IMG/VR virus record: IMGVR_UViG_3300033145_001325
Location: 1 to 32,096 of that record
From: a virus
Strand: one strand, 5' to 3'
Length of the DNA: 32,096 bases
Part shown: positions 1 through 32,096 of the stretch, one piece after another
Numbering within the stretch: the first letter of the stretch is position 1
How the letters are laid out: every line of letters starts with the position of its first letter
The notes under the pieces: generated by a model
What the model was told of the DNA's origin: nothing
Database searches by the model: none
What the model saw: only the letters and a program-made list of their open reading frames with translations
Translations under genes and position numbers: made by a program

Positions 1-183
1 GTATTTTTCTATTAGTTGCAAGACTTCTTCTTCAAAATCTGCTTGTTCTGTGATGAGCGAGTAATCTTCCTTTGCCTGCAAAGCCGCTGTTATTACAACT
101 GTATTTTCGTAGGGTCTTTCAAATTGCTCGGGTGAAAGCCCTTTCTTCAGGTCGATTTTCAGTCTTTTTCCCACTTGAATCAT
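1..183 (-). CDS. Unknown protein, N-terminal part (cut by window edge)
   Basis: An open minus-strand frame of 61 codons runs off the left edge without a stop. It begins MIQVGKRLKIDLKKG and is rich in Glu and Lys. An AGAGG ribosome site directly abuts the ATG at 183, so translation may instead begin at the GTG at 174, nine bases from the same site. It lies 18 bases downstream of the XRE regulator and may share its transcript. I do not recognise the family; it would belong to the lysogeny or integration side of the element. Confidence 0.6.
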   Translation of the reverse strand, partial: MIQVGKRLKIDLKKGLSPEQFERPYENTVVITAALQAKEDYSLITEQADFEEEVLQLIEKY

Positions 184-201
184 CCTCTCAGAGGTGGTAT
201 A

Positions 202-762
202 CTAAGCGTAAGATAATTTTATTTTGAGCGCCCGCTTCATGGCGGGATTTTTCTTTTTGTATTTCCTTTCAAATAGCTTTTTCCGGTGCTTTTCCGCCTC
301 TTTTATGAGGTCCATCTTGTACGTCTCATAAAGTTTTATCAGCATGACCGGTATCCCGGTTATTAAGTCAAGCCCTTCCTGCGTGGCCTCAGATATTTGC
401 TTCCTATCAATATCATTTAGATGTTCCGGCCTGGTCTTGTTAACCAGGTGAAGGTTACGCAAGCTTCTCGCCATCTCTTCCAGCTCTTCAGCTATCTTTT
501 CTTTCATCGCCGATACCGATAAGTCTACTTCTCCATCAAGCCAACCGTTCATAAAAATATTTGCCGGGTCATCTGAGATAATCTCTAATGCTAATCGCGG
601 GCTGATGGCCGCTAATTTCCGCTTGGCATCTTCTGGAATCCTTCTTTTCCCCGTCGCCCAGGCTGTTACGCTCTGCCGACTGTAATTCATCATTTTGGCC
701 AGTTCCTCGTGCGTCATTCCCAGCCGGTTCAGTTCATCGTGTAAAGTTGTGGCAATGCACAT
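202..762 (-). CDS. XRE-family (cI-like) transcriptional regulator
   Basis: A 186-residue protein with an N-terminal helix-turn-helix of the Cro/cI type at about residues 5-55: LHDELNRLGMTHEELAKMM is followed by the recognition-helix-like SRQSVTAWATGKRRIP. The rest is a charged, helical region ending in a very basic tail (KKLFERKYKKKNPAMKR). It lacks the LexA-like Ser/Lys peptidase domain of SOS-cleaved repressors, so any induction would work differently. I chose the ATG at 762 because an AGGGGG site lies eight bases upstream; the in-frame GTG at 771 has the site abutting it. It is the best candidate for the lysogeny repressor, although the nearby RHH proteins could share that role. The family is clear; the repressor role is inferred from position. 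Confidence 0.8.
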   Translation of the reverse strand: MCIATTLHDELNRLGMTHEELAKMMNYSRQSVTAWATGKRRIPEDAKRKLAAISPRLALEIISDDPANIFMNGWLDGEVDLSVSAMKEKIAEELEEMARSLRNLHLVNKTRPEHLNDIDRKQISEATQEGLDLITGIPVMLIKLYETYKMDLIKEAEKHRKKLFERKYKKKNPAMKRALKIKLSYA

Positions 763-796
763 CCCCTGCACCCCCTTTCTGTAGCTCCCAGATATT

Positions 797-813
797 GCTT
801 GCTACTTGGAAGC
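797..813. promoter_or_regulatory. Imperfect palindrome upstream of the XRE gene, candidate operator
   Basis: The arms GCTTGC and GGAAGC form an inverted repeat with one mismatch around TACTT, 35-51 bases before the start of the XRE regulator and in the only gap between it and the RHH gene. Such placement fits autoregulation, but the repeat is short and binding is pure inference. Confidence 0.3.
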
Positions 814-849
814 GTTTTACAATAGGATTAAAGATTAAAACCTTGCCTT

Positions 850-1065
850 TCACCTACTCTCCCCGCTCCGGTTAGCCCGGCCAGCAACCGGAGCATTATC
901 CTCTCCTTTACCAACATCCAACGCTTCCGCCAAAATCATTGTTATAATGGCGTTTTTTGATAACCCAATTTTCTTTGACCTGTTCTCTAATTTTTCACTA
1001 ATGCTCTCGCTGAGGCGTAAGGTATATTGCTTTCTTTTTTCTTGTTGTCTACTTGGTGAATTCAC
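850..1065 (-). CDS. Ribbon-helix-helix (CopG/Arc-like) regulator 1
   Basis: A 71-residue protein whose core (QYTLRLSESISEKLENRSKKIG, then LSKNAIITMILAEALD) has the beta-strand and two-helix pattern of the CopG/Arc/MetJ fold. The strand residues Q-Y-T-L-R-L would contact DNA. The start is GTG, with GGGGTGA six bases upstream. The gene diverges from a second RHH gene at 1202 across 136 bases. Its promoter (1087-1115) holds one copy of a 16-base repeat in the spacer, and a second copy covers the start codon, which suggests autorepression. Residues after about 55 look disordered. Confidence 0.82.
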   Translation of the reverse strand: MNSPSRQQEKRKQYTLRLSESISEKLENRSKKIGLSKNAIITMILAEALDVGKGEDNAPVAGRANRSGESR

Positions 1066-1070
1066 TGTGA
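1055..1070. repeat. Operator-like direct repeat, copy A
   Basis: GGTGAATTCACTGTGA. Fifteen of 16 bases match the copy at 1094-1109 in the same orientation, 39 bases apart centre to centre. It covers the GTG start (1065) of RHH regulator 1 and contains the palindrome GTGAATTCAC. Confidence 0.65.
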
Positions 1071-1086
1071 CTCACCCCTTATAAAT

Positions 1087-1115
1087 AGTATAAGGTGAAT
1101 TCTCTGTGATGTCAA
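1087..1115 (-). promoter_or_regulatory. Promoter of RHH regulator 1
   Basis: The minus strand carries TTGACA at 1115-1110 and TATACT at 1092-1087 with a 17-base spacer, close to the sigma-A consensus. The operator-like repeat at 1094-1109 fills the spacer. Confidence 0.75.
1094..1109. repeat. Operator-like direct repeat, copy B
   Basis: GGTGAATTCTCTGTGA, one mismatch from the copy at 1055-1070, lying exactly between the -35 and -10 boxes of the minus-strand promoter. A bound protein here would exclude RNA polymerase. The natural ligand is one of the two flanking RHH proteins, but this is inference. Confidence 0.65.
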
Positions 1116-1156
1116 TATGATTCTTTATGATTCTTTAAAAAATTTTTTGGATAAAC

Positions 1157-1162
1157 TATAAT
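1157..1162 (+). promoter_or_regulatory. -10 box of RHH regulator 2
   Basis: A perfect TATAAT lies 40 bases before the ATG of the plus-strand RHH gene. No good -35 hexamer sits 16-18 bases upstream (CTTTAA there). The tandem TATGATTCTT repeats at about 1116-1136 and the inverted pair TGATGTCA (1107-1114) / TGACATCA (1170-1177) flank it and may be regulator sites. Confidence 0.5.
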
Positions 1163-1201
1163 AGAATAGTGACATCAATTTGACTTCAGGAGATGTTGTT
1201 A

Positions 1202-1378
1202 ATGGTTACAAATAAAAGACAGTTTACTTTGCGCCTCCGGGAAGAGAACTTTAAAAAAATCAAGTTTTTGGCCGAGAAAAATAAGCGTTCTATTGCAATG
1301 CAGATAGAATATTTATTAGAACAATACATTAACGAGTACGAGAAAAAGCACGGAGTTATCAATGTTAAGGAGGATTAG
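1202..1378 (+). CDS. Ribbon-helix-helix (Arc-like) regulator 2
   Basis: A 58-residue plus-strand protein beginning MVTNKRQFTLRLREENFKKI. The strand Q-F-T-L-R-L, followed by KFLAEKNKRSIAMQIEYLLEQYI, is the Arc/Mnt RHH pattern. ATG 1202 is preferred over ATG 1193 because AGGAG lies nine bases upstream. It is one of only three plausible plus-strand genes in the window and diverges from RHH regulator 1, like a two-repressor switch. The two share the strand motif QxTLRL but differ elsewhere, so they are distant relatives rather than a recent duplication. Confidence 0.82.
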   Translation: MVTNKRQFTLRLREENFKKIKFLAEKNKRSIAMQIEYLLEQYINEYEKKHGVINVKED

Positions 1379-1387
1379 CCTTCTCTC

Positions 1388-1422
1388 CCCCGCCCGGCCT
1401 CATGGCGTCGGGGGCCGGGTTA
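1388..1422. terminator. GC-rich hairpin between convergent genes
   Basis: CCCGGCC and GGCCGGG (with nested CCCCCG/CGGGGG alternatives) can pair in the 52-base gap between the plus-strand RHH gene and the minus-strand gene ending at 1431. Neither side has a clear U-run, so it is at most a weak or Rho-assisted terminator. Confidence 0.35.
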
Positions 1423-1430
1423 GTTCCCGC

Positions 1431-1835
1431 CTAAAACACCGTAAACTTATCCGCCCGCATCCGTTTTTGATTAGGCGGCACCCGCTCGAATCCCGGCGCT
1501 GGTATCATCGCCAGCACGCGGCCGGGGTAGGCCTGTGCAGCGATTATGCTGCCGATTATCAGGCAGCCAGGAAAGCGGAACTGCAAATCTTCAATATTGT
1601 CATCTCCTTCCCTGGTGCCTTCGAAAACCGTCTTTACAAACGTGATATCATCTTCTCTATGAGTAATAACTTCAGCCGGCTTCGCGTTTATCACCACGCC
1701 GCTGGGCGGGACCGTCACCACATCGCCACCAACTAGGAAATTAATATCGTGCGGTGTGGTGTTCACGTATGTCCTGCCGTTGATTTCAACTGCCTTGATA
1801 CCGTCAAAAGTCTCTTTTATAAAGACTTGGGCCAT
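1431..1835 (-). CDS. Conserved phage protein of the 'NTTPHDI...PPSG' type, function unknown
   Basis: A 134-residue protein. Residues about 20-50 read VNTTPHDINFL then VTVPPSGVVINAK, a pattern I recall from a family of short uncharacterised proteins in phages and plasmids (N-T-P-H-x-I, then P-P-S-G, then a late I-x-A-Q-A segment, here IIAAQAYPGRVLAM). ATG 1835 has AGGAGGTGA upstream and is preferred to the GTG at 1844. It is the last of a run of small genes after the membrane pair. No signal peptide or catalytic motif is visible, so I assign no function. Confidence 0.7.
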   Translation of the reverse strand: MAQVFIKETFDGIKAVEINGRTYVNTTPHDINFLVGGDVVTVPPSGVVINAKPAEVITHREDDITFVKTVFEGTREGDDNIEDLQFRFPGCLIIGSIIAAQAYPGRVLAMIPAPGFERVPPNQKRMRADKFTVF

Positions 1836-1847
1836 TGTTGTCACCTC

Positions 1848-2045
1848 CTACATCCGAATATAAACTTTCTTTTGCTTGACCTGAAAATCTAGTTCTTTCG
1901 CGGCCTTGATTGCAGCATCGTGACCTGCATGAGACTCTAGCATCAACTTTTTACCGGTCTTCAGGTCCTCAACAAATACTGCAAAACCGTGGTATACTGT
2001 CGGGTTTGCGTAGATTTTTAAGTTTTCCGGCTCGATTGCTTTCAC
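1848..2045 (-). CDS. Small unknown protein (65 aa)
   Basis: Starts at GTG 2045 with AGGAGG nine bases upstream; its GTG overlaps the stop of the preceding tiny ORF (GTGA). The product is a compact alpha/beta-type sequence (YANPTVYHGFAVFVEDLKTG, then KKLMLESHAGHDAAIKAAKEL, ending KKVYIRM) with no membrane segment or metal motif. Translational coupling on both sides puts it in one operon with its neighbours. Family not recognised. Confidence 0.65.
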   Translation of the reverse strand: MKAIEPENLKIYANPTVYHGFAVFVEDLKTGKKLMLESHAGHDAAIKAAKELDFQVKQKKVYIRM

Positions 2046-2140
2046 CGTATACCGCCTCCTGCTTTGAGTATCCTCGCCCACCGCCGGTGCCACCGGCGGG
2101 ATTCTAGCCAGCGGCGGAAGTTGATTATCAGTCGCCTCAC
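2042..2140 (-). CDS. Tiny Arg/Trp-rich ORF (32 aa), translationally coupled
   Basis: GTG at 2140 overlaps the TGA of the upstream gene (ACGTGA). The AAGGAGGTGA element five bases upstream is about the strongest ribosome site in the window. Its own TGA overlaps the next gene's GTG. The product has 12 Arg and 4 Trp in 32 residues (RRLIINFRRWLESRRWHRRW). It may be a real basic peptide or just a coupling leader that carries ribosomes to the next gene. Its coding status rests on signals, not homology. Confidence 0.5.
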   Translation of the reverse strand: MRRLIINFRRWLESRRWHRRWARILKAGGGIR

Positions 2141-2289
2141 GTGGTCACCTCCTTCTCATTGGCCTGCTCTTCTTCGGCGATATATTTTGCAAGCATCTTC
2201 GCTAATAAATCCTCGCGAGTGTCCAGGGCAGATTTCGGCGTTTCGGCGTCGGGTATGTTTTCGATTTCAAAATTATCGACTTTGGCCAT
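2137..2289 (-). CDS. Small acidic unknown protein (50 aa)
   Basis: ATG 2289 follows a GGGAGGG site by about ten bases. The product begins MAKVDNFEIENIPDAETPKS and is acidic and helical (LLAKMLAKYIAEEEQANEKE). Its stop overlaps the start of the Arg-rich ORF. It resembles the small regulatory or accessory genes that fill prophage ends, but I do not recognise it. Confidence 0.6.
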   Translation of the reverse strand: MAKVDNFEIENIPDAETPKSALDTREDLLAKMLAKYIAEEEQANEKEVTT

Positions 2290-2335
2290 AGCCCTGAACT
2301 CCCTCCCGTGTGTATGCGCGTGCCCACTGATAACT

Positions 2336-2464
2336 TCAGCTGGCCCTGTTCAACAACTTGTCAGCCACGCGAATCCCGTCTTCAAGTCTCCCGACCACAG
2401 CTAAGTATTCCGGCACGGTTAGTGTTCTTAAACCGTTTTTCATCTTGTAATTCTCGACCAGCAT
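2336..2464 (-). CDS. Small unknown protein (42 aa), possibly a remnant
   Basis: ATG 2464 is preceded by GGAGGA at 11 bases. The product (MLVENYKMKNGLRTLTVPEY, ending ADKLLNRAS) looks plausible as protein. The frame stays open upstream to an ATG at 2629, but that extension crosses a terminator-like hairpin at 2539-2559, is Pro/Arg-rich and has no ribosome site, so I cut it. It could be a short gene or the tail end of a decayed one. Confidence 0.4.
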   Translation of the reverse strand: MLVENYKMKNGLRTLTVPEYLAVVGRLEDGIRVADKLLNRAS

Positions 2465-2538
2465 GGTGATGTTGGTCCTCCGACACCACACCGAATACCG
2501 CACAGGCGAAATCGAAACCACGTTTGGGTTTTGAAGGG

Positions 2539-2559
2539 AAAAAGCCCGGGTTTGCCGGG
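2539..2559 (-). terminator. Rho-independent terminator after the membrane-protein pair
   Basis: On the minus strand CCCGG, a five-base loop and CCGGG are followed by CTTTTTC. The hairpin is short, but it sits 57 bases past the stop at 2616, where an end of the two-gene transcript is expected. Confidence 0.5.
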
Positions 2560-2615
2560 GTGGTTGGAGACTTTTGGGCACCAAAATGGCACCAGGAAAT
2601 TTCAGTTTTCTTTTT

Positions 2616-2990
2616 TTAAACTTTGGCATTTGAAAAATTCATCAAAAAATCAGGAATAATTTTTTTAGTGTGAGTAATATTTTTAAAAATATTTGATTCT
2701 TCTTGTTTTAATTTGCGACCAAATAGACCAACAAAAACGGGGAAAAATCTTATTGACACTATTATCAATTCCAAAATTAAAGCAATTCTTTGCTGAAACC
2801 TTTTTTCCCTGTTCTTTTTGTATTCATCTATAGGTAAAGATAAAACTAAACTAATATAAAGTAGCGGAAAGATTATTGATGTGGATAATATTTTTCCTTT
2901 TAATCCAAGCATATAAAATTTTATAGCTATCCCTATTACAATTGAAAAATAAATAATAACTAAAACAAATAGATAATGTTGTAAATACAT
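2616..2990 (-). CDS. AT-rich membrane protein B (accessory)
   Basis: A 124-residue protein with hydrophobic segments near residues 5-30 (FVLVIIYFSIVIGIAIKF), 33-55 (LSTSIIFPLLYISLVLSL) and 70-95 (IALILELIIVSIRFFPVFVG), followed by a Lys-rich tail. ATG 2990 has AAGGAG nine bases upstream and is preferred to the in-frame TTG at 2999. Base composition is far more A+T-rich than the structural genes. It follows membrane protein A by 28 bases, after the lysis operon terminator, a typical place for lysogenic-conversion genes. Superinfection exclusion or abortive infection is possible but unsupported by any motif. Confidence 0.7.
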   Translation of the reverse strand: MYLQHYLFVLVIIYFSIVIGIAIKFYMLGLKGKILSTSIIFPLLYISLVLSLPIDEYKKNREKRFQQRIALILELIIVSIRFFPVFVGLFGRKLKQEESNIFKNITHTKKIIPDFLMNFSNAKV

Positions 2991-3018
2991 CACCCTCAAC
3001 TCCTTTTAATTTGTTTAA

Positions 3019-3525
3019 TTAAATGCTTTGTTTTTGTGTATCCTCTATTTCTGACTCTAAAGGATTATCATAAATTATCCAATCAATAATTGTCAAAAGA
3101 ACATTAATTGATAGGATAGACCAAATATATACTACTTTGGCAATATAAGTACCATTTAGTATAAAGTCCTTTGAAAATGTAACAAACAAATTGTTGCCAC
3201 TTTTTATCACTTCTAAAATACCCGCCATACCTATAAAACCAAAAATAATCCAAGTACCAGTTATCATTATTCCTACTAGTCTTATAATTTTCCGAAATTT
3301 TGCTTTTGGTCTAAATCTTAAATATTCCATAGCTAAAGGCGTAGAGAAGAGTATTAAGGATACAAAAAAACTTTGTCCAGGAGATATTTCTTGACCAAGT
3401 ATTATCCATGCTATAATAGTATATGCAATTCTCCAACCGAGGTGAGCAAATTGGGTGGGCTTATCTGAATATAAAACGATAACATCTTGATTCCCTTTAT
3501 TACCCTTTTTATCATTTCTATGCAT
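3019..3525 (-). CDS. AT-rich four-helix membrane protein A (accessory)
   Basis: A 168-residue protein with a charged N-terminal stretch and four hydrophobic segments at about residues 32-50 (IAYTIIAWIILG), 54-68, 84-108 (IMITGTWIIFGFIGMAGIL) and 130-150 (VVYIWSILSINVLLTIIDWI). Both termini are likely cytoplasmic. ATG 3525 has AAAGGTGTG upstream. It is strongly A+T-rich compared with the structural genes and lies between two terminators (3628-3662 and 2539-2559) with membrane protein B, so the two form a separate transcription unit. Its function is unknown; an exclusion or immunity role is inferred only from gene position and topology. Confidence 0.72.
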   Translation of the reverse strand: MHRNDKKGNKGNQDVIVLYSDKPTQFAHLGWRIAYTIIAWIILGQEISPGQSFFVSLILFSTPLAMEYLRFRPKAKFRKIIRLVGIMITGTWIIFGFIGMAGILEVIKSGNNLFVTFSKDFILNGTYIAKVVYIWSILSINVLLTIIDWIIYDNPLESEIEDTQKQSI

Positions 3526-3570
3526 TTAACACACCTTTAATGAAAATATTATTTTTATATTTCTATACAT

Positions 3571-3584
3571 AATAAGCATATCCT
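3571..3584 (-). promoter_or_regulatory. Shared 14-base motif upstream of the membrane-protein unit
   Basis: AGGATATGCTTATT (minus strand) lies 46 bases before the membrane protein A start. The identical 14-mer occurs in inverted orientation at 25649-25662, next to the presumed late promoter. Both sit in intergenic regulatory gaps just beyond terminators. A shared regulator site is inferred. Confidence 0.35.
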
Positions 3585-3627
3585 TCCATAATCGTTCGAC
3601 AAATACCGACATTATTTTTCAAAAAAC

Positions 3628-3662
3628 AAAAAACCCCGCCCTCCGGATCACCGGAAAGCGGG
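3628..3662 (-). terminator. Rho-independent terminator of the lysis operon
   Basis: On the minus strand CCCGC-TTTCCGG, loop TGAT and CCGGAGG-GCGGG form a 12-pair stem (two G-U pairs) followed by a run of T. It lies about 100 bases past the holin stop. Confidence 0.85.
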
Positions 3663-3759
3663 ATCAAATAGATTAGGTGAATTGTTCGCTTGCGGTTTAC
3701 ATTAACTTTCATCTAAACAAGGCATCACCTCCTCCGCCGTTGCTCTGCGGAAAAGGTGA

Positions 3760-4143
3760 TCACCCCCCACTCGTAATTTCAACTTTACCGGGTAGGTTTT
3801 CAACCCTCCTTTTATCCTCCAGCCAGGCGCTTTCTATTGCAGCTCTTATATCTTCTTCATCAATATTAAGCCCGGCCTCGCGCGCCCGCCGACTGACCAT
3901 CATCATTGCCTCTTTTAACTTTTTCGGGCCATCCAAATCTTTATACACAGCTTCCACAAAGGCAAATGCATCTCTAGCCATTACTGAAAGAACCGCTCGC
4001 TGCTCTGCAGTCGTGCGGCTCTTATAATACTCCTCCGCTTTTTTCTTAAGTTGTCGGGCCCAGCCCAGGGCGATAAGTATCGCCACCTGGATCAGGATGA
4101 GTAAAAGCTCACTTACCTTTTCCATTAACACAGAATCAAACAT
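3760..4143 (-). CDS. Phage holin, LLH family
   Basis: A 127-residue protein with one N-terminal transmembrane helix at about residues 10-28 (ELLLILIQVAILIALGWA), then a long charged helical domain (QLKKKAEEYYKSRTTAEQRA... FVEAVYKDLDGPKKLKEAM). This layout is that of the LL-H-type holin family, which oligomerises in the membrane to release or trigger the lytic enzymes. It is the last gene of the lysis operon, after the M15 peptidase, and is followed by a strong terminator. The start is ATG 4143 with GGGGAG upstream. The family call is from memory of this architecture. Confidence 0.8.
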   Translation of the reverse strand: MFDSVLMEKVSELLLILIQVAILIALGWARQLKKKAEEYYKSRTTAEQRAVLSVMARDAFAFVEAVYKDLDGPKKLKEAMMMVSRRAREAGLNIDEEDIRAAIESAWLEDKRRVENLPGKVEITSGG

Positions 4144-4171
4144 TTAAAATCTCCCCTTTTTAAGATTTTAT

Positions 4172-4597
4172 TTACCCATTCCACCTTGCCCTTTCGCCTC
4201 TGACATCGAGATGGACGTGACCCGGATATCTTCCCAGGCCACCATCTTCAAAAAACTGCTCCGCAAAATCGGCAAGTTCGCCGGCACTCATTCCTACCAC
4301 AGAAATATCTGCTGCATTGCCATAAAGGTGCTGGCTCTTTGTGGCGCCGCCGATTACCTTGTTATGATCAGCGCACCGGTACCCGGAGTTTATCATGATT
4401 GGCTTACCCAACTTATCACGCATTTTTTGCAGCCGCCTAACAAGTTCCGGGTTGACTTTGACAGCTCCACAACAAGGGCACTGGAATTCTTTAAGGGTGA
4501 AATTCTTTGACAGCTGTACGTCGTTTGTCTCTTCACCAAGCATCATTCCCATTACCACTTCAATGAGCATTTTGGTGATAGTCGTTATGTCGCTCAT
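4172..4597 (-). CDS. M15-type D-Ala-D-Ala peptidase / endolysin
   Basis: A 141-residue protein with the M15 zinc-peptidase motifs: SGYRC at 71-75, S-x-H-x-x-G-x-A-x-D as SQHLYGNAAD at 88-97, and H-x-H as HVHLD at 127-131. Ligands are predicted at His90, Asp97 and His129. Upstream of the catalytic part are three cysteines (CPCC at 40-43) and a hydrophobic stretch (about 8-20, KMLIEVVMGMML). Such proteins cut peptidoglycan cross-bridges or stem peptides. It lies between the glycosidase-like gene (a few bases of overlap at 4594-4597) and the holin, so it is one of two lysis enzymes. ATG 4597 has GAGGTGAT upstream. Confidence 0.85.
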   Translation of the reverse strand: MSDITTITKMLIEVVMGMMLGEETNDVQLSKNFTLKEFQCPCCGAVKVNPELVRRLQKMRDKLGKPIMINSGYRCADHNKVIGGATKSQHLYGNAADISVVGMSAGELADFAEQFFEDGGLGRYPGHVHLDVRGERARWNG

Positions 4598-5499
4598 GAT
4601 ATCACCTCGCGCAATTTTCCAATGGTTTGCGGGCCGACAATTCCATCGACTAATAGATTATGTTTTCTTTGAAACCGCTTAACTGCCCAGTGCGTCATAG
4701 GACCAAATATTCCGTCAGCCGGGCCAGGACTAAAGCCGGTAATGCTGAGAGCTTCCTGGAGTCGCTTTACGTCATCGCCCCTGGTACCAAACTTCAAGAG
4801 CCGGTTAATGTTTAACTCAATGCCTGGCTTTTGATTTTTGGTACCTTTGGCTATAAATAATAATGCGGCCGGTTGCGGCCGCTCCCTCCCGTCGCTCGGA
4901 CGATTAACAATCTTACCGTTCACCAGCGCCTCACTGCTACCACCTCCGTCGGGCATGACCGCGAGGTCACAGTCCAAAGACGCCATGTATTCTGCAAGCT
5001 CCGGGCCGGTCATACCTCTACCGTAACGGCGCCCGTCAATCGTTACAACAATAAATTCGTCACCACGTACACCGTAAGCAGTGCGCGGGTGACGGGTCTT
5101 CACCAAGCCGTGGAGCCAATCGGTACGGTATCGCAGGTCCACTCTACCGTCTTTGACAAGCTGCGCAACAACTCCGAAACCCCAAACCATGTCCCACATT
5201 CGGTATCCTAAGTATTTGTCCTCTGGCAGACAGAAAATTTTATGCTTCCCACTCTTATCCTGGTAAAACAAAACGTCGCCCTTATAATCGTAGTGAAGCC
5301 CTTCCTTAGTGTATATCGGCTGCACCGGTATTCCCGTATTCAGCGCATATAATACCGTCCCGCCGGCTGCATGGCTTGTCCCATACTGGCGTGCAATTCT
5401 GGATAACCTACGCCTGCGGCCAACATAAACTAGCTCTGAGCGATACTTATTTAACGGTATTTGCCAAATGACCGCATCCCCGTCTCTACGATACTTCAA
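4594..5499 (-). CDS. Phosphodiester glycosidase (NAGPA-like) with C-terminal PG-binding domain
   Basis: A 301-residue protein. Residues about 45-217 carry NAGPA (phosphodiester glycosidase) signatures: TAYGVRGDEFIVVTIDGRR near 140-158, MTGPELAEYM at 163-172, and PDGGGSSEALVNGKIVNRPS at 183-202, ending GRERPQPAALLFI. Residues 235-300 are a peptidoglycan-binding type 1 domain (LKFGTRGDDVKRLQEAL, DGIFGPMT, AVKRFQ, VDGIVGPQT). There is no signal peptide, as usual for holin-dependent lysins. The start is TTG 5499 with GGGGAGGTGA upstream. It sits between the XhlA-like protein and the M15 peptidase, which suggests a cell-wall role, perhaps on a phosphodiester-linked sugar polymer. The domain calls are strong; the substrate is inferred. 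Confidence 0.83.
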   Translation of the reverse strand: MKYRRDGDAVIWQIPLNKYRSELVYVGRRRRLSRIARQYGTSHAAGGTVLYALNTGIPVQPIYTKEGLHYDYKGDVLFYQDKSGKHKIFCLPEDKYLGYRMWDMVWGFGVVAQLVKDGRVDLRYRTDWLHGLVKTRHPRTAYGVRGDEFIVVTIDGRRYGRGMTGPELAEYMASLDCDLAVMPDGGGSSEALVNGKIVNRPSDGRERPQPAALLFIAKGTKNQKPGIELNINRLLKFGTRGDDVKRLQEALSITGFSPGPADGIFGPMTHWAVKRFQRKHNLLVDGIVGPQTIGKLREVIS

Positions 5500-5503
5500 A
5501 CGC

Positions 5504-5707
5504 TCACCTCCCCACCGACAAGTTCACAACTAATAAAATAAGCGAGGCAACTACCCCGCCCATCAGACCGATGATCCAGAAGTATATTTGATTGACGCGC
5601 TTCTCTACCATCTGAATGCTCCCATTCTGCTTTTCCTGCCACCCCTCCAGATTTTTGACCCGCGCCCTCAAGTCAGACACCTCCCCTACCAGCGTCTCAT
5701 GGTCCAT
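5504..5707 (-). CDS. xhlA: XhlA-like holin-associated membrane protein
   Basis: A 67-residue protein with an N-terminal coiled coil (VGEVSDLRARVKNLEGWQEK) and a C-terminal transmembrane helix at about 43-63 (FWIIGLMGGVVASLILLVVN). This is the size and topology of XhlA of the Bacillus PBSX element, which helps its holin and amidase cause lysis. It opens the lysis cassette, just after the tail-operon terminator, with GGAGGTGG seven bases before ATG 5707. Confidence 0.82.
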   Translation of the reverse strand: MDHETLVGEVSDLRARVKNLEGWQEKQNGSIQMVEKRVNQIYFWIIGLMGGVVASLILLVVNLSVGR

Positions 5708-5729
5708 TTACCCCACCTCCGTTCAAAAT

Positions 5730-5750
5730 AAAAAACCGCCGTGAGGCGGT
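5730..5750 (-). terminator. Rho-independent terminator at the end of the tail operon
   Basis: On the minus strand ACCGCC, loop TCAC and GGCGGT are followed by TTTTTATTTTG. It separates the tail genes from the lysis cassette by only 23 bases, so lysis genes need read-through, antitermination or a promoter I cannot see. Confidence 0.85.
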
Positions 5751-5771
5751 ATTATATGTACTTTACTGTGC

Positions 5772-5939
5772 CTACTGTGTAATTTTCTTTCCCTTTTTCC
5801 TAACTTCCCGTGCCTCAATATCGAAAGTAAAAGTTTCGCCTTTGGCTTTCATTTTTCCTTGTAGTTCTTTTAATGCTTCCTTAAGAAATTGATTTTCGTC
5901 CAAGTTTTCTGGTTTTTTGCTAACCCGTAATACATTCAT
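5772..5939 (-). CDS. Small basic unknown protein (55 aa)
   Basis: Starts at ATG 5939 with AGGTGG upstream and overlaps the previous gene's stop (ATGA). The product begins MNVLRVSKKPENLDENQ and is highly charged (KELQGKMKAKGETFTFDIEA, then REVRKKGKK). No fold or family recognised. The coupling and good ribosome site support coding. It ends the tail operon just before the terminator. Confidence 0.6.
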   Translation of the reverse strand: MNVLRVSKKPENLDENQFLKEALKELQGKMKAKGETFTFDIEAREVRKKGKKITQ

Positions 5940-6346
5940 TCTACCACCACCTGTTTTTTTATTCTTCCGTGCCGGCCAGCATCTATTTCAACGGTATAAG
6001 TGCCAGGAATTTCAAATATTACAGGCCAAGTACAGGGCATTTGTCCGTGGGCTTGTTCCTCACCGTCAATATAAAGAACAACTTCAATGCCGTCGCCCTG
6101 TTTGTCAGGCGTCAATGCTGAAATATTAACTTGTTCCATTGCCTCGGGGTTCGTGTTGGAAATTTTGACTTCTACCGGTGTATATGGCACTATATTGTTT
6201 CCTTCTAAATAATATCCCAAGGGAAGAACTTTTATCTTTTGCGCTGTTTCCTTCGTTATTTCAATTTGGCCTTCGTTAAGGGGTACATTAGCTTCTGTCC
6301 TCCCCAACGTTGTTATCATGCTGCCCTGCGTTTCAATCCAAAACAT
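5936..6346 (-). CDS. Tail/fibre-associated protein with Ig-like C-terminus
   Basis: A 136-residue protein. The C-terminal half reads like an immunoglobulin-type beta sandwich (TPVEVKISNTNPEAMEQVNI; VVLYIDGEEQAHGQMPCTWP; VIFEIPGTYTVEIDAGRHGR). The N-terminal part (MFWIETQGSM) is short and hydrophobic. ATG 6346 has GGAGG seven bases upstream and overlaps the preceding stop (TGATG). Ig-like modules decorate tail fibres and capsids and may bind surface glycans. The gene follows a long fibre protein, so a fibre-decoration or chaperone role is possible but inferred. Confidence 0.6.
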   Translation of the reverse strand: MFWIETQGSMITTLGRTEANVPLNEGQIEITKETAQKIKVLPLGYYLEGNNIVPYTPVEVKISNTNPEAMEQVNISALTPDKQGDGIEVVLYIDGEEQAHGQMPCTWPVIFEIPGTYTVEIDAGRHGRIKKQVVVE

Positions 6347-7134
6347 CACTCCACCTCCCAGTCTATCTGACAGTTAAGCGATTGAGCAGCTGTATCTGTA
6401 TTTTCGAATTCTATTACCAAATTAGAGCCGCTGATATATATTTCATTTATCCTGATTTCCTCATGGCCTGTTGCCTTGCGCCCAAAGCCAGAACTAGAAC
6501 CAGCAACCGTTATTTTGCCTAGATATGCTCTAGATATAGCAGCGGCTGAAACGTCAGGACTAGCTCTGTGACCCACGGCTAAGGTTTTAAGATTATCGGT
6601 ATTGAAAAATACCATAACCCCGTGTATTCCCATATCTGTTTCGGTGGTAGTATAATTACTTACAGTTAATTTACCCCTTATTTTATCGCTTCCTATGGCA
6701 ATTTGCTTCGTCAACGTAGACCCAGCATCAATGCTGTCTGTATAATGTACACTTCCGCTGGTTATAGTGCCGCCGTCTAACCTATTTTTGTCAGCCGCAC
6801 TCATAAACCCTGCCACAGAAGTTGTCGCGACTGGGTGTTCAGAAGTCCCACCCTGGCCACGATGGTCTACGCCTTTAAGTTTATCCGCATCCAGCCCACT
6901 CCCTGCGCCGTCTACATTCTTAATTTTGGCTAGTACATCAGCATCCTCATAGTCGCTTGTTAGAACAAAAACATTCCCTGTTACATTTGAACCATGCACT
7001 TGAATATCACTTGTTCCGTCAGTTTTTGCAACCTCAGACTTAACCTCATCGTACTGGGTTTCAAGTTTGTTTAAATTTTCAGCACTAATCCCAGGCGCAC
7101 TGCCTTCAACCCAAGTAGTTTTTGTATACGCCAT
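6346..7134 (-). CDS. Tail fibre / receptor-binding protein
   Basis: A 262-residue protein. The N-terminus MAYTKTTWVEGSAPGISAEN, then LNKLETQYDE, is a phage fibre attachment motif seen in many Firmicutes phages. It is followed by fibre-type repeats (GLDADKLKGVDH at about 78-89; TTSVAGFMSAADKNRLDG) and a beta-rich C-terminal part (GKLTVSNYTTTETDMGIHGV... NLVIEFENTDTAAQSLNCQI) likely to bind the host surface. It sits at the end of the tail operon and is short for a complete fibre, so it may trimerise with the other fibre genes. The family is inferred from composition and motifs. Confidence 0.78.
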   Translation of the reverse strand: MAYTKTTWVEGSAPGISAENLNKLETQYDEVKSEVAKTDGTSDIQVHGSNVTGNVFVLTSDYEDADVLAKIKNVDGAGSGLDADKLKGVDHRGQGGTSEHPVATTSVAGFMSAADKNRLDGGTITSGSVHYTDSIDAGSTLTKQIAIGSDKIRGKLTVSNYTTTETDMGIHGVMVFFNTDNLKTLAVGHRASPDVSAAAISRAYLGKITVAGSSSGFGRKATGHEEIRINEIYISGSNLVIEFENTDTAAQSLNCQIDWEVE

Positions 7135-7142
7135 ACCCTCAC

Positions 7143-7598
7143 CTACCCTATCGTGTCAGTTCGCTCAATTTGCAAACTTTCAAGTTCCGTTTTGTTCTTG
7201 CTGTACAAAACCCGCGCTATCAATACTCCGCTGTCTTTTGTGCTCGTGGCCTCAGCCCCCGCAAACCAGCCTATTTCTTCAATTTGCTGATTAGCTTCAT
7301 ACGGGGCAATGTAGACTGTTGTTGTCAGTTCTCCCGTTGCGCCCGTTTCCTGTTTCGTTACCTGCTTCCTGAAAAATTCATTGCCAAGCTTCGTGTCACT
7401 GCTTGCAGGGACTGTATTATTATCGCCAAGTGCAACGTACTTAATTTCACCGTCAGTTACTGTGCCGTCAAGCACATCACGCAAGAGGTTCTTACCTGCA
7501 TCGGTAATGAGGTTTTCCAGTTCATCAACTTGCTTTGTACCGTCTCTAAATATAGAAATGACACGGATTTTGCCGCGCCAGGGTATTCGCTCTTTCAT
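7143..7598 (-). CDS. Baseplate/collar-type tail protein
   Basis: A 151-residue protein starting at ATG 7598 (MKERIPWRGKIRVIS), with AGGGGTGA upstream; the frame is open further upstream, but that part is antisense-like and overlaps the hub gene. Motifs include DAGKNLLRDVL, IKYVALGDNNTVP, DTKLGNEFFRK, and EIGWFAG followed by LIARVLYSKNKTELESLQIE. I recall this pattern from a common tail/baseplate family lying between hub and fibre genes. It probably links the hub to the fibres. It is 11 bases after the hub C-part stop, which suggests coupling. Confidence 0.65.
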   Translation of the reverse strand: MKERIPWRGKIRVISIFRDGTKQVDELENLITDAGKNLLRDVLDGTVTDGEIKYVALGDNNTVPASSDTKLGNEFFRKQVTKQETGATGELTTTVYIAPYEANQQIEEIGWFAGAEATSTKDSGVLIARVLYSKNKTELESLQIERTDTIG

Positions 7599-7608
7599 AT
7601 CGTCACCC

Positions 7609-8709
7609 CTAACATGGATAAAGTGTACTGCTAGGGTACAAATCAATGCTCGGCACCGGGCACGCAAACACGTTTTTAACAACGTTTTCTGCCCAAGGCC
7701 ACGATTCACTGTATGTTTGAAGTGTGACTAGTACTTGGTCTTCGCCGATATTTATACGCTCGACAAACGCCTGTCCTCTCGTTGCCATAGCGTGGAACAT
7801 TTTTGCCCAGCTTCCTTGCTCCGGTCCTTCCACGGCAACAACATCGTACCAAAGGGTATTTTGCTCCTCTGTAACTGTTACGGACTCAACCAACAGCTCA
7901 TCATTGTCAAAATCGTGCTCCGGCAGGTTGACAGTAAGCAGCTGTCCAGGCTGAAGACCACTACGCCGCGTCCTAAACCTCAGCCTGCGCCCAATTATTG
8001 CGTATTTTTGGAGTTTCTTGTTAGCAAGCTGAAACGCCGCGTCGCGGTTGGTTATGTTCGGCTCGTCAGCAACATCCTCAACGTAACCCGTGCCGCCGCC
8101 TTCTACTTGCTGCCTGTCTACTATTGCCGCGTTATCTTCGCTTAAAACCACAATGTCATATTCGCCCTGGTAAGTTATCCTTACCTTGTCCGCGCTGGTA
8201 AGAACGGTCTCGGAATCATCTTGAACAATTACAGGGTCGCCTTTGCTCCAGTACCACTGCTTGCCCGTTTCAACTCCTTTAATCCCGATTGTTTGCGCTG
8301 TCCATGCCCCGCCGCTTATGCTTACCTCAACCGTCGGTACTTTTGCGATTGGGAAACCGACCGTAAACGACCGCGCTTCTCCGTCTCCAACCTTTGTCTC
8401 CGTCTGCGGGTCGGTTATATCGCGGCCGCCTTTAACATACTGCCTGTTTCTGTATTTCGGATTTCCGTGCTCTACGCTTACGCTGTCGTGCTTCATGTTG
8501 TCGGCGGTAGCCGTCCAAGGAGCGGCGTTTGATTCTCTGGCTTTGAAATGAAGCCGCCTATATGGGGTTATTCGCCACCAGAAAACGGATTTTTCGGCAA
8601 GTTCGTCAGATGCTTGGGTTACGGGCACATAATTAAAAATGGCCTCCTTGACAACGGGACCGTCTTGAATGTTGTTAGATAAATCTGCCCAGGTAGTTAT
8701 TTTAACCAC
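7609..8709 (-). CDS. Baseplate hub protein, C-terminal part (split gene)
   Basis: A 366-residue protein. From residue 13 it reads IQDGPVVKEAIFNYVPVTQA, then DELAEKSVFWWRITPYRRLH, which normally lies in the middle of siphovirus hub proteins and follows the domain found here in the separate ORF 9759-10166. The rest is beta-rich (SFTVGFPIAKVPTVEVSISG; VRITYQGEYDIVVLSEDNAA; LRFRTRRSGLQPGQLLTVNL). A TAG stop directly precedes the GTG at 8709, so this is a new translation start with AAAGG five bases upstream. Twelve extra residues (VKITTWADLSNN) precede the family start. The first part of the hub is 1.05 kb upstream, beyond three fibre-type genes. I infer that the two parts associate to form one hub. 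Confidence 0.75.
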   Translation of the reverse strand: MVKITTWADLSNNIQDGPVVKEAIFNYVPVTQASDELAEKSVFWWRITPYRRLHFKARESNAAPWTATADNMKHDSVSVEHGNPKYRNRQYVKGGRDITDPQTETKVGDGEARSFTVGFPIAKVPTVEVSISGGAWTAQTIGIKGVETGKQWYWSKGDPVIVQDDSETVLTSADKVRITYQGEYDIVVLSEDNAAIVDRQQVEGGGTGYVEDVADEPNITNRDAAFQLANKKLQKYAIIGRRLRFRTRRSGLQPGQLLTVNLPEHDFDNDELLVESVTVTEEQNTLWYDVVAVEGPEQGSWAKMFHAMATRGQAFVERINIGEDQVLVTLQTYSESWPWAENVVKNVFACPVPSIDLYPSSTLYPC

Positions 8710-8734
8710 CTACCTTTTGTTGCACATTTAAGTC

Positions 8735-8926
8735 CTAAGCTTCATCAATCAAACCTATCTCAATAACTATATCATTAACTAACTCGCGTAGTTCTTTTAC
8801 AGAATTAGCATTCTTTGCTTTGTCTTTTATCCGTTGCCTTCGTACTTTCCTTTTCTGCTGTTCCTGCTCTTTTTGCTGTCTTTCCCGCCCTATTTCCTCC
8901 TGCGTTTTCCAGTGTACTTTACCCAC
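8735..8926 (-). CDS. Small charged coiled-coil protein of the fibre cassette
   Basis: A 63-residue, strongly basic and Gln-rich protein (REEIG-type start: KVHWKTQEEIGRERQQKEQE, then KRKVRRQRIKDKAKNAN). It starts at GTG 8926 with GGAGGTGGG upstream. Short charged proteins often follow tail fibre genes and may be chaperones or connectors. It is the last of the three genes between the hub halves. No family identified. Confidence 0.6.
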   Translation of the reverse strand: MGKVHWKTQEEIGRERQQKEQEQQKRKVRRQRIKDKAKNANSVKELRELVNDIVIEIGLIDEA

Positions 8927-9238
8927 CTAACCCACCTCCTGCCAGTCGGGAAAGCGTTCTTCTGGAGTTGCATCAGGCCCGTGGAAATATAAAAGTTCAA
9001 TTTCAAGCACTCCATCTGCTCGCCTTCGTCCACTCAAAATAGGACAGATTGGCAGAGTTGTCTCAATTAAAAGATTTCCTTCATCATCTCTATCTATTTC
9101 ACCTTCAGGTAAAGAGAAAAAATCAAAAGTATCTGTCATTTCATCTAGAGACGAAATTAGTGTTGCAGTGATAATCTCACCATCAAATTGGTATTTTAAT
9201 TTGTTATCATTACGTTGCGGACTATATTTAACAAGCAT
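8927..9238 (-). CDS. Fibre-cassette protein, unknown (103 aa)
   Basis: An acidic protein starting at ATG 9238 with GGAGG eight bases upstream; the in-frame GTG at 9247 is less well placed. The sequence is beta-like (KYQFDGEIITATLISSLDEM; DRDDEGNLLIETTLPICPIL; GVLEIELLYFHGPDATPEE). Its start overlaps the stop of the preceding fibre gene and its stop is adjacent to the next GTG, so the three genes are coupled. I infer a fibre assembly or connector role from position only. Confidence 0.6.
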   Translation of the reverse strand: MLVKYSPQRNDNKLKYQFDGEIITATLISSLDEMTDTFDFFSLPEGEIDRDDEGNLLIETTLPICPILSGRRRADGVLEIELLYFHGPDATPEERFPDWQEVG

Positions 9239-9759
9239 TACTTCCACCTCCCTATTGCTACCACTGCAACGTAAAACGCATGTCCATCTGGCAACGCGGC
9301 TCCTAATTTAATATTCCACCAATAATTCATAGACAACGAACCGTATCTTATGCCAGTCTGCGCATATCTATTTCCAGAATCAGCAGGAACAGTGTATCCA
9401 CTATTGTAGTGTACTTGTGCCACAAAAATATCTATAAAAGATGCAGGCCAGACTAAATCTGAACGAGAAAAATAAGTTGCCACCCCGTCACCTGTTTCCT
9501 CAAAAATTCTCCAACAAATCTGCATACCGTCAGCAAATCGCACATATTCACCATTCGCGTTAGAACCGCTTTCTTCAATTATTTTCCCGTCCGTAAGTAG
9601 AGAGTGAACATCGTCTGTCGCAGTATCGGCCTTATGTTCAGTAAACCGATCATCAATTGTCTGGAAATTATTAGGTAAATCAGTGCCAATGGTCTGATCT
9701 ATCTGGTCCGTTAATTCCGGCTTTACCAAATTTAAGTCTTTACCTGTTGTGGTTGACAT
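9238..9759 (-). CDS. Tail fibre / tip protein
   Basis: A 173-residue protein. The N-terminus MSTTTGKDLNLVKPELTDQID, with a later NNFQTIDDRFTEHKADTATD, is typical of phage fibre N-termini that dock to the baseplate. The C-terminal part (VRFADGMQICWRIFEE; GVATYFSRSDLVWPASFIDIF; HAFYVAVVAIGRWK) is a glycine- and aromatic-rich beta structure like short tip or receptor-binding domains, usually found at the end of longer fibres. ATG 9759 overlaps the TAA of the hub N-part (TAATG), so it is translationally coupled to it. Confidence 0.75.
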   Translation of the reverse strand: MSTTTGKDLNLVKPELTDQIDQTIGTDLPNNFQTIDDRFTEHKADTATDDVHSLLTDGKIIEESGSNANGEYVRFADGMQICWRIFEETGDGVATYFSRSDLVWPASFIDIFVAQVHYNSGYTVPADSGNRYAQTGIRYGSLSMNYWWNIKLGAALPDGHAFYVAVVAIGRWK

Positions 9760-10166
9760 TATAATTCACCCCACGTTTTGCCCGAATAAGCTTCCCAGGT
9801 TCCAATGCCTTCAGCTTGTAAATAATTGCTAACTATATCTTTTACAATATCTCCCGCCAGCGTATTTTCATAAGCTTTCGCCGCAATGCGTTTGTCGGCA
9901 AGATAATGCCAGTCTACGCATCTAATTGTATGAAGCTTCAAAGCACCAGGTCCCGGCTTCACTTCTTCCGCAGAGTCAATCACGCCTGCAAAAACAAGTG
10001 TGCCGTTGTCGTCTTCGACCTCAACAGGCTGGCCTTTGCGGTAGCTTGCCGTACCGTTATCATCACGCACGACAAACGTACAGGTTGAACGCTCGCCAAT
10101 CATGTCGTCTATGTTGAGCGTGCCCGAAAGGATATTTACCTGATTGCCGCCAATTCTGATTATCAT
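9759..10166 (-). CDS. Baseplate hub protein, N-terminal part (split gene)
   Basis: A 135-residue protein beginning MIIRIGGNQVNILSGTLNID, then RSTCTFVVRDDNG, KGQPVEVEDDNGTLVFAGVI and HTIRCVDWHYLADKRIAAKA, ending LAGDIVKDIVSNYLQAEGIG then TWEAYSGKTWGEL and TAA. The first about 120 residues match the N-terminal domain of siphovirus hub proteins (gp27-like fold) as I know the family. The expected continuation IQDGPVV appears only at 8670, in the separate C-part. The ATG overlaps the tape-measure stop (ATGA), the normal hub position. It is therefore half of a split gene, not a complete small protein. Confidence 0.78.
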   Translation of the reverse strand: MIIRIGGNQVNILSGTLNIDDMIGERSTCTFVVRDDNGTASYRKGQPVEVEDDNGTLVFAGVIDSAEEVKPGPGALKLHTIRCVDWHYLADKRIAAKAYENTLAGDIVKDIVSNYLQAEGIGTWEAYSGKTWGEL

Positions 10167-11869
10167 ATTCTTACCCCCGTTCTGATACGCACTTCGTCAG
10201 TAAGCGGCTGTCCTATTGCACGCGCAATCTGTCTGCCATCGAGGTAGATTGTTATGTTTGCGGTTTTGGGACCGCTCTGTCTGGGCGGAATTATCTCCTC
10301 TCCGCCGTGCACCACGGCAAGTTGCGGTTTCCCAATCGGCCCGGGCACAATGCCGCCGGCTGCGAATTTTGGTAACTTTTCTTGCGAAATCGGAATGCCT
10401 ATTTTGGAATAATCTATATCCAACTTTAATTCATGCTTTAACTTCATTGCCGCGCCCAACTGGCGCAAGTATTCTTTGCTTTTGCCGATTGGATAACCGA
10501 CACGCTTTACCCACTCTCTCGTTCGCGCATCTAACCTTGCCAAAGCTTTTGTAACTTCATCAGTTTTTTTCGCCAATTCACCTTGTGCTTTAGCCATGCT
10601 GTTGGCAGCGTCAGCAGCGCTAAACATTGATTTTATGTTCGAATTTAATGCCGGCACTTGTTGTGTTACATTTTCTGTCGTACTGCGAATCTGTTTTTCA
10701 AGTTGTGCCATTTCATACCCGGCCTTGCGTGCCGAAAGGGTAATGCGCTCATGGTCAATCATGCGCCCTACTTTTTCTCTGGCCTCAGTTACTTTGCTAT
10801 TTAAAACTGGGATGTACTTTGTAAACTTTTCAAGACCGATTAATATGGAGTGTATTGCGTCAAGGACCACCATCTTAATATAACCCCAGGCCTGGAGTGC
10901 GTAATAAGAAACTTTATCCCAGTTTTTGTAGAGAGCAATACCGGCGGCGATGAGCAAACCAATTGGCGTCAATAAAAATGATAATGCTGCTGCAAGCGCG
11001 CCTGCACCCATAATTAGCGGTCCTACAACAGCAACTACGCCTGCAATAGTAAGAATTAATTTTTTGGTCTTATCGTCAAGGCTTGTAAACCAATGAACCG
11101 CATTTCTAATTACACTTATTAGCTTTGCTGCATAAGGCATTAGTTCTTTGCCAATTGCCTCTCCGGCATTTTTAATATCAGCTTTCAGCGCTTTTAGCTG
11201 GTTGGCAAAGCTTCCTGCTGTTCGTATAGCATCCCCTTGGGCATCCGTCGTACCTTTTATGAGAAGTTGCATCCTTGCTTGCACTTTTTGCTGTTCTGAT
11301 AGTTTTTCGCCTACTTTTGCAATTCCTGATGAATAAGCTTCTTGTTTTAGGGCTGCCTCAGTAATAATAACTCCATATTTACGGACTGTTTCATGATTGC
11401 CGACAATAGCCGATTGAAAATCGCGGATAACATCTGCATCGGCTGCATTGTTGAATGATGCAACGTCAACAGCAAGCTGCGTCAGCGTTTTAGACATATC
11501 AGATGCTTCATCTCTGGCATATCCTAACGGTACAAATGTATCTTGAAGTGTAGACATCCAGCTCTTTACGTCTGTTCTTGCCCGACCAACGCTATCAGCA
11601 AATTGTATTGCCCATTGATTAGCGTCTTGAGCCATTTCACCAAATACTACATTAAACTTGCTTTGAACTTCTTCGGCATCAGAGGCCATTTTGATAGCCG
11701 CACCTGAAACCGCTAAAAACGGAAGTGTTACTTTTGTAGTGAGGTCACGGCCAAGTGACATCGCACTCTGCTTAAAAGAATTAAGTGTTTTTTGAGCGCC
11801 CTGCACATTCTTACTAAAACCGCTTGCGTCAGCGCCTATTTTAACAATCAATGATGCAAGGGTTGCCAT
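10163..11869 (-). CDS. Tape measure protein
   Basis: A 568-residue protein: N-terminal phage-tail motif (MATLASLIVKIGADASGFSK), coiled/helical segments, a tape-measure-type core (DAEEVQSKFNVVFGEMAQDA; LTTKVTLPFLAVSGAAIKMA), two hydrophobic stretches at about 268-310 (LILTIAGVVAVVGPLIMGAG; ALSFLLTPIGLLIAAGIALY) and a C-terminal part (KFAAGGIVPGPIGKPQLAVV, HGGEEIIPPRQ) ending in basic residues. Tape measures set tail length; 568 residues suggests a short tail of roughly 80-90 nm at about 0.15 nm per residue. It is read after the chaperone, but an antisense gene with its own terminator lies between them. The start is ATG 11869 with AAAGGGGG upstream. Confidence 0.92.
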   Translation of the reverse strand: MATLASLIVKIGADASGFSKNVQGAQKTLNSFKQSAMSLGRDLTTKVTLPFLAVSGAAIKMASDAEEVQSKFNVVFGEMAQDANQWAIQFADSVGRARTDVKSWMSTLQDTFVPLGYARDEASDMSKTLTQLAVDVASFNNAADADVIRDFQSAIVGNHETVRKYGVIITEAALKQEAYSSGIAKVGEKLSEQQKVQARMQLLIKGTTDAQGDAIRTAGSFANQLKALKADIKNAGEAIGKELMPYAAKLISVIRNAVHWFTSLDDKTKKLILTIAGVVAVVGPLIMGAGALAAALSFLLTPIGLLIAAGIALYKNWDKVSYYALQAWGYIKMVVLDAIHSILIGLEKFTKYIPVLNSKVTEAREKVGRMIDHERITLSARKAGYEMAQLEKQIRSTTENVTQQVPALNSNIKSMFSAADAANSMAKAQGELAKKTDEVTKALARLDARTREWVKRVGYPIGKSKEYLRQLGAAMKLKHELKLDIDYSKIGIPISQEKLPKFAAGGIVPGPIGKPQLAVVHGGEEIIPPRQSGPKTANITIYLDGRQIARAIGQPLTDEVRIRTGVRI

Positions 11870-11936
11870 TTAAAAGCCCCCTTTTGTCCCTGTCATATTA
11901 ATAAGCATGTATAAATATAAATAAACTGGAATAATA

Positions 11937-11965
11937 TTGCCTTTCTGCAAATAAAATGATATAAA
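11937..11965 (+). promoter_or_regulatory. Promoter of the antisense moron
   Basis: TTGCCT (11937-11942), a 17-base spacer and TATAAA (11960-11965) lie 24 bases before the moron ATG, on the strand opposite to the late operon. The region is very A+T-rich. Confidence 0.7.
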
Positions 11966-11988
11966 ATATATGTTGGAGGTGGTAAATT

Positions 11989-12303
11989 ATGCTAACTAGC
12001 AAACAACAGACATCAGCTGTTCAAAGAACGCCCAAAAGATTTTACTTAAAGTGGGCAGGGCTTGGAGTCGCTATATTAGGATTTTTGGTAGGCATAGTAG
12101 GTAATAATTTTTTCCTTTTTTGGTTTGGGCTTGTAATATTTTTGCTTCAGTTTCTTTTTAAGACAACTTCTGTTGTTTGTCCCGCTTGTGGCCAGCAAAC
12201 CAAAGTTGAGAAATCAGTTAAAATTTTTGCCTGCCGTCACTGTGGAACAAGGTTAACGAACAAGTCTGGAACTTGGGAGCAAATTAATGCTCCATCTGCT
12301 TAG
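11989..12303 (+). CDS. Moron: two-helix membrane protein with zinc ribbon
   Basis: A 104-residue plus-strand protein lodged inside the minus-strand late operon. Two adjacent hydrophobic segments at about residues 23-38 (AGLGVAILGFLVGIVG) and 41-57 (FFLFWFGLVIFLLQFLF) are followed by a zinc-ribbon domain with CPACG (64-68) and CRHCG (82-86). The start has TTGGAGG upstream of ATG. It has its own promoter (11937-11965) and a terminator directly after its stop, the defining layout of a moron expressible from the prophage. The zinc part is likely cytoplasmic. No family is recognised; a role in host envelope modification or exclusion is only inferred from topology. Confidence 0.85.
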   Translation: MLTSKQQTSAVQRTPKRFYLKWAGLGVAILGFLVGIVGNNFFLFWFGLVIFLLQFLFKTTSVVCPACGQQTKVEKSVKIFACRHCGTRLTNKSGTWEQINAPSA

Positions 12304-12305
12304 TC

Positions 12306-12333
12306 AAAAGCCCCTCGAAATTGAGGGGCTTTT
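12306..12333. terminator. Bidirectional hairpin terminator after moron and chaperone extension
   Basis: AAAAGCCCCTC and GAGGGGCTTTT pair perfectly (11 pairs) around loop GAAATT, with T-runs on both strands. On the plus strand it ends the moron two bases after its stop. On the minus strand it lies across the chaperone-extension stop (12332) and before tape measure. Confidence 0.85.
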
Positions 12334-12843
12334 ACTTTGGCCTTTCCTCCTCCTCTACAATCCAAAAAGCTTGCCATTCGGTCAGTTCCCGGCTTGACAT
12401 GCTGTTTAAAAGTTCATTTACCGTTTTGCCCAAGGCATACGCAAGTCTAAAAATAAACCTGCGCCTTGGGTTCCTTCTTAGTTTTTTGCCAGTTCACCCA
12501 GGTCCTCATCAGATAACCCACTCAATTTAGCTGCCACGTTGTAAATACGGCTCAATGCCGCCCCGCTTTTCTTGCTCAGCGCTTCCACATCTTTGTCGGT
12601 AAAAATGCGCTCTTTGGTTTCAGGATTGCACACAGCGCGGGCGACAAGCTTCGCCCTGATATTATCCTTCGTCAACACCTGTTTGCCCTTGATTTCAATA
12701 ATGTCCTGTTCAAATTTATCTCTCTCTGCCGCAGTCAAGGTTCTTACATATACATAACCGCCCCACTCCGGGACGTGGACTTCCTCAACTTTGATGTCGC
12801 TGATTTTTAAAATGTCGTCACGGCTCAATATTTTTTTACTCAC
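12332..12843 (-). CDS. Tail assembly chaperone, -1 frameshift product (gpGT type)
   Basis: Fused form of the chaperone made by programmed -1 slippage at the A-AAA-AAC site (12481-12487), just before the zero-frame stop. After slippage the frame reads LRRNPRRRFIFRLAYALG, then NELLNSMSSRELTEWQAFWI and stops at 12332, adding about 50 residues; total 170 residues by my count. The MSSRELTEWQAF segment is the hallmark of the gpT part in lambda-like and Firmicutes phages. The +1 total length (512 bases to the stop) fits a -1 shift. Slippage and conserved C-part are visible; efficiency is unknown. The long form normally recruits tube subunits to tape measure. Confidence 0.88.
12478..12843 (-). CDS. 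Tail assembly chaperone, short form (gpG-type)
   Basis: A 121-residue protein starting at GTG 12843 (MSKKILSRDDILKISDIKVE) with GAGGGGGA upstream. It contains VHVPEWGGYVYVRTLTAAER and DKFEQDIIEIKG, the pattern of the tail assembly chaperones that follow tail tube genes, and LVARAVCNPETKERIFTDKD. It ends GELAKN, exactly on the slippery A-AAA-AAC. The short form is made by normal termination at TAA 12478-12480; the long form by slippage. It lies between tube and tape measure, as in lambda. Confidence 0.88.
   Translation of the reverse strand: MSKKILSRDDILKISDIKVEEVHVPEWGGYVYVRTLTAAERDKFEQDIIEIKGKQVLTKDNIRAKLVARAVCNPETKERIFTDKDVEALSKKSGAALSRIYNVAAKLSGLSDEDLGELAKN
12481..12487 (-). promoter_or_regulatory. 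Programmed -1 frameshift site in the tail chaperone
   Basis: The minus strand reads GCA-AAA-AAC-TAA: an X-XXY-YYZ heptamer A-AAA-AAC right before the zero-frame stop. The -1 frame is open for another 49 codons with a conserved gpT-like sequence. This is the standard chaperone recoding signal; a stem-loop was not searched. Confidence 0.88.
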
Positions 12844-12860
12844 AAACAGTCCCCCTCAAC

Positions 12861-13271
12861 TTATGAAGTTGCCCTGGTTAAGTCGCCGTCACCCATCAGG
12901 GTTATAGTTACCGTTGCCAGTTCACCGACAGCGCCGGAAATCGGCGGGTAACTTGTCAATATCGCATTGCCGGTAAAACTTGGGTTAGTCACGCTGGCCA
13001 CTGCAGAAGTCGGCCTGATTTCCACAGCAAAGCTTGCAGCTCCTACTAGGCTAAAAAGCGTCTCGTCAACTTCGCTGGCTGCAAAGTCCTGCGCGAATTC
13101 AATTTCTGCCGACCAGTCTTTGAGGCCTGCTACCCTGTTAATACTGTTGTCTCCCATACACGTTACATCTATTTCCGCTGCGCTGTAATTAAGTGTTACC
13201 GACCTGACGTGATCCGAAAGGTCCACTGCATTAATGCTCACATATGCATCGTCAAGAACAAACTTTCCCAT
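12861..13271 (-). CDS. Tail tube-like protein 2
   Basis: A 136-residue protein beginning MGKFVLDDAYVSINAVDLSD; it is related at its N-terminus to the 242-residue protein upstream (V-L, L-S-D, Y-S-A-x-E-I-D, then R-x-A-G-L). Middle and end are beta-rich (FAVEIRPTSAVASVTNPSFTG; AILTSYPPISGAVGELATVTI). This size (about 135) is like many tube proteins. ATG 13271 has GGAGGGTTG upstream. It lies right before the chaperone, the usual tube position, so I infer that it is the main tube subunit, with the larger paralogue being a variant or terminator. Confidence 0.75.
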   Translation of the reverse strand: MGKFVLDDAYVSINAVDLSDHVRSVTLNYSAAEIDVTCMGDNSINRVAGLKDWSAEIEFAQDFAASEVDETLFSLVGAASFAVEIRPTSAVASVTNPSFTGNAILTSYPPISGAVGELATVTITLMGDGDLTRATS

Positions 13272-13283
13272 TCTTCAACCCTC

Positions 13284-14012
13284 CTATTGGATAGCGATTA
13301 TAACTATGACTGTAAAGGACGGGTCAGTCCCGCCTATGGTCCAACTCGCCCTCCACCATGTATCGGTTATTTCGCCAGATACCGGCGTAGCCCACTGTGC
13401 ACCCACATCTGACGCCTGGCTGAAAGTTATCCTGTCCGTAGGGCTGGCAAAACCTTCTGCGTCATCTGATTGTATCACCATGTCAAGCGTCGGTGTCGTA
13501 CCGCTAACAGCCAGGACGTGCATGACAGCATAAACTTTTTTGCCTTCAGCAACCGTGCCCAGTTGGCGGACAATACCCGCCCCGGTGGTAGTGCGGGCCC
13601 CTGTTTCCATGATGATGCCGCGGATTAGTTTGCTCCCGCTGCCGGACCCGGACAGGTCGAAAGCAAACAATTCTCCCACGGCTGCGCCAGGCGCATAATT
13701 TGCAGCTATGTTTTTTAAGCTGAAAGCCTTTTCTCCGGCCACACCGTCGGTGGGGCAAACAGTCATTATTTCATCAGCTACGGCGAACTTGTTCCAGATT
13801 ATTTCGTCAACCTGATCGCTGCCAGCCTCAAAAAACCCCCGGTGATTAAACTTAAAGTCCAACAGCCCTGCTATTCTCTGAACGCTGCCGCTACCAAAAA
13901 CTGTTTTGTCAATTTCCTGAGCACTATACTCAAGCCCCAGCTGGTTAAGGTCAGCTGACAGGTTGTAACCGCCCAGGTAGAGCTTGCAGTTTCGCAGTAC
14001 GTACTTGCCCAT
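13284..14012 (-). CDS. Tail tube-like protein 1 (larger paralogue)
   Basis: A 242-residue protein whose first about 60 residues (MGKYVLRNCKLYLGGYNLSA; LEYSAQEIDKTVFGSG; VQRIAGLLDF) align by eye with the N-terminus of the next gene. It carries an additional C-terminal beta domain (TDTWWRASWTIGG). The protein starts at ATG 14012, overlapping the preceding stop (TAATG). Two tube-type genes in a row suggest a duplication: one may form the tube, the other its end or a decoration. Family inferred from position and pattern. Confidence 0.75.
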   Translation of the reverse strand: MGKYVLRNCKLYLGGYNLSADLNQLGLEYSAQEIDKTVFGSGSVQRIAGLLDFKFNHRGFFEAGSDQVDEIIWNKFAVADEIMTVCPTDGVAGEKAFSLKNIAANYAPGAAVGELFAFDLSGSGSGSKLIRGIIMETGARTTTGAGIVRQLGTVAEGKKVYAVMHVLAVSGTTPTLDMVIQSDDAEGFASPTDRITFSQASDVGAQWATPVSGEITDTWWRASWTIGGTDPSFTVIVIIAIQ

Positions 14013-14221
14013 TACTTCTTCACCACCTTATACCTGTAACCACACAGGCTACAGACCCATTCCTCGTTACCCATTGTGGACATATCAATCCGTTTGTTTG
14101 GTGGATGGGTGCATTCTTTTTTAGATTCCTTTTCTTCTTTCTCTTCATAGCCCAACAAAGAAAGGGCCTCGTCTACCCCGGCCCTTATCGCTAGTAAAGC
14201 CATTATCAATTTATCATCCAT
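14012..14221 (-). CDS. Small zinc-finger-like protein (69 aa)
   Basis: Begins MDDKLIMALLAIRAGVDEAL, then a very charged linker and C-terminal CTH...CSLCG (Cys and His at about 37-39, CSLC at about 57-60), a likely zinc knuckle, ending in basic RYKVVKK. It lies between the completion protein and tube genes, each boundary overlapping or within a few bases (TGATG-type). ATG 14221 has GAGGAG upstream. Unknown role, possibly tail-assembly or regulation. Confidence 0.65.
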   Translation of the reverse strand: MDDKLIMALLAIRAGVDEALSLLGYEEKEEKESKKECTHPPNKRIDMSTMGNEEWVCSLCGYRYKVVKK

Positions 14222-14225
14222 GGCC

Positions 14226-14636
14226 TCACTCCTCGTGCCAAATAATGAAGTCTAAAATCCGGTGATAGATTTCTGGGTCAGGTTCAAAAGACGCATCGAT
14301 TTCGTTCTCAAGATAAATATGCTGAACTTTTACACCGCTAGCACCACCCATTATACCCGAGTAATCCTGGAGTGCTTTTTTTAGAGTTTTTGTCACGTTT
14401 ACAGCAGACGAATACTTTTTGGCCCATACCGAAAATTGAAAGCGGGGAGAAGTTAAATTAGCGTCGCCTCCCATAAGATGAATTCCTGGGCCGCTTATTC
14501 TTGTATAAGTAACCGCTGGGTTTTCCTTTAAATCAACGCTTTGCGGCAATCTCATTGGATATATTTGACTTCCGATTAGTGCAGTTAACTCGGCGTAGTT
14601 GCTGAGATAATTAAATAATGCTTCTTCTATTTCCAT
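14226..14636 (-). CDS. Tail completion / minor tail protein (DUF3168-like)
   Basis: A 136-residue protein (MEIEEALFNYLSNYAELTAL; IGSQIYPMRLPQSVD; NPAVTYTRISGPGIHLMGG; RFQFSVWAKKYSSAVNVTKT; ENEIDASFEPDPEIYHRILD). The pattern N-terminal helix, Y-P, V-T-Y-x-x-I-S, R-F-Q-F-S-V-W-A, and final beta hairpin is that of DUF3168 tail-completion proteins (gpU-like). It follows HK97 gp10 by one base. Function: stabilising the tail end that joins the head. Confidence in family is moderate to good. Confidence 0.78.
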   Translation of the reverse strand: MEIEEALFNYLSNYAELTALIGSQIYPMRLPQSVDLKENPAVTYTRISGPGIHLMGGDANLTSPRFQFSVWAKKYSSAVNVTKTLKKALQDYSGIMGGASGVKVQHIYLENEIDASFEPDPEIYHRILDFIIWHEE

Positions 14637-15164
14637 TTACATCACCTTCTCAAAAACACGCCTTAGTTCATCCCTAATCCTTTTCTTTATTTCGTGTTCA
14701 TTTTCGTCCAGCGCCGGCCGTAAGTATGGCCTAGGTGATATCGTTACCGATCTGCGCAATAAGTACTGTGCCTTGCCACTATCGTCAACCAAGATATATT
14801 GCCCTTTTAAAGTTTGGGCAACGCGTAATTTATGTTTCCTCGGACTTCCTTTTAAATTACCAATAGGTATGGCGAGAAACTTACTATTCTTTGGTGTAAT
14901 TGTCCCACCAAACTCATGAATGGCAGCATATTCTAAATCGGTGCCTACTTCAATCACAATGCTCTCTTTAGTTTTCTTGGCGGTTTCCATGTGGATGCTT
15001 TTCCGCAAAGTCCCGGTTTTATAAGGTGCCCTTTTTTTTGCATCGTTCTGAATTATTAGAGCTCCAGTCATGACAGCAGCTTCCATTTTGTCAATTATAT
15101 CTTTCTCTATTCTTTTCATTTTCTTTTCCAGTTCCTTTGCGCCAATTAGTTTAACTGTTATCAT
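14637..15164 (-). CDS. HK97 gp10-like tail/head-tail protein
   Basis: A 175-residue protein. N-terminal GAKELEKKMKRIEKDIIDKM; the conserved RAPYKTGTLRKSI at about 65-77; YAAIHEFGGTITP at about 99-111; and RPYLRPALDENEHEIKKRI near the end. These are the gp10 family landmarks. The protein usually sits between head-closure and tail-completion genes, as here. ATG 15164 has AGGTGGTGA upstream. Confidence 0.88.
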   Translation of the reverse strand: MITVKLIGAKELEKKMKRIEKDIIDKMEAAVMTGALIIQNDAKKRAPYKTGTLRKSIHMETAKKTKESIVIEVGTDLEYAAIHEFGGTITPKNSKFLAIPIGNLKGSPRKHKLRVAQTLKGQYILVDDSGKAQYLLRRSVTISPRPYLRPALDENEHEIKKRIRDELRRVFEKVM

Positions 15165-15165
15165 T

Positions 15166-15528
15166 TTAGCTCACCACCTGGACCGTCAGCCTGGTCATCA
15201 GCCCCCGGCTGTCATGTTCAACCAGAAGGATGTCATAAGTTTTGCCGGCCACAACCGCCCGCATATCTTCAGTAATGGCCGGATAGTTTCCGCGCAGAGT
15301 AAGATGATGCGAGCTGACCACATAGGTCATGTCCGGCCGCTTCACTTCTTGGCCGCCGCTGGGCGCAATTGCGCAGGGGATGTCAATATGATCCGCCTTA
15401 TCCAGCCAAGTTTTAATCGGCTCTCCCAACTCGTCCTGGGTTTCAGTATACTCCTGGATGGTGCAAGTGGAATTAAAAAAACTGCCCAGGTTGTCGAGCA
15501 GCTTCGGGTGGAATAACCTCTTATTCAT
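15166..15528 (-). CDS. Head-tail adaptor / head closure protein
   Basis: A 120-residue protein (MNKRLFHPKLLDNLGSFFNS; CTIQEYTETQDELGEPIKTW; IPCAIAPSGGQEVKRPDMTY; HHLTLRGNYPAITEDMRAVV; YDILLVEHDSRGLMTRLTVQ). The pattern of T-x-D-x-x-G-E-x-x-x-T-W and final Y-x-I-L-x-V is that of phage head-tail joining (head closure) proteins. Starts at ATG 15528, overlapping the preceding stop by eight bases. Confidence 0.82.
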   Translation of the reverse strand: MNKRLFHPKLLDNLGSFFNSTCTIQEYTETQDELGEPIKTWLDKADHIDIPCAIAPSGGQEVKRPDMTYVVSSHHLTLRGNYPAITEDMRAVVAGKTYDILLVEHDSRGLMTRLTVQVVS

Positions 15529-15904
15529 TGCGCAGCGCGTCCTTCCAGATTAATTCCCGGGTGCTGAAGGCATCCAAGGCCTGCTCGGCGATATCGAAAT
15601 CAAATTCCTCATCTACCTGCCGGCGGAGCTCTTTCGCCCGCTCCCGCAATTCTTTTGCCACGGCCGGGCCGTCGGTGCTTAGATCGAGCAACTTAATCCG
15701 CTTCTGCACCAGAGCTTCCGAGCTAGCGATGGTATCCAGGGCCTGGGCGGCTGCGAGGCGGATGTCGTTTTCATCGTTTACCTGGGTGATAGAAAGAAAT
15801 GCGTCAATTTCTTCATCGGTGAAAATAGGATTAGCCTGGTCAGTGTCCGTAATCAGCAGCCGGACTTTTCCTCTATCGGTAGTTACATCGAAAGTAAAAG
15901 CCAT
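15521..15904 (-). CDS. Head-tail connector (gp6/DnaT-like adaptor)
   Basis: A 127-residue protein (MAFTFDVTTDRGKVRLLITD, TDQANPIFTDEEIDAFLS, then helices DIRLAAAQALDTIASSEALV and AKELRERAKELRRQVDEE). The phrase V-R-x-L-I-x-D-T-D-x-x-x-P-I-F-T-D-E-E-I is typical of gp6-like connectors that dock under the portal. It is followed by head closure and gp10, as expected. The ATG follows the small upstream ORF by three bases with GGGGAGA upstream. Confidence 0.85.
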   Translation of the reverse strand: MAFTFDVTTDRGKVRLLITDTDQANPIFTDEEIDAFLSITQVNDENDIRLAAAQALDTIASSEALVQKRIKLLDLSTDGPAVAKELRERAKELRRQVDEEFDFDIAEQALDAFSTRELIWKDALRNE

Positions 15905-15907
15905 GAA

Positions 15908-16081
15908 TTATCTCCCCTTCTTTTGGGGTTTCTTATTTCTCTTGGGCTCTTTTAGTTGGACCATATCGGAATCTTGCTTGGGCGGCTTTCCTTTTTGCAG
16001 GTCCTGCCGCAAGCCGCGAATTTCACCAAGAATTAAATTTAGAAATTCATCAGTATTGGTTACTGGACGCGGGTCGCCCAT
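15908..16081 (-). CDS. Small protein between capsid and connector (57 aa)
   Basis: ATG 16081 begins MGDPRPVTNTDEFLNLILGE, then a helix and a very basic tail (KEPKRNKKPQKKGR). GAGGTGATAAT lies upstream and the stop is three bases before the next ATG. I recall similar short proteins between major capsid and connector in other phages, but no function. A helical N-part and basic C-part would fit nucleic acid or capsid contact; this is inference. Confidence 0.65.
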   Translation of the reverse strand: MGDPRPVTNTDEFLNLILGEIRGLRQDLQKGKPPKQDSDMVQLKEPKRNKKPQKKGR

Positions 16082-16098
16082 ATTATCACCTCAACTTT

Positions 16099-16125
16099 AG
16101 CGGGAGGGGCAAAACCCCTCCCGCT
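16099..16125. other. Perfect 11-pair hairpin after the major capsid gene
   Basis: AGCGGGAGGGG, loop CAAAA, CCCCTCCCGCT, 23 bases past the capsid stop. No U-run follows on either strand, so it is more likely an mRNA-stabilising or attenuation element than a full terminator. Confidence 0.6.
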
Positions 16126-16147
16126 CCCTACTTATTGTTATTTAAAT

Positions 16148-17314
16148 TTACGCCCCGCTACCATTGCTGGCTACAGTCATTTTCGGATCCATTTGGGTCC
16201 CACCCAATACGTGTCTTACCTTGTACTGAATACTGTCGGTATCGAAGTCTCCGGCCATCGGGTCAGCAGCCCCGCCACCCACGCGCTGAGCATTCGGGCT
16301 CTTGATAAAGATTTCCGGCTCAGTATGACCGCGCAGGAAGCCAACTTCCAAAGCCGGCCGGTTATTGGCTGGATCCGCGAACAGGAACCAACTAGTATTA
16401 CCGTTAGCGCTGGAAGCCACGATTGGAATATAAGGATCCACATGCAGTTTCAACCGGTTCTTCATCCAGTTGACAGCAATCAGCTTTTGATTTGAAGTCC
16501 CGCCGGATTCAATCAGCTCCAATTGCAGAGCATTCAAGATATTCTCCGCTGTAATTTCCAGAGCTGGAGACACTACAAGGTGAACAGCGTCAATAATAAT
16601 CGGCTCACCGTCTGAATCGGTTTGTGCAGCCAGAATTGTCATAGCAGTTTGCAGAGCGGCAACAGACAGCGCCGGATTACCAGTTACAATGTTGCTGTTA
16701 CCGGCCGTGTAGAGGCTGGCATGAGGACCGCTGGAGTCAACATACAGGCCGGTAGCGAATTTCTGTTCTGTCCTGCGTGCAGCCCTGCCGAACCTGGCTG
16801 GAATATCCCTGAGTGCATCCAAGTCGTCATTGATAAGACTCTCCCATGAAAATGGAATCCTTCTACCGTACTTACTAACGCTGTAGTCGTATTTACCTTC
16901 ACTCAAACTGCTTTCGGGATATTCGGCTTGCTCTTTGACTTCATCCAATACGGCTTCGGCCCCGCTTACGGTAAACCGCTTAACTGTGCGGAAATCTCTT
17001 ACTGTTGCAATCCTGCAGTAATTGCGGTAGACCGCCGGAGTCTCCCGGTAGTTAGCCAGGAGCTGCCGATCCAGCACATCCCCGAACAGATAGGGGAAAT
17101 CGCTGGTGGTCATCGCTTCCTGCAGGTGATACACAGGCCTGCGGCCCTCAAATACATCAGCCATAAACTTAGCTGCTTCAGCAAGCTTCTTCATATACTC
17201 AGGGTTATTGCGCCCATGCGCCTGGCGCACTCCCTGGCCTTCAGAACCAAAAAGCCTCTGAACAGAGGCTTCTTCTGCGCGTATGTTTTCAATTACTTCT
17301 AAGAATTCAGCCAT
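16148..17314 (-). CDS. Major capsid protein (HK97-fold, Mu gpT-like)
   Basis: A 388-residue protein. N-terminal part is helical and charged (FLEVIENIRAEEASVQRLFG); then DFPYLFGDVLDRQLLANYRE, TPAVYRNYCRIATVRDFRTV and KRFTVSGAEAVLDEV, SESKYGRRIPFSWESLIND-like region (YGRRIPFSWESLINDDLDAL), VVSPALEITAENILNALQLE, and a final NRPALEVGFLRGHTEPEIF then DSIQYKVRHVLGGTQMD. The phrases 'L...R.L...Y......Y...C......DF...' and 'YGR.I..SWE..IND.L' are those of the Mu-like/HK97-fold capsid family. Only a single small gene follows before connectors. ATG 17314 has GGGAG upstream at 12 bases. Confidence 0.92.
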   Translation of the reverse strand: MAEFLEVIENIRAEEASVQRLFGSEGQGVRQAHGRNNPEYMKKLAEAAKFMADVFEGRRPVYHLQEAMTTSDFPYLFGDVLDRQLLANYRETPAVYRNYCRIATVRDFRTVKRFTVSGAEAVLDEVKEQAEYPESSLSEGKYDYSVSKYGRRIPFSWESLINDDLDALRDIPARFGRAARRTEQKFATGLYVDSSGPHASLYTAGNSNIVTGNPALSVAALQTAMTILAAQTDSDGEPIIIDAVHLVVSPALEITAENILNALQLELIESGGTSNQKLIAVNWMKNRLKLHVDPYIPIVASSANGNTSWFLFADPANNRPALEVGFLRGHTEPEIFIKSPNAQRVGGGAADPMAGDFDTDSIQYKVRHVLGGTQMDPKMTVASNGSGA

Positions 17315-17329
17315 CTATCTCACGCTCCC

Positions 17330-17671
17330 TTAATAACCGATTTTTACCTTGATGTTAGTGGTTGCTCCGCTGGCTACAGCTTCAAGAGCATAACCAAAGC
17401 GAATACCATTTGTAGCATCAACATTTAGTATCCCGCCATCATAGTAAATAACATCTCCGGCAGAAATAGCTGCATCGCCAACATCATCAGCACCGTTAAC
17501 ATCTAACTTATATACGCCACTAGTGTCAATAGTAGCCTTACCGTCGCTGTCCCGGTCAATCTGAGCTACACCGGGGATATTGCCAAACACTACGGGGTCA
17601 CCAGAACTGGTACCTTCCGGCACATCTACATACAGGTAACGACCATCTTCATAAACCCTATTTTTTGCCAT
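17330..17671 (-). CDS. Capsid decoration/cement protein (DUF2190-like)
   Basis: A 113-residue protein (MAKNRVYEDGRYLYVDVPEG; GDPVVFGNIPGVAQIDRDSD; GKATIDTSGVYKLDV; GDVIYYDGGILNV; GIRFGYALEAVASGATTNIK; VKIGY). The succession 'G.....VP.G...GDPV..G...GVA........G.A.I...GV..L.V........GD.IYYD.......V......GYALE.V..GAT..I.VKI' is DUF2190. These proteins sit right before the capsid gene and decorate or stabilise capsids. ATG 17671 has GAGGTAT upstream. Confidence 0.88.
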   Translation of the reverse strand: MAKNRVYEDGRYLYVDVPEGTSSGDPVVFGNIPGVAQIDRDSDGKATIDTSGVYKLDVNGADDVGDAAISAGDVIYYDGGILNVDATNGIRFGYALEAVASGATTNIKVKIGY

Positions 17672-17674
17672 TTT

Positions 17675-18097
17675 TTATACCTCCCTGCCCTTTGCAGCAA
17701 TTTTGGCAGCACTCTCAGTAAGCCCCAACCGCGCAAAGGAACTTTCTAAAGTTTTTTCAACTTCCTCAAGATTCACATCTCCGCTTCCGCCTTCACCCAT
17801 GCCCTTGATTTTTCCGGAACCGGTCACTTTCGCTAGATAGTCCACTTCTGCATCTATGGCCTCTTTGATTTTCTTCTTGTACTCGTCCTTGTCCAGCTCG
17901 CCATCTTTGAGCATGGGCTTTTGTGCCAGGCTTTCAACCAGGCGCTGCTTGGTGATGTCAGGCAGCTTGGCTTCCTTCAGCTGCTCAGAAACAAAATCCC
18001 TCGCCTCTCTTAAGATCAGGGACTCCTTTAAGCGCTTATTCTCCTCTTCCAGTTTGCTATTGGTTTCTTCAAGCTTTTTCAGCTTTTCGTCACTCAT
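17675..18097 (-). CDS. Nested scaffold protein (internal start in the protease gene)
   Basis: In-frame ATG 18097 (MSDEKLKKLEETNSKLEEEN) has GGAGG with an eight-base gap, an ideal ribosome site that is unusual inside a gene. It begins exactly where the protease part ends and the coiled coil starts. The 140-residue product would have N-terminal coiled coil and C-terminal basic/GREV part. This is the arrangement of lambda C/Nu3. The site is visible; its use is inferred. Confidence 0.6.
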   Translation of the reverse strand: MSDEKLKKLEETNSKLEEENKRLKESLILREARDFVSEQLKEAKLPDITKQRLVESLAQKPMLKDGELDKDEYKKKIKEAIDAEVDYLAKVTGSGKIKGMGEGGSGDVNLEEVEKTLESSFARLGLTESAAKIAAKGREV

Positions 18098-19591
18098 CCG
18101 CTTCGCCTCCTCGAATTTATTTTTCTCGCCATACACAGCCGCTTTGATTTCTGTCCTCAGTCCTTCGACTAGATCGGGTCTATTGCGCTTAACCTCGTCC
18201 AATGTAATGGCATCCCAGTTCACTTCATCTTCACTCCTTCCCGCTGCCTTTGCCCTGGCAGCTTCGAATAGCTCAATCACTTTGCCGCCAGCCCCGGGAG
18301 TAGTGACAAAGTCCACGCTTTCTGCTGCGGCGATTTTCTCTATAATGGGGCCTGTCTTTCCTTCCGCCTCTCCTTGTTTGGCTTTGCCCAGGGCTCGATG
18401 GCTAATGCCAATGTGCGGAGCTAGCTCTTTGACAGCTTCTTGATACGGCCCAAATACCTTAGCATCAGCATAAATACCGGGGCCGTCCGGGCCATTTTCC
18501 TCAAAACGTCCATCGGAAACCAAAACGCCCGCTAGGTCTCTCAACGAGCGCTCAGGCCGTTCGTTTTCTTCGGTTTTAGTCGGATGGTCCCAGTACATTT
18601 TTAAACCGGCTTTGTAGACGCCGGTGTCTCTTTCAAGAACTTCTTTAGAATAATACCCGGAATTACCCCAGCCTGGCTGAATAATTTTAATGGGGATAGT
18701 CCCATCCCTGCGGACTGCCTTCTCAACAAGAGGAATAAATTCGCCTGCTAAGTTTTGTTCACCATCAGATTCTTTAATGTGCGCCGGCATTTCTTTCGGG
18801 TCCCGGTCCGGATTAACCTTCTTCCAAGCTGCTCTAAGCTTGGCTTTTACTTTCGCCACATCCTTTGCTGGGATATCTACTTTTTGCCCCCGGAATCCTC
18901 CAGGACTGAAGGCTGCAATAGCACGGCCCACCTGCGCTGCTGTCATCTTCTTCTGTGGGTCTTCCCACAGCCGAAGTTTCCACGTGCTTGGCTTGTCGGG
19001 ATCGGGCACGTATGTATAAGCTTCTGCCGGATACTGCTTTCCGTCCTCGGTTTTGGTCTTGGCCTCTTCTAATCCACGGTTAGATTCCTGCGTTTTTACG
19101 GGTTTGTAAGTTATTTCTTTTACTACTTCAACCGGATCACCCAGCATTACCTTGCCGTTGTCGTCAATAACATAAGTACGCTTAAAGAGCTTCATTTTGC
19201 CGGTAGCATCATCCCGAGGTTCATCTTCGTAGATGAAATAACTGCTGAAAACGTCACGGATGAAGTACCACCGTTTGGTTGCTGGGTTCTCATTGTGCAA
19301 GGCCTGCCGCAACTGTTGCCGGATCTGGTCATGGCTCAGTTCTGCTTCAATCAGTTTTTTTGCTTCCCAGATTGCTTTTTTCTTTTCGGCCTCTTCTACG
19401 TTATCACCCTGCCCCAGTTTGGCTATAATATCCTGCAGCGCTTTGATGGCCGCTTTGATTTTGTTTTCATTATCCTTGCTGACCACTCTGCCGACTTCTT
19501 CAAGTCTCTGCAAGGTATCTTGAACTTCATTCATGCTTTCCGTCACCACTCTTTCTGCAATTCGGTCACCGATCCAGATTGGCAAGAGCAT
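17675..19591 (-). CDS. XkdF-like prohead protease with C-terminal scaffold (fusion)
   Basis: A 638-residue protein. The N-terminal third is helical and then reads TWKLRLWEDPQKKMTAAQVG and AFSPGGFRGQKVDIPAKDVA, a segment I know from phage head proteins. About 278-450 is the XkdF-like protease part: GTIPIKIIQPGWGNSGYYSK, MYWDHPTKTEENERPERSLR (His of the active site), LAGVLVSDGRF, GIYADAKVFGPYQEAVKELA, HIGISHRALGKAK (Ser), ESVDFVTTPGAGGKVIELFE. The last about 140 residues are coiled-coil scaffold (KLKKLEETNSKLEEENKRLK). ATG 19591 has AAGGGGG seven bases upstream and overlaps the end of the Asn-synthetase-like gene. Function: prohead maturation and scaffolding. An internal start yields free scaffold. 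Confidence 0.83.
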   Translation of the reverse strand: MLLPIWIGDRIAERVVTESMNEVQDTLQRLEEVGRVVSKDNENKIKAAIKALQDIIAKLGQGDNVEEAEKKKAIWEAKKLIEAELSHDQIRQQLRQALHNENPATKRWYFIRDVFSSYFIYEDEPRDDATGKMKLFKRTYVIDDNGKVMLGDPVEVVKEITYKPVKTQESNRGLEEAKTKTEDGKQYPAEAYTYVPDPDKPSTWKLRLWEDPQKKMTAAQVGRAIAAFSPGGFRGQKVDIPAKDVAKVKAKLRAAWKKVNPDRDPKEMPAHIKESDGEQNLAGEFIPLVEKAVRRDGTIPIKIIQPGWGNSGYYSKEVLERDTGVYKAGLKMYWDHPTKTEENERPERSLRDLAGVLVSDGRFEENGPDGPGIYADAKVFGPYQEAVKELAPHIGISHRALGKAKQGEAEGKTGPIIEKIAAAESVDFVTTPGAGGKVIELFEAARAKAAGRSEDEVNWDAITLDEVKRNRPDLVEGLRTEIKAAVYGEKNKFEEAKRMSDEKLKKLEETNSKLEEENKRLKESLILREARDFVSEQLKEAKLPDITKQRLVESLAQKPMLKDGELDKDEYKKKIKEAIDAEVDYLAKVTGSGKIKGMGEGGSGDVNLEEVEKTLESSFARLGLTESAAKIAAKGREV

Positions 19592-20330
19592 GCACAAACC
19601 CCCTTTTTGGGCGCTGAATCACCCATTCCGGTACCCCAGCCAGACGGGCAACCTCGCGCCAAAATGCTTTACCGATCCCATCCCGGACCCGCTCACTCAA
19701 TGGAATCCGGGCAATGTAGCCAACAACAGTGGGCTGGAGATATACCCAGTGGAGATTGACTCCCACCTGGTCCGCCGCCCGGAACATCGGCTTCAGGTGT
19801 TTTGGCTCAAGCTCGTTCCAAAAATACTCAAACGCATCCTCAATTCTTGGAAACTGTTCATCTCTGTGACTGTGCCACCAGTAACCGCCCATCTGCTCGT
19901 CGATGCCGTCGGTGGCAATGATATCCGTAACCCACTTGGAAGCGAACCGCAAGGCCAACAGAACGCCATCGTCGCCCGGGAAGTATAGGCCTCGAACCTC
20001 TCTTCGGGCAGATTCCTTAGCCTGCCTACTCGGGACATACAGGCGCCAGTCAATGCCCCATTCCTCCGCCAGTCGCCCTGCCGCGATCACATCGGGGTGG
20101 TCTAATCCGGTCCCAATTGTGAAGCACGGAACGTCAGGGCTCACCTTTCGCAGGAGTGCCACCAGCAGGGCACTGTCAACGCCCGCAGACAGCAGAACAC
20201 CGGGGCGTTCGCACCAGCGAACCGTTTCCGTGACGACCTTCTCCAAGAGCTCAATCAGGCCAGCAGCAGAATAGGAACCATCAGTCGGATTCCTCCAACT
20301 GCCGATTTGCGCAGGGAACCTCCTGACCAT
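19566..20330 (-). CDS. Stand-alone asparagine-synthetase-like ATPase (PP-loop)
   Basis: A 254-residue protein equal to the C-terminal (synthetase) domain of asparagine synthetases. The PP-loop is LLSAGVDSALL at about 46-56 (canonical SGGxDS, here SAGVDS). ATDGIDEQMGGY at 139-150 matches the G-D-G-x-D-E-x-x-G-G-Y motif. Residues about 185-245 match the tail, with LPxS...DGIGKAFWREVARL and IQRPKRGF (239-245). There is no N-terminal glutaminase (Ntn) domain, so it would use free ammonia or another nucleophile after adenylating a carboxylate. It overlaps the ChaB-like gene by 50 bases and the protease gene by 26, so it is coupled to the head operon. ATG 20330 has GGAGGC upstream. The substrate is unknown: lysine-rich or acidic head proteins, DNA bases and small metabolites are all possible. 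Confidence 0.85.
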   Translation of the reverse strand: MVRRFPAQIGSWRNPTDGSYSAAGLIELLEKVVTETVRWCERPGVLLSAGVDSALLVALLRKVSPDVPCFTIGTGLDHPDVIAAGRLAEEWGIDWRLYVPSRQAKESARREVRGLYFPGDDGVLLALRFASKWVTDIIATDGIDEQMGGYWWHSHRDEQFPRIEDAFEYFWNELEPKHLKPMFRAADQVGVNLHWVYLQPTVVGYIARIPLSERVRDGIGKAFWREVARLAGVPEWVIQRPKRGFVHALANLDR

Positions 20331-20766
20331 CAGCCTCCGCCTCCTCGTCGCTCCAATAAACGTCTTGATTGTCGGCTAAGCCCTGCACAACATGATAAAT
20401 CTTCCCCTTGACCACAAGATGGTCGATAACGTACTTGTTCCCGAGGTGGTCAACCAAAAGACAGTGGTGCAGCAACTCTTTCTTCCCATCGATCACTACA
20501 TGGTGAATGAGATAGGCCCAGTCTTCGAGGTTTTTTTCCGCTTCTTGAAGGAACGCCAGTTTTCGCTTGGCTTTGGCCATCGCCTCCGTAACTTTCTGGG
20601 CCACGGTGTTCGCCTGCCGGATAGCTTTTGGCGCGCAAGTCTCGTCTGTACCTCCCGCTTCAATACAACGGGCCAGGGCGTCGTTGGCTACCCTGACCCA
20701 AACTTTTTTCTGTTTATCGGTCAAGCTTTTAATATGTTTGTCCACATCTTTGACGGTCCAGGGCAT
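20281..20766 (-). CDS. ChaB-like head-operon protein
   Basis: A 161-residue protein. The N-terminal MPWTVKDVDKHIKSLTDKQK, with WVRVANDALARCIEAGGTDE and CAPKAIRQANTVAQKV, is a ChaB-like helical domain that I know from phage head operons of this type. The C-terminal half is unusual: after the helix NLEDWAYLI comes a His- and Val-rich stretch (HHVVIDGKKELLHHCLLVDH; LGNKYVIDHLVVKGKIYHVV) and an acidic tail (WSDEEAEADGQEVPC). Role unknown. It lies between the minor head protein and the Asn-synthetase-like gene and overlaps the latter by 50 bases. Confidence 0.7.
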   Translation of the reverse strand: MPWTVKDVDKHIKSLTDKQKKVWVRVANDALARCIEAGGTDETCAPKAIRQANTVAQKVTEAMAKAKRKLAFLQEAEKNLEDWAYLIHHVVIDGKKELLHHCLLVDHLGNKYVIDHLVVKGKIYHVVQGLADNQDVYWSDEEAEADGQEVPCANRQLEESD

Positions 20767-21639
20767 TTATTCACCACCTTCCTGCCGCTTTCGCCGATAA
20801 AGACAATCACACCGGCAGCCCGGAAACCGCGGCGGCCGCTGGTGACCGCTGGGGAATTCCTCATCAATGTCAATCCAGCCTGCGTCCTGGTTCTCCTCGC
20901 AGCCGTCGGAAACCCGGTCATCCCCCACGGTTAGCCAAGACTTTTCCATAAGAACGCCCTGTTTCTGTATCTCCTTGGCCGCGATCCGGTTGCCTTCCTC
21001 GTAGGCCTCGGCTGTCTCGGTTACAGCTACCAAGTGCGCCCGGCTATCTATGTGCTCTTGCGGCTTCCCTACCGCAAATTCCTCAAACCGGCTGGATATT
21101 TCCCGGGCCATCCTGTCATAGGACCAGCCTTTTTCGGTTCCCCGGGTGATTATCGTCTTGATCCGGGCCCGGGTGGTATTGTTAATATTGGTCACTTTTT
21201 CAGCAGCATGTAATTCTAAATATTCAACCGCCCTGGGGTTCTCCAGGTCAAACGCTATGTTGACTTTCAAATCTGCTATGGTTTTTAAAGCGGCTGCCTG
21301 CAGTGCCTTCTTAGCAGCTTCTTTGATTGGCTCTCGTATTAGGTCGCCCGTTTCCGAAAATACTTGCTCAAAAATCGGATCTGTTTCATCGTCGTTGATT
21401 GATTCCTTTAGTCTCACAGACTCTTTAAACCGCGACTTAAATTTCTCAAACTTATTTAAAAAAGCTTTCTTTTGTGCTCGGAAAGCTTTTTGCATGTCTT
21501 TTTCAAGTTTTTTCTCTATCGGCGCTAGAGCTTTGTTTTTCATGGATCGGTGCATGGCCTCCAGGAACCGATCCAGCGCTTCAAGCAGCTTCTTCGCTCG
21601 CAAAACGGGCCACCGCCTCTCTAAGTTCACGAACGGCAT
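20767..21639 (-). CDS. Minor head protein (SPP1 gp7 / Mu gpF-like)
   Basis: A 290-residue protein. N-terminal helical region, then ARIKTIITRGTEKGWSYDRM and AREISSRFEEFAVG, RAHLVAVTETAEAYEEGNRI, MEKSWLTVGDDRVSDGCEEN (with Cys), WIDIDEEFPSGHQRPPRFPG then CRCDCLYRRKR. The 'T..GW...RMA.EI...F.......RA..IA.TE...A...G', 'K.W.T..D.RV...C' and 'PP.HP.CRC...Y' motifs are the Phage_Mu_F domain. It binds the portal and aids capsid assembly or DNA injection. It overlaps the portal gene's end by 59 bases and ends one base before the ChaB-like gene. Confidence 0.9.
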   Translation of the reverse strand: MPFVNLERRWPVLRAKKLLEALDRFLEAMHRSMKNKALAPIEKKLEKDMQKAFRAQKKAFLNKFEKFKSRFKESVRLKESINDDETDPIFEQVFSETGDLIREPIKEAAKKALQAAALKTIADLKVNIAFDLENPRAVEYLELHAAEKVTNINNTTRARIKTIITRGTEKGWSYDRMAREISSRFEEFAVGKPQEHIDSRAHLVAVTETAEAYEEGNRIAAKEIQKQGVLMEKSWLTVGDDRVSDGCEENQDAGWIDIDEEFPSGHQRPPRFPGCRCDCLYRRKRQEGGE

Positions 21640-23194
21640 CCACCATCATGGTTTCAATTTCTTGTTCCTCTTCTTTGTTCCGGCCCTCCCCTTCTTCATC
21701 ATCCGGGAATAAATCTTCTAGTATTTCATCCACGTTTTCTTCACCGAGCGCCAGGAGCAGCATGCGGGTAATGCGCTTCAGGTCCAGAGTGCCGGCCGGT
21801 GTTTTACCGTCCAGAGTGGCTGCGCTAACGATGGCGCTTACCTTTTCTTTCGCGTCCTTCTCCAGGATATCCGGGAAAGTGACATTAACCCTGTTGCTCA
21901 TGTCGTTCGCCAGCTGCACGTATTCTTCGCCGTATTCATTTTTCAGTATCTGCCCCGGCAATTTACCTTTCGGCGCTCTCACAGACTGCTCAATTACAAA
22001 CTGGCACATTTCCTTGAATACACCGGCCCACAGCTGCTGTCTATTTCTAAACATGAGCTCCATCGGCCGTTCCATGCTTTTGGCAGTGGCCAGGTTCCCC
22101 GTTGATGGATCGCCAAAATAATGCTCATATATACCTGTTGCTGCGCTGACCATAAGCAAAAGCCGCCGACCGTCCTCGGCCTTAGTGGTAGCGCCGGCGG
22201 TTTTTATGGGTTCCAGCCTTGCTCCCTCGGTTCCAATAAAAGCGCTTGCCGTTACCGCCGGCGGGTTAGTTTCGGCTCCGCTATTAATGCCAAGAGTGCT
22301 TTGTAATTTATCTTTAGCTTTAGCAACACCCTTTTTACCGCCTTTAGCTGTGAGTTGCCATGCGAAACGTGAGTATGCTTTTACTATTGTGGCCCAGTTC
22401 TCTAAAAATTCCTTGTATGCCCGGGCCCAGTCAATGCCCGCATAAACCTCTGATACGCCAAATTTCATGTCACTGAGTTTATTTACTGCTACATGGTACA
22501 CGAGAGCATCTTCAACCGGCTTGCCCCCAATGGCCTTCGGGTGGCCCCCGGTGGGGTTGTATTTCCAATCAGGGTAATAAGCCACTCTCTGCCGGATTTC
22601 ATAATTGCCAGTACTGGTGTTAAATCGCCGCTCTATCCATACCCGCTTATAGTACCAGGGCTCTTTTGCGTCCTCCGGGTTACAAATAATGTCCTCTATT
22701 TCGTCTACCGGTATGGTTCGTATCCTAACCGTACCTGTTGAGCGATTAACAAAAAAGACAAAGAAAATATTCCCAAAGCACTGCATCTCCGTCTCTTTAA
22801 TCATCCGGGCCTGGTGCTCGGTAAATTCTGCCCGGTTCTTAGGGTCGTCCAGGAACTCTTGAATAACTTCGTTTACGTCCGGATCTTCTGCTTCAATGTT
22901 CACCCCTTGGCCAAATACATATTGTGTCTGTGTAAGAACAGCTCGCTTAATGAGCGGGTTCTTAATCCAGTACAGCCGGGCCAGCTGGTTAATTTTGCGT
23001 AAACCTTCCCGGGAAAATTCTCGGTTGCTTTCGGAACTGAGCTTCATCCAGCCGGCGTCTTCCAGGGCCAGCTCCAGCTCGGCCAGGCGCTCCTGCAAGA
23101 ATTCCAAACTTTCATCACGCTGCTCTATCGCTTCTTGCATTTTTTCTAGATCTTCAGAAAGGATTTTTCTGGCAGCTTCTTGAAATATACCCAT
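21581..23194 (-). CDS. Portal protein (SPP1/Mu-like)
   Basis: A 537-residue protein. N-terminal coiled coil (EDLEKMQEAIEQRDESLEFL; QERLAELELALED), then LARLYWIKNPLIKRAVLTQT, QYVFGQGVNIEAEDPDVNEV, IQEFLDDPKNRAEFTEHQAR, MQCFGNIFFVFFVNRSTGTV, RIRTIPVDEIEDIICNPEDA, and VSAATGIYEHYFGDPSTGNL with AKSMERPMELMFRNRQQLW. These are the phage portal layout for Firmicutes phages. The C-terminal tail is acidic with EENVDEILEDLFPDDEEG. ATG 23194 has GGAGAG upstream at nine bases. The portal lies downstream of TerL, separated by a 289-base gap that contains a plus-strand ORF. Confidence 0.92.
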   Translation of the reverse strand: MGIFQEAARKILSEDLEKMQEAIEQRDESLEFLQERLAELELALEDAGWMKLSSESNREFSREGLRKINQLARLYWIKNPLIKRAVLTQTQYVFGQGVNIEAEDPDVNEVIQEFLDDPKNRAEFTEHQARMIKETEMQCFGNIFFVFFVNRSTGTVRIRTIPVDEIEDIICNPEDAKEPWYYKRVWIERRFNTSTGNYEIRQRVAYYPDWKYNPTGGHPKAIGGKPVEDALVYHVAVNKLSDMKFGVSEVYAGIDWARAYKEFLENWATIVKAYSRFAWQLTAKGGKKGVAKAKDKLQSTLGINSGAETNPPAVTASAFIGTEGARLEPIKTAGATTKAEDGRRLLLMVSAATGIYEHYFGDPSTGNLATAKSMERPMELMFRNRQQLWAGVFKEMCQFVIEQSVRAPKGKLPGQILKNEYGEEYVQLANDMSNRVNVTFPDILEKDAKEKVSAIVSAATLDGKTPAGTLDLKRITRMLLLALGEENVDEILEDLFPDDEEGEGRNKEEEQEIETMMVDAVRELREAVARFASEEAA

Positions 23195-23216
23195 ATATTC
23201 ATCTCTCCTAAAGGCG

Positions 23217-23495
23217 GTGATTATCTTCCTCTTTCCGGACCCTGTTCGTTACGTTGCGAAGGCGGAATATCAACGGATACGTAACACGCGCTGCATGATC
23301 TGCTGGCACTTGCCCCCGAATTTTGTTTACAACGCAAAGAAACATGGATATCAGGGCTGGATTGGCTACCTTTGGCCGCTGTGCGAGAAGCACCGGTGGT
23401 ACGTGCAGCAAATGGGCTGGTACGATTTCCTTAAAAAATACAAGATTGATACTACCAACGACCCCGCCGAGTTATTTCCGCACCTAAACCGGTGA
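23217..23495 (+). CDS. Plus-strand zinc-motif protein between TerL and portal
   Basis: A 92-residue frame from GTG 23217 with a weak AAAGG site too close for certainty. Its product reads VRYVAKAEYQRIRNTRCMIC, then WHLPPNFVYNAKKHGYQGW and LCEKHRWYVQQMGWYDFLKK. It pairs CxxC (CMIC) with CxxH (CEKH) about 34 residues apart and is rich in Trp and Tyr, as real zinc proteins are. It overlaps the TerL stop by 12 bases on the other strand and fills a gap where the minus strand has no convincing gene. No terminator follows. Family not recognised. Confidence 0.58.
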   Translation: MIIFLFPDPVRYVAKAEYQRIRNTRCMICWHLPPNFVYNAKKHGYQGWIGYLWPLCEKHRWYVQQMGWYDFLKKYKIDTTNDPAELFPHLNR

Positions 23496-24980
23496 TATTT
23501 CTACCGGGTCATCGTAGATCGCGATATCGTCCCCTTCCAAAATCTCATCTAACCTAGCCAAGACAACAGCTGCATAAGCTGCTATGTCAACCTGATCATC
23601 GTATTCAGCGTTCGGAAAACCTATCAGCTCTTCCTCGTACTCATCCAGCCAAGACGCTCCCTGTAAATGATAAACAGCACCAACTTCATACCGCGCTGCC
23701 ATCGGCAGGGCCCGGGTAACTTTGTCCTTGTCCGGCTTCAGTTCAACCAAGGGCAGCCACATCCGCTGCAATGTCTGGAACAGCGTCAGCCCCATGTTCG
23801 CCGGTTCAACACCCTGTATTATTGGCTGCCAGCGTTGGTACCCAGTCTTAAATAACTTTGGCTGATCCGGGCCCTCTAACCTTTCTCTAATTATGTCTCT
23901 CAACAACAATTCCCGGTGCGGCGTTACAATCCAGGTAGCTAAAACGAAATAGTCTGCCGTGGTCTTTGTGCTGCCGGCCGGGTCGCAAGTCTGGAAAATC
24001 AGGCACTGGTTTTTCATCCAGCGCTTTCTTTGCCCGTCAGGTAGATGCAACACATAAAATTCATCTTCGATGTTGTAATACCGAAAATATTGGCGCTTAA
24101 AAAGGTTCCCCTCTGCCGGCGAAGGTCTCTGTTGATATAAGGCATTCCACCAGTAAGAGCCAAGCCGGACCTTTGTCCGTTCTAGCGTCTTCTTCGTAAA
24201 CAATTCCGGGCAAAGTGGTTCCCCAGGTGTACGTCCCAATAAATCGCCTTCCTCGGCTAACCCCGGCAGATTAACAACTTCCCATTGGTCGCTGCCCTCT
24301 TCTTGCGCTTTCAGTAGTCTACCGGCAAGATCATCCTCATGCCAGCGGGTCATGACTAAAATAATAGCGCCTTCGTCTTGAATACGGGTCGAAAATGTTG
24401 CTCGGTACCAATCCCAGGTCGCATCCCTGTACGTCTGGCTCATTGCTTCCTGGTCGTTTTTAACCGGATCGTCAATAATAGCCACGTTAGCACCTTTACC
24501 TGTTATCGGACCCCGGACGCCGGCAGTTGCCATACCTCCCTCGCAGCCTTCAATATCCCACCGGCTTGCAGCTGAAGAAGCGCTTGAAACTTTTATTCCA
24601 AATAAAGAAGGCCCGTGCTCCTCCAGGAGGTCCCGGGCCTTGCGTCCCCATGTGGACGCGAAATCAGCTTCGTAGCTGGCCAGGATTATTCGTTTATCTG
24701 GAAACGTGCCAATATACCAGGCCGGAAAATACCGGCTAACCAGTTCACTTTTCCCATGTCGCGGCGGCATAAATACCATCAGGCGCTTAATTCTGCCGGC
24801 CGCCACGTCTACTAACTTCCGGTTTAATAAAAGCAGATGTTCAAATGGTACCCAGCGTCCTTCGCTAACGGTCCATGCGAAGTGCGCCGGCGTCACGGCC
24901 CGCAGCGCGTCGTAAGAGGTTTTCTGCGAGCTCGACGGCTTCCGGGTCTGCGATGATTCGCTGTGTAATTTCGTACTCAT
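23484..24980 (-). CDS. terL: Terminase large subunit
   Basis: A 498-residue protein. Walker A at about 72-79 (PPRHGKSE) preceded by LMVFM; Walker B region VAIIDDP at 166-172; coupling motif ILVMTRWHEDD at 207-217; then PGLAEEGDLLGRTPGEPLCP. The C-terminal nuclease carries QTCDPAGSTKTTADYFVLAT at about 332-351 and YDDQVDIAAYAAVVL near the end, both with catalytic Asp. This is the packaging motor and DNA cutter. The start (ATG 24980) overlaps TerS by 116 bases; GGAGG lies 12 bases upstream. A shorter start is possible but the family N-terminus ALRAVTPAHFAWTVSEGRW lies in the overlap. Confidence 0.93.
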   Translation of the reverse strand: MSTKLHSESSQTRKPSSSQKTSYDALRAVTPAHFAWTVSEGRWVPFEHLLLLNRKLVDVAAGRIKRLMVFMPPRHGKSELVSRYFPAWYIGTFPDKRIILASYEADFASTWGRKARDLLEEHGPSLFGIKVSSASSAASRWDIEGCEGGMATAGVRGPITGKGANVAIIDDPVKNDQEAMSQTYRDATWDWYRATFSTRIQDEGAIILVMTRWHEDDLAGRLLKAQEEGSDQWEVVNLPGLAEEGDLLGRTPGEPLCPELFTKKTLERTKVRLGSYWWNALYQQRPSPAEGNLFKRQYFRYYNIEDEFYVLHLPDGQRKRWMKNQCLIFQTCDPAGSTKTTADYFVLATWIVTPHRELLLRDIIRERLEGPDQPKLFKTGYQRWQPIIQGVEPANMGLTLFQTLQRMWLPLVELKPDKDKVTRALPMAARYEVGAVYHLQGASWLDEYEEELIGFPNAEYDDQVDIAAYAAVVLARLDEILEGDDIAIYDDPVEISPV

Positions 24981-25452
24981 GTTTATTTGACACCTCCGGC
25001 CTGGCCGTGGGCTTGCCGGATAGCAGCTGTGCTTTATTAATAGACTGCGCCATCACTCCTACCAGGGCCCGCACCCAGGCGGCCCCGTCCCGGTCGTGGA
25101 ATTCCGCCTTCTTGCCTTTTGGTACTTCGTCAGGATCGCTAATGGCTATATCTACCTTGCTTGTAGCCTTGGCCGCAAGTCTATATAACTGATCAGCCAG
25201 GGCTTTGTATCGGTCCACAATGTATTCTTTCGCTTCGGCTAACGCCTCCTGCACCGCTTCCTCTCTTTCTTCCTTGGTTCGGTTCGCATGGTTCGCCTGG
25301 TTCGGTTCGCTGGTTCGGTTCGCTCGCTCTTCTTTTCGCCAGCGTTTAATCGTGCCGGCGGGGATGCCGGTCTGCTCCGAGGCTTCCCTCACGGTAGTAG
25401 CCTCCGCGATGGCGAGAGCTTTTTGCTTTTGTTCCTCGGTCCACTTGGTCAT
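24865..25452 (-). CDS. terS: Terminase small subunit
   Basis: A 195-residue protein. N-terminal helix-turn-helix of the transposase/terminase type (QKALAIAEATTVREASEQTG; IPAGTIKRWRKEERANRTSE), followed by a Asn/Ala/Arg-rich linker at about 40-58 (EPNQANHANRTKEEREEAVQ) encoded by 12-base DNA repeats, then helices AKEYIVDRYKALADQLYRLA and ending ELAENLLRRAAGRDAGALRM. It recognises phage DNA and stimulates TerL. The last 116 bases also encode the TerL N-terminus in another frame. The start is ATG 25452 with AAAAGGTGATGCCGC upstream. Confidence 0.88.
   Translation of the reverse strand: MTKWTEEQKQKALAIAEATTVREASEQTGIPAGTIKRWRKEERANRTSEPNQANHANRTKEEREEAVQEALAEAKEYIVDRYKALADQLYRLAAKATSKVDIAISDPDEVPKGKKAEFHDRDGAAWVRALVGVMAQSINKAQLLSGKPTARPEVSNKHEYEITQRIIADPEAVELAENLLRRAAGRDAGALRMDR
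25276..25323. repeat. 12-base repeats inside terS (candidate pac/cos recognition site)
   Basis: GGTTCGGTTCGC occurs at 25276-25287, 25299-25310 and 25312-25323, all exact, with a half copy GGTTCGC at 25290-25296. It encodes the linker of TerS. Phage packaging sites often lie in or near terS, and repeats can bind the small subunit; the functional meaning here is inferred. Confidence 0.55.
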
Positions 25453-25458
25453 GCGGCA

Positions 25459-25617
25459 TCACCTTTTATCAGATACATAAAATTCAAATTTATCCCGGTA
25501 CCCGCAAACCTTGCACCTTTGTTGTAAGTTACAATAAGCTTGGCAGTGAAGCTTGAACCACCTAACAGGTATTATAAAAAAGTGTTCTGCCCATCGGCGG
25601 ATTTTTTCTATCTGCAC
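25459..25617 (-). CDS. Small Cys-rich protein upstream of terS (52 aa)
   Basis: GTG 25617 begins (V)QIEKIRRWAEHFFIIPVRWF, then KLHCQAYCNLQQRCKVCGYR and DKFEFYVSDKR. It has CxxxC and CxxC (CKVC), a likely zinc knuckle. A GGTGAT site lies seven bases upstream. It stops seven bases before terS. This place often holds an HNH nuclease or small late gene; no HNH motif is present, so I do not assign one. It is the first gene of the late operon. Confidence 0.62.
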   Translation of the reverse strand: MQIEKIRRWAEHFFIIPVRWFKLHCQAYCNLQQRCKVCGYRDKFEFYVSDKR

Positions 25618-25643
25618 AATACATCACCACTATTAACATTTTA

Positions 25644-25672
25644 GTTATAGGATATGCTTATTTCCGGCTTCC
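25644..25672 (-). promoter_or_regulatory. Candidate activator-dependent late promoter
   Basis: The minus strand has TATAAC at 25649-25644, but the -35 place 17 bases upstream (GGAAGC, 25672-25667) does not match TTGACA. The 14-mer shared with 3571-3584 lies between. It is the only gap between the late regulator's terminator and the first late gene, so the late promoter should be here. Confidence 0.4.
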
Positions 25673-25673
25673 T

Positions 25674-25699
25674 AAAACAAAAACCGCCCTCCCGGACGG
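25674..25699 (-). terminator. Rho-independent terminator after the late regulator
   Basis: On the minus strand CCGTCC, loop GGGA and GGGCGG (one G-U pair) are followed by TTTTTGTTTT. It separates the early transcript from the late operon. Confidence 0.83.
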
Positions 25700-25760
25700 C
25701 TACTTGGTATCATATTACCACAGAATATGCCGCCTAAACTCCGAAAAAACTCTATATTTT

Positions 25761-26228
25761 TTAATACCACCCCAGCCTCTCCGCAATACCATACACAAAT
25801 CCAGTCTTATATTGATAAAACGTGCTCTCGGCCACCGGTATAAGGTCTGCCATTTCCTTAACGCTCATATCGTACCTATTCCGCCCTTCCATGACTGCCT
25901 TCAACTCCGCCGGCGGCTCCCACTCTATCGCCAGGCCGTACTTAATCCAAATTATTTTTCTGGCTTCCTCCTTGGCTACTAGGTACGTTGCAGCGATAGC
26001 TCCCGTAATTCTTTCCATCTCCCGCAACAGAATTGAATTCGCCAGCCTGGTAGCTCTCCTTTCGACGATACTGGAGACCGGTCCGCCGCCGCTGACCTTC
26101 ATTCCTTCTTCATACCGGCGGCCTTCGTACATAATCTCAAGTCGCAGCTGCTTCATCGCCCGACGCGTCTCTTCGTATGAATATATCTCCGCCTCTATGT
26201 GCCTATATGTTGCCCTTTTCAGTTTCAC
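25761..26228 (-). CDS. Late gene regulator, RinA/ArpU-like (DUF722-type)
   Basis: A 155-residue protein beginning (V)KLKRATYRHIEAEIYSYEET and RRAMKQLRLEIMYEGRR, then VSGGGPVSSIVERRATRLAN at about 45-64, LLREMERITGAIAATY and, at the end, MSVKEMADLIPVAESTFYQY, a helix-turn-helix, closed by KTGFVYGIAERLGW. The 'GGG..SS.VER....L' segment and sigma-factor-like C-terminal HTH are those of RinA/ArpU regulators, which switch on late packaging genes. It sits immediately before terS, the usual position. The GTG at 26228 is favoured, with GGGAGG eight bases upstream. Confidence 0.83.
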   Translation of the reverse strand: MKLKRATYRHIEAEIYSYEETRRAMKQLRLEIMYEGRRYEEGMKVSGGGPVSSIVERRATRLANSILLREMERITGAIAATYLVAKEEARKIIWIKYGLAIEWEPPAELKAVMEGRNRYDMSVKEMADLIPVAESTFYQYKTGFVYGIAERLGWY

Positions 26229-26229
26229 C

Positions 26230-26308
26230 TTGCACACCTCCCGGCCGGTGTGGTAAAATCTTCTTGGAGAGGTTTCACCTATGCCCGCCGGGAGGCGGGT
26301 TTGTTTTT
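26230..26308 (+). ncRNA. Candidate small antisense RNA (promoter and terminator only)
   Basis: TTGCAC (26230-26235), an 18-base spacer and an extended TGG-TAAAAT -10 (26254-26259) precede a hairpin CCCGCC-GGGA-GGCGGG (26284-26299) followed by TTTGTTTTT. This would make a roughly 40-base plus-strand RNA antisense to the leader before the late regulator. The hairpin has no U-run on the minus strand. Weak evidence only. Confidence 0.3.
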
Positions 26309-26585
26309 ACCTCAATTTAACCCCCAGACACTCATAAACAACTTCTGCAAGCTCGCCAAAAATAAAACCATTAGGGCAATAATCTTTACGAATGTGATAA
26401 CAAGTCATGCAGGTGCGATATATCTCAAAGTCTCCATCCCATTTACCTACCACTTTATGATACTTCTGTCCTGGTTCAATGTTCTCTCCGCACTCACAGC
26501 ATCTATAAGTTTTTCTTGCTTTTGGGTATTCTTCACGATAAAATTCAGGGTAGTCACCAAAGTCAATACTGCAATCACATTTCAT
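26307..26585 (-). CDS. Zinc-ribbon-type phage protein (92 aa)
   Basis: ATG 26585 (MKCDCSIDFGDYPEFYREEY) has GGAGAAGGG upstream and overlaps the preceding stop (TAATG). It carries CDC, YRCCECG (two or three Cys), and CMTC followed by H and C (CYHIRKDYC), in all at least nine Cys and several His. 'ARKTYRCCECGENIEPGQKY' is a common pattern in small conserved phage proteins with zinc ribbon. Role unknown. Confidence 0.7.
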   Translation of the reverse strand: MKCDCSIDFGDYPEFYREEYPKARKTYRCCECGENIEPGQKYHKVVGKWDGDFEIYRTCMTCYHIRKDYCPNGFIFGELAEVVYECLGVKLR

Positions 26586-26890
26586 TATTTTCCCTTCTCC
26601 TTCCATAGATAACAAGCACACATGCCAGCCAGATAAGAAACAGTCGCGCTGATTTCAAATATCTGTTGTTTGGTGAGCTTTTTAATTGCTTTTTTACATT
26701 TCTCCTCTTCTGCGGTCGTTATTTGAAGTTCGCACGCATCTTCGACCCTGTGAATTATGTTGTAGCCGTATTCGCTCACGAGATCTTCAAACTTTTGTTC
26801 AATGAATGATATAACTTCGTCTGGTTTCGAATCCTGGTACATATATAAAAAATCTTCTATTCTCTCGCATTTGCTGATTTTATCTATCAA
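26585..26890 (-). CDS. Unknown protein (101 aa)
   Basis: TTG 26890 with GGAGGGGGAGGG six bases upstream; the frame is open further upstream but that part overlaps another coupled gene. The product (IDKISKCERIEDFLYMYQDS; EQKFEDLVSEYGYNIIHRVE; DACELQITTAEEEKCKKAIK) is helical and ends with a mildly hydrophobic helix ISATVSYLAGMCACYLW. It could associate with membranes. No family recognised. Confidence 0.6.
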   Translation of the reverse strand: MIDKISKCERIEDFLYMYQDSKPDEVISFIEQKFEDLVSEYGYNIIHRVEDACELQITTAEEEKCKKAIKKLTKQQIFEISATVSYLAGMCACYLWKEKGK

Positions 26891-26907
26891 GAGTATCCCT
26901 CCCCCTC

Positions 26908-27033
26908 CTACGCAGGCCTCGGCCGCTCTTTCATGAGCCGCTCCCAGTCCTCCAAGTAACACAGGTACCGCCTCAGCAGCAGCCGCCAAACGTATGGTTG
27001 CATAACCTCGATATATTCACCGATTCGGATCAT
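26908..27033 (-). CDS. Small basic protein (41 aa)
   Basis: ATG 27033 overlaps the preceding stop (TGATG) and GGTGGAG lies upstream. The product (MIRIGEYIEVMQPYVWRLLL, then RRYLCYLEDWERLMKERPRP) is aromatic and basic, and ends 17 bases before the next start, where its last codons overlap that gene's ribosome site. Real by coupling; family unknown. Confidence 0.55.
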   Translation of the reverse strand: MIRIGEYIEVMQPYVWRLLLRRYLCYLEDWERLMKERPRPA

Positions 27034-27356
27034 CAATCTCCACCTACAACCTTCACTTTATTATCCTCATCAACTTCGAGTTGCAATTGTTTGGTTGTTG
27101 CATATTTTTGATTTATCTCGCGTCGAAACTCCCACACTAACCTCCGCGCTTCTTTTTCGTCTATAACGTACGGGGATGTGTTAATCCTGCCGAATATATC
27201 CGCATTGTAGGAATGAAACTCCCACCTGCCGTTCCATTTCAAAGTCCTTTTTTCGTCTAGCTGCAGCGTTTCCCCGGTTTCCATAAGACGCTTAATAATT
27301 CTGGTTACGTCTTTTTTGCCGCCGATCCGGATCGTCCCGCCACCTTCTTTGTCCAT
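27033..27356 (-). CDS. Unknown early protein (107 aa)
   Basis: ATG 27356 (MDKEGGGTIRIGGKKDVTRI) has GGAGAGAG upstream. The mixed alpha/beta sequence (LKWNGRWEFHSYNADIFGRI; YVIDEKEARRLVWEFRREIN) has no known motif. The start overlaps the end of the preceding gene by 52 bases. It belongs to the early operon. Not recognised. Confidence 0.6.
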   Translation of the reverse strand: MDKEGGGTIRIGGKKDVTRIIKRLMETGETLQLDEKRTLKWNGRWEFHSYNADIFGRINTSPYVIDEKEARRLVWEFRREINQKYATTKQLQLEVDEDNKVKVVGGD

Positions 27357-27628
27357 TTTACTCTCTCCGGATCGTAATAAGGCTTTTTCATCACCGTCAC
27401 CACCACCCACCAGGGTGGCTGCAGTTCACATATGGCAAAAAGTAAATTCCCTAAAGGCATAATGAACAATTCGGGACTCCCCGGGACCGGCTTGATACCG
27501 CCCCGGAGAGTATCTCTTATCCTGCCAATTACAACCCGGCGTAAATCACGGCCGTCGCCCCGTTCCTTCCAGCGCTCCTCTGCATGTGCAGTTGTTTTTA
27601 CTTTCGGTACCGGTGGCCTAATCGCCAT
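27305..27628 (-). CDS. Unknown early protein with HxxERWxERG motif (107 aa)
   Basis: ATG 27628 has GGAGGAG eight bases upstream. The N-terminal KTTAHAEERWKERGDGRDLR resembles the H-x-x-x-R-x-x-x-R-G start of DUF4258/BrnT-like small proteins, followed by beta segments (ELFIMPLGNLLFAICELQPP; WWVVVTVMKKPYYDPERVK). That could imply a small RNase-like fold, but the resemblance is limited and I do not claim toxicity. Confidence 0.55.
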   Translation of the reverse strand: MAIRPPVPKVKTTAHAEERWKERGDGRDLRRVVIGRIRDTLRGGIKPVPGSPELFIMPLGNLLFAICELQPPWWVVVTVMKKPYYDPERVKWTKKVAGRSGSAAKKT

Positions 27629-27633
27629 CAACA

Positions 27634-28020
27634 TCACTCCTCCATAAACTCAATACCCGGGTACCGGTATAGCAGCATCTTCTTTTTCAGCTGGTACGTT
27701 TTAGTCCTGTATCCTTTCGTATCAATCACTACCACCCGGCCATTTGGGTAAATCACTTTAAAATCAGCCCGGTACTTGATTGGCCTGTATTTTTTATTTT
27801 TATAAGTAAACCCTGGGATAAGCTCAAACTCCGGCTGGAGTTCGAAGTCAACTATTTCGCCGGCGCGCTTGAGCACTTTCAGTTCACAGTACTTGTTGGC
27901 CTCCTTCTTGCTATCAAATGTGATGCCGTCAACTGTGACTTTCCTGGCTCCATATTTACTTTTCCGAGACCCCGGGTCAATTCCCAGGGCCCGGGCTTGT
28001 TTCAAGCTTAGGCGGGTCAT
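27634..28020 (-). CDS. DUF1064-family nuclease-like protein
   Basis: A 128-residue protein with KSKYGARKVTVDGITFDSKK, EANKYCELKVLKRAGEIVDF, ELQPEFELIPGF, YRADFKVIYPNGRVVVIDTK and GYRTKTYQLKKKMLLYRYPG. The E-A-x-x-Y, Q-P-x-F-x-L, Y-x-A-D-F and D-x-K-G-x-x-T patterns are those of DUF1064, related to PD-(D/E)XK-type nucleases; predicted catalytic residues include Glu (of KKEA), Asp (ADF), Asp and Lys (DTKG). It could resolve phage DNA branches. ATG 28020 has GGGAGGG 11 bases upstream. Confidence 0.85.
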   Translation of the reverse strand: MTRLSLKQARALGIDPGSRKSKYGARKVTVDGITFDSKKEANKYCELKVLKRAGEIVDFELQPEFELIPGFTYKNKKYRPIKYRADFKVIYPNGRVVVIDTKGYRTKTYQLKKKMLLYRYPGIEFMEE

Positions 28021-28024
28021 TTTT

Positions 28025-28270
28025 TTATTTACCCTCCCCTAAAACCTTTTCCAAGTTTTTTATATCTCTACTTAAGTCCTTGATATATCCTGCTATCGCT
28101 GTGGGTATTTTTTGTTCTAACGCTTCTGCTAGGTCATCCAGCCAATGATTACCGTACCAACTTACGTGATATCCCTTGCTTTTCATTATTTCCTGGGCCT
28201 GTTCGACCTGTTTTTTAAAGTTCTTTAGGGTCTGGTTTTCTCGCTTTAATTTGATTGCTTCGCTTCTCAA
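28025..28270 (-). CDS. Coiled-coil unknown protein (81 aa)
   Basis: TTG 28270, just five bases after the preceding stop; the start signal is weak. N-terminal coiled coil (EAIKLKRENQTLKNFKKQVE, QAQEIMKSKG), then HVSWYGNHWLDDLAEALEQK. Unknown function, early operon. Confidence 0.55.
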   Translation of the reverse strand: MRSEAIKLKRENQTLKNFKKQVEQAQEIMKSKGYHVSWYGNHWLDDLAEALEQKIPTAIAGYIKDLSRDIKNLEKVLGEGK

Positions 28271-28275
28271 TTCAT

Positions 28276-28719
28276 CTATTTGAATTTATCTGTAGTTGGT
28301 ACTAAGGCAAGTATCCCGTCCTCTGACACACCTATTTTGATATACTGAGCATCTATAAGCCGCGCAGCTGCCATAGATAACCTAACATGTTCTTTTGATA
28401 TGTTAATTGTTTTTTTATTTTCATCCGTGCGAATCGGCACGGCCCAGGTAAACGCATCAGTTTCGGTAACATTTTTCTTCTCAGCTTCCATATCAGTTTT
28501 CCGGTCCGGTTTGCTTTTCCCGTATTGCTTTTTTAGCTCGTATATTGCCCAGAGAGGTAAACTATAGCGTTTGCTGATCTCTTTTGCGCTCAGGCCCTGC
28601 GCAAGCAACTCGTTAAGCTTTTCCTCGGGCAGCAATTTCCGGGCCTCGGCCATGGTGCTTCCTCTAGGCTTCTTTTTCCGTTCTTCAAGACCATATTTTT
28701 TCCGCTCTTCCGGAGTCAT
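28276..28719 (-). CDS. HTH-containing early protein
   Basis: A 147-residue protein. N-terminal basic region (PEERKKYGLEERKKKPRGST), a helix-turn-helix at about 33-65 (LPEEKLNELLAQGLSAKEIS, KRYSLPLWAIYELKKQYGK), a linker, and a C-terminal beta/alpha part (TINISKEHVRLSMAAARLID; YIKIGVSEDGILALVPT). The HTH resembles those of phage-encoded site-specific regulators. The start overlaps the upstream gene (28685-28867) by 35 bases. A DNA-binding role is inferred. Confidence 0.65.
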   Translation of the reverse strand: MTPEERKKYGLEERKKKPRGSTMAEARKLLPEEKLNELLAQGLSAKEISKRYSLPLWAIYELKKQYGKSKPDRKTDMEAEKKNVTETDAFTWAVPIRTDENKKTINISKEHVRLSMAAARLIDAQYIKIGVSEDGILALVPTTDKFK

Positions 28720-28867
28720 TTTTTCTTGTGGTGACCTCGCCGCACTCCTGCTCGTAGCGCTCTTTTAAAGTGTCTTTATGTTCGACCTGGTGCGCATTTT
28801 CAACCCTGCAACATGCCGCGCTGCCGTAAGCACTATCCAGGCCTAAAACTTCAGCAAGCTTTCCCAC
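28685..28867 (-). CDS. Small unknown protein (60 aa)
   Basis: GTG 28867 has AAGGGG eight bases upstream (the in-frame GTG at 28876 abuts that site). The product (GKLAEVLGLDSAYGSAACCR; VENAHQVEHKDTLKERYEQE; CGEVTTRKNDS) has no recognisable fold. It overlaps the following HTH gene by 35 bases. Confidence 0.5.
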   Translation of the reverse strand: MGKLAEVLGLDSAYGSAACCRVENAHQVEHKDTLKERYEQECGEVTTRKNDSGRAEKIWS

Positions 28868-28893
28868 TGAAATCACCCCTTATTTTTTGCTTT

Positions 28894-29307
28894 TTACCGG
28901 TTCGCCGGTTCGCTCATGGGGTTGTTTTGGAAATTTATCTCTTTTTCAACCTTCGCCACCGGTACCAGCGGCCACCCGGCTAACTCTTTTTTCTGGCCGG
29001 CCTGGCACAGGCACCGGTACCCGAAAGTAGCCAACTCCTCGTCTACCTGCTCTTCCAATATCACGAATCCCTTGTCATCGCAAATATTACATTTATTAAC
29101 TTTGTACGCCTCGCCGTACCGGGCCTTGTACTCTTTCTGCTTCAGCCTGGCAAGGTAGCTCCGCGTAACGGTTATCAGCGACCCACAGGACGGGCACTTT
29201 ACGGAGTACTGCTTACCGACCAGCTGCGGGACAGCCCCGCACTTGCGACACCTAATTGACACCTCGATGTGCTTCAGGTTATCAAGAATTTCCCCTACGC
29301 TTTCCAT
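28894..29307 (-). CDS. Multi-zinc-finger protein following the replication gene
   Basis: A 137-residue protein with four Cys pairs: CRKCG (about 20-24), CPSCG (about 38-42), CNICDDKG (about 73-80) and CLCQAG (about 98-103). SYLARLKQKEYKARYGEAYK links the two zinc parts. 'C..C.D.G....' resembles the zinc segment of helicase-loader-like or primase-related proteins. ATG 29307 overlaps the stop of the replication gene (TGATGG). It may assist replication; unproven. Near its end the DNA repeats GGTTCGC twice. Confidence 0.65.
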   Translation of the reverse strand: MESVGEILDNLKHIEVSIRCRKCGAVPQLVGKQYSVKCPSCGSLITVTRSYLARLKQKEYKARYGEAYKVNKCNICDDKGFVILEEQVDEELATFGYRCLCQAGQKKELAGWPLVPVAKVEKEINFQNNPMSEPANR

Positions 29308-30329
29308 CAGGGAGGCTCACCTCCGTACACTCGGTTTAAAATCACGGGTACCAGGTCCTCGCCGTACCCTTTTGCGATTCCCTCAGCTTTGCCGCGCGGC
29401 GGCTTTTCTCCCAGCTGCAGGCGTATGTACGCGGCCGCCGCCTTGATTTTTTCCTCGCGCTGCTTCCGCTGCAGCTGCACCACTTTGGCCGGATCGGGCG
29501 GCAGGTCACGGCCGCCGGATGCCTTTCGCTTGTGCTTTTCGACAGAGCGCTCGTATTCCACAATTTCGCGCAAAGTCTTTAAGCCGGCCTTCTCCCAGCT
29601 CAACAGTATGCCGTCGATATACCGCAAACGGAGTATGCCGCTGGCAACGGCTCGGCGCAGCGCTTCTTGTACGATTTCCGGCTTGTATTTCTCACCCCAT
29701 TTGTTAATCTGCTCTATTTCCATCGGCGAGAGAGGCCGACCAAATTCCTGCTCGAAGCCTCGCATTAAACCCCAAGGCTTTTTGTTGTCTTCCGGAATTT
29801 TTTCAACTGCCGGCGCCGCCGCTTCTTTTTCCTCGCTGCCGGCGCAATTTCCATTACCTGCAGGCATATCGCATTTGCAATCATCTGCTTTCACGTTTCT
29901 CGATTCCTCGTCCTCGACTTCTCGTTTCTCGTTTCTCGTATTCTCGTATTCTCGGGGACATTTGATTTCATCTGATATCATATGATTGCAAGTGCTTTCA
30001 GATGGTGATGGGTACTTACTATGCTTAGCTCTTTTCTGCTGGTGCCTGTCCCACGTCTTTACTTGCAGGTAAGGGCGACCGTCAACTTCGTAGATGAAAA
30101 TAAGACCCACCTGCTGCAGTTTTTTTAGCCTGGCTAAAATATCTTTATCCGTTACCGAATCAAGCCGGAGCGGATAGAGTTTTGCCCTAACCACCGAGGG
30201 ACGAGCATCTAAACGCCCAAAATCGTCGCAATTTACAATCAACCGATAGAAAAAATTCTCTTCTGCTTCTGTTAACTGGTCAATTGTCTCGCTTGTACAG
30301 ATAGATTCTTTTAAGATTCTGTTTGGCAT
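29307..30329 (-). CDS. Phage replication protein, DnaD-like
   Basis: A 340-residue protein. N-terminal MPNRILKESICTSETIDQLT, EAEENFFYRLIVNCDDFGRL and DARPSVVRAKLYPLRLDSVT are the winged-helix start of Firmicutes phage replication initiators. The middle (about 105-170) is disordered and repetitive (ENTRNEKREVEDEESRNVKA), and the C-terminal part (FGRPLSPMEIEQINKWGEKY; EIVQEALRRAVASGILRLRY; IDGILLSWEKAGLKTLREI) is a DnaD-like domain with the Y-I-D-G-I-L-x-x-W motif. ATG 30329 has GGAGG upstream. Such proteins remodel the origin and load helicase. Confidence 0.88.
   Translation of the reverse strand: MPNRILKESICTSETIDQLTEAEENFFYRLIVNCDDFGRLDARPSVVRAKLYPLRLDSVTDKDILARLKKLQQVGLIFIYEVDGRPYLQVKTWDRHQQKRAKHSKYPSPSESTCNHMISDEIKCPREYENTRNEKREVEDEESRNVKADDCKCDMPAGNGNCAGSEEKEAAAPAVEKIPEDNKKPWGLMRGFEQEFGRPLSPMEIEQINKWGEKYKPEIVQEALRRAVASGILRLRYIDGILLSWEKAGLKTLREIVEYERSVEKHKRKASGGRDLPPDPAKVVQLQRKQREEKIKAAAAYIRLQLGEKPPRGKAEGIAKGYGEDLVPVILNRVYGGEPP
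29888..29955. repeat. CGAGAA repeat cluster in the replication gene (candidate origin)
   Basis: The minus strand repeats CGAGAATA and CGAGAAA seven or eight times within about 65 bases, in the region coding the disordered linker. The palindrome ATCATATGAT lies just upstream (about 29977-29986). Iteron-like repeats within initiator genes often are phage origins, for example in lambda O. Inference only. Confidence 0.45.
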
Positions 30330-30345
30330 TCGATGAACCTCCGCT

Positions 30346-30525
30346 TTAACTTACCCGCTTCTCTTCCACCCGCTCCAGGTTATAGAGCGGCGTTTCGCAC
30401 TCGTAAACGGTACCGTCTCCCCGTTTCCGGCCAATGACTGCTATCTTCCCACGGACCTTCATCACTACAAACGTCCTGCCGCAGGAAGGGCTCTTATACC
30501 GCACCTTGTCGCCTTTTTTAAACAC
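30346..30525 (-). CDS. Small SH3/KOW-like early protein (59 aa)
   Basis: GTG 30525 with AGGAGG seven bases upstream. The product (FKKGDKVRYKSPSCGRTFVV; MKVRGKIAVIGRKRGDGTVY; ECETPLYNLERVEE) has the G-D-x-V-x-Y start and beta-barrel pattern of small SH3-like proteins (e.g. DUF2158-like). It immediately follows the methylase gene. The specific role is unknown. Confidence 0.62.
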   Translation of the reverse strand: MFKKGDKVRYKSPSCGRTFVVMKVRGKIAVIGRKRGDGTVYECETPLYNLERVEEKRVS

Positions 30526-30527
30526 CG

Positions 30528-31343
30528 TCAAACCTCCTTGTCTAAAAGGCTTAATTGTCTGTACTCGTTTAGTTCAGAAGCAACCGGGTTTAACCACAAA
30601 ACTTCTTCTCGCATTTGCCCTTTTTCGGCCAGCGTTTTCTTTGTTTTCCGCGTCCAGTGTTTCAAACGTGTGTTGTAAAGTTCGCAATCGTATCCGGAAA
30701 GCAGGACGGCCCCCGGGTGTTCGTTAAGCGCCTCTAAGAGTTCTTCGTGTTCTTTTACTGTCATTTCGTGGGCGTACATTCTTCCGTTCCTGGTTTTAAG
30801 AGGATAAGGCGGGTCAGCATAAATCAAGGTATCTTCATGTTTGTAACGCCTAATAATTTCTAAAGCAGGCCGGTTCTCGATTTGGGCATGTTTAAGCCTT
30901 TTGGCCGTGTTAATTATTCGTTCTGGCAGTTTGTCCCATAGTTCTGTAACCCTGTTTGAATTAGTGTAAACAGTTCTCCAGGTTGTACCCCGTCCAATAG
31001 AAGCCCCGTGCGTTTGCCAGTACTGAATAAGAGTTCTTCTTGCGTCTTCCAGCGGGTCACCGGTTAAGGTAAAACTTTCCTCATGTTCTTTACGTGCCCA
31101 GGGCGTCATTTCAATCAGCCTTGCAAGTTCAGCTGGCCGCTCTCGGATAACCTTGAACAAATTAACCACGTTGCCATCAATGTCGTTAATGGTTTCAACT
31201 TTGGACGGTTTCTTATTGAAGAACACTGCACCGGAACCGAAAAACGGTTCTAAGTACGTCGTATGTGCTGGCATGTGTTCAAGAATCCATTTGGCTATGC
31301 GCCACTTTGCGCCAGGATATTTAAGGACAGGTTTTAGCTCCAT
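30528..31343 (-). CDS. DNA adenine methyltransferase (Dam, D12 class)
   Basis: A 271-residue protein. SAM and catalytic motifs: KYPGAKWRIAKWILEH at 8-23, LEPFFGSGAVFFNKKPS at 31-47, INDIDGNVVNLFKVIRERP, and YADPPYPLKTR at 175-185 (catalytic DPPY at 177-180). Such enzymes methylate adenine, perhaps GATC, but the target is not visible. Phage genomes use them to avoid restriction or control replication and packaging. The start ATG 31343 has GGGAG eight bases upstream. Confidence 0.92.
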   Translation of the reverse strand: MELKPVLKYPGAKWRIAKWILEHMPAHTTYLEPFFGSGAVFFNKKPSKVETINDIDGNVVNLFKVIRERPAELARLIEMTPWARKEHEESFTLTGDPLEDARRTLIQYWQTHGASIGRGTTWRTVYTNSNRVTELWDKLPERIINTAKRLKHAQIENRPALEIIRRYKHEDTLIYADPPYPLKTRNGRMYAHEMTVKEHEELLEALNEHPGAVLLSGYDCELYNTRLKHWTRKTKKTLAEKGQMREEVLWLNPVASELNEYRQLSLLDKEV

Positions 31344-31355
31344 CTCGAAAACTCC

Positions 31356-31508
31356 CTAATCAATTAACAACTTATTTATCTTCCGGTTCAGGCCAGAAGT
31401 TTTGTTAAGATAATCAAGTACATCTTTATAGCTCGCCGGCTCGTATTTCGTTCCTAATCTTTTTTGTAACCAGATAAATCTTCGCCTCGTGATTTTGTAA
31501 TGGTACAT
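31356..31508 (-). CDS. Small basic unknown protein (50 aa)
   Basis: ATG 31508 (MYHYKITRRRFIWLQKRLGT) has GGGGG seven bases upstream; the stop precedes the methylase ATG by 12 bases. The product is basic, ending LNRKINKLLID. No family recognised. Confidence 0.6.
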   Translation of the reverse strand: MYHYKITRRRFIWLQKRLGTKYEPASYKDVLDYLNKTSGLNRKINKLLID

Positions 31509-31519
31509 GCGCCTACCCC

Positions 31520-31996
31520 CTATATTGCAAACCGGTGATTACCGATCACACATAACGTCTCCCGCGTAAATATCCAAGTGTCTGTCGTTAAATTCGGATT
31601 GTAGAAGTAAAGTGCCCCGCCAGTTGGATCTTTGCCTCTCAAAGCAGCTTCCGCAGCTTCCAGCGTTTCAAGACTAAACTTGTCCGATGCTTTCGCGAAC
31701 TGGCCCTTTTGACGGATGACTTCTTGAATAGTGCCCGGGAACTGAGGGCTTTCGACGCGGTTCATCACCACTGCCCCGACGGCCACTTGTCCTTCAAAAG
31801 GTTCCCCGCGCGCCTCCGCCCAGATGAGACTTGCCAGCAGGTAAACCGGGTCTATTTGACCTTCCGATACTGTTACCGGCTCGCTGATTGTGATTAAGTC
31901 CTCAATCGGCAGTTCCGGTGCCTCGGCCTCGCTGACTGCAACGGTGCATGTTATGAGTAAAATTACAGCTATAAGGATGGCTTTTATTGCCCTCAC
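31520..31996 (-). CDS. Secreted cell wall hydrolase, SleB family
   Basis: A 158-residue protein with a signal peptide (VRAIKAILIAVILLITCTVA, then VSEAEA) and the hydrolase_2/SleB domain: DPVYLLASLIWAEARGEPFE (catalytic Glu in WAEARGE), GQVAVGAVVMNRVESPQFPG, TIQEVIRQKGQFA, and LYFYNPNLT near the end. SleB enzymes are lytic transglycosylases first known from spore cortex. The start GTG 31996 has TTAGGAG eight bases upstream; the frame is open to 32029, but that overlaps the preceding stop region. It is far from the lysis cassette, with early genes, so it is not the obvious endolysin. Confidence 0.87.
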   Translation of the reverse strand: MRAIKAILIAVILLITCTVAVSEAEAPELPIEDLITISEPVTVSEGQIDPVYLLASLIWAEARGEPFEGQVAVGAVVMNRVESPQFPGTIQEVIRQKGQFAKASDKFSLETLEAAEAALRGKDPTGGALYFYNPNLTTDTWIFTRETLCVIGNHRFAI

Positions 31997-32007
31997 AGCA
32001 ACCACTC

Positions 32008-32096
32008 CTAATCCGGAAACTCGTCCCACGTCCAGCCGTCAAGAAGGCGGCCGGCTTTCTTTTTGCCTACTTTCCATACACTTATGCCGTCTTCAA
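32008..32096 (-). CDS. C-terminus of a DUF5131 (Gp37/Gp68)-like protein, cut by window edge
   Basis: Ends EDGISVWKVGKKKAGRLLDG then WTWDEFPD and TAG. The tail VGKKxAGRLLDGxxWxEFP is the end of DUF5131 proteins, common in phages and of unknown function (radical-SAM-like in places). Only 29 codons are visible, so the identification rests on that tail. Confidence 0.72.
   Translation of the reverse strand, partial: EDGISVWKVGKKKAGRLLDGWTWDEFPD

Follow-up and report, generated by a model that had tools for sequence, protein, structure and literature searches.

A probable two-chain baseplate hub divided by a tail-fibre cassette in a metagenomic virus

Genes at the split-hub locus

The window, by which we mean the whole stretch of 32,096 nucleotides analysed here (IMG/VR virus record IMGVR_UViG_3300033145_001325), carries a hub gene in two parts on the minus strand, 3' of the tape measure gene (10163-11869, minus strand; PHROG 991 among its matches). 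All coordinates of the locus were re-checked and upheld. The N-part (9759-10166) encodes 135 aa, comprising a first tube domain (HDI-like) and the next helix, which align to residues 1-121 of the unbroken hub of a relative, L003, followed by a C-terminal tryptophan tail, GTWEAYSGKTWGEL (9762-9803), and a stop codon. The C-part (7609-8709) encodes 366 aa that cover an HDII to HDIV-like region. It starts with a GTG at 8709, which is preceded by an in-frame TAG and by an AAGG sequence resembling a ribosome site, and it opens with a tryptophan motif of its own, VKITTWADLSNN (8674-8709). The hub adjoins the tape measure gene on its 5' side and fibres on its 3' side, as gp27/gp44-like hubs do. The fibre further downstream (6346-7134) is an ordinary one (PHROG tail fiber, E 1e-8) with another leader, shared with a fibre of L003 at 8526-9398.

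The gap in the hub, likewise read on the minus strand, holds one fibre gene, one fibre-chaperone-like gene and one small charged gene. An earlier note on this DNA had described three fibre-type genes, a description that suits only the first of them. The fibre (9238-9759, 173 aa) matches PHROG 2712 tail fiber (E 3e-18), and L237 encodes a full-length relative of it (41%, E 2e-29); the fibre ATG overlaps the stop codon of the N-part (TAATG). Its 47-aa N-terminal leader (9619-9759), LxLxKPExTDxI..NFQxIDD, is common to L002 (87%), L218, L219, L009 and L184. The second gene (8927-9247, 103-106 aa, with the ATG at 9238 as its likely start) resembles a gene located 3' of a related fibre in L008 (pairwise E 8e-6) as well as PHROG 2398 (E 0.004). 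The third (8735-8926, 63 aa) recalls the small genes of L087, L184 and L219 by position and make-up, while BLAST found no significant similarity between it and the small gene of L087. The starts of these last two genes overlap or abut the preceding gene. No tRNA was found. Elsewhere in the window, among the head genes, a protein encoded at 19566-20330 resembles the asparagine-synthase/ATP-pyrophosphatase domain (LSAGVDSALL).

Hub identity and relatives

As the closure of the tail tube, the hub protein is commonly regarded as one conserved chain. Here, the two parts match different regions of the Phage_GPD profile, 28-101 for the N-part (E 5.5e-6) and 224-304 for the C-part (E 0.0019), both below the curated cut-off, which the unbroken hub of L003 clears (37.6 bits vs 30.1). 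The division of one hub gene that the earlier note had proposed is confirmed.

The hub fold was assessed on a model of the unbroken L003 hub, not on the window halves as a complex. This hub, 59-64% identical to the window halves, models well (pLDDT 87) and resembles solved hubs (Foldseek E 1e-17 to 7e-9), with Z scores of 27.6 for HFTV1, 21.1 for Mu gp44 and 17.9 for T4 gp27. The split point maps to a loop at residues 120-135 of L003, behind the first barrel and the helix that follows it. Modelled alone, the C-part reached a pLDDT of 67 and a pTM of 0.44, its first 57 residues lying mostly below 50 where the same region scores above 90 within the unbroken hub model; part of this deficit may be due to the alignment being shallower (28 vs 58 rows). 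The lone model fits a C-part that would need the N-part, in a comparison confounded by alignment depth. Between the window and L002, dN/dS is 0.113 for the N-part and 0.077 for the C-part (dS 0.22 and 0.73, respectively); purifying selection acts on both halves. As claimed earlier, both are translatable, each from its own start.

Viral contigs were scanned with N-part and C-part profiles. About 180 fetched loci have both regions in one ORF; many overlap, and among the roughly 100 distinct relatives the hub is unbroken in all but a few. The closest relative, L002, has the same split (N-part 96% and C-part 90% identical). Next come the unbroken hubs of L003 (64%) and L010 (61%), and further unbroken relatives include L004 and vir515, the latter (Methanosarcinales) being the only relative from an isolate collection. 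L003 combines an unbroken hub with a fibre located elsewhere, the arrangement that the earlier note proposed to look for. Two findings that would have told against that note were not made: the split is not universal among the relatives, and the window contig contains no second hub. In L003, two fibre-like proteins rich in N/S/T/Y and Cys (9412-10035 and 10048-10422) lie beside a protein (10446-11879) with a CNLDCDYC motif like that of radical-SAM enzymes; here a fibre may be modified enzymatically.

The loop at which the hub is split also receives in-frame inserts of about 390 to 1,130 residues in the unbroken hubs of L022, L032 and L037, and two of these inserts (L022, L037) contain Laminin_G_3 lectin domains. 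Host-binding matter can thus enter the hub at this loop quite generally, whether as in-frame sequence or as complete genes. In the N-part/C-part region, large in-frame inserts were recorded at 4622-8001 in L022, 6098-8010 in L032, 6827-8001 in L037 and 7463-7992 in L126. L038 (2101-2660) and L039 (8690-9249) carry about 186 extra residues in frame at a second hub site, within the C-part. The hub N and C regions of L082 (7484-9287) and L208 (2579-4574) lie in different overlapping frames near the same loop; these are probably sequencing frameshifts, even if their position is suggestive.

Cassette exchange and tryptophan tails

The cassette content has been swapped between the window and L002, contrary to the earlier suggestion that the fibre genes are now fixed between the halves. 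After the shared 47-aa leader the L002 fibre has a different C-terminal part, and its cassette further comprises a gene of 162 aa with weak matches of Ig-like type and a small gene; likeness to the window resumes 45 nt before the C-part start. Exchange is bounded by the fibre leader on one side and by this 45-nt stretch 5' of the C-part on the other. Judged from these sequences, the best reading is that the cassette evolves through exchange behind a conserved leader. The three-gene order with a related leader is also found outside hubs: a 773-aa fibre, a 95-108-aa gene and a 48-aa gene follow a BppU_N protein in L219. The full-length relative of the window fibre in L237 directly follows a whole tail protein ending RTWNDFTGTSWNDLA.

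Other observations concern sequence exchange around and within these cassettes. The downstream fibre of the window (6346-7134) and that of L002 (9576-10364) are 100% identical in DNA, while the hub C-part has a dS of 0.73; the tape measure N-termini differ between the two, and strong mosaicism flanks the hub on both sides. The L184 and L194 fibres have nearly identical ends and a differing middle stretch, which makes them a second example of exchange within a cassette. In L184, L194 and L087 it is in the cassette that the contig breaks.

A TW motif occurs in none of 110 unbroken hub loops, and TW motifs are found at the N-part ends of both split lineages (window/L002 and L184/L194) and at the C-part heads of window/L002 and L087. 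The TW(G/A)(E/D)L echo on the two sides of the cassette had been taken as a hint of a junction duplication. The motif does exist, but other lineages show TW motifs at their split ends too, as do unrelated proteins (Dit, Tal and BppU-like) at theirs, and a target-site duplication was rejected accordingly.

The genes directly 5' of fibres with a window-type leader were surveyed for such tails. Proteins preceding these fibres end in RTWNDFTGANWEVLT in L218, ATWEIFNEGVI in L219 (BppU_N) and TKWSDYAPTTQWSGLNP in L009 (Dit), and further Dit proteins end in YTWEEYKNQKWGDFIGN in L223 and TTWHAFAGKKWSDL in Brevibacillus phage Sundance, to be compared with GTWEAYSGKTWGEL in the window. In a held-out set (L232, L234, whose carrier is a Tal protein, PF06605, and L236 to L239), a preset tail pattern was found in 5 of 6 proteins, L236 being the exception, vs 3.4% of background ORFs, and a double W in 6 of 6 vs 4.2%; these counts are not independent, since the carriers fall in few protein families (Dit, Tal and the L237 tail protein). 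The tail carriers have unrelated folds, as the Tal of L234 and further Dit proteins are among them. Variants exist: in L184 the double W is replaced by W...F, and L219 has only one W. Among isolated phages, the leader of the window itself gave no match; matches were obtained only via its relatives, and of the phages matched in this way only Sundance has a clear tail. Sundance, L234 and L239 resemble the window in having a pre-fibre protein with the same tail and the same leader behind it, and differ in their carrier, an entire Dit or Tal. Tryptophan-rich repeats occur in other proteins as well. The hub N-termini of L047, L049, L050, L051 and L082 bear a triple tryptophan repeat (TWQDVLNLGTWHEVLPYTWYEI and variants) that is like the docking tail proposed below but internal, and a tail-region protein of L229 (MW202711, ctyzp037; 497-1474) has five terminal tryptophan repeats, NWTDL..NTWTEL..SWTPA..IWTKL..SWAKKAA.

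Since Dit, Tal and BppU-like proteins encoded directly 5' of leader fibres finish in this type of tail, we infer that the new C-terminal tail of the N-part docks the N-terminal leader of the fibre. The docking peptide would then travel with its fibre, and the break would give the hub surface a docking tail with a free end. A dock that acts as a free C-terminus would also explain, on this view, why the hub was cut instead of only being decorated. In a partial coverage of the literature, nothing was found on a tryptophan tail docking fibres.

The tail could instead be a linker or seam joining the halves of a two-chain hub that contains the same fibre cassette, with no role as a fibre dock. Such a seam would account for the TW motifs at both new ends, the N-part tail and the C-part head, the latter being of no need to the docking model, and both ends do meet at one loop of the fold. 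It accounts poorly for the presence of this tail, directly 5' of the same leader, on proteins other than split hubs (Dit, Tal and BppU-like), and we consider it possible but rather doubtful. As for the docking view, we lean slightly towards a general form of it, in which the double-tryptophan tail and the leader constitute a transplantable plug-and-socket, grafted on Dit, Tal, BppU-like proteins and the hub, with hubs broken independently more than once at one loop for the sake of the socket.

Recurrence of the split

The N-parts of L184 and L194, about 40% identical to that of the window, stop at the same loop. After the stop come a fibre with a homologous leader, a chaperone (PHROG 1766, E 2e-10) and the start of a small gene. 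The L184 contig ends in this small gene and its opposite end begins inside the hub C-part, so that L184 is probably a circular or permuted genome cut within the cassette; the contig ends do not overlap and the C-part start lies outside the sequenced contig. The Spirochaetaceae contig L087 covers part of a cassette, inside which it starts, and a free-standing C-part headed MIETWDDM, which the C-part head of the window resembles; the N-part falls off the contig. The Spirochaete genome containing L087 has no recognisable N-part, and the six family members of that genome have no such hub.

In a tree of 89 hubs, window and L002 group beside the unbroken L003 (SH-aLRT 98), L184 and L194 beside the unbroken L097 (91), and L087 stands separately. 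A single clade of all split hubs was rejected (AU p 0.00047) in a test weakened by the long branches of L087 and L184, and the support values are those of a quick search. The loop has been split independently at least once more, in L184/L194, and L087 is a probable third split lineage. The direction assumed by the earlier note, from intact to split, agrees with the unbroken hubs of nearly all relatives and with the nesting of window and L002 by unbroken L003.

One ancient split, inherited by every split phage and followed by re-fusion in the others, would explain why the window and L184 resemble each other in tail motif and have leaders of one kind. Yet the tree requires three changes, it rejects the single clade and places window and L002 with an unbroken hub, and most lineages would need re-fusion; we judge this history improbable.

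The two halves might also be joined after transcription, by an intron, ribosomal bypass or read-through, giving a single-chain hub in which the cassette is an intron-like element with genes of its own. The reading frames are compatible, and a 10-bp stem with an AAA loop (8690-8712, minus strand) spans the GTG start of the C-part and is identical in L002 though its flanks differ; we grade this stem as weak since its folding z-score is only -1.5. Rfam searches at E up to 1 returned no intron family and gave only sub-threshold snoRNA matches, on which an intron or RNA element was rejected. Moreover, the N-part stop and the fibre start are coupled to each other, a separate start site serves the C-part, and the tail preceding the stop is a real C-terminus in unrelated proteins, all of which makes joining very unlikely. 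Finally, an artefactual break or a dead gene, through assembly chimerism or decay, is hardly credible, for if the locus is known only from a metagenome contig and the L082 and L208 splits look like frameshifts, the same split occurs in a separate contig whose C-part DNA has diverged by 15%, both halves have a dN/dS of about 0.1 and another lineage (L184/L194) shows the same layout.

Known two-chain hubs and implications

Two-chain hubs, which the earlier note does not mention, are a known kind, given the precedents of lambda gpL/gpJ and RcGTA g13/g15, which are split after HDI with genes between (PMC10721106). The hubs of T5, T4 and 80alpha are single chains (PMC10721106), as is that of LSH1 (PMC13243795), and in T5 hdII and its insertion sit at the linker between the two tube domains (PMC10038345). 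Mu gp44, T4 gp27 and the HFTV1 hub, which share the fold of the unbroken relative L003, are encoded, like T5 pb3, by a single gene in which inserts in this region are in frame. The same holds for L022, L032 and L037, which belong to the hub family of the window and have its insertion point, but in which the host-binding insert remains within one chain.

Lambda is like the window in having HDI on the upstream gene and HDII-IV downstream with tail genes between (PMC10721106), and we confirmed the L-K-I-J order in J02459. However, the lambda gap contains K and I (assembly/plug) instead of the three-gene fibre cassette, and gpL has an iron-sulphur C-terminal domain (four-cysteine), while the window N-part has two cysteines only, both in the conserved body. 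Comparison of the window hub with gpL/gpJ by hhalign gave a probability of about 1%, and profile comparisons with T5 pb3 and lambda gpJ/gpL were not significant. Consequently, the equivalence with the lambda break is one of fold order only, the break being located on the L003 model. The RcGTA hub g13 and megatron g15 offer the same two-chain layout, with g14 between (PMC10721106). In RcGTA, an oligosaccharide-binding domain lies within the hub protein (PMC7296036) and no fibre gene is described in the break; the RcGTA-type four-cysteine cluster is absent from the window.

Taken together, we think it likely that the hub of the window is made as two chains, split by a three-gene fibre cassette at the HDI/HDII junction loop, its front half bearing a fibre-docking tail. 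Insertion of the fibre, chaperone-like and small genes at this loop would have led to synthesis of two chains, and by analogy with lambda gpL and gpJ the N-part and C-part would reassemble into one hub. As far as the partial literature goes, two-chain hubs are already known, while a fibre cassette at such a break together with its exchange, the repeated origin of the split in an otherwise unbroken family and the tail/leader pairing appear to be new.

The hub gene as a repeated landing site for host-binding genes changes how hubs are to be annotated, and half-hubs may pass for unrelated small genes. Even recent structural work has left fibre attachment open, its authors stating that they could not establish the mode of attachment for the LSH1 and Jersey side fibres (PMC13243795). 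If the pairing of tail and leader is true, a short sequence rule would predict the baseplate protein to which a fibre attaches.

Follow-up and report, generated by a model that had tools for sequence, protein, structure and literature searches.

The window, a viral contig of 32,096 bases with its head genes on the minus strand, encodes a stand-alone asparagine-synthetase-like enzyme and, overlapping its start, a partner gene (Table 1). Comparison across relatives shows that this enzyme and the C-terminal ~80 residues of the partner (hereafter the HHC domain, with the pattern ..HH..E..HHC..H..WS) constitute a co-inherited two-gene unit. The pairing of enzyme and domain, together with its association with phage head genes, is very well supported. 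We further propose that the enzyme is an ATP-dependent, carboxylate-activating ligase or amidase that is dedicated to the HHC domain and acts at the portal or inside the procapsid, a proposal of which we infer the chemistry and the substrate and which we rate just short of an even chance.

Table 1. Head genes of the window, with the elements of the partner and enzyme genes.
Feature	Position	Strand	Remarks
Terminase	23484-24980	-	First in the head-gene order
Portal protein	21581..23194	-	phrog_10963, E 3.2e-98
MuF minor head protein	20767..21639	-	PF04233, E 6e-12; adjoins the partner gene on its upstream side
Partner gene, 161 aa	20281..20766	-	Helical N-terminal half and conserved C-terminal domain
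Partner N-terminal half, residues 1-75	20542..20766	-	Helical; 'ChaB-like' in appearance only; relatives have another N-terminal half or none
Conserved partner (HHC) domain, residues 80-145	20332..20529	-	Low-confidence four-stranded sheet; H88, H89, E97, H100, H101, C102, H116, W138, S139
Shine-Dalgarno-like GAGGAGGCGGAGG for the enzyme gene	20334..20346	-	Strong; within partner codons
Partner C-terminal tail GQEVPCANRQLEESD	20284..20331	-	Kept in relatives; unstructured in the model; DNA overlaps the first codons of the enzyme
Stand-alone asparagine-synthetase-like ATP-dependent ligase (predicted), 254 aa	19566..20330	-	ATG 20330, stop 19566
PP-loop LSAGVDS, residues 47-53	20172..20192	-	S48, G50, D52 and S53 invariant in the family
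DGIDEQMGGY, residues 141-150	19881..19910	-	D141 at the place of AsnB E348 / human E364; Asp in 34/34
RPKRGF, residues 240-245	19596..19613	-	K242 corresponds to the catalytic Lys (human K466)
Head maturation protease gene	17675..19597	-	phrog_15531, E 2.9e-28; next downstream of the enzyme; likely start 19591
Head decoration/cement protein	17330..17671	-	PF09956, E 2.2e-13
Probable major capsid protein (MCP)	16148..17314	-	L006 homologue 39%; protease-decoration-MCP order the same in L006

Membership of the asparagine synthetase (AsnS) superfamily was apparent from both profile and fold. The window enzyme matched the Pfam Asn_synthase profile PF00733 above its curated cut-off (E 6.7e-22, 79.1 bits against 21), and its AlphaFold2 model (pLDDT 88, pTM 0.88) had human ASNS and E. 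coli AsnB as best PDB fold matches, superposed over almost the whole length (TM 0.77-0.78, E down to 6e-11). All three of the motifs SAGVDS, GIDEQMGGY and RPKRGF were found, and the Pfam profile search detected no glutaminase domain in the 254 residues, in agreement with the sequence-only reading, which had described a synthetase C-domain standing by itself. The overlaps that it gave, 50 bases with the upstream gene and 26 with the protease gene, are likewise correct (20281-20330 for the former; the latter with the protease ATG at 19591, becoming 32 bases with the TTG at 19597). Among 34 aligned members S48, G50, D52, S53, D144, E145 and K242 are invariant, as is the GY pair, and PP-loop position 49 is Gly in 33 of the 34, the Ala of the window enzyme being the only deviation. 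Considering the full-length homologues, the catalytic residues kept in 34/34 and a dN/dS of 0.18-0.27, indicative of purifying selection, the gene is not a chance reading frame.

Judged on residues and profiles, however, this is not an asparagine synthetase, as several AsnB features fail. The score against TIGR01536, the curated AsnB model, was 61.8 bits and did not reach the cut-off of 267.1. The TTxR segment of AsnB is tied to aspartate binding; it is not conserved in the clade, where residues 115-118 are variable and G119-D120 is mostly kept instead (34-member alignment). Moreover, the AsnB Glu (E348, human E364), removal of which inactivates human ASNS (PMC6748925), is replaced by Asp in 34/34 members. 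With the ATP residues invariant and these two AsnB features altered, ATP-driven activation of a carboxylate is likely, and free aspartate is probably not the substrate. The enzyme thus shares with AsnB and human ASNS the C-domain fold, the PP-loop, a D-x-x-DE.GGY-type motif and the catalytic Lys in R.K..F, and differs from them, beyond the residues above, in lacking the glutaminase, in having a private partner domain and in its head-operon context. Beta-lactam and carbapenam synthetases are also AsnS-fold ligases turned to another carboxylate, although, unlike the enzyme here, they keep the full two-domain architecture and act on small molecules.

The enzyme clade comprises 37 distinct members (34 and three later ones, L220, L223 and L231), 36 of them on viral or phage-like contigs and one on a Shapirobacteria (CPR) contig. 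By iterated profile searches the HHC domain was found encoded upstream, on the same strand, in 35 of the 37: immediately upstream in 34, overlapping or a few bases off, and at a gene's distance in one, a methyltransferase-like gene standing between domain gene and enzyme in L194. No partner was recognisable beside the enzyme in L121 and L206, whose contigs measure 5.6 and 10 kb; both have a His-rich gene downstream, which was considered as a divergent partner and rejected, the similarity not being significant. The partner without the enzyme was met in L215, where it is frame-broken and no enzyme was found, and in G249. Outside the clade, none of ~148 other AsnS-like ORFs had the domain beside it, the comparison resting on an earlier set of 166 distinct AsnS-like ORFs with full-length AsnB of many phyla and viral AsnB of ~450-490 aa. 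In a maximum-likelihood tree a single branch, with 98/95 support and present in 96% of bootstrap trees, set apart all 18 of the partner-linked enzymes known at that stage, and enzyme and partner distances correlate (r=0.50, 0/5000 permutations). Fusion of domain and enzyme was never seen in the clade.

Downstream of the enzyme, a head protease gene is usually next. A protease or XkdF-like gene was confirmed there in the window, L004, L007, L011, L012, L106, L117, L118, L195, L197, L203 and L205, in L203 as a domain within a larger protein. The repeated linkage in homologues that the sequence-only reading anticipated is thus evident on both sides; the family is neither found mainly outside phages nor an isolated recent acquisition, and with its ATP motifs invariant it is no dead fold. 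In L008, a degenerate second copy of the C-terminal end of the enzyme (residues 202-254; 7041-7710) lies between enzyme and protease. The portals and MCPs beside the pair differ between phages, the window MCP matching only that of L006 and the window portal none. Since these proteins are mostly unlike from phage to phage, the pair is a cassette placed in different head modules. The enzyme of L126 is a full AsnB with glutaminase, accompanied by the same partner, and branches near the base of the clade, pointing to an amide-forming ancestry. On this ground the stand-alone enzymes may plausibly have lost the glutaminase, although L125 and L126 are long branches. The partner as a replacement glutaminase is disfavoured, as L126 keeps its own glutaminase and yet has the partner.

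Within the HHC domain (34 sequences) C102 and H101 are invariant, H88, H89, H100, E97 and H116 nearly so, followed by W138-S139, and a dN/dS of 0.04-0.25 indicates purifying selection. The most invariant partner residues are hence His and Cys, and a metal site or a recognition fold would fit them as well as a substrate would. In the first two IMG/VR relatives (46% identical) the upstream gene was kept too, in its C-terminal part only. At the N-terminus the window, L006, L007 and L011 have a helical 'ChaB-like' half and L008 a different one; L004, L012 and L108 have almost none. The partner model is weak (pLDDT 72), its helical half resembling a 61-aa uncharacterised phage protein. A fold search of this model against PDB and BFVD gave no significant match, and the sequence found no convincing relative in Pfam, PHROGs or PDB; a GAGBD match (E 5.5e-4), seen in one partner member, was dismissed as a coiled-coil artefact. 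The label 'ChaB-like', which the sequence-only reading had attached to the gene, does not find Pfam support for the window partner at E<=1 and derives from the look of the sequence and the helical half. Of the partners suggested there, the upstream gene holds by way of its C-terminal domain and not of the ChaB-like half, and the N-terminal region of the protease is dispensable to the association.

The partner tails vary by subgroup, ..GMTxKxKxKEW being present in 13/13 of one and ..PCxxRQL (..RQLx) in the other. Reading the partner as an amino-carrier protein with a LysW-like C-terminal Glu was rejected, E, K, G, N, D and S all occurring at the final position. The acidic WSDEEA stretch of the window doubles as the enzyme's Shine-Dalgarno, yet members of the KEW subgroup keep the acidic stretch although ~75 bases separate it from the enzyme start. 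L003, a seeming case of a shorter partner, was set aside: it is ~99.5-100% identical to L002 with pieces of the partner, protease and MCP genes missing, and is likely an assembly artefact or deletion product.

The HHC domain forms the C-terminus of a lambda-type portal (PF05136) in L193, of a Mu portal-MuF chain in L197 and L198, of an SPP1-type portal (PF05133) in L214 and, with weaker matches (E 7e-7, 4e-8), of phrog_2739 portals in L120 and L201, the fusions spanning four portal families. The L193 portal (2948-6088) also holds a LAGLIDADG insert (PF14528, E 4e-8) before the partner domain, probably an intein. In L118, L196, L203, L205 and L207 the domain ends proteins of 300-420 aa without clear function; that of L118 (3858-5120) matches phosphoribosyltransferase (PF00156, E 7e-9), with a start that is nucleotidyltransferase-like by look.

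In L194 and in L223, the latter a contig of 286 kb on which many genes look like those of large phages, the partners begin with MSKARNVLE and MISVSQIFE, respectively. A peptide of the same kind opens five other nearby genes in L194 and four in L223, and none of 63,952 starts of other loci; the enzymes of both start without it. T4 capsid-targeting sequences are ~10 residues long and cut after Glu (PMC9026906), and the peptide, by its resemblance to them, is a candidate signal of this type. As in T4 internal proteins, partner and neighbours thus share a ~9-residue N-terminal peptide ending in Glu, targeting and cleavage being putative; unlike in T4, profiles of the T4-type protease (PF03420) and portal gave no match in the L223 and L194 records, the controls remaining unmatched too. 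Families of neighbouring genes with such short shared N-terminal peptides (MISVxxLFE, MSKARxILE), candidates for capsid targeting, were seen at L223:7780-11985, L194:6932-11750 and L190:8724-14266.

The pair is also found away from head genes. In L013, a Candidatus Shapirobacteria MAG contig, it lies between serS and secA with no phage genes, and in L125, L126 and L212 viral pairs stand away from recognisable head genes; these four count against an exclusive head role. The head-operon role put forward by the sequence-only reading is supported in part, by a linkage to head and upstream genes that recurs in dozens of divergent phages. G249, another Patescibacteria genome, has the partner alone. 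Patescibacteria samples yielded 2/280 and 1/380 (partly overlapping; 2 of ~660 sampled searches), and a Bacteroidota sample 1/296, on a phage contig. Metagenomes are the only known source of the pair, as enzyme and partner queries of three subgroups had no tblastn match in 50,697 records of isolated phages. PADLOC profiles gave 0 matches for 8 family proteins, and our literature search found no paper joining asparagine synthase, prohead protease and phage.

In the mechanism that we propose, an AsnS-fold ligase, its glutaminase half lost or dispensed with, would be dedicated to the HHC domain of the neighbouring gene. It would adenylate a carboxylate of the HHC-domain protein, with ATP converted to AMP and PPi; Glu97 and the C-terminal tail, both conserved, are candidate sites, as is the acidic WSDEEA stretch. 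The activated group would then be attacked by ammonia, or by an amine from that subunit or one beside it, leaving an amide on a side chain or at the C-terminus, or else an isopeptide bond. Given the place of the domain, at the portal vertex or within the procapsid, it is a head protein that would be modified while the capsid assembles. The domain as substrate is the simplest reading, because it is the domain and not the enzyme that is fused to portals; a cargo or a two-subunit enzyme predicts an enzyme-domain fusion or a signal on the enzyme.

The outline would be that of a lasso-peptide cyclase, a synthetase domain working on a ribosomal substrate, here a virion protein. The cyclase McjC is an AsnS-like synthetase that activates a side-chain carboxylate (Asp/Glu) of a ribosomal peptide without glutamine hydrolysis (PMC4979651), whereas the putative substrate here is a folded domain on head proteins. 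The NCBIfam lasso model matched just 2/7 of the clade members tested, and weakly (best E 1.7e-6), and by-eye inspection of the listed neighbours of the pairs recognised neither a leader peptidase/RRE nor a lasso precursor. HK97 capsid cross-links are autocatalytic; the proposed mechanism would share with them covalent amide chemistry on head proteins, and differ in employing a separate ATP-dependent ligase.

More broadly, the HHC domain may serve the portals and internal head proteins of tailed phages as a transplantable modification tag, amidated or cross-linked by its dedicated ligase in an ATP-driven maturation at the portal vertex of a kind not known before, an idea that we offer tentatively and put well below an even chance. 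Portal and head maturation is known mainly as folding, proteolysis and autocatalytic cross-linking. If true, an enzymatic covalent step would be added to head assembly, across four portal families, and a ligase whose target is a small domain, portable by genetic means, would become accessible to study. New are a protein domain that neither Pfam nor PHROGs contains and a defined clade of AsnS-like enzymes, members of which would be misread as metabolic genes.

The same data were weighed against other explanations. The HHC domain could be an adaptor, a non-substrate subunit that brings the enzyme to the portal or procapsid, with another head protein, e.g. the MCP or the protease, as target. Its occurrence as a separate small protein or as a fusion on portal, MuF and unknown N-terminal parts would suit this role, as would a His/Cys core better conserved than any single acidic site and a protease that is usually the next gene. 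We consider it unlikely, though a serious contender: the adjoining portals and capsid proteins are so different between phages that a single conserved target besides the domain is hard to name, and the pair also occurs where no head genes are near (L013, L126). Quite unlikely is docking of cargo, in which the domain on portal, MuF or internal proteins would load the enzyme into the capsid, to be ejected with the DNA and act in the new host. In its favour, MuF proteins, which bind the portal, frequently bear effectors at their C-termini, and one VgrG extension only binds an effector (PMC5576092); furthermore, in L105 the catalytic core of a topoisomerase IB is joined to a MuF head protein (4807-6882; PF04233 + PF21338 + PF01028, E 1.3e-26) next to the pair, so that enzymes do ride on MuF in such phages. 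The HHC domain does resemble MuF polymorphic toxins (PMC5576092) in being an extra C-terminal domain on portal-proximal proteins, but no toxin signature was found in it and it is tied to a separate ligase gene. Against docking, the apparent capsid-targeting peptide of the two phages is on the partner and not on the enzyme, the enzyme-domain fusion that would be the simplest loading route was never seen, and the CPR pair has no capsid.

Another explanation is that of a head-independent two-gene system (a partner-regulated amidotransferase, a peptide-modifying or a toxin-antitoxin-like system) that has settled in head operons. The CPR copy between serS and secA, the pairs of L125, L126 and L212 and the tight translational coupling are congruent with such an origin. 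Neither protein matches PADLOC, however, and the repeated fusion to four portal families as well as the putative capsid-targeting peptides would be unexpected of a hitch-hiker; with the pair also rare in cells (the overlapping Patescibacteria samples and the one phage contig of Bacteroidota above), we find this decidedly improbable. That the gene is a metabolic passenger which provisions the infected cell, as a small asparagine synthetase or another amidase of free metabolites, accords with the clear AsnS fold and motifs, but is extremely improbable considering the missing glutaminase, the TIGR01536 shortfall, the unconserved TTxR, the Asp always found for E348 and the fixed linkage to one undescribed protein domain. 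Here the sequence-only reading, which had argued against a passenger gene, agrees with our analysis.

Other genes around the pair deserve mention alongside the proposed ligase. Sugar-nucleotide aminotransferase/epimerase-like genes lie within or just past the head genes in L120 (8678-12502), L201 (8719-10690) and L004 (9549-10517), in the first two directly after the enzyme. The L203 protein at 8715-11861 (1048 aa) begins like a methyltransferase and ends in an XkdF-like protease. Finally, a protein of the MuF region of L118 (1024-2970) looks, by eye only, as if it contained an intein/Hint element (..ILWVKHNGKTCFSGNC).
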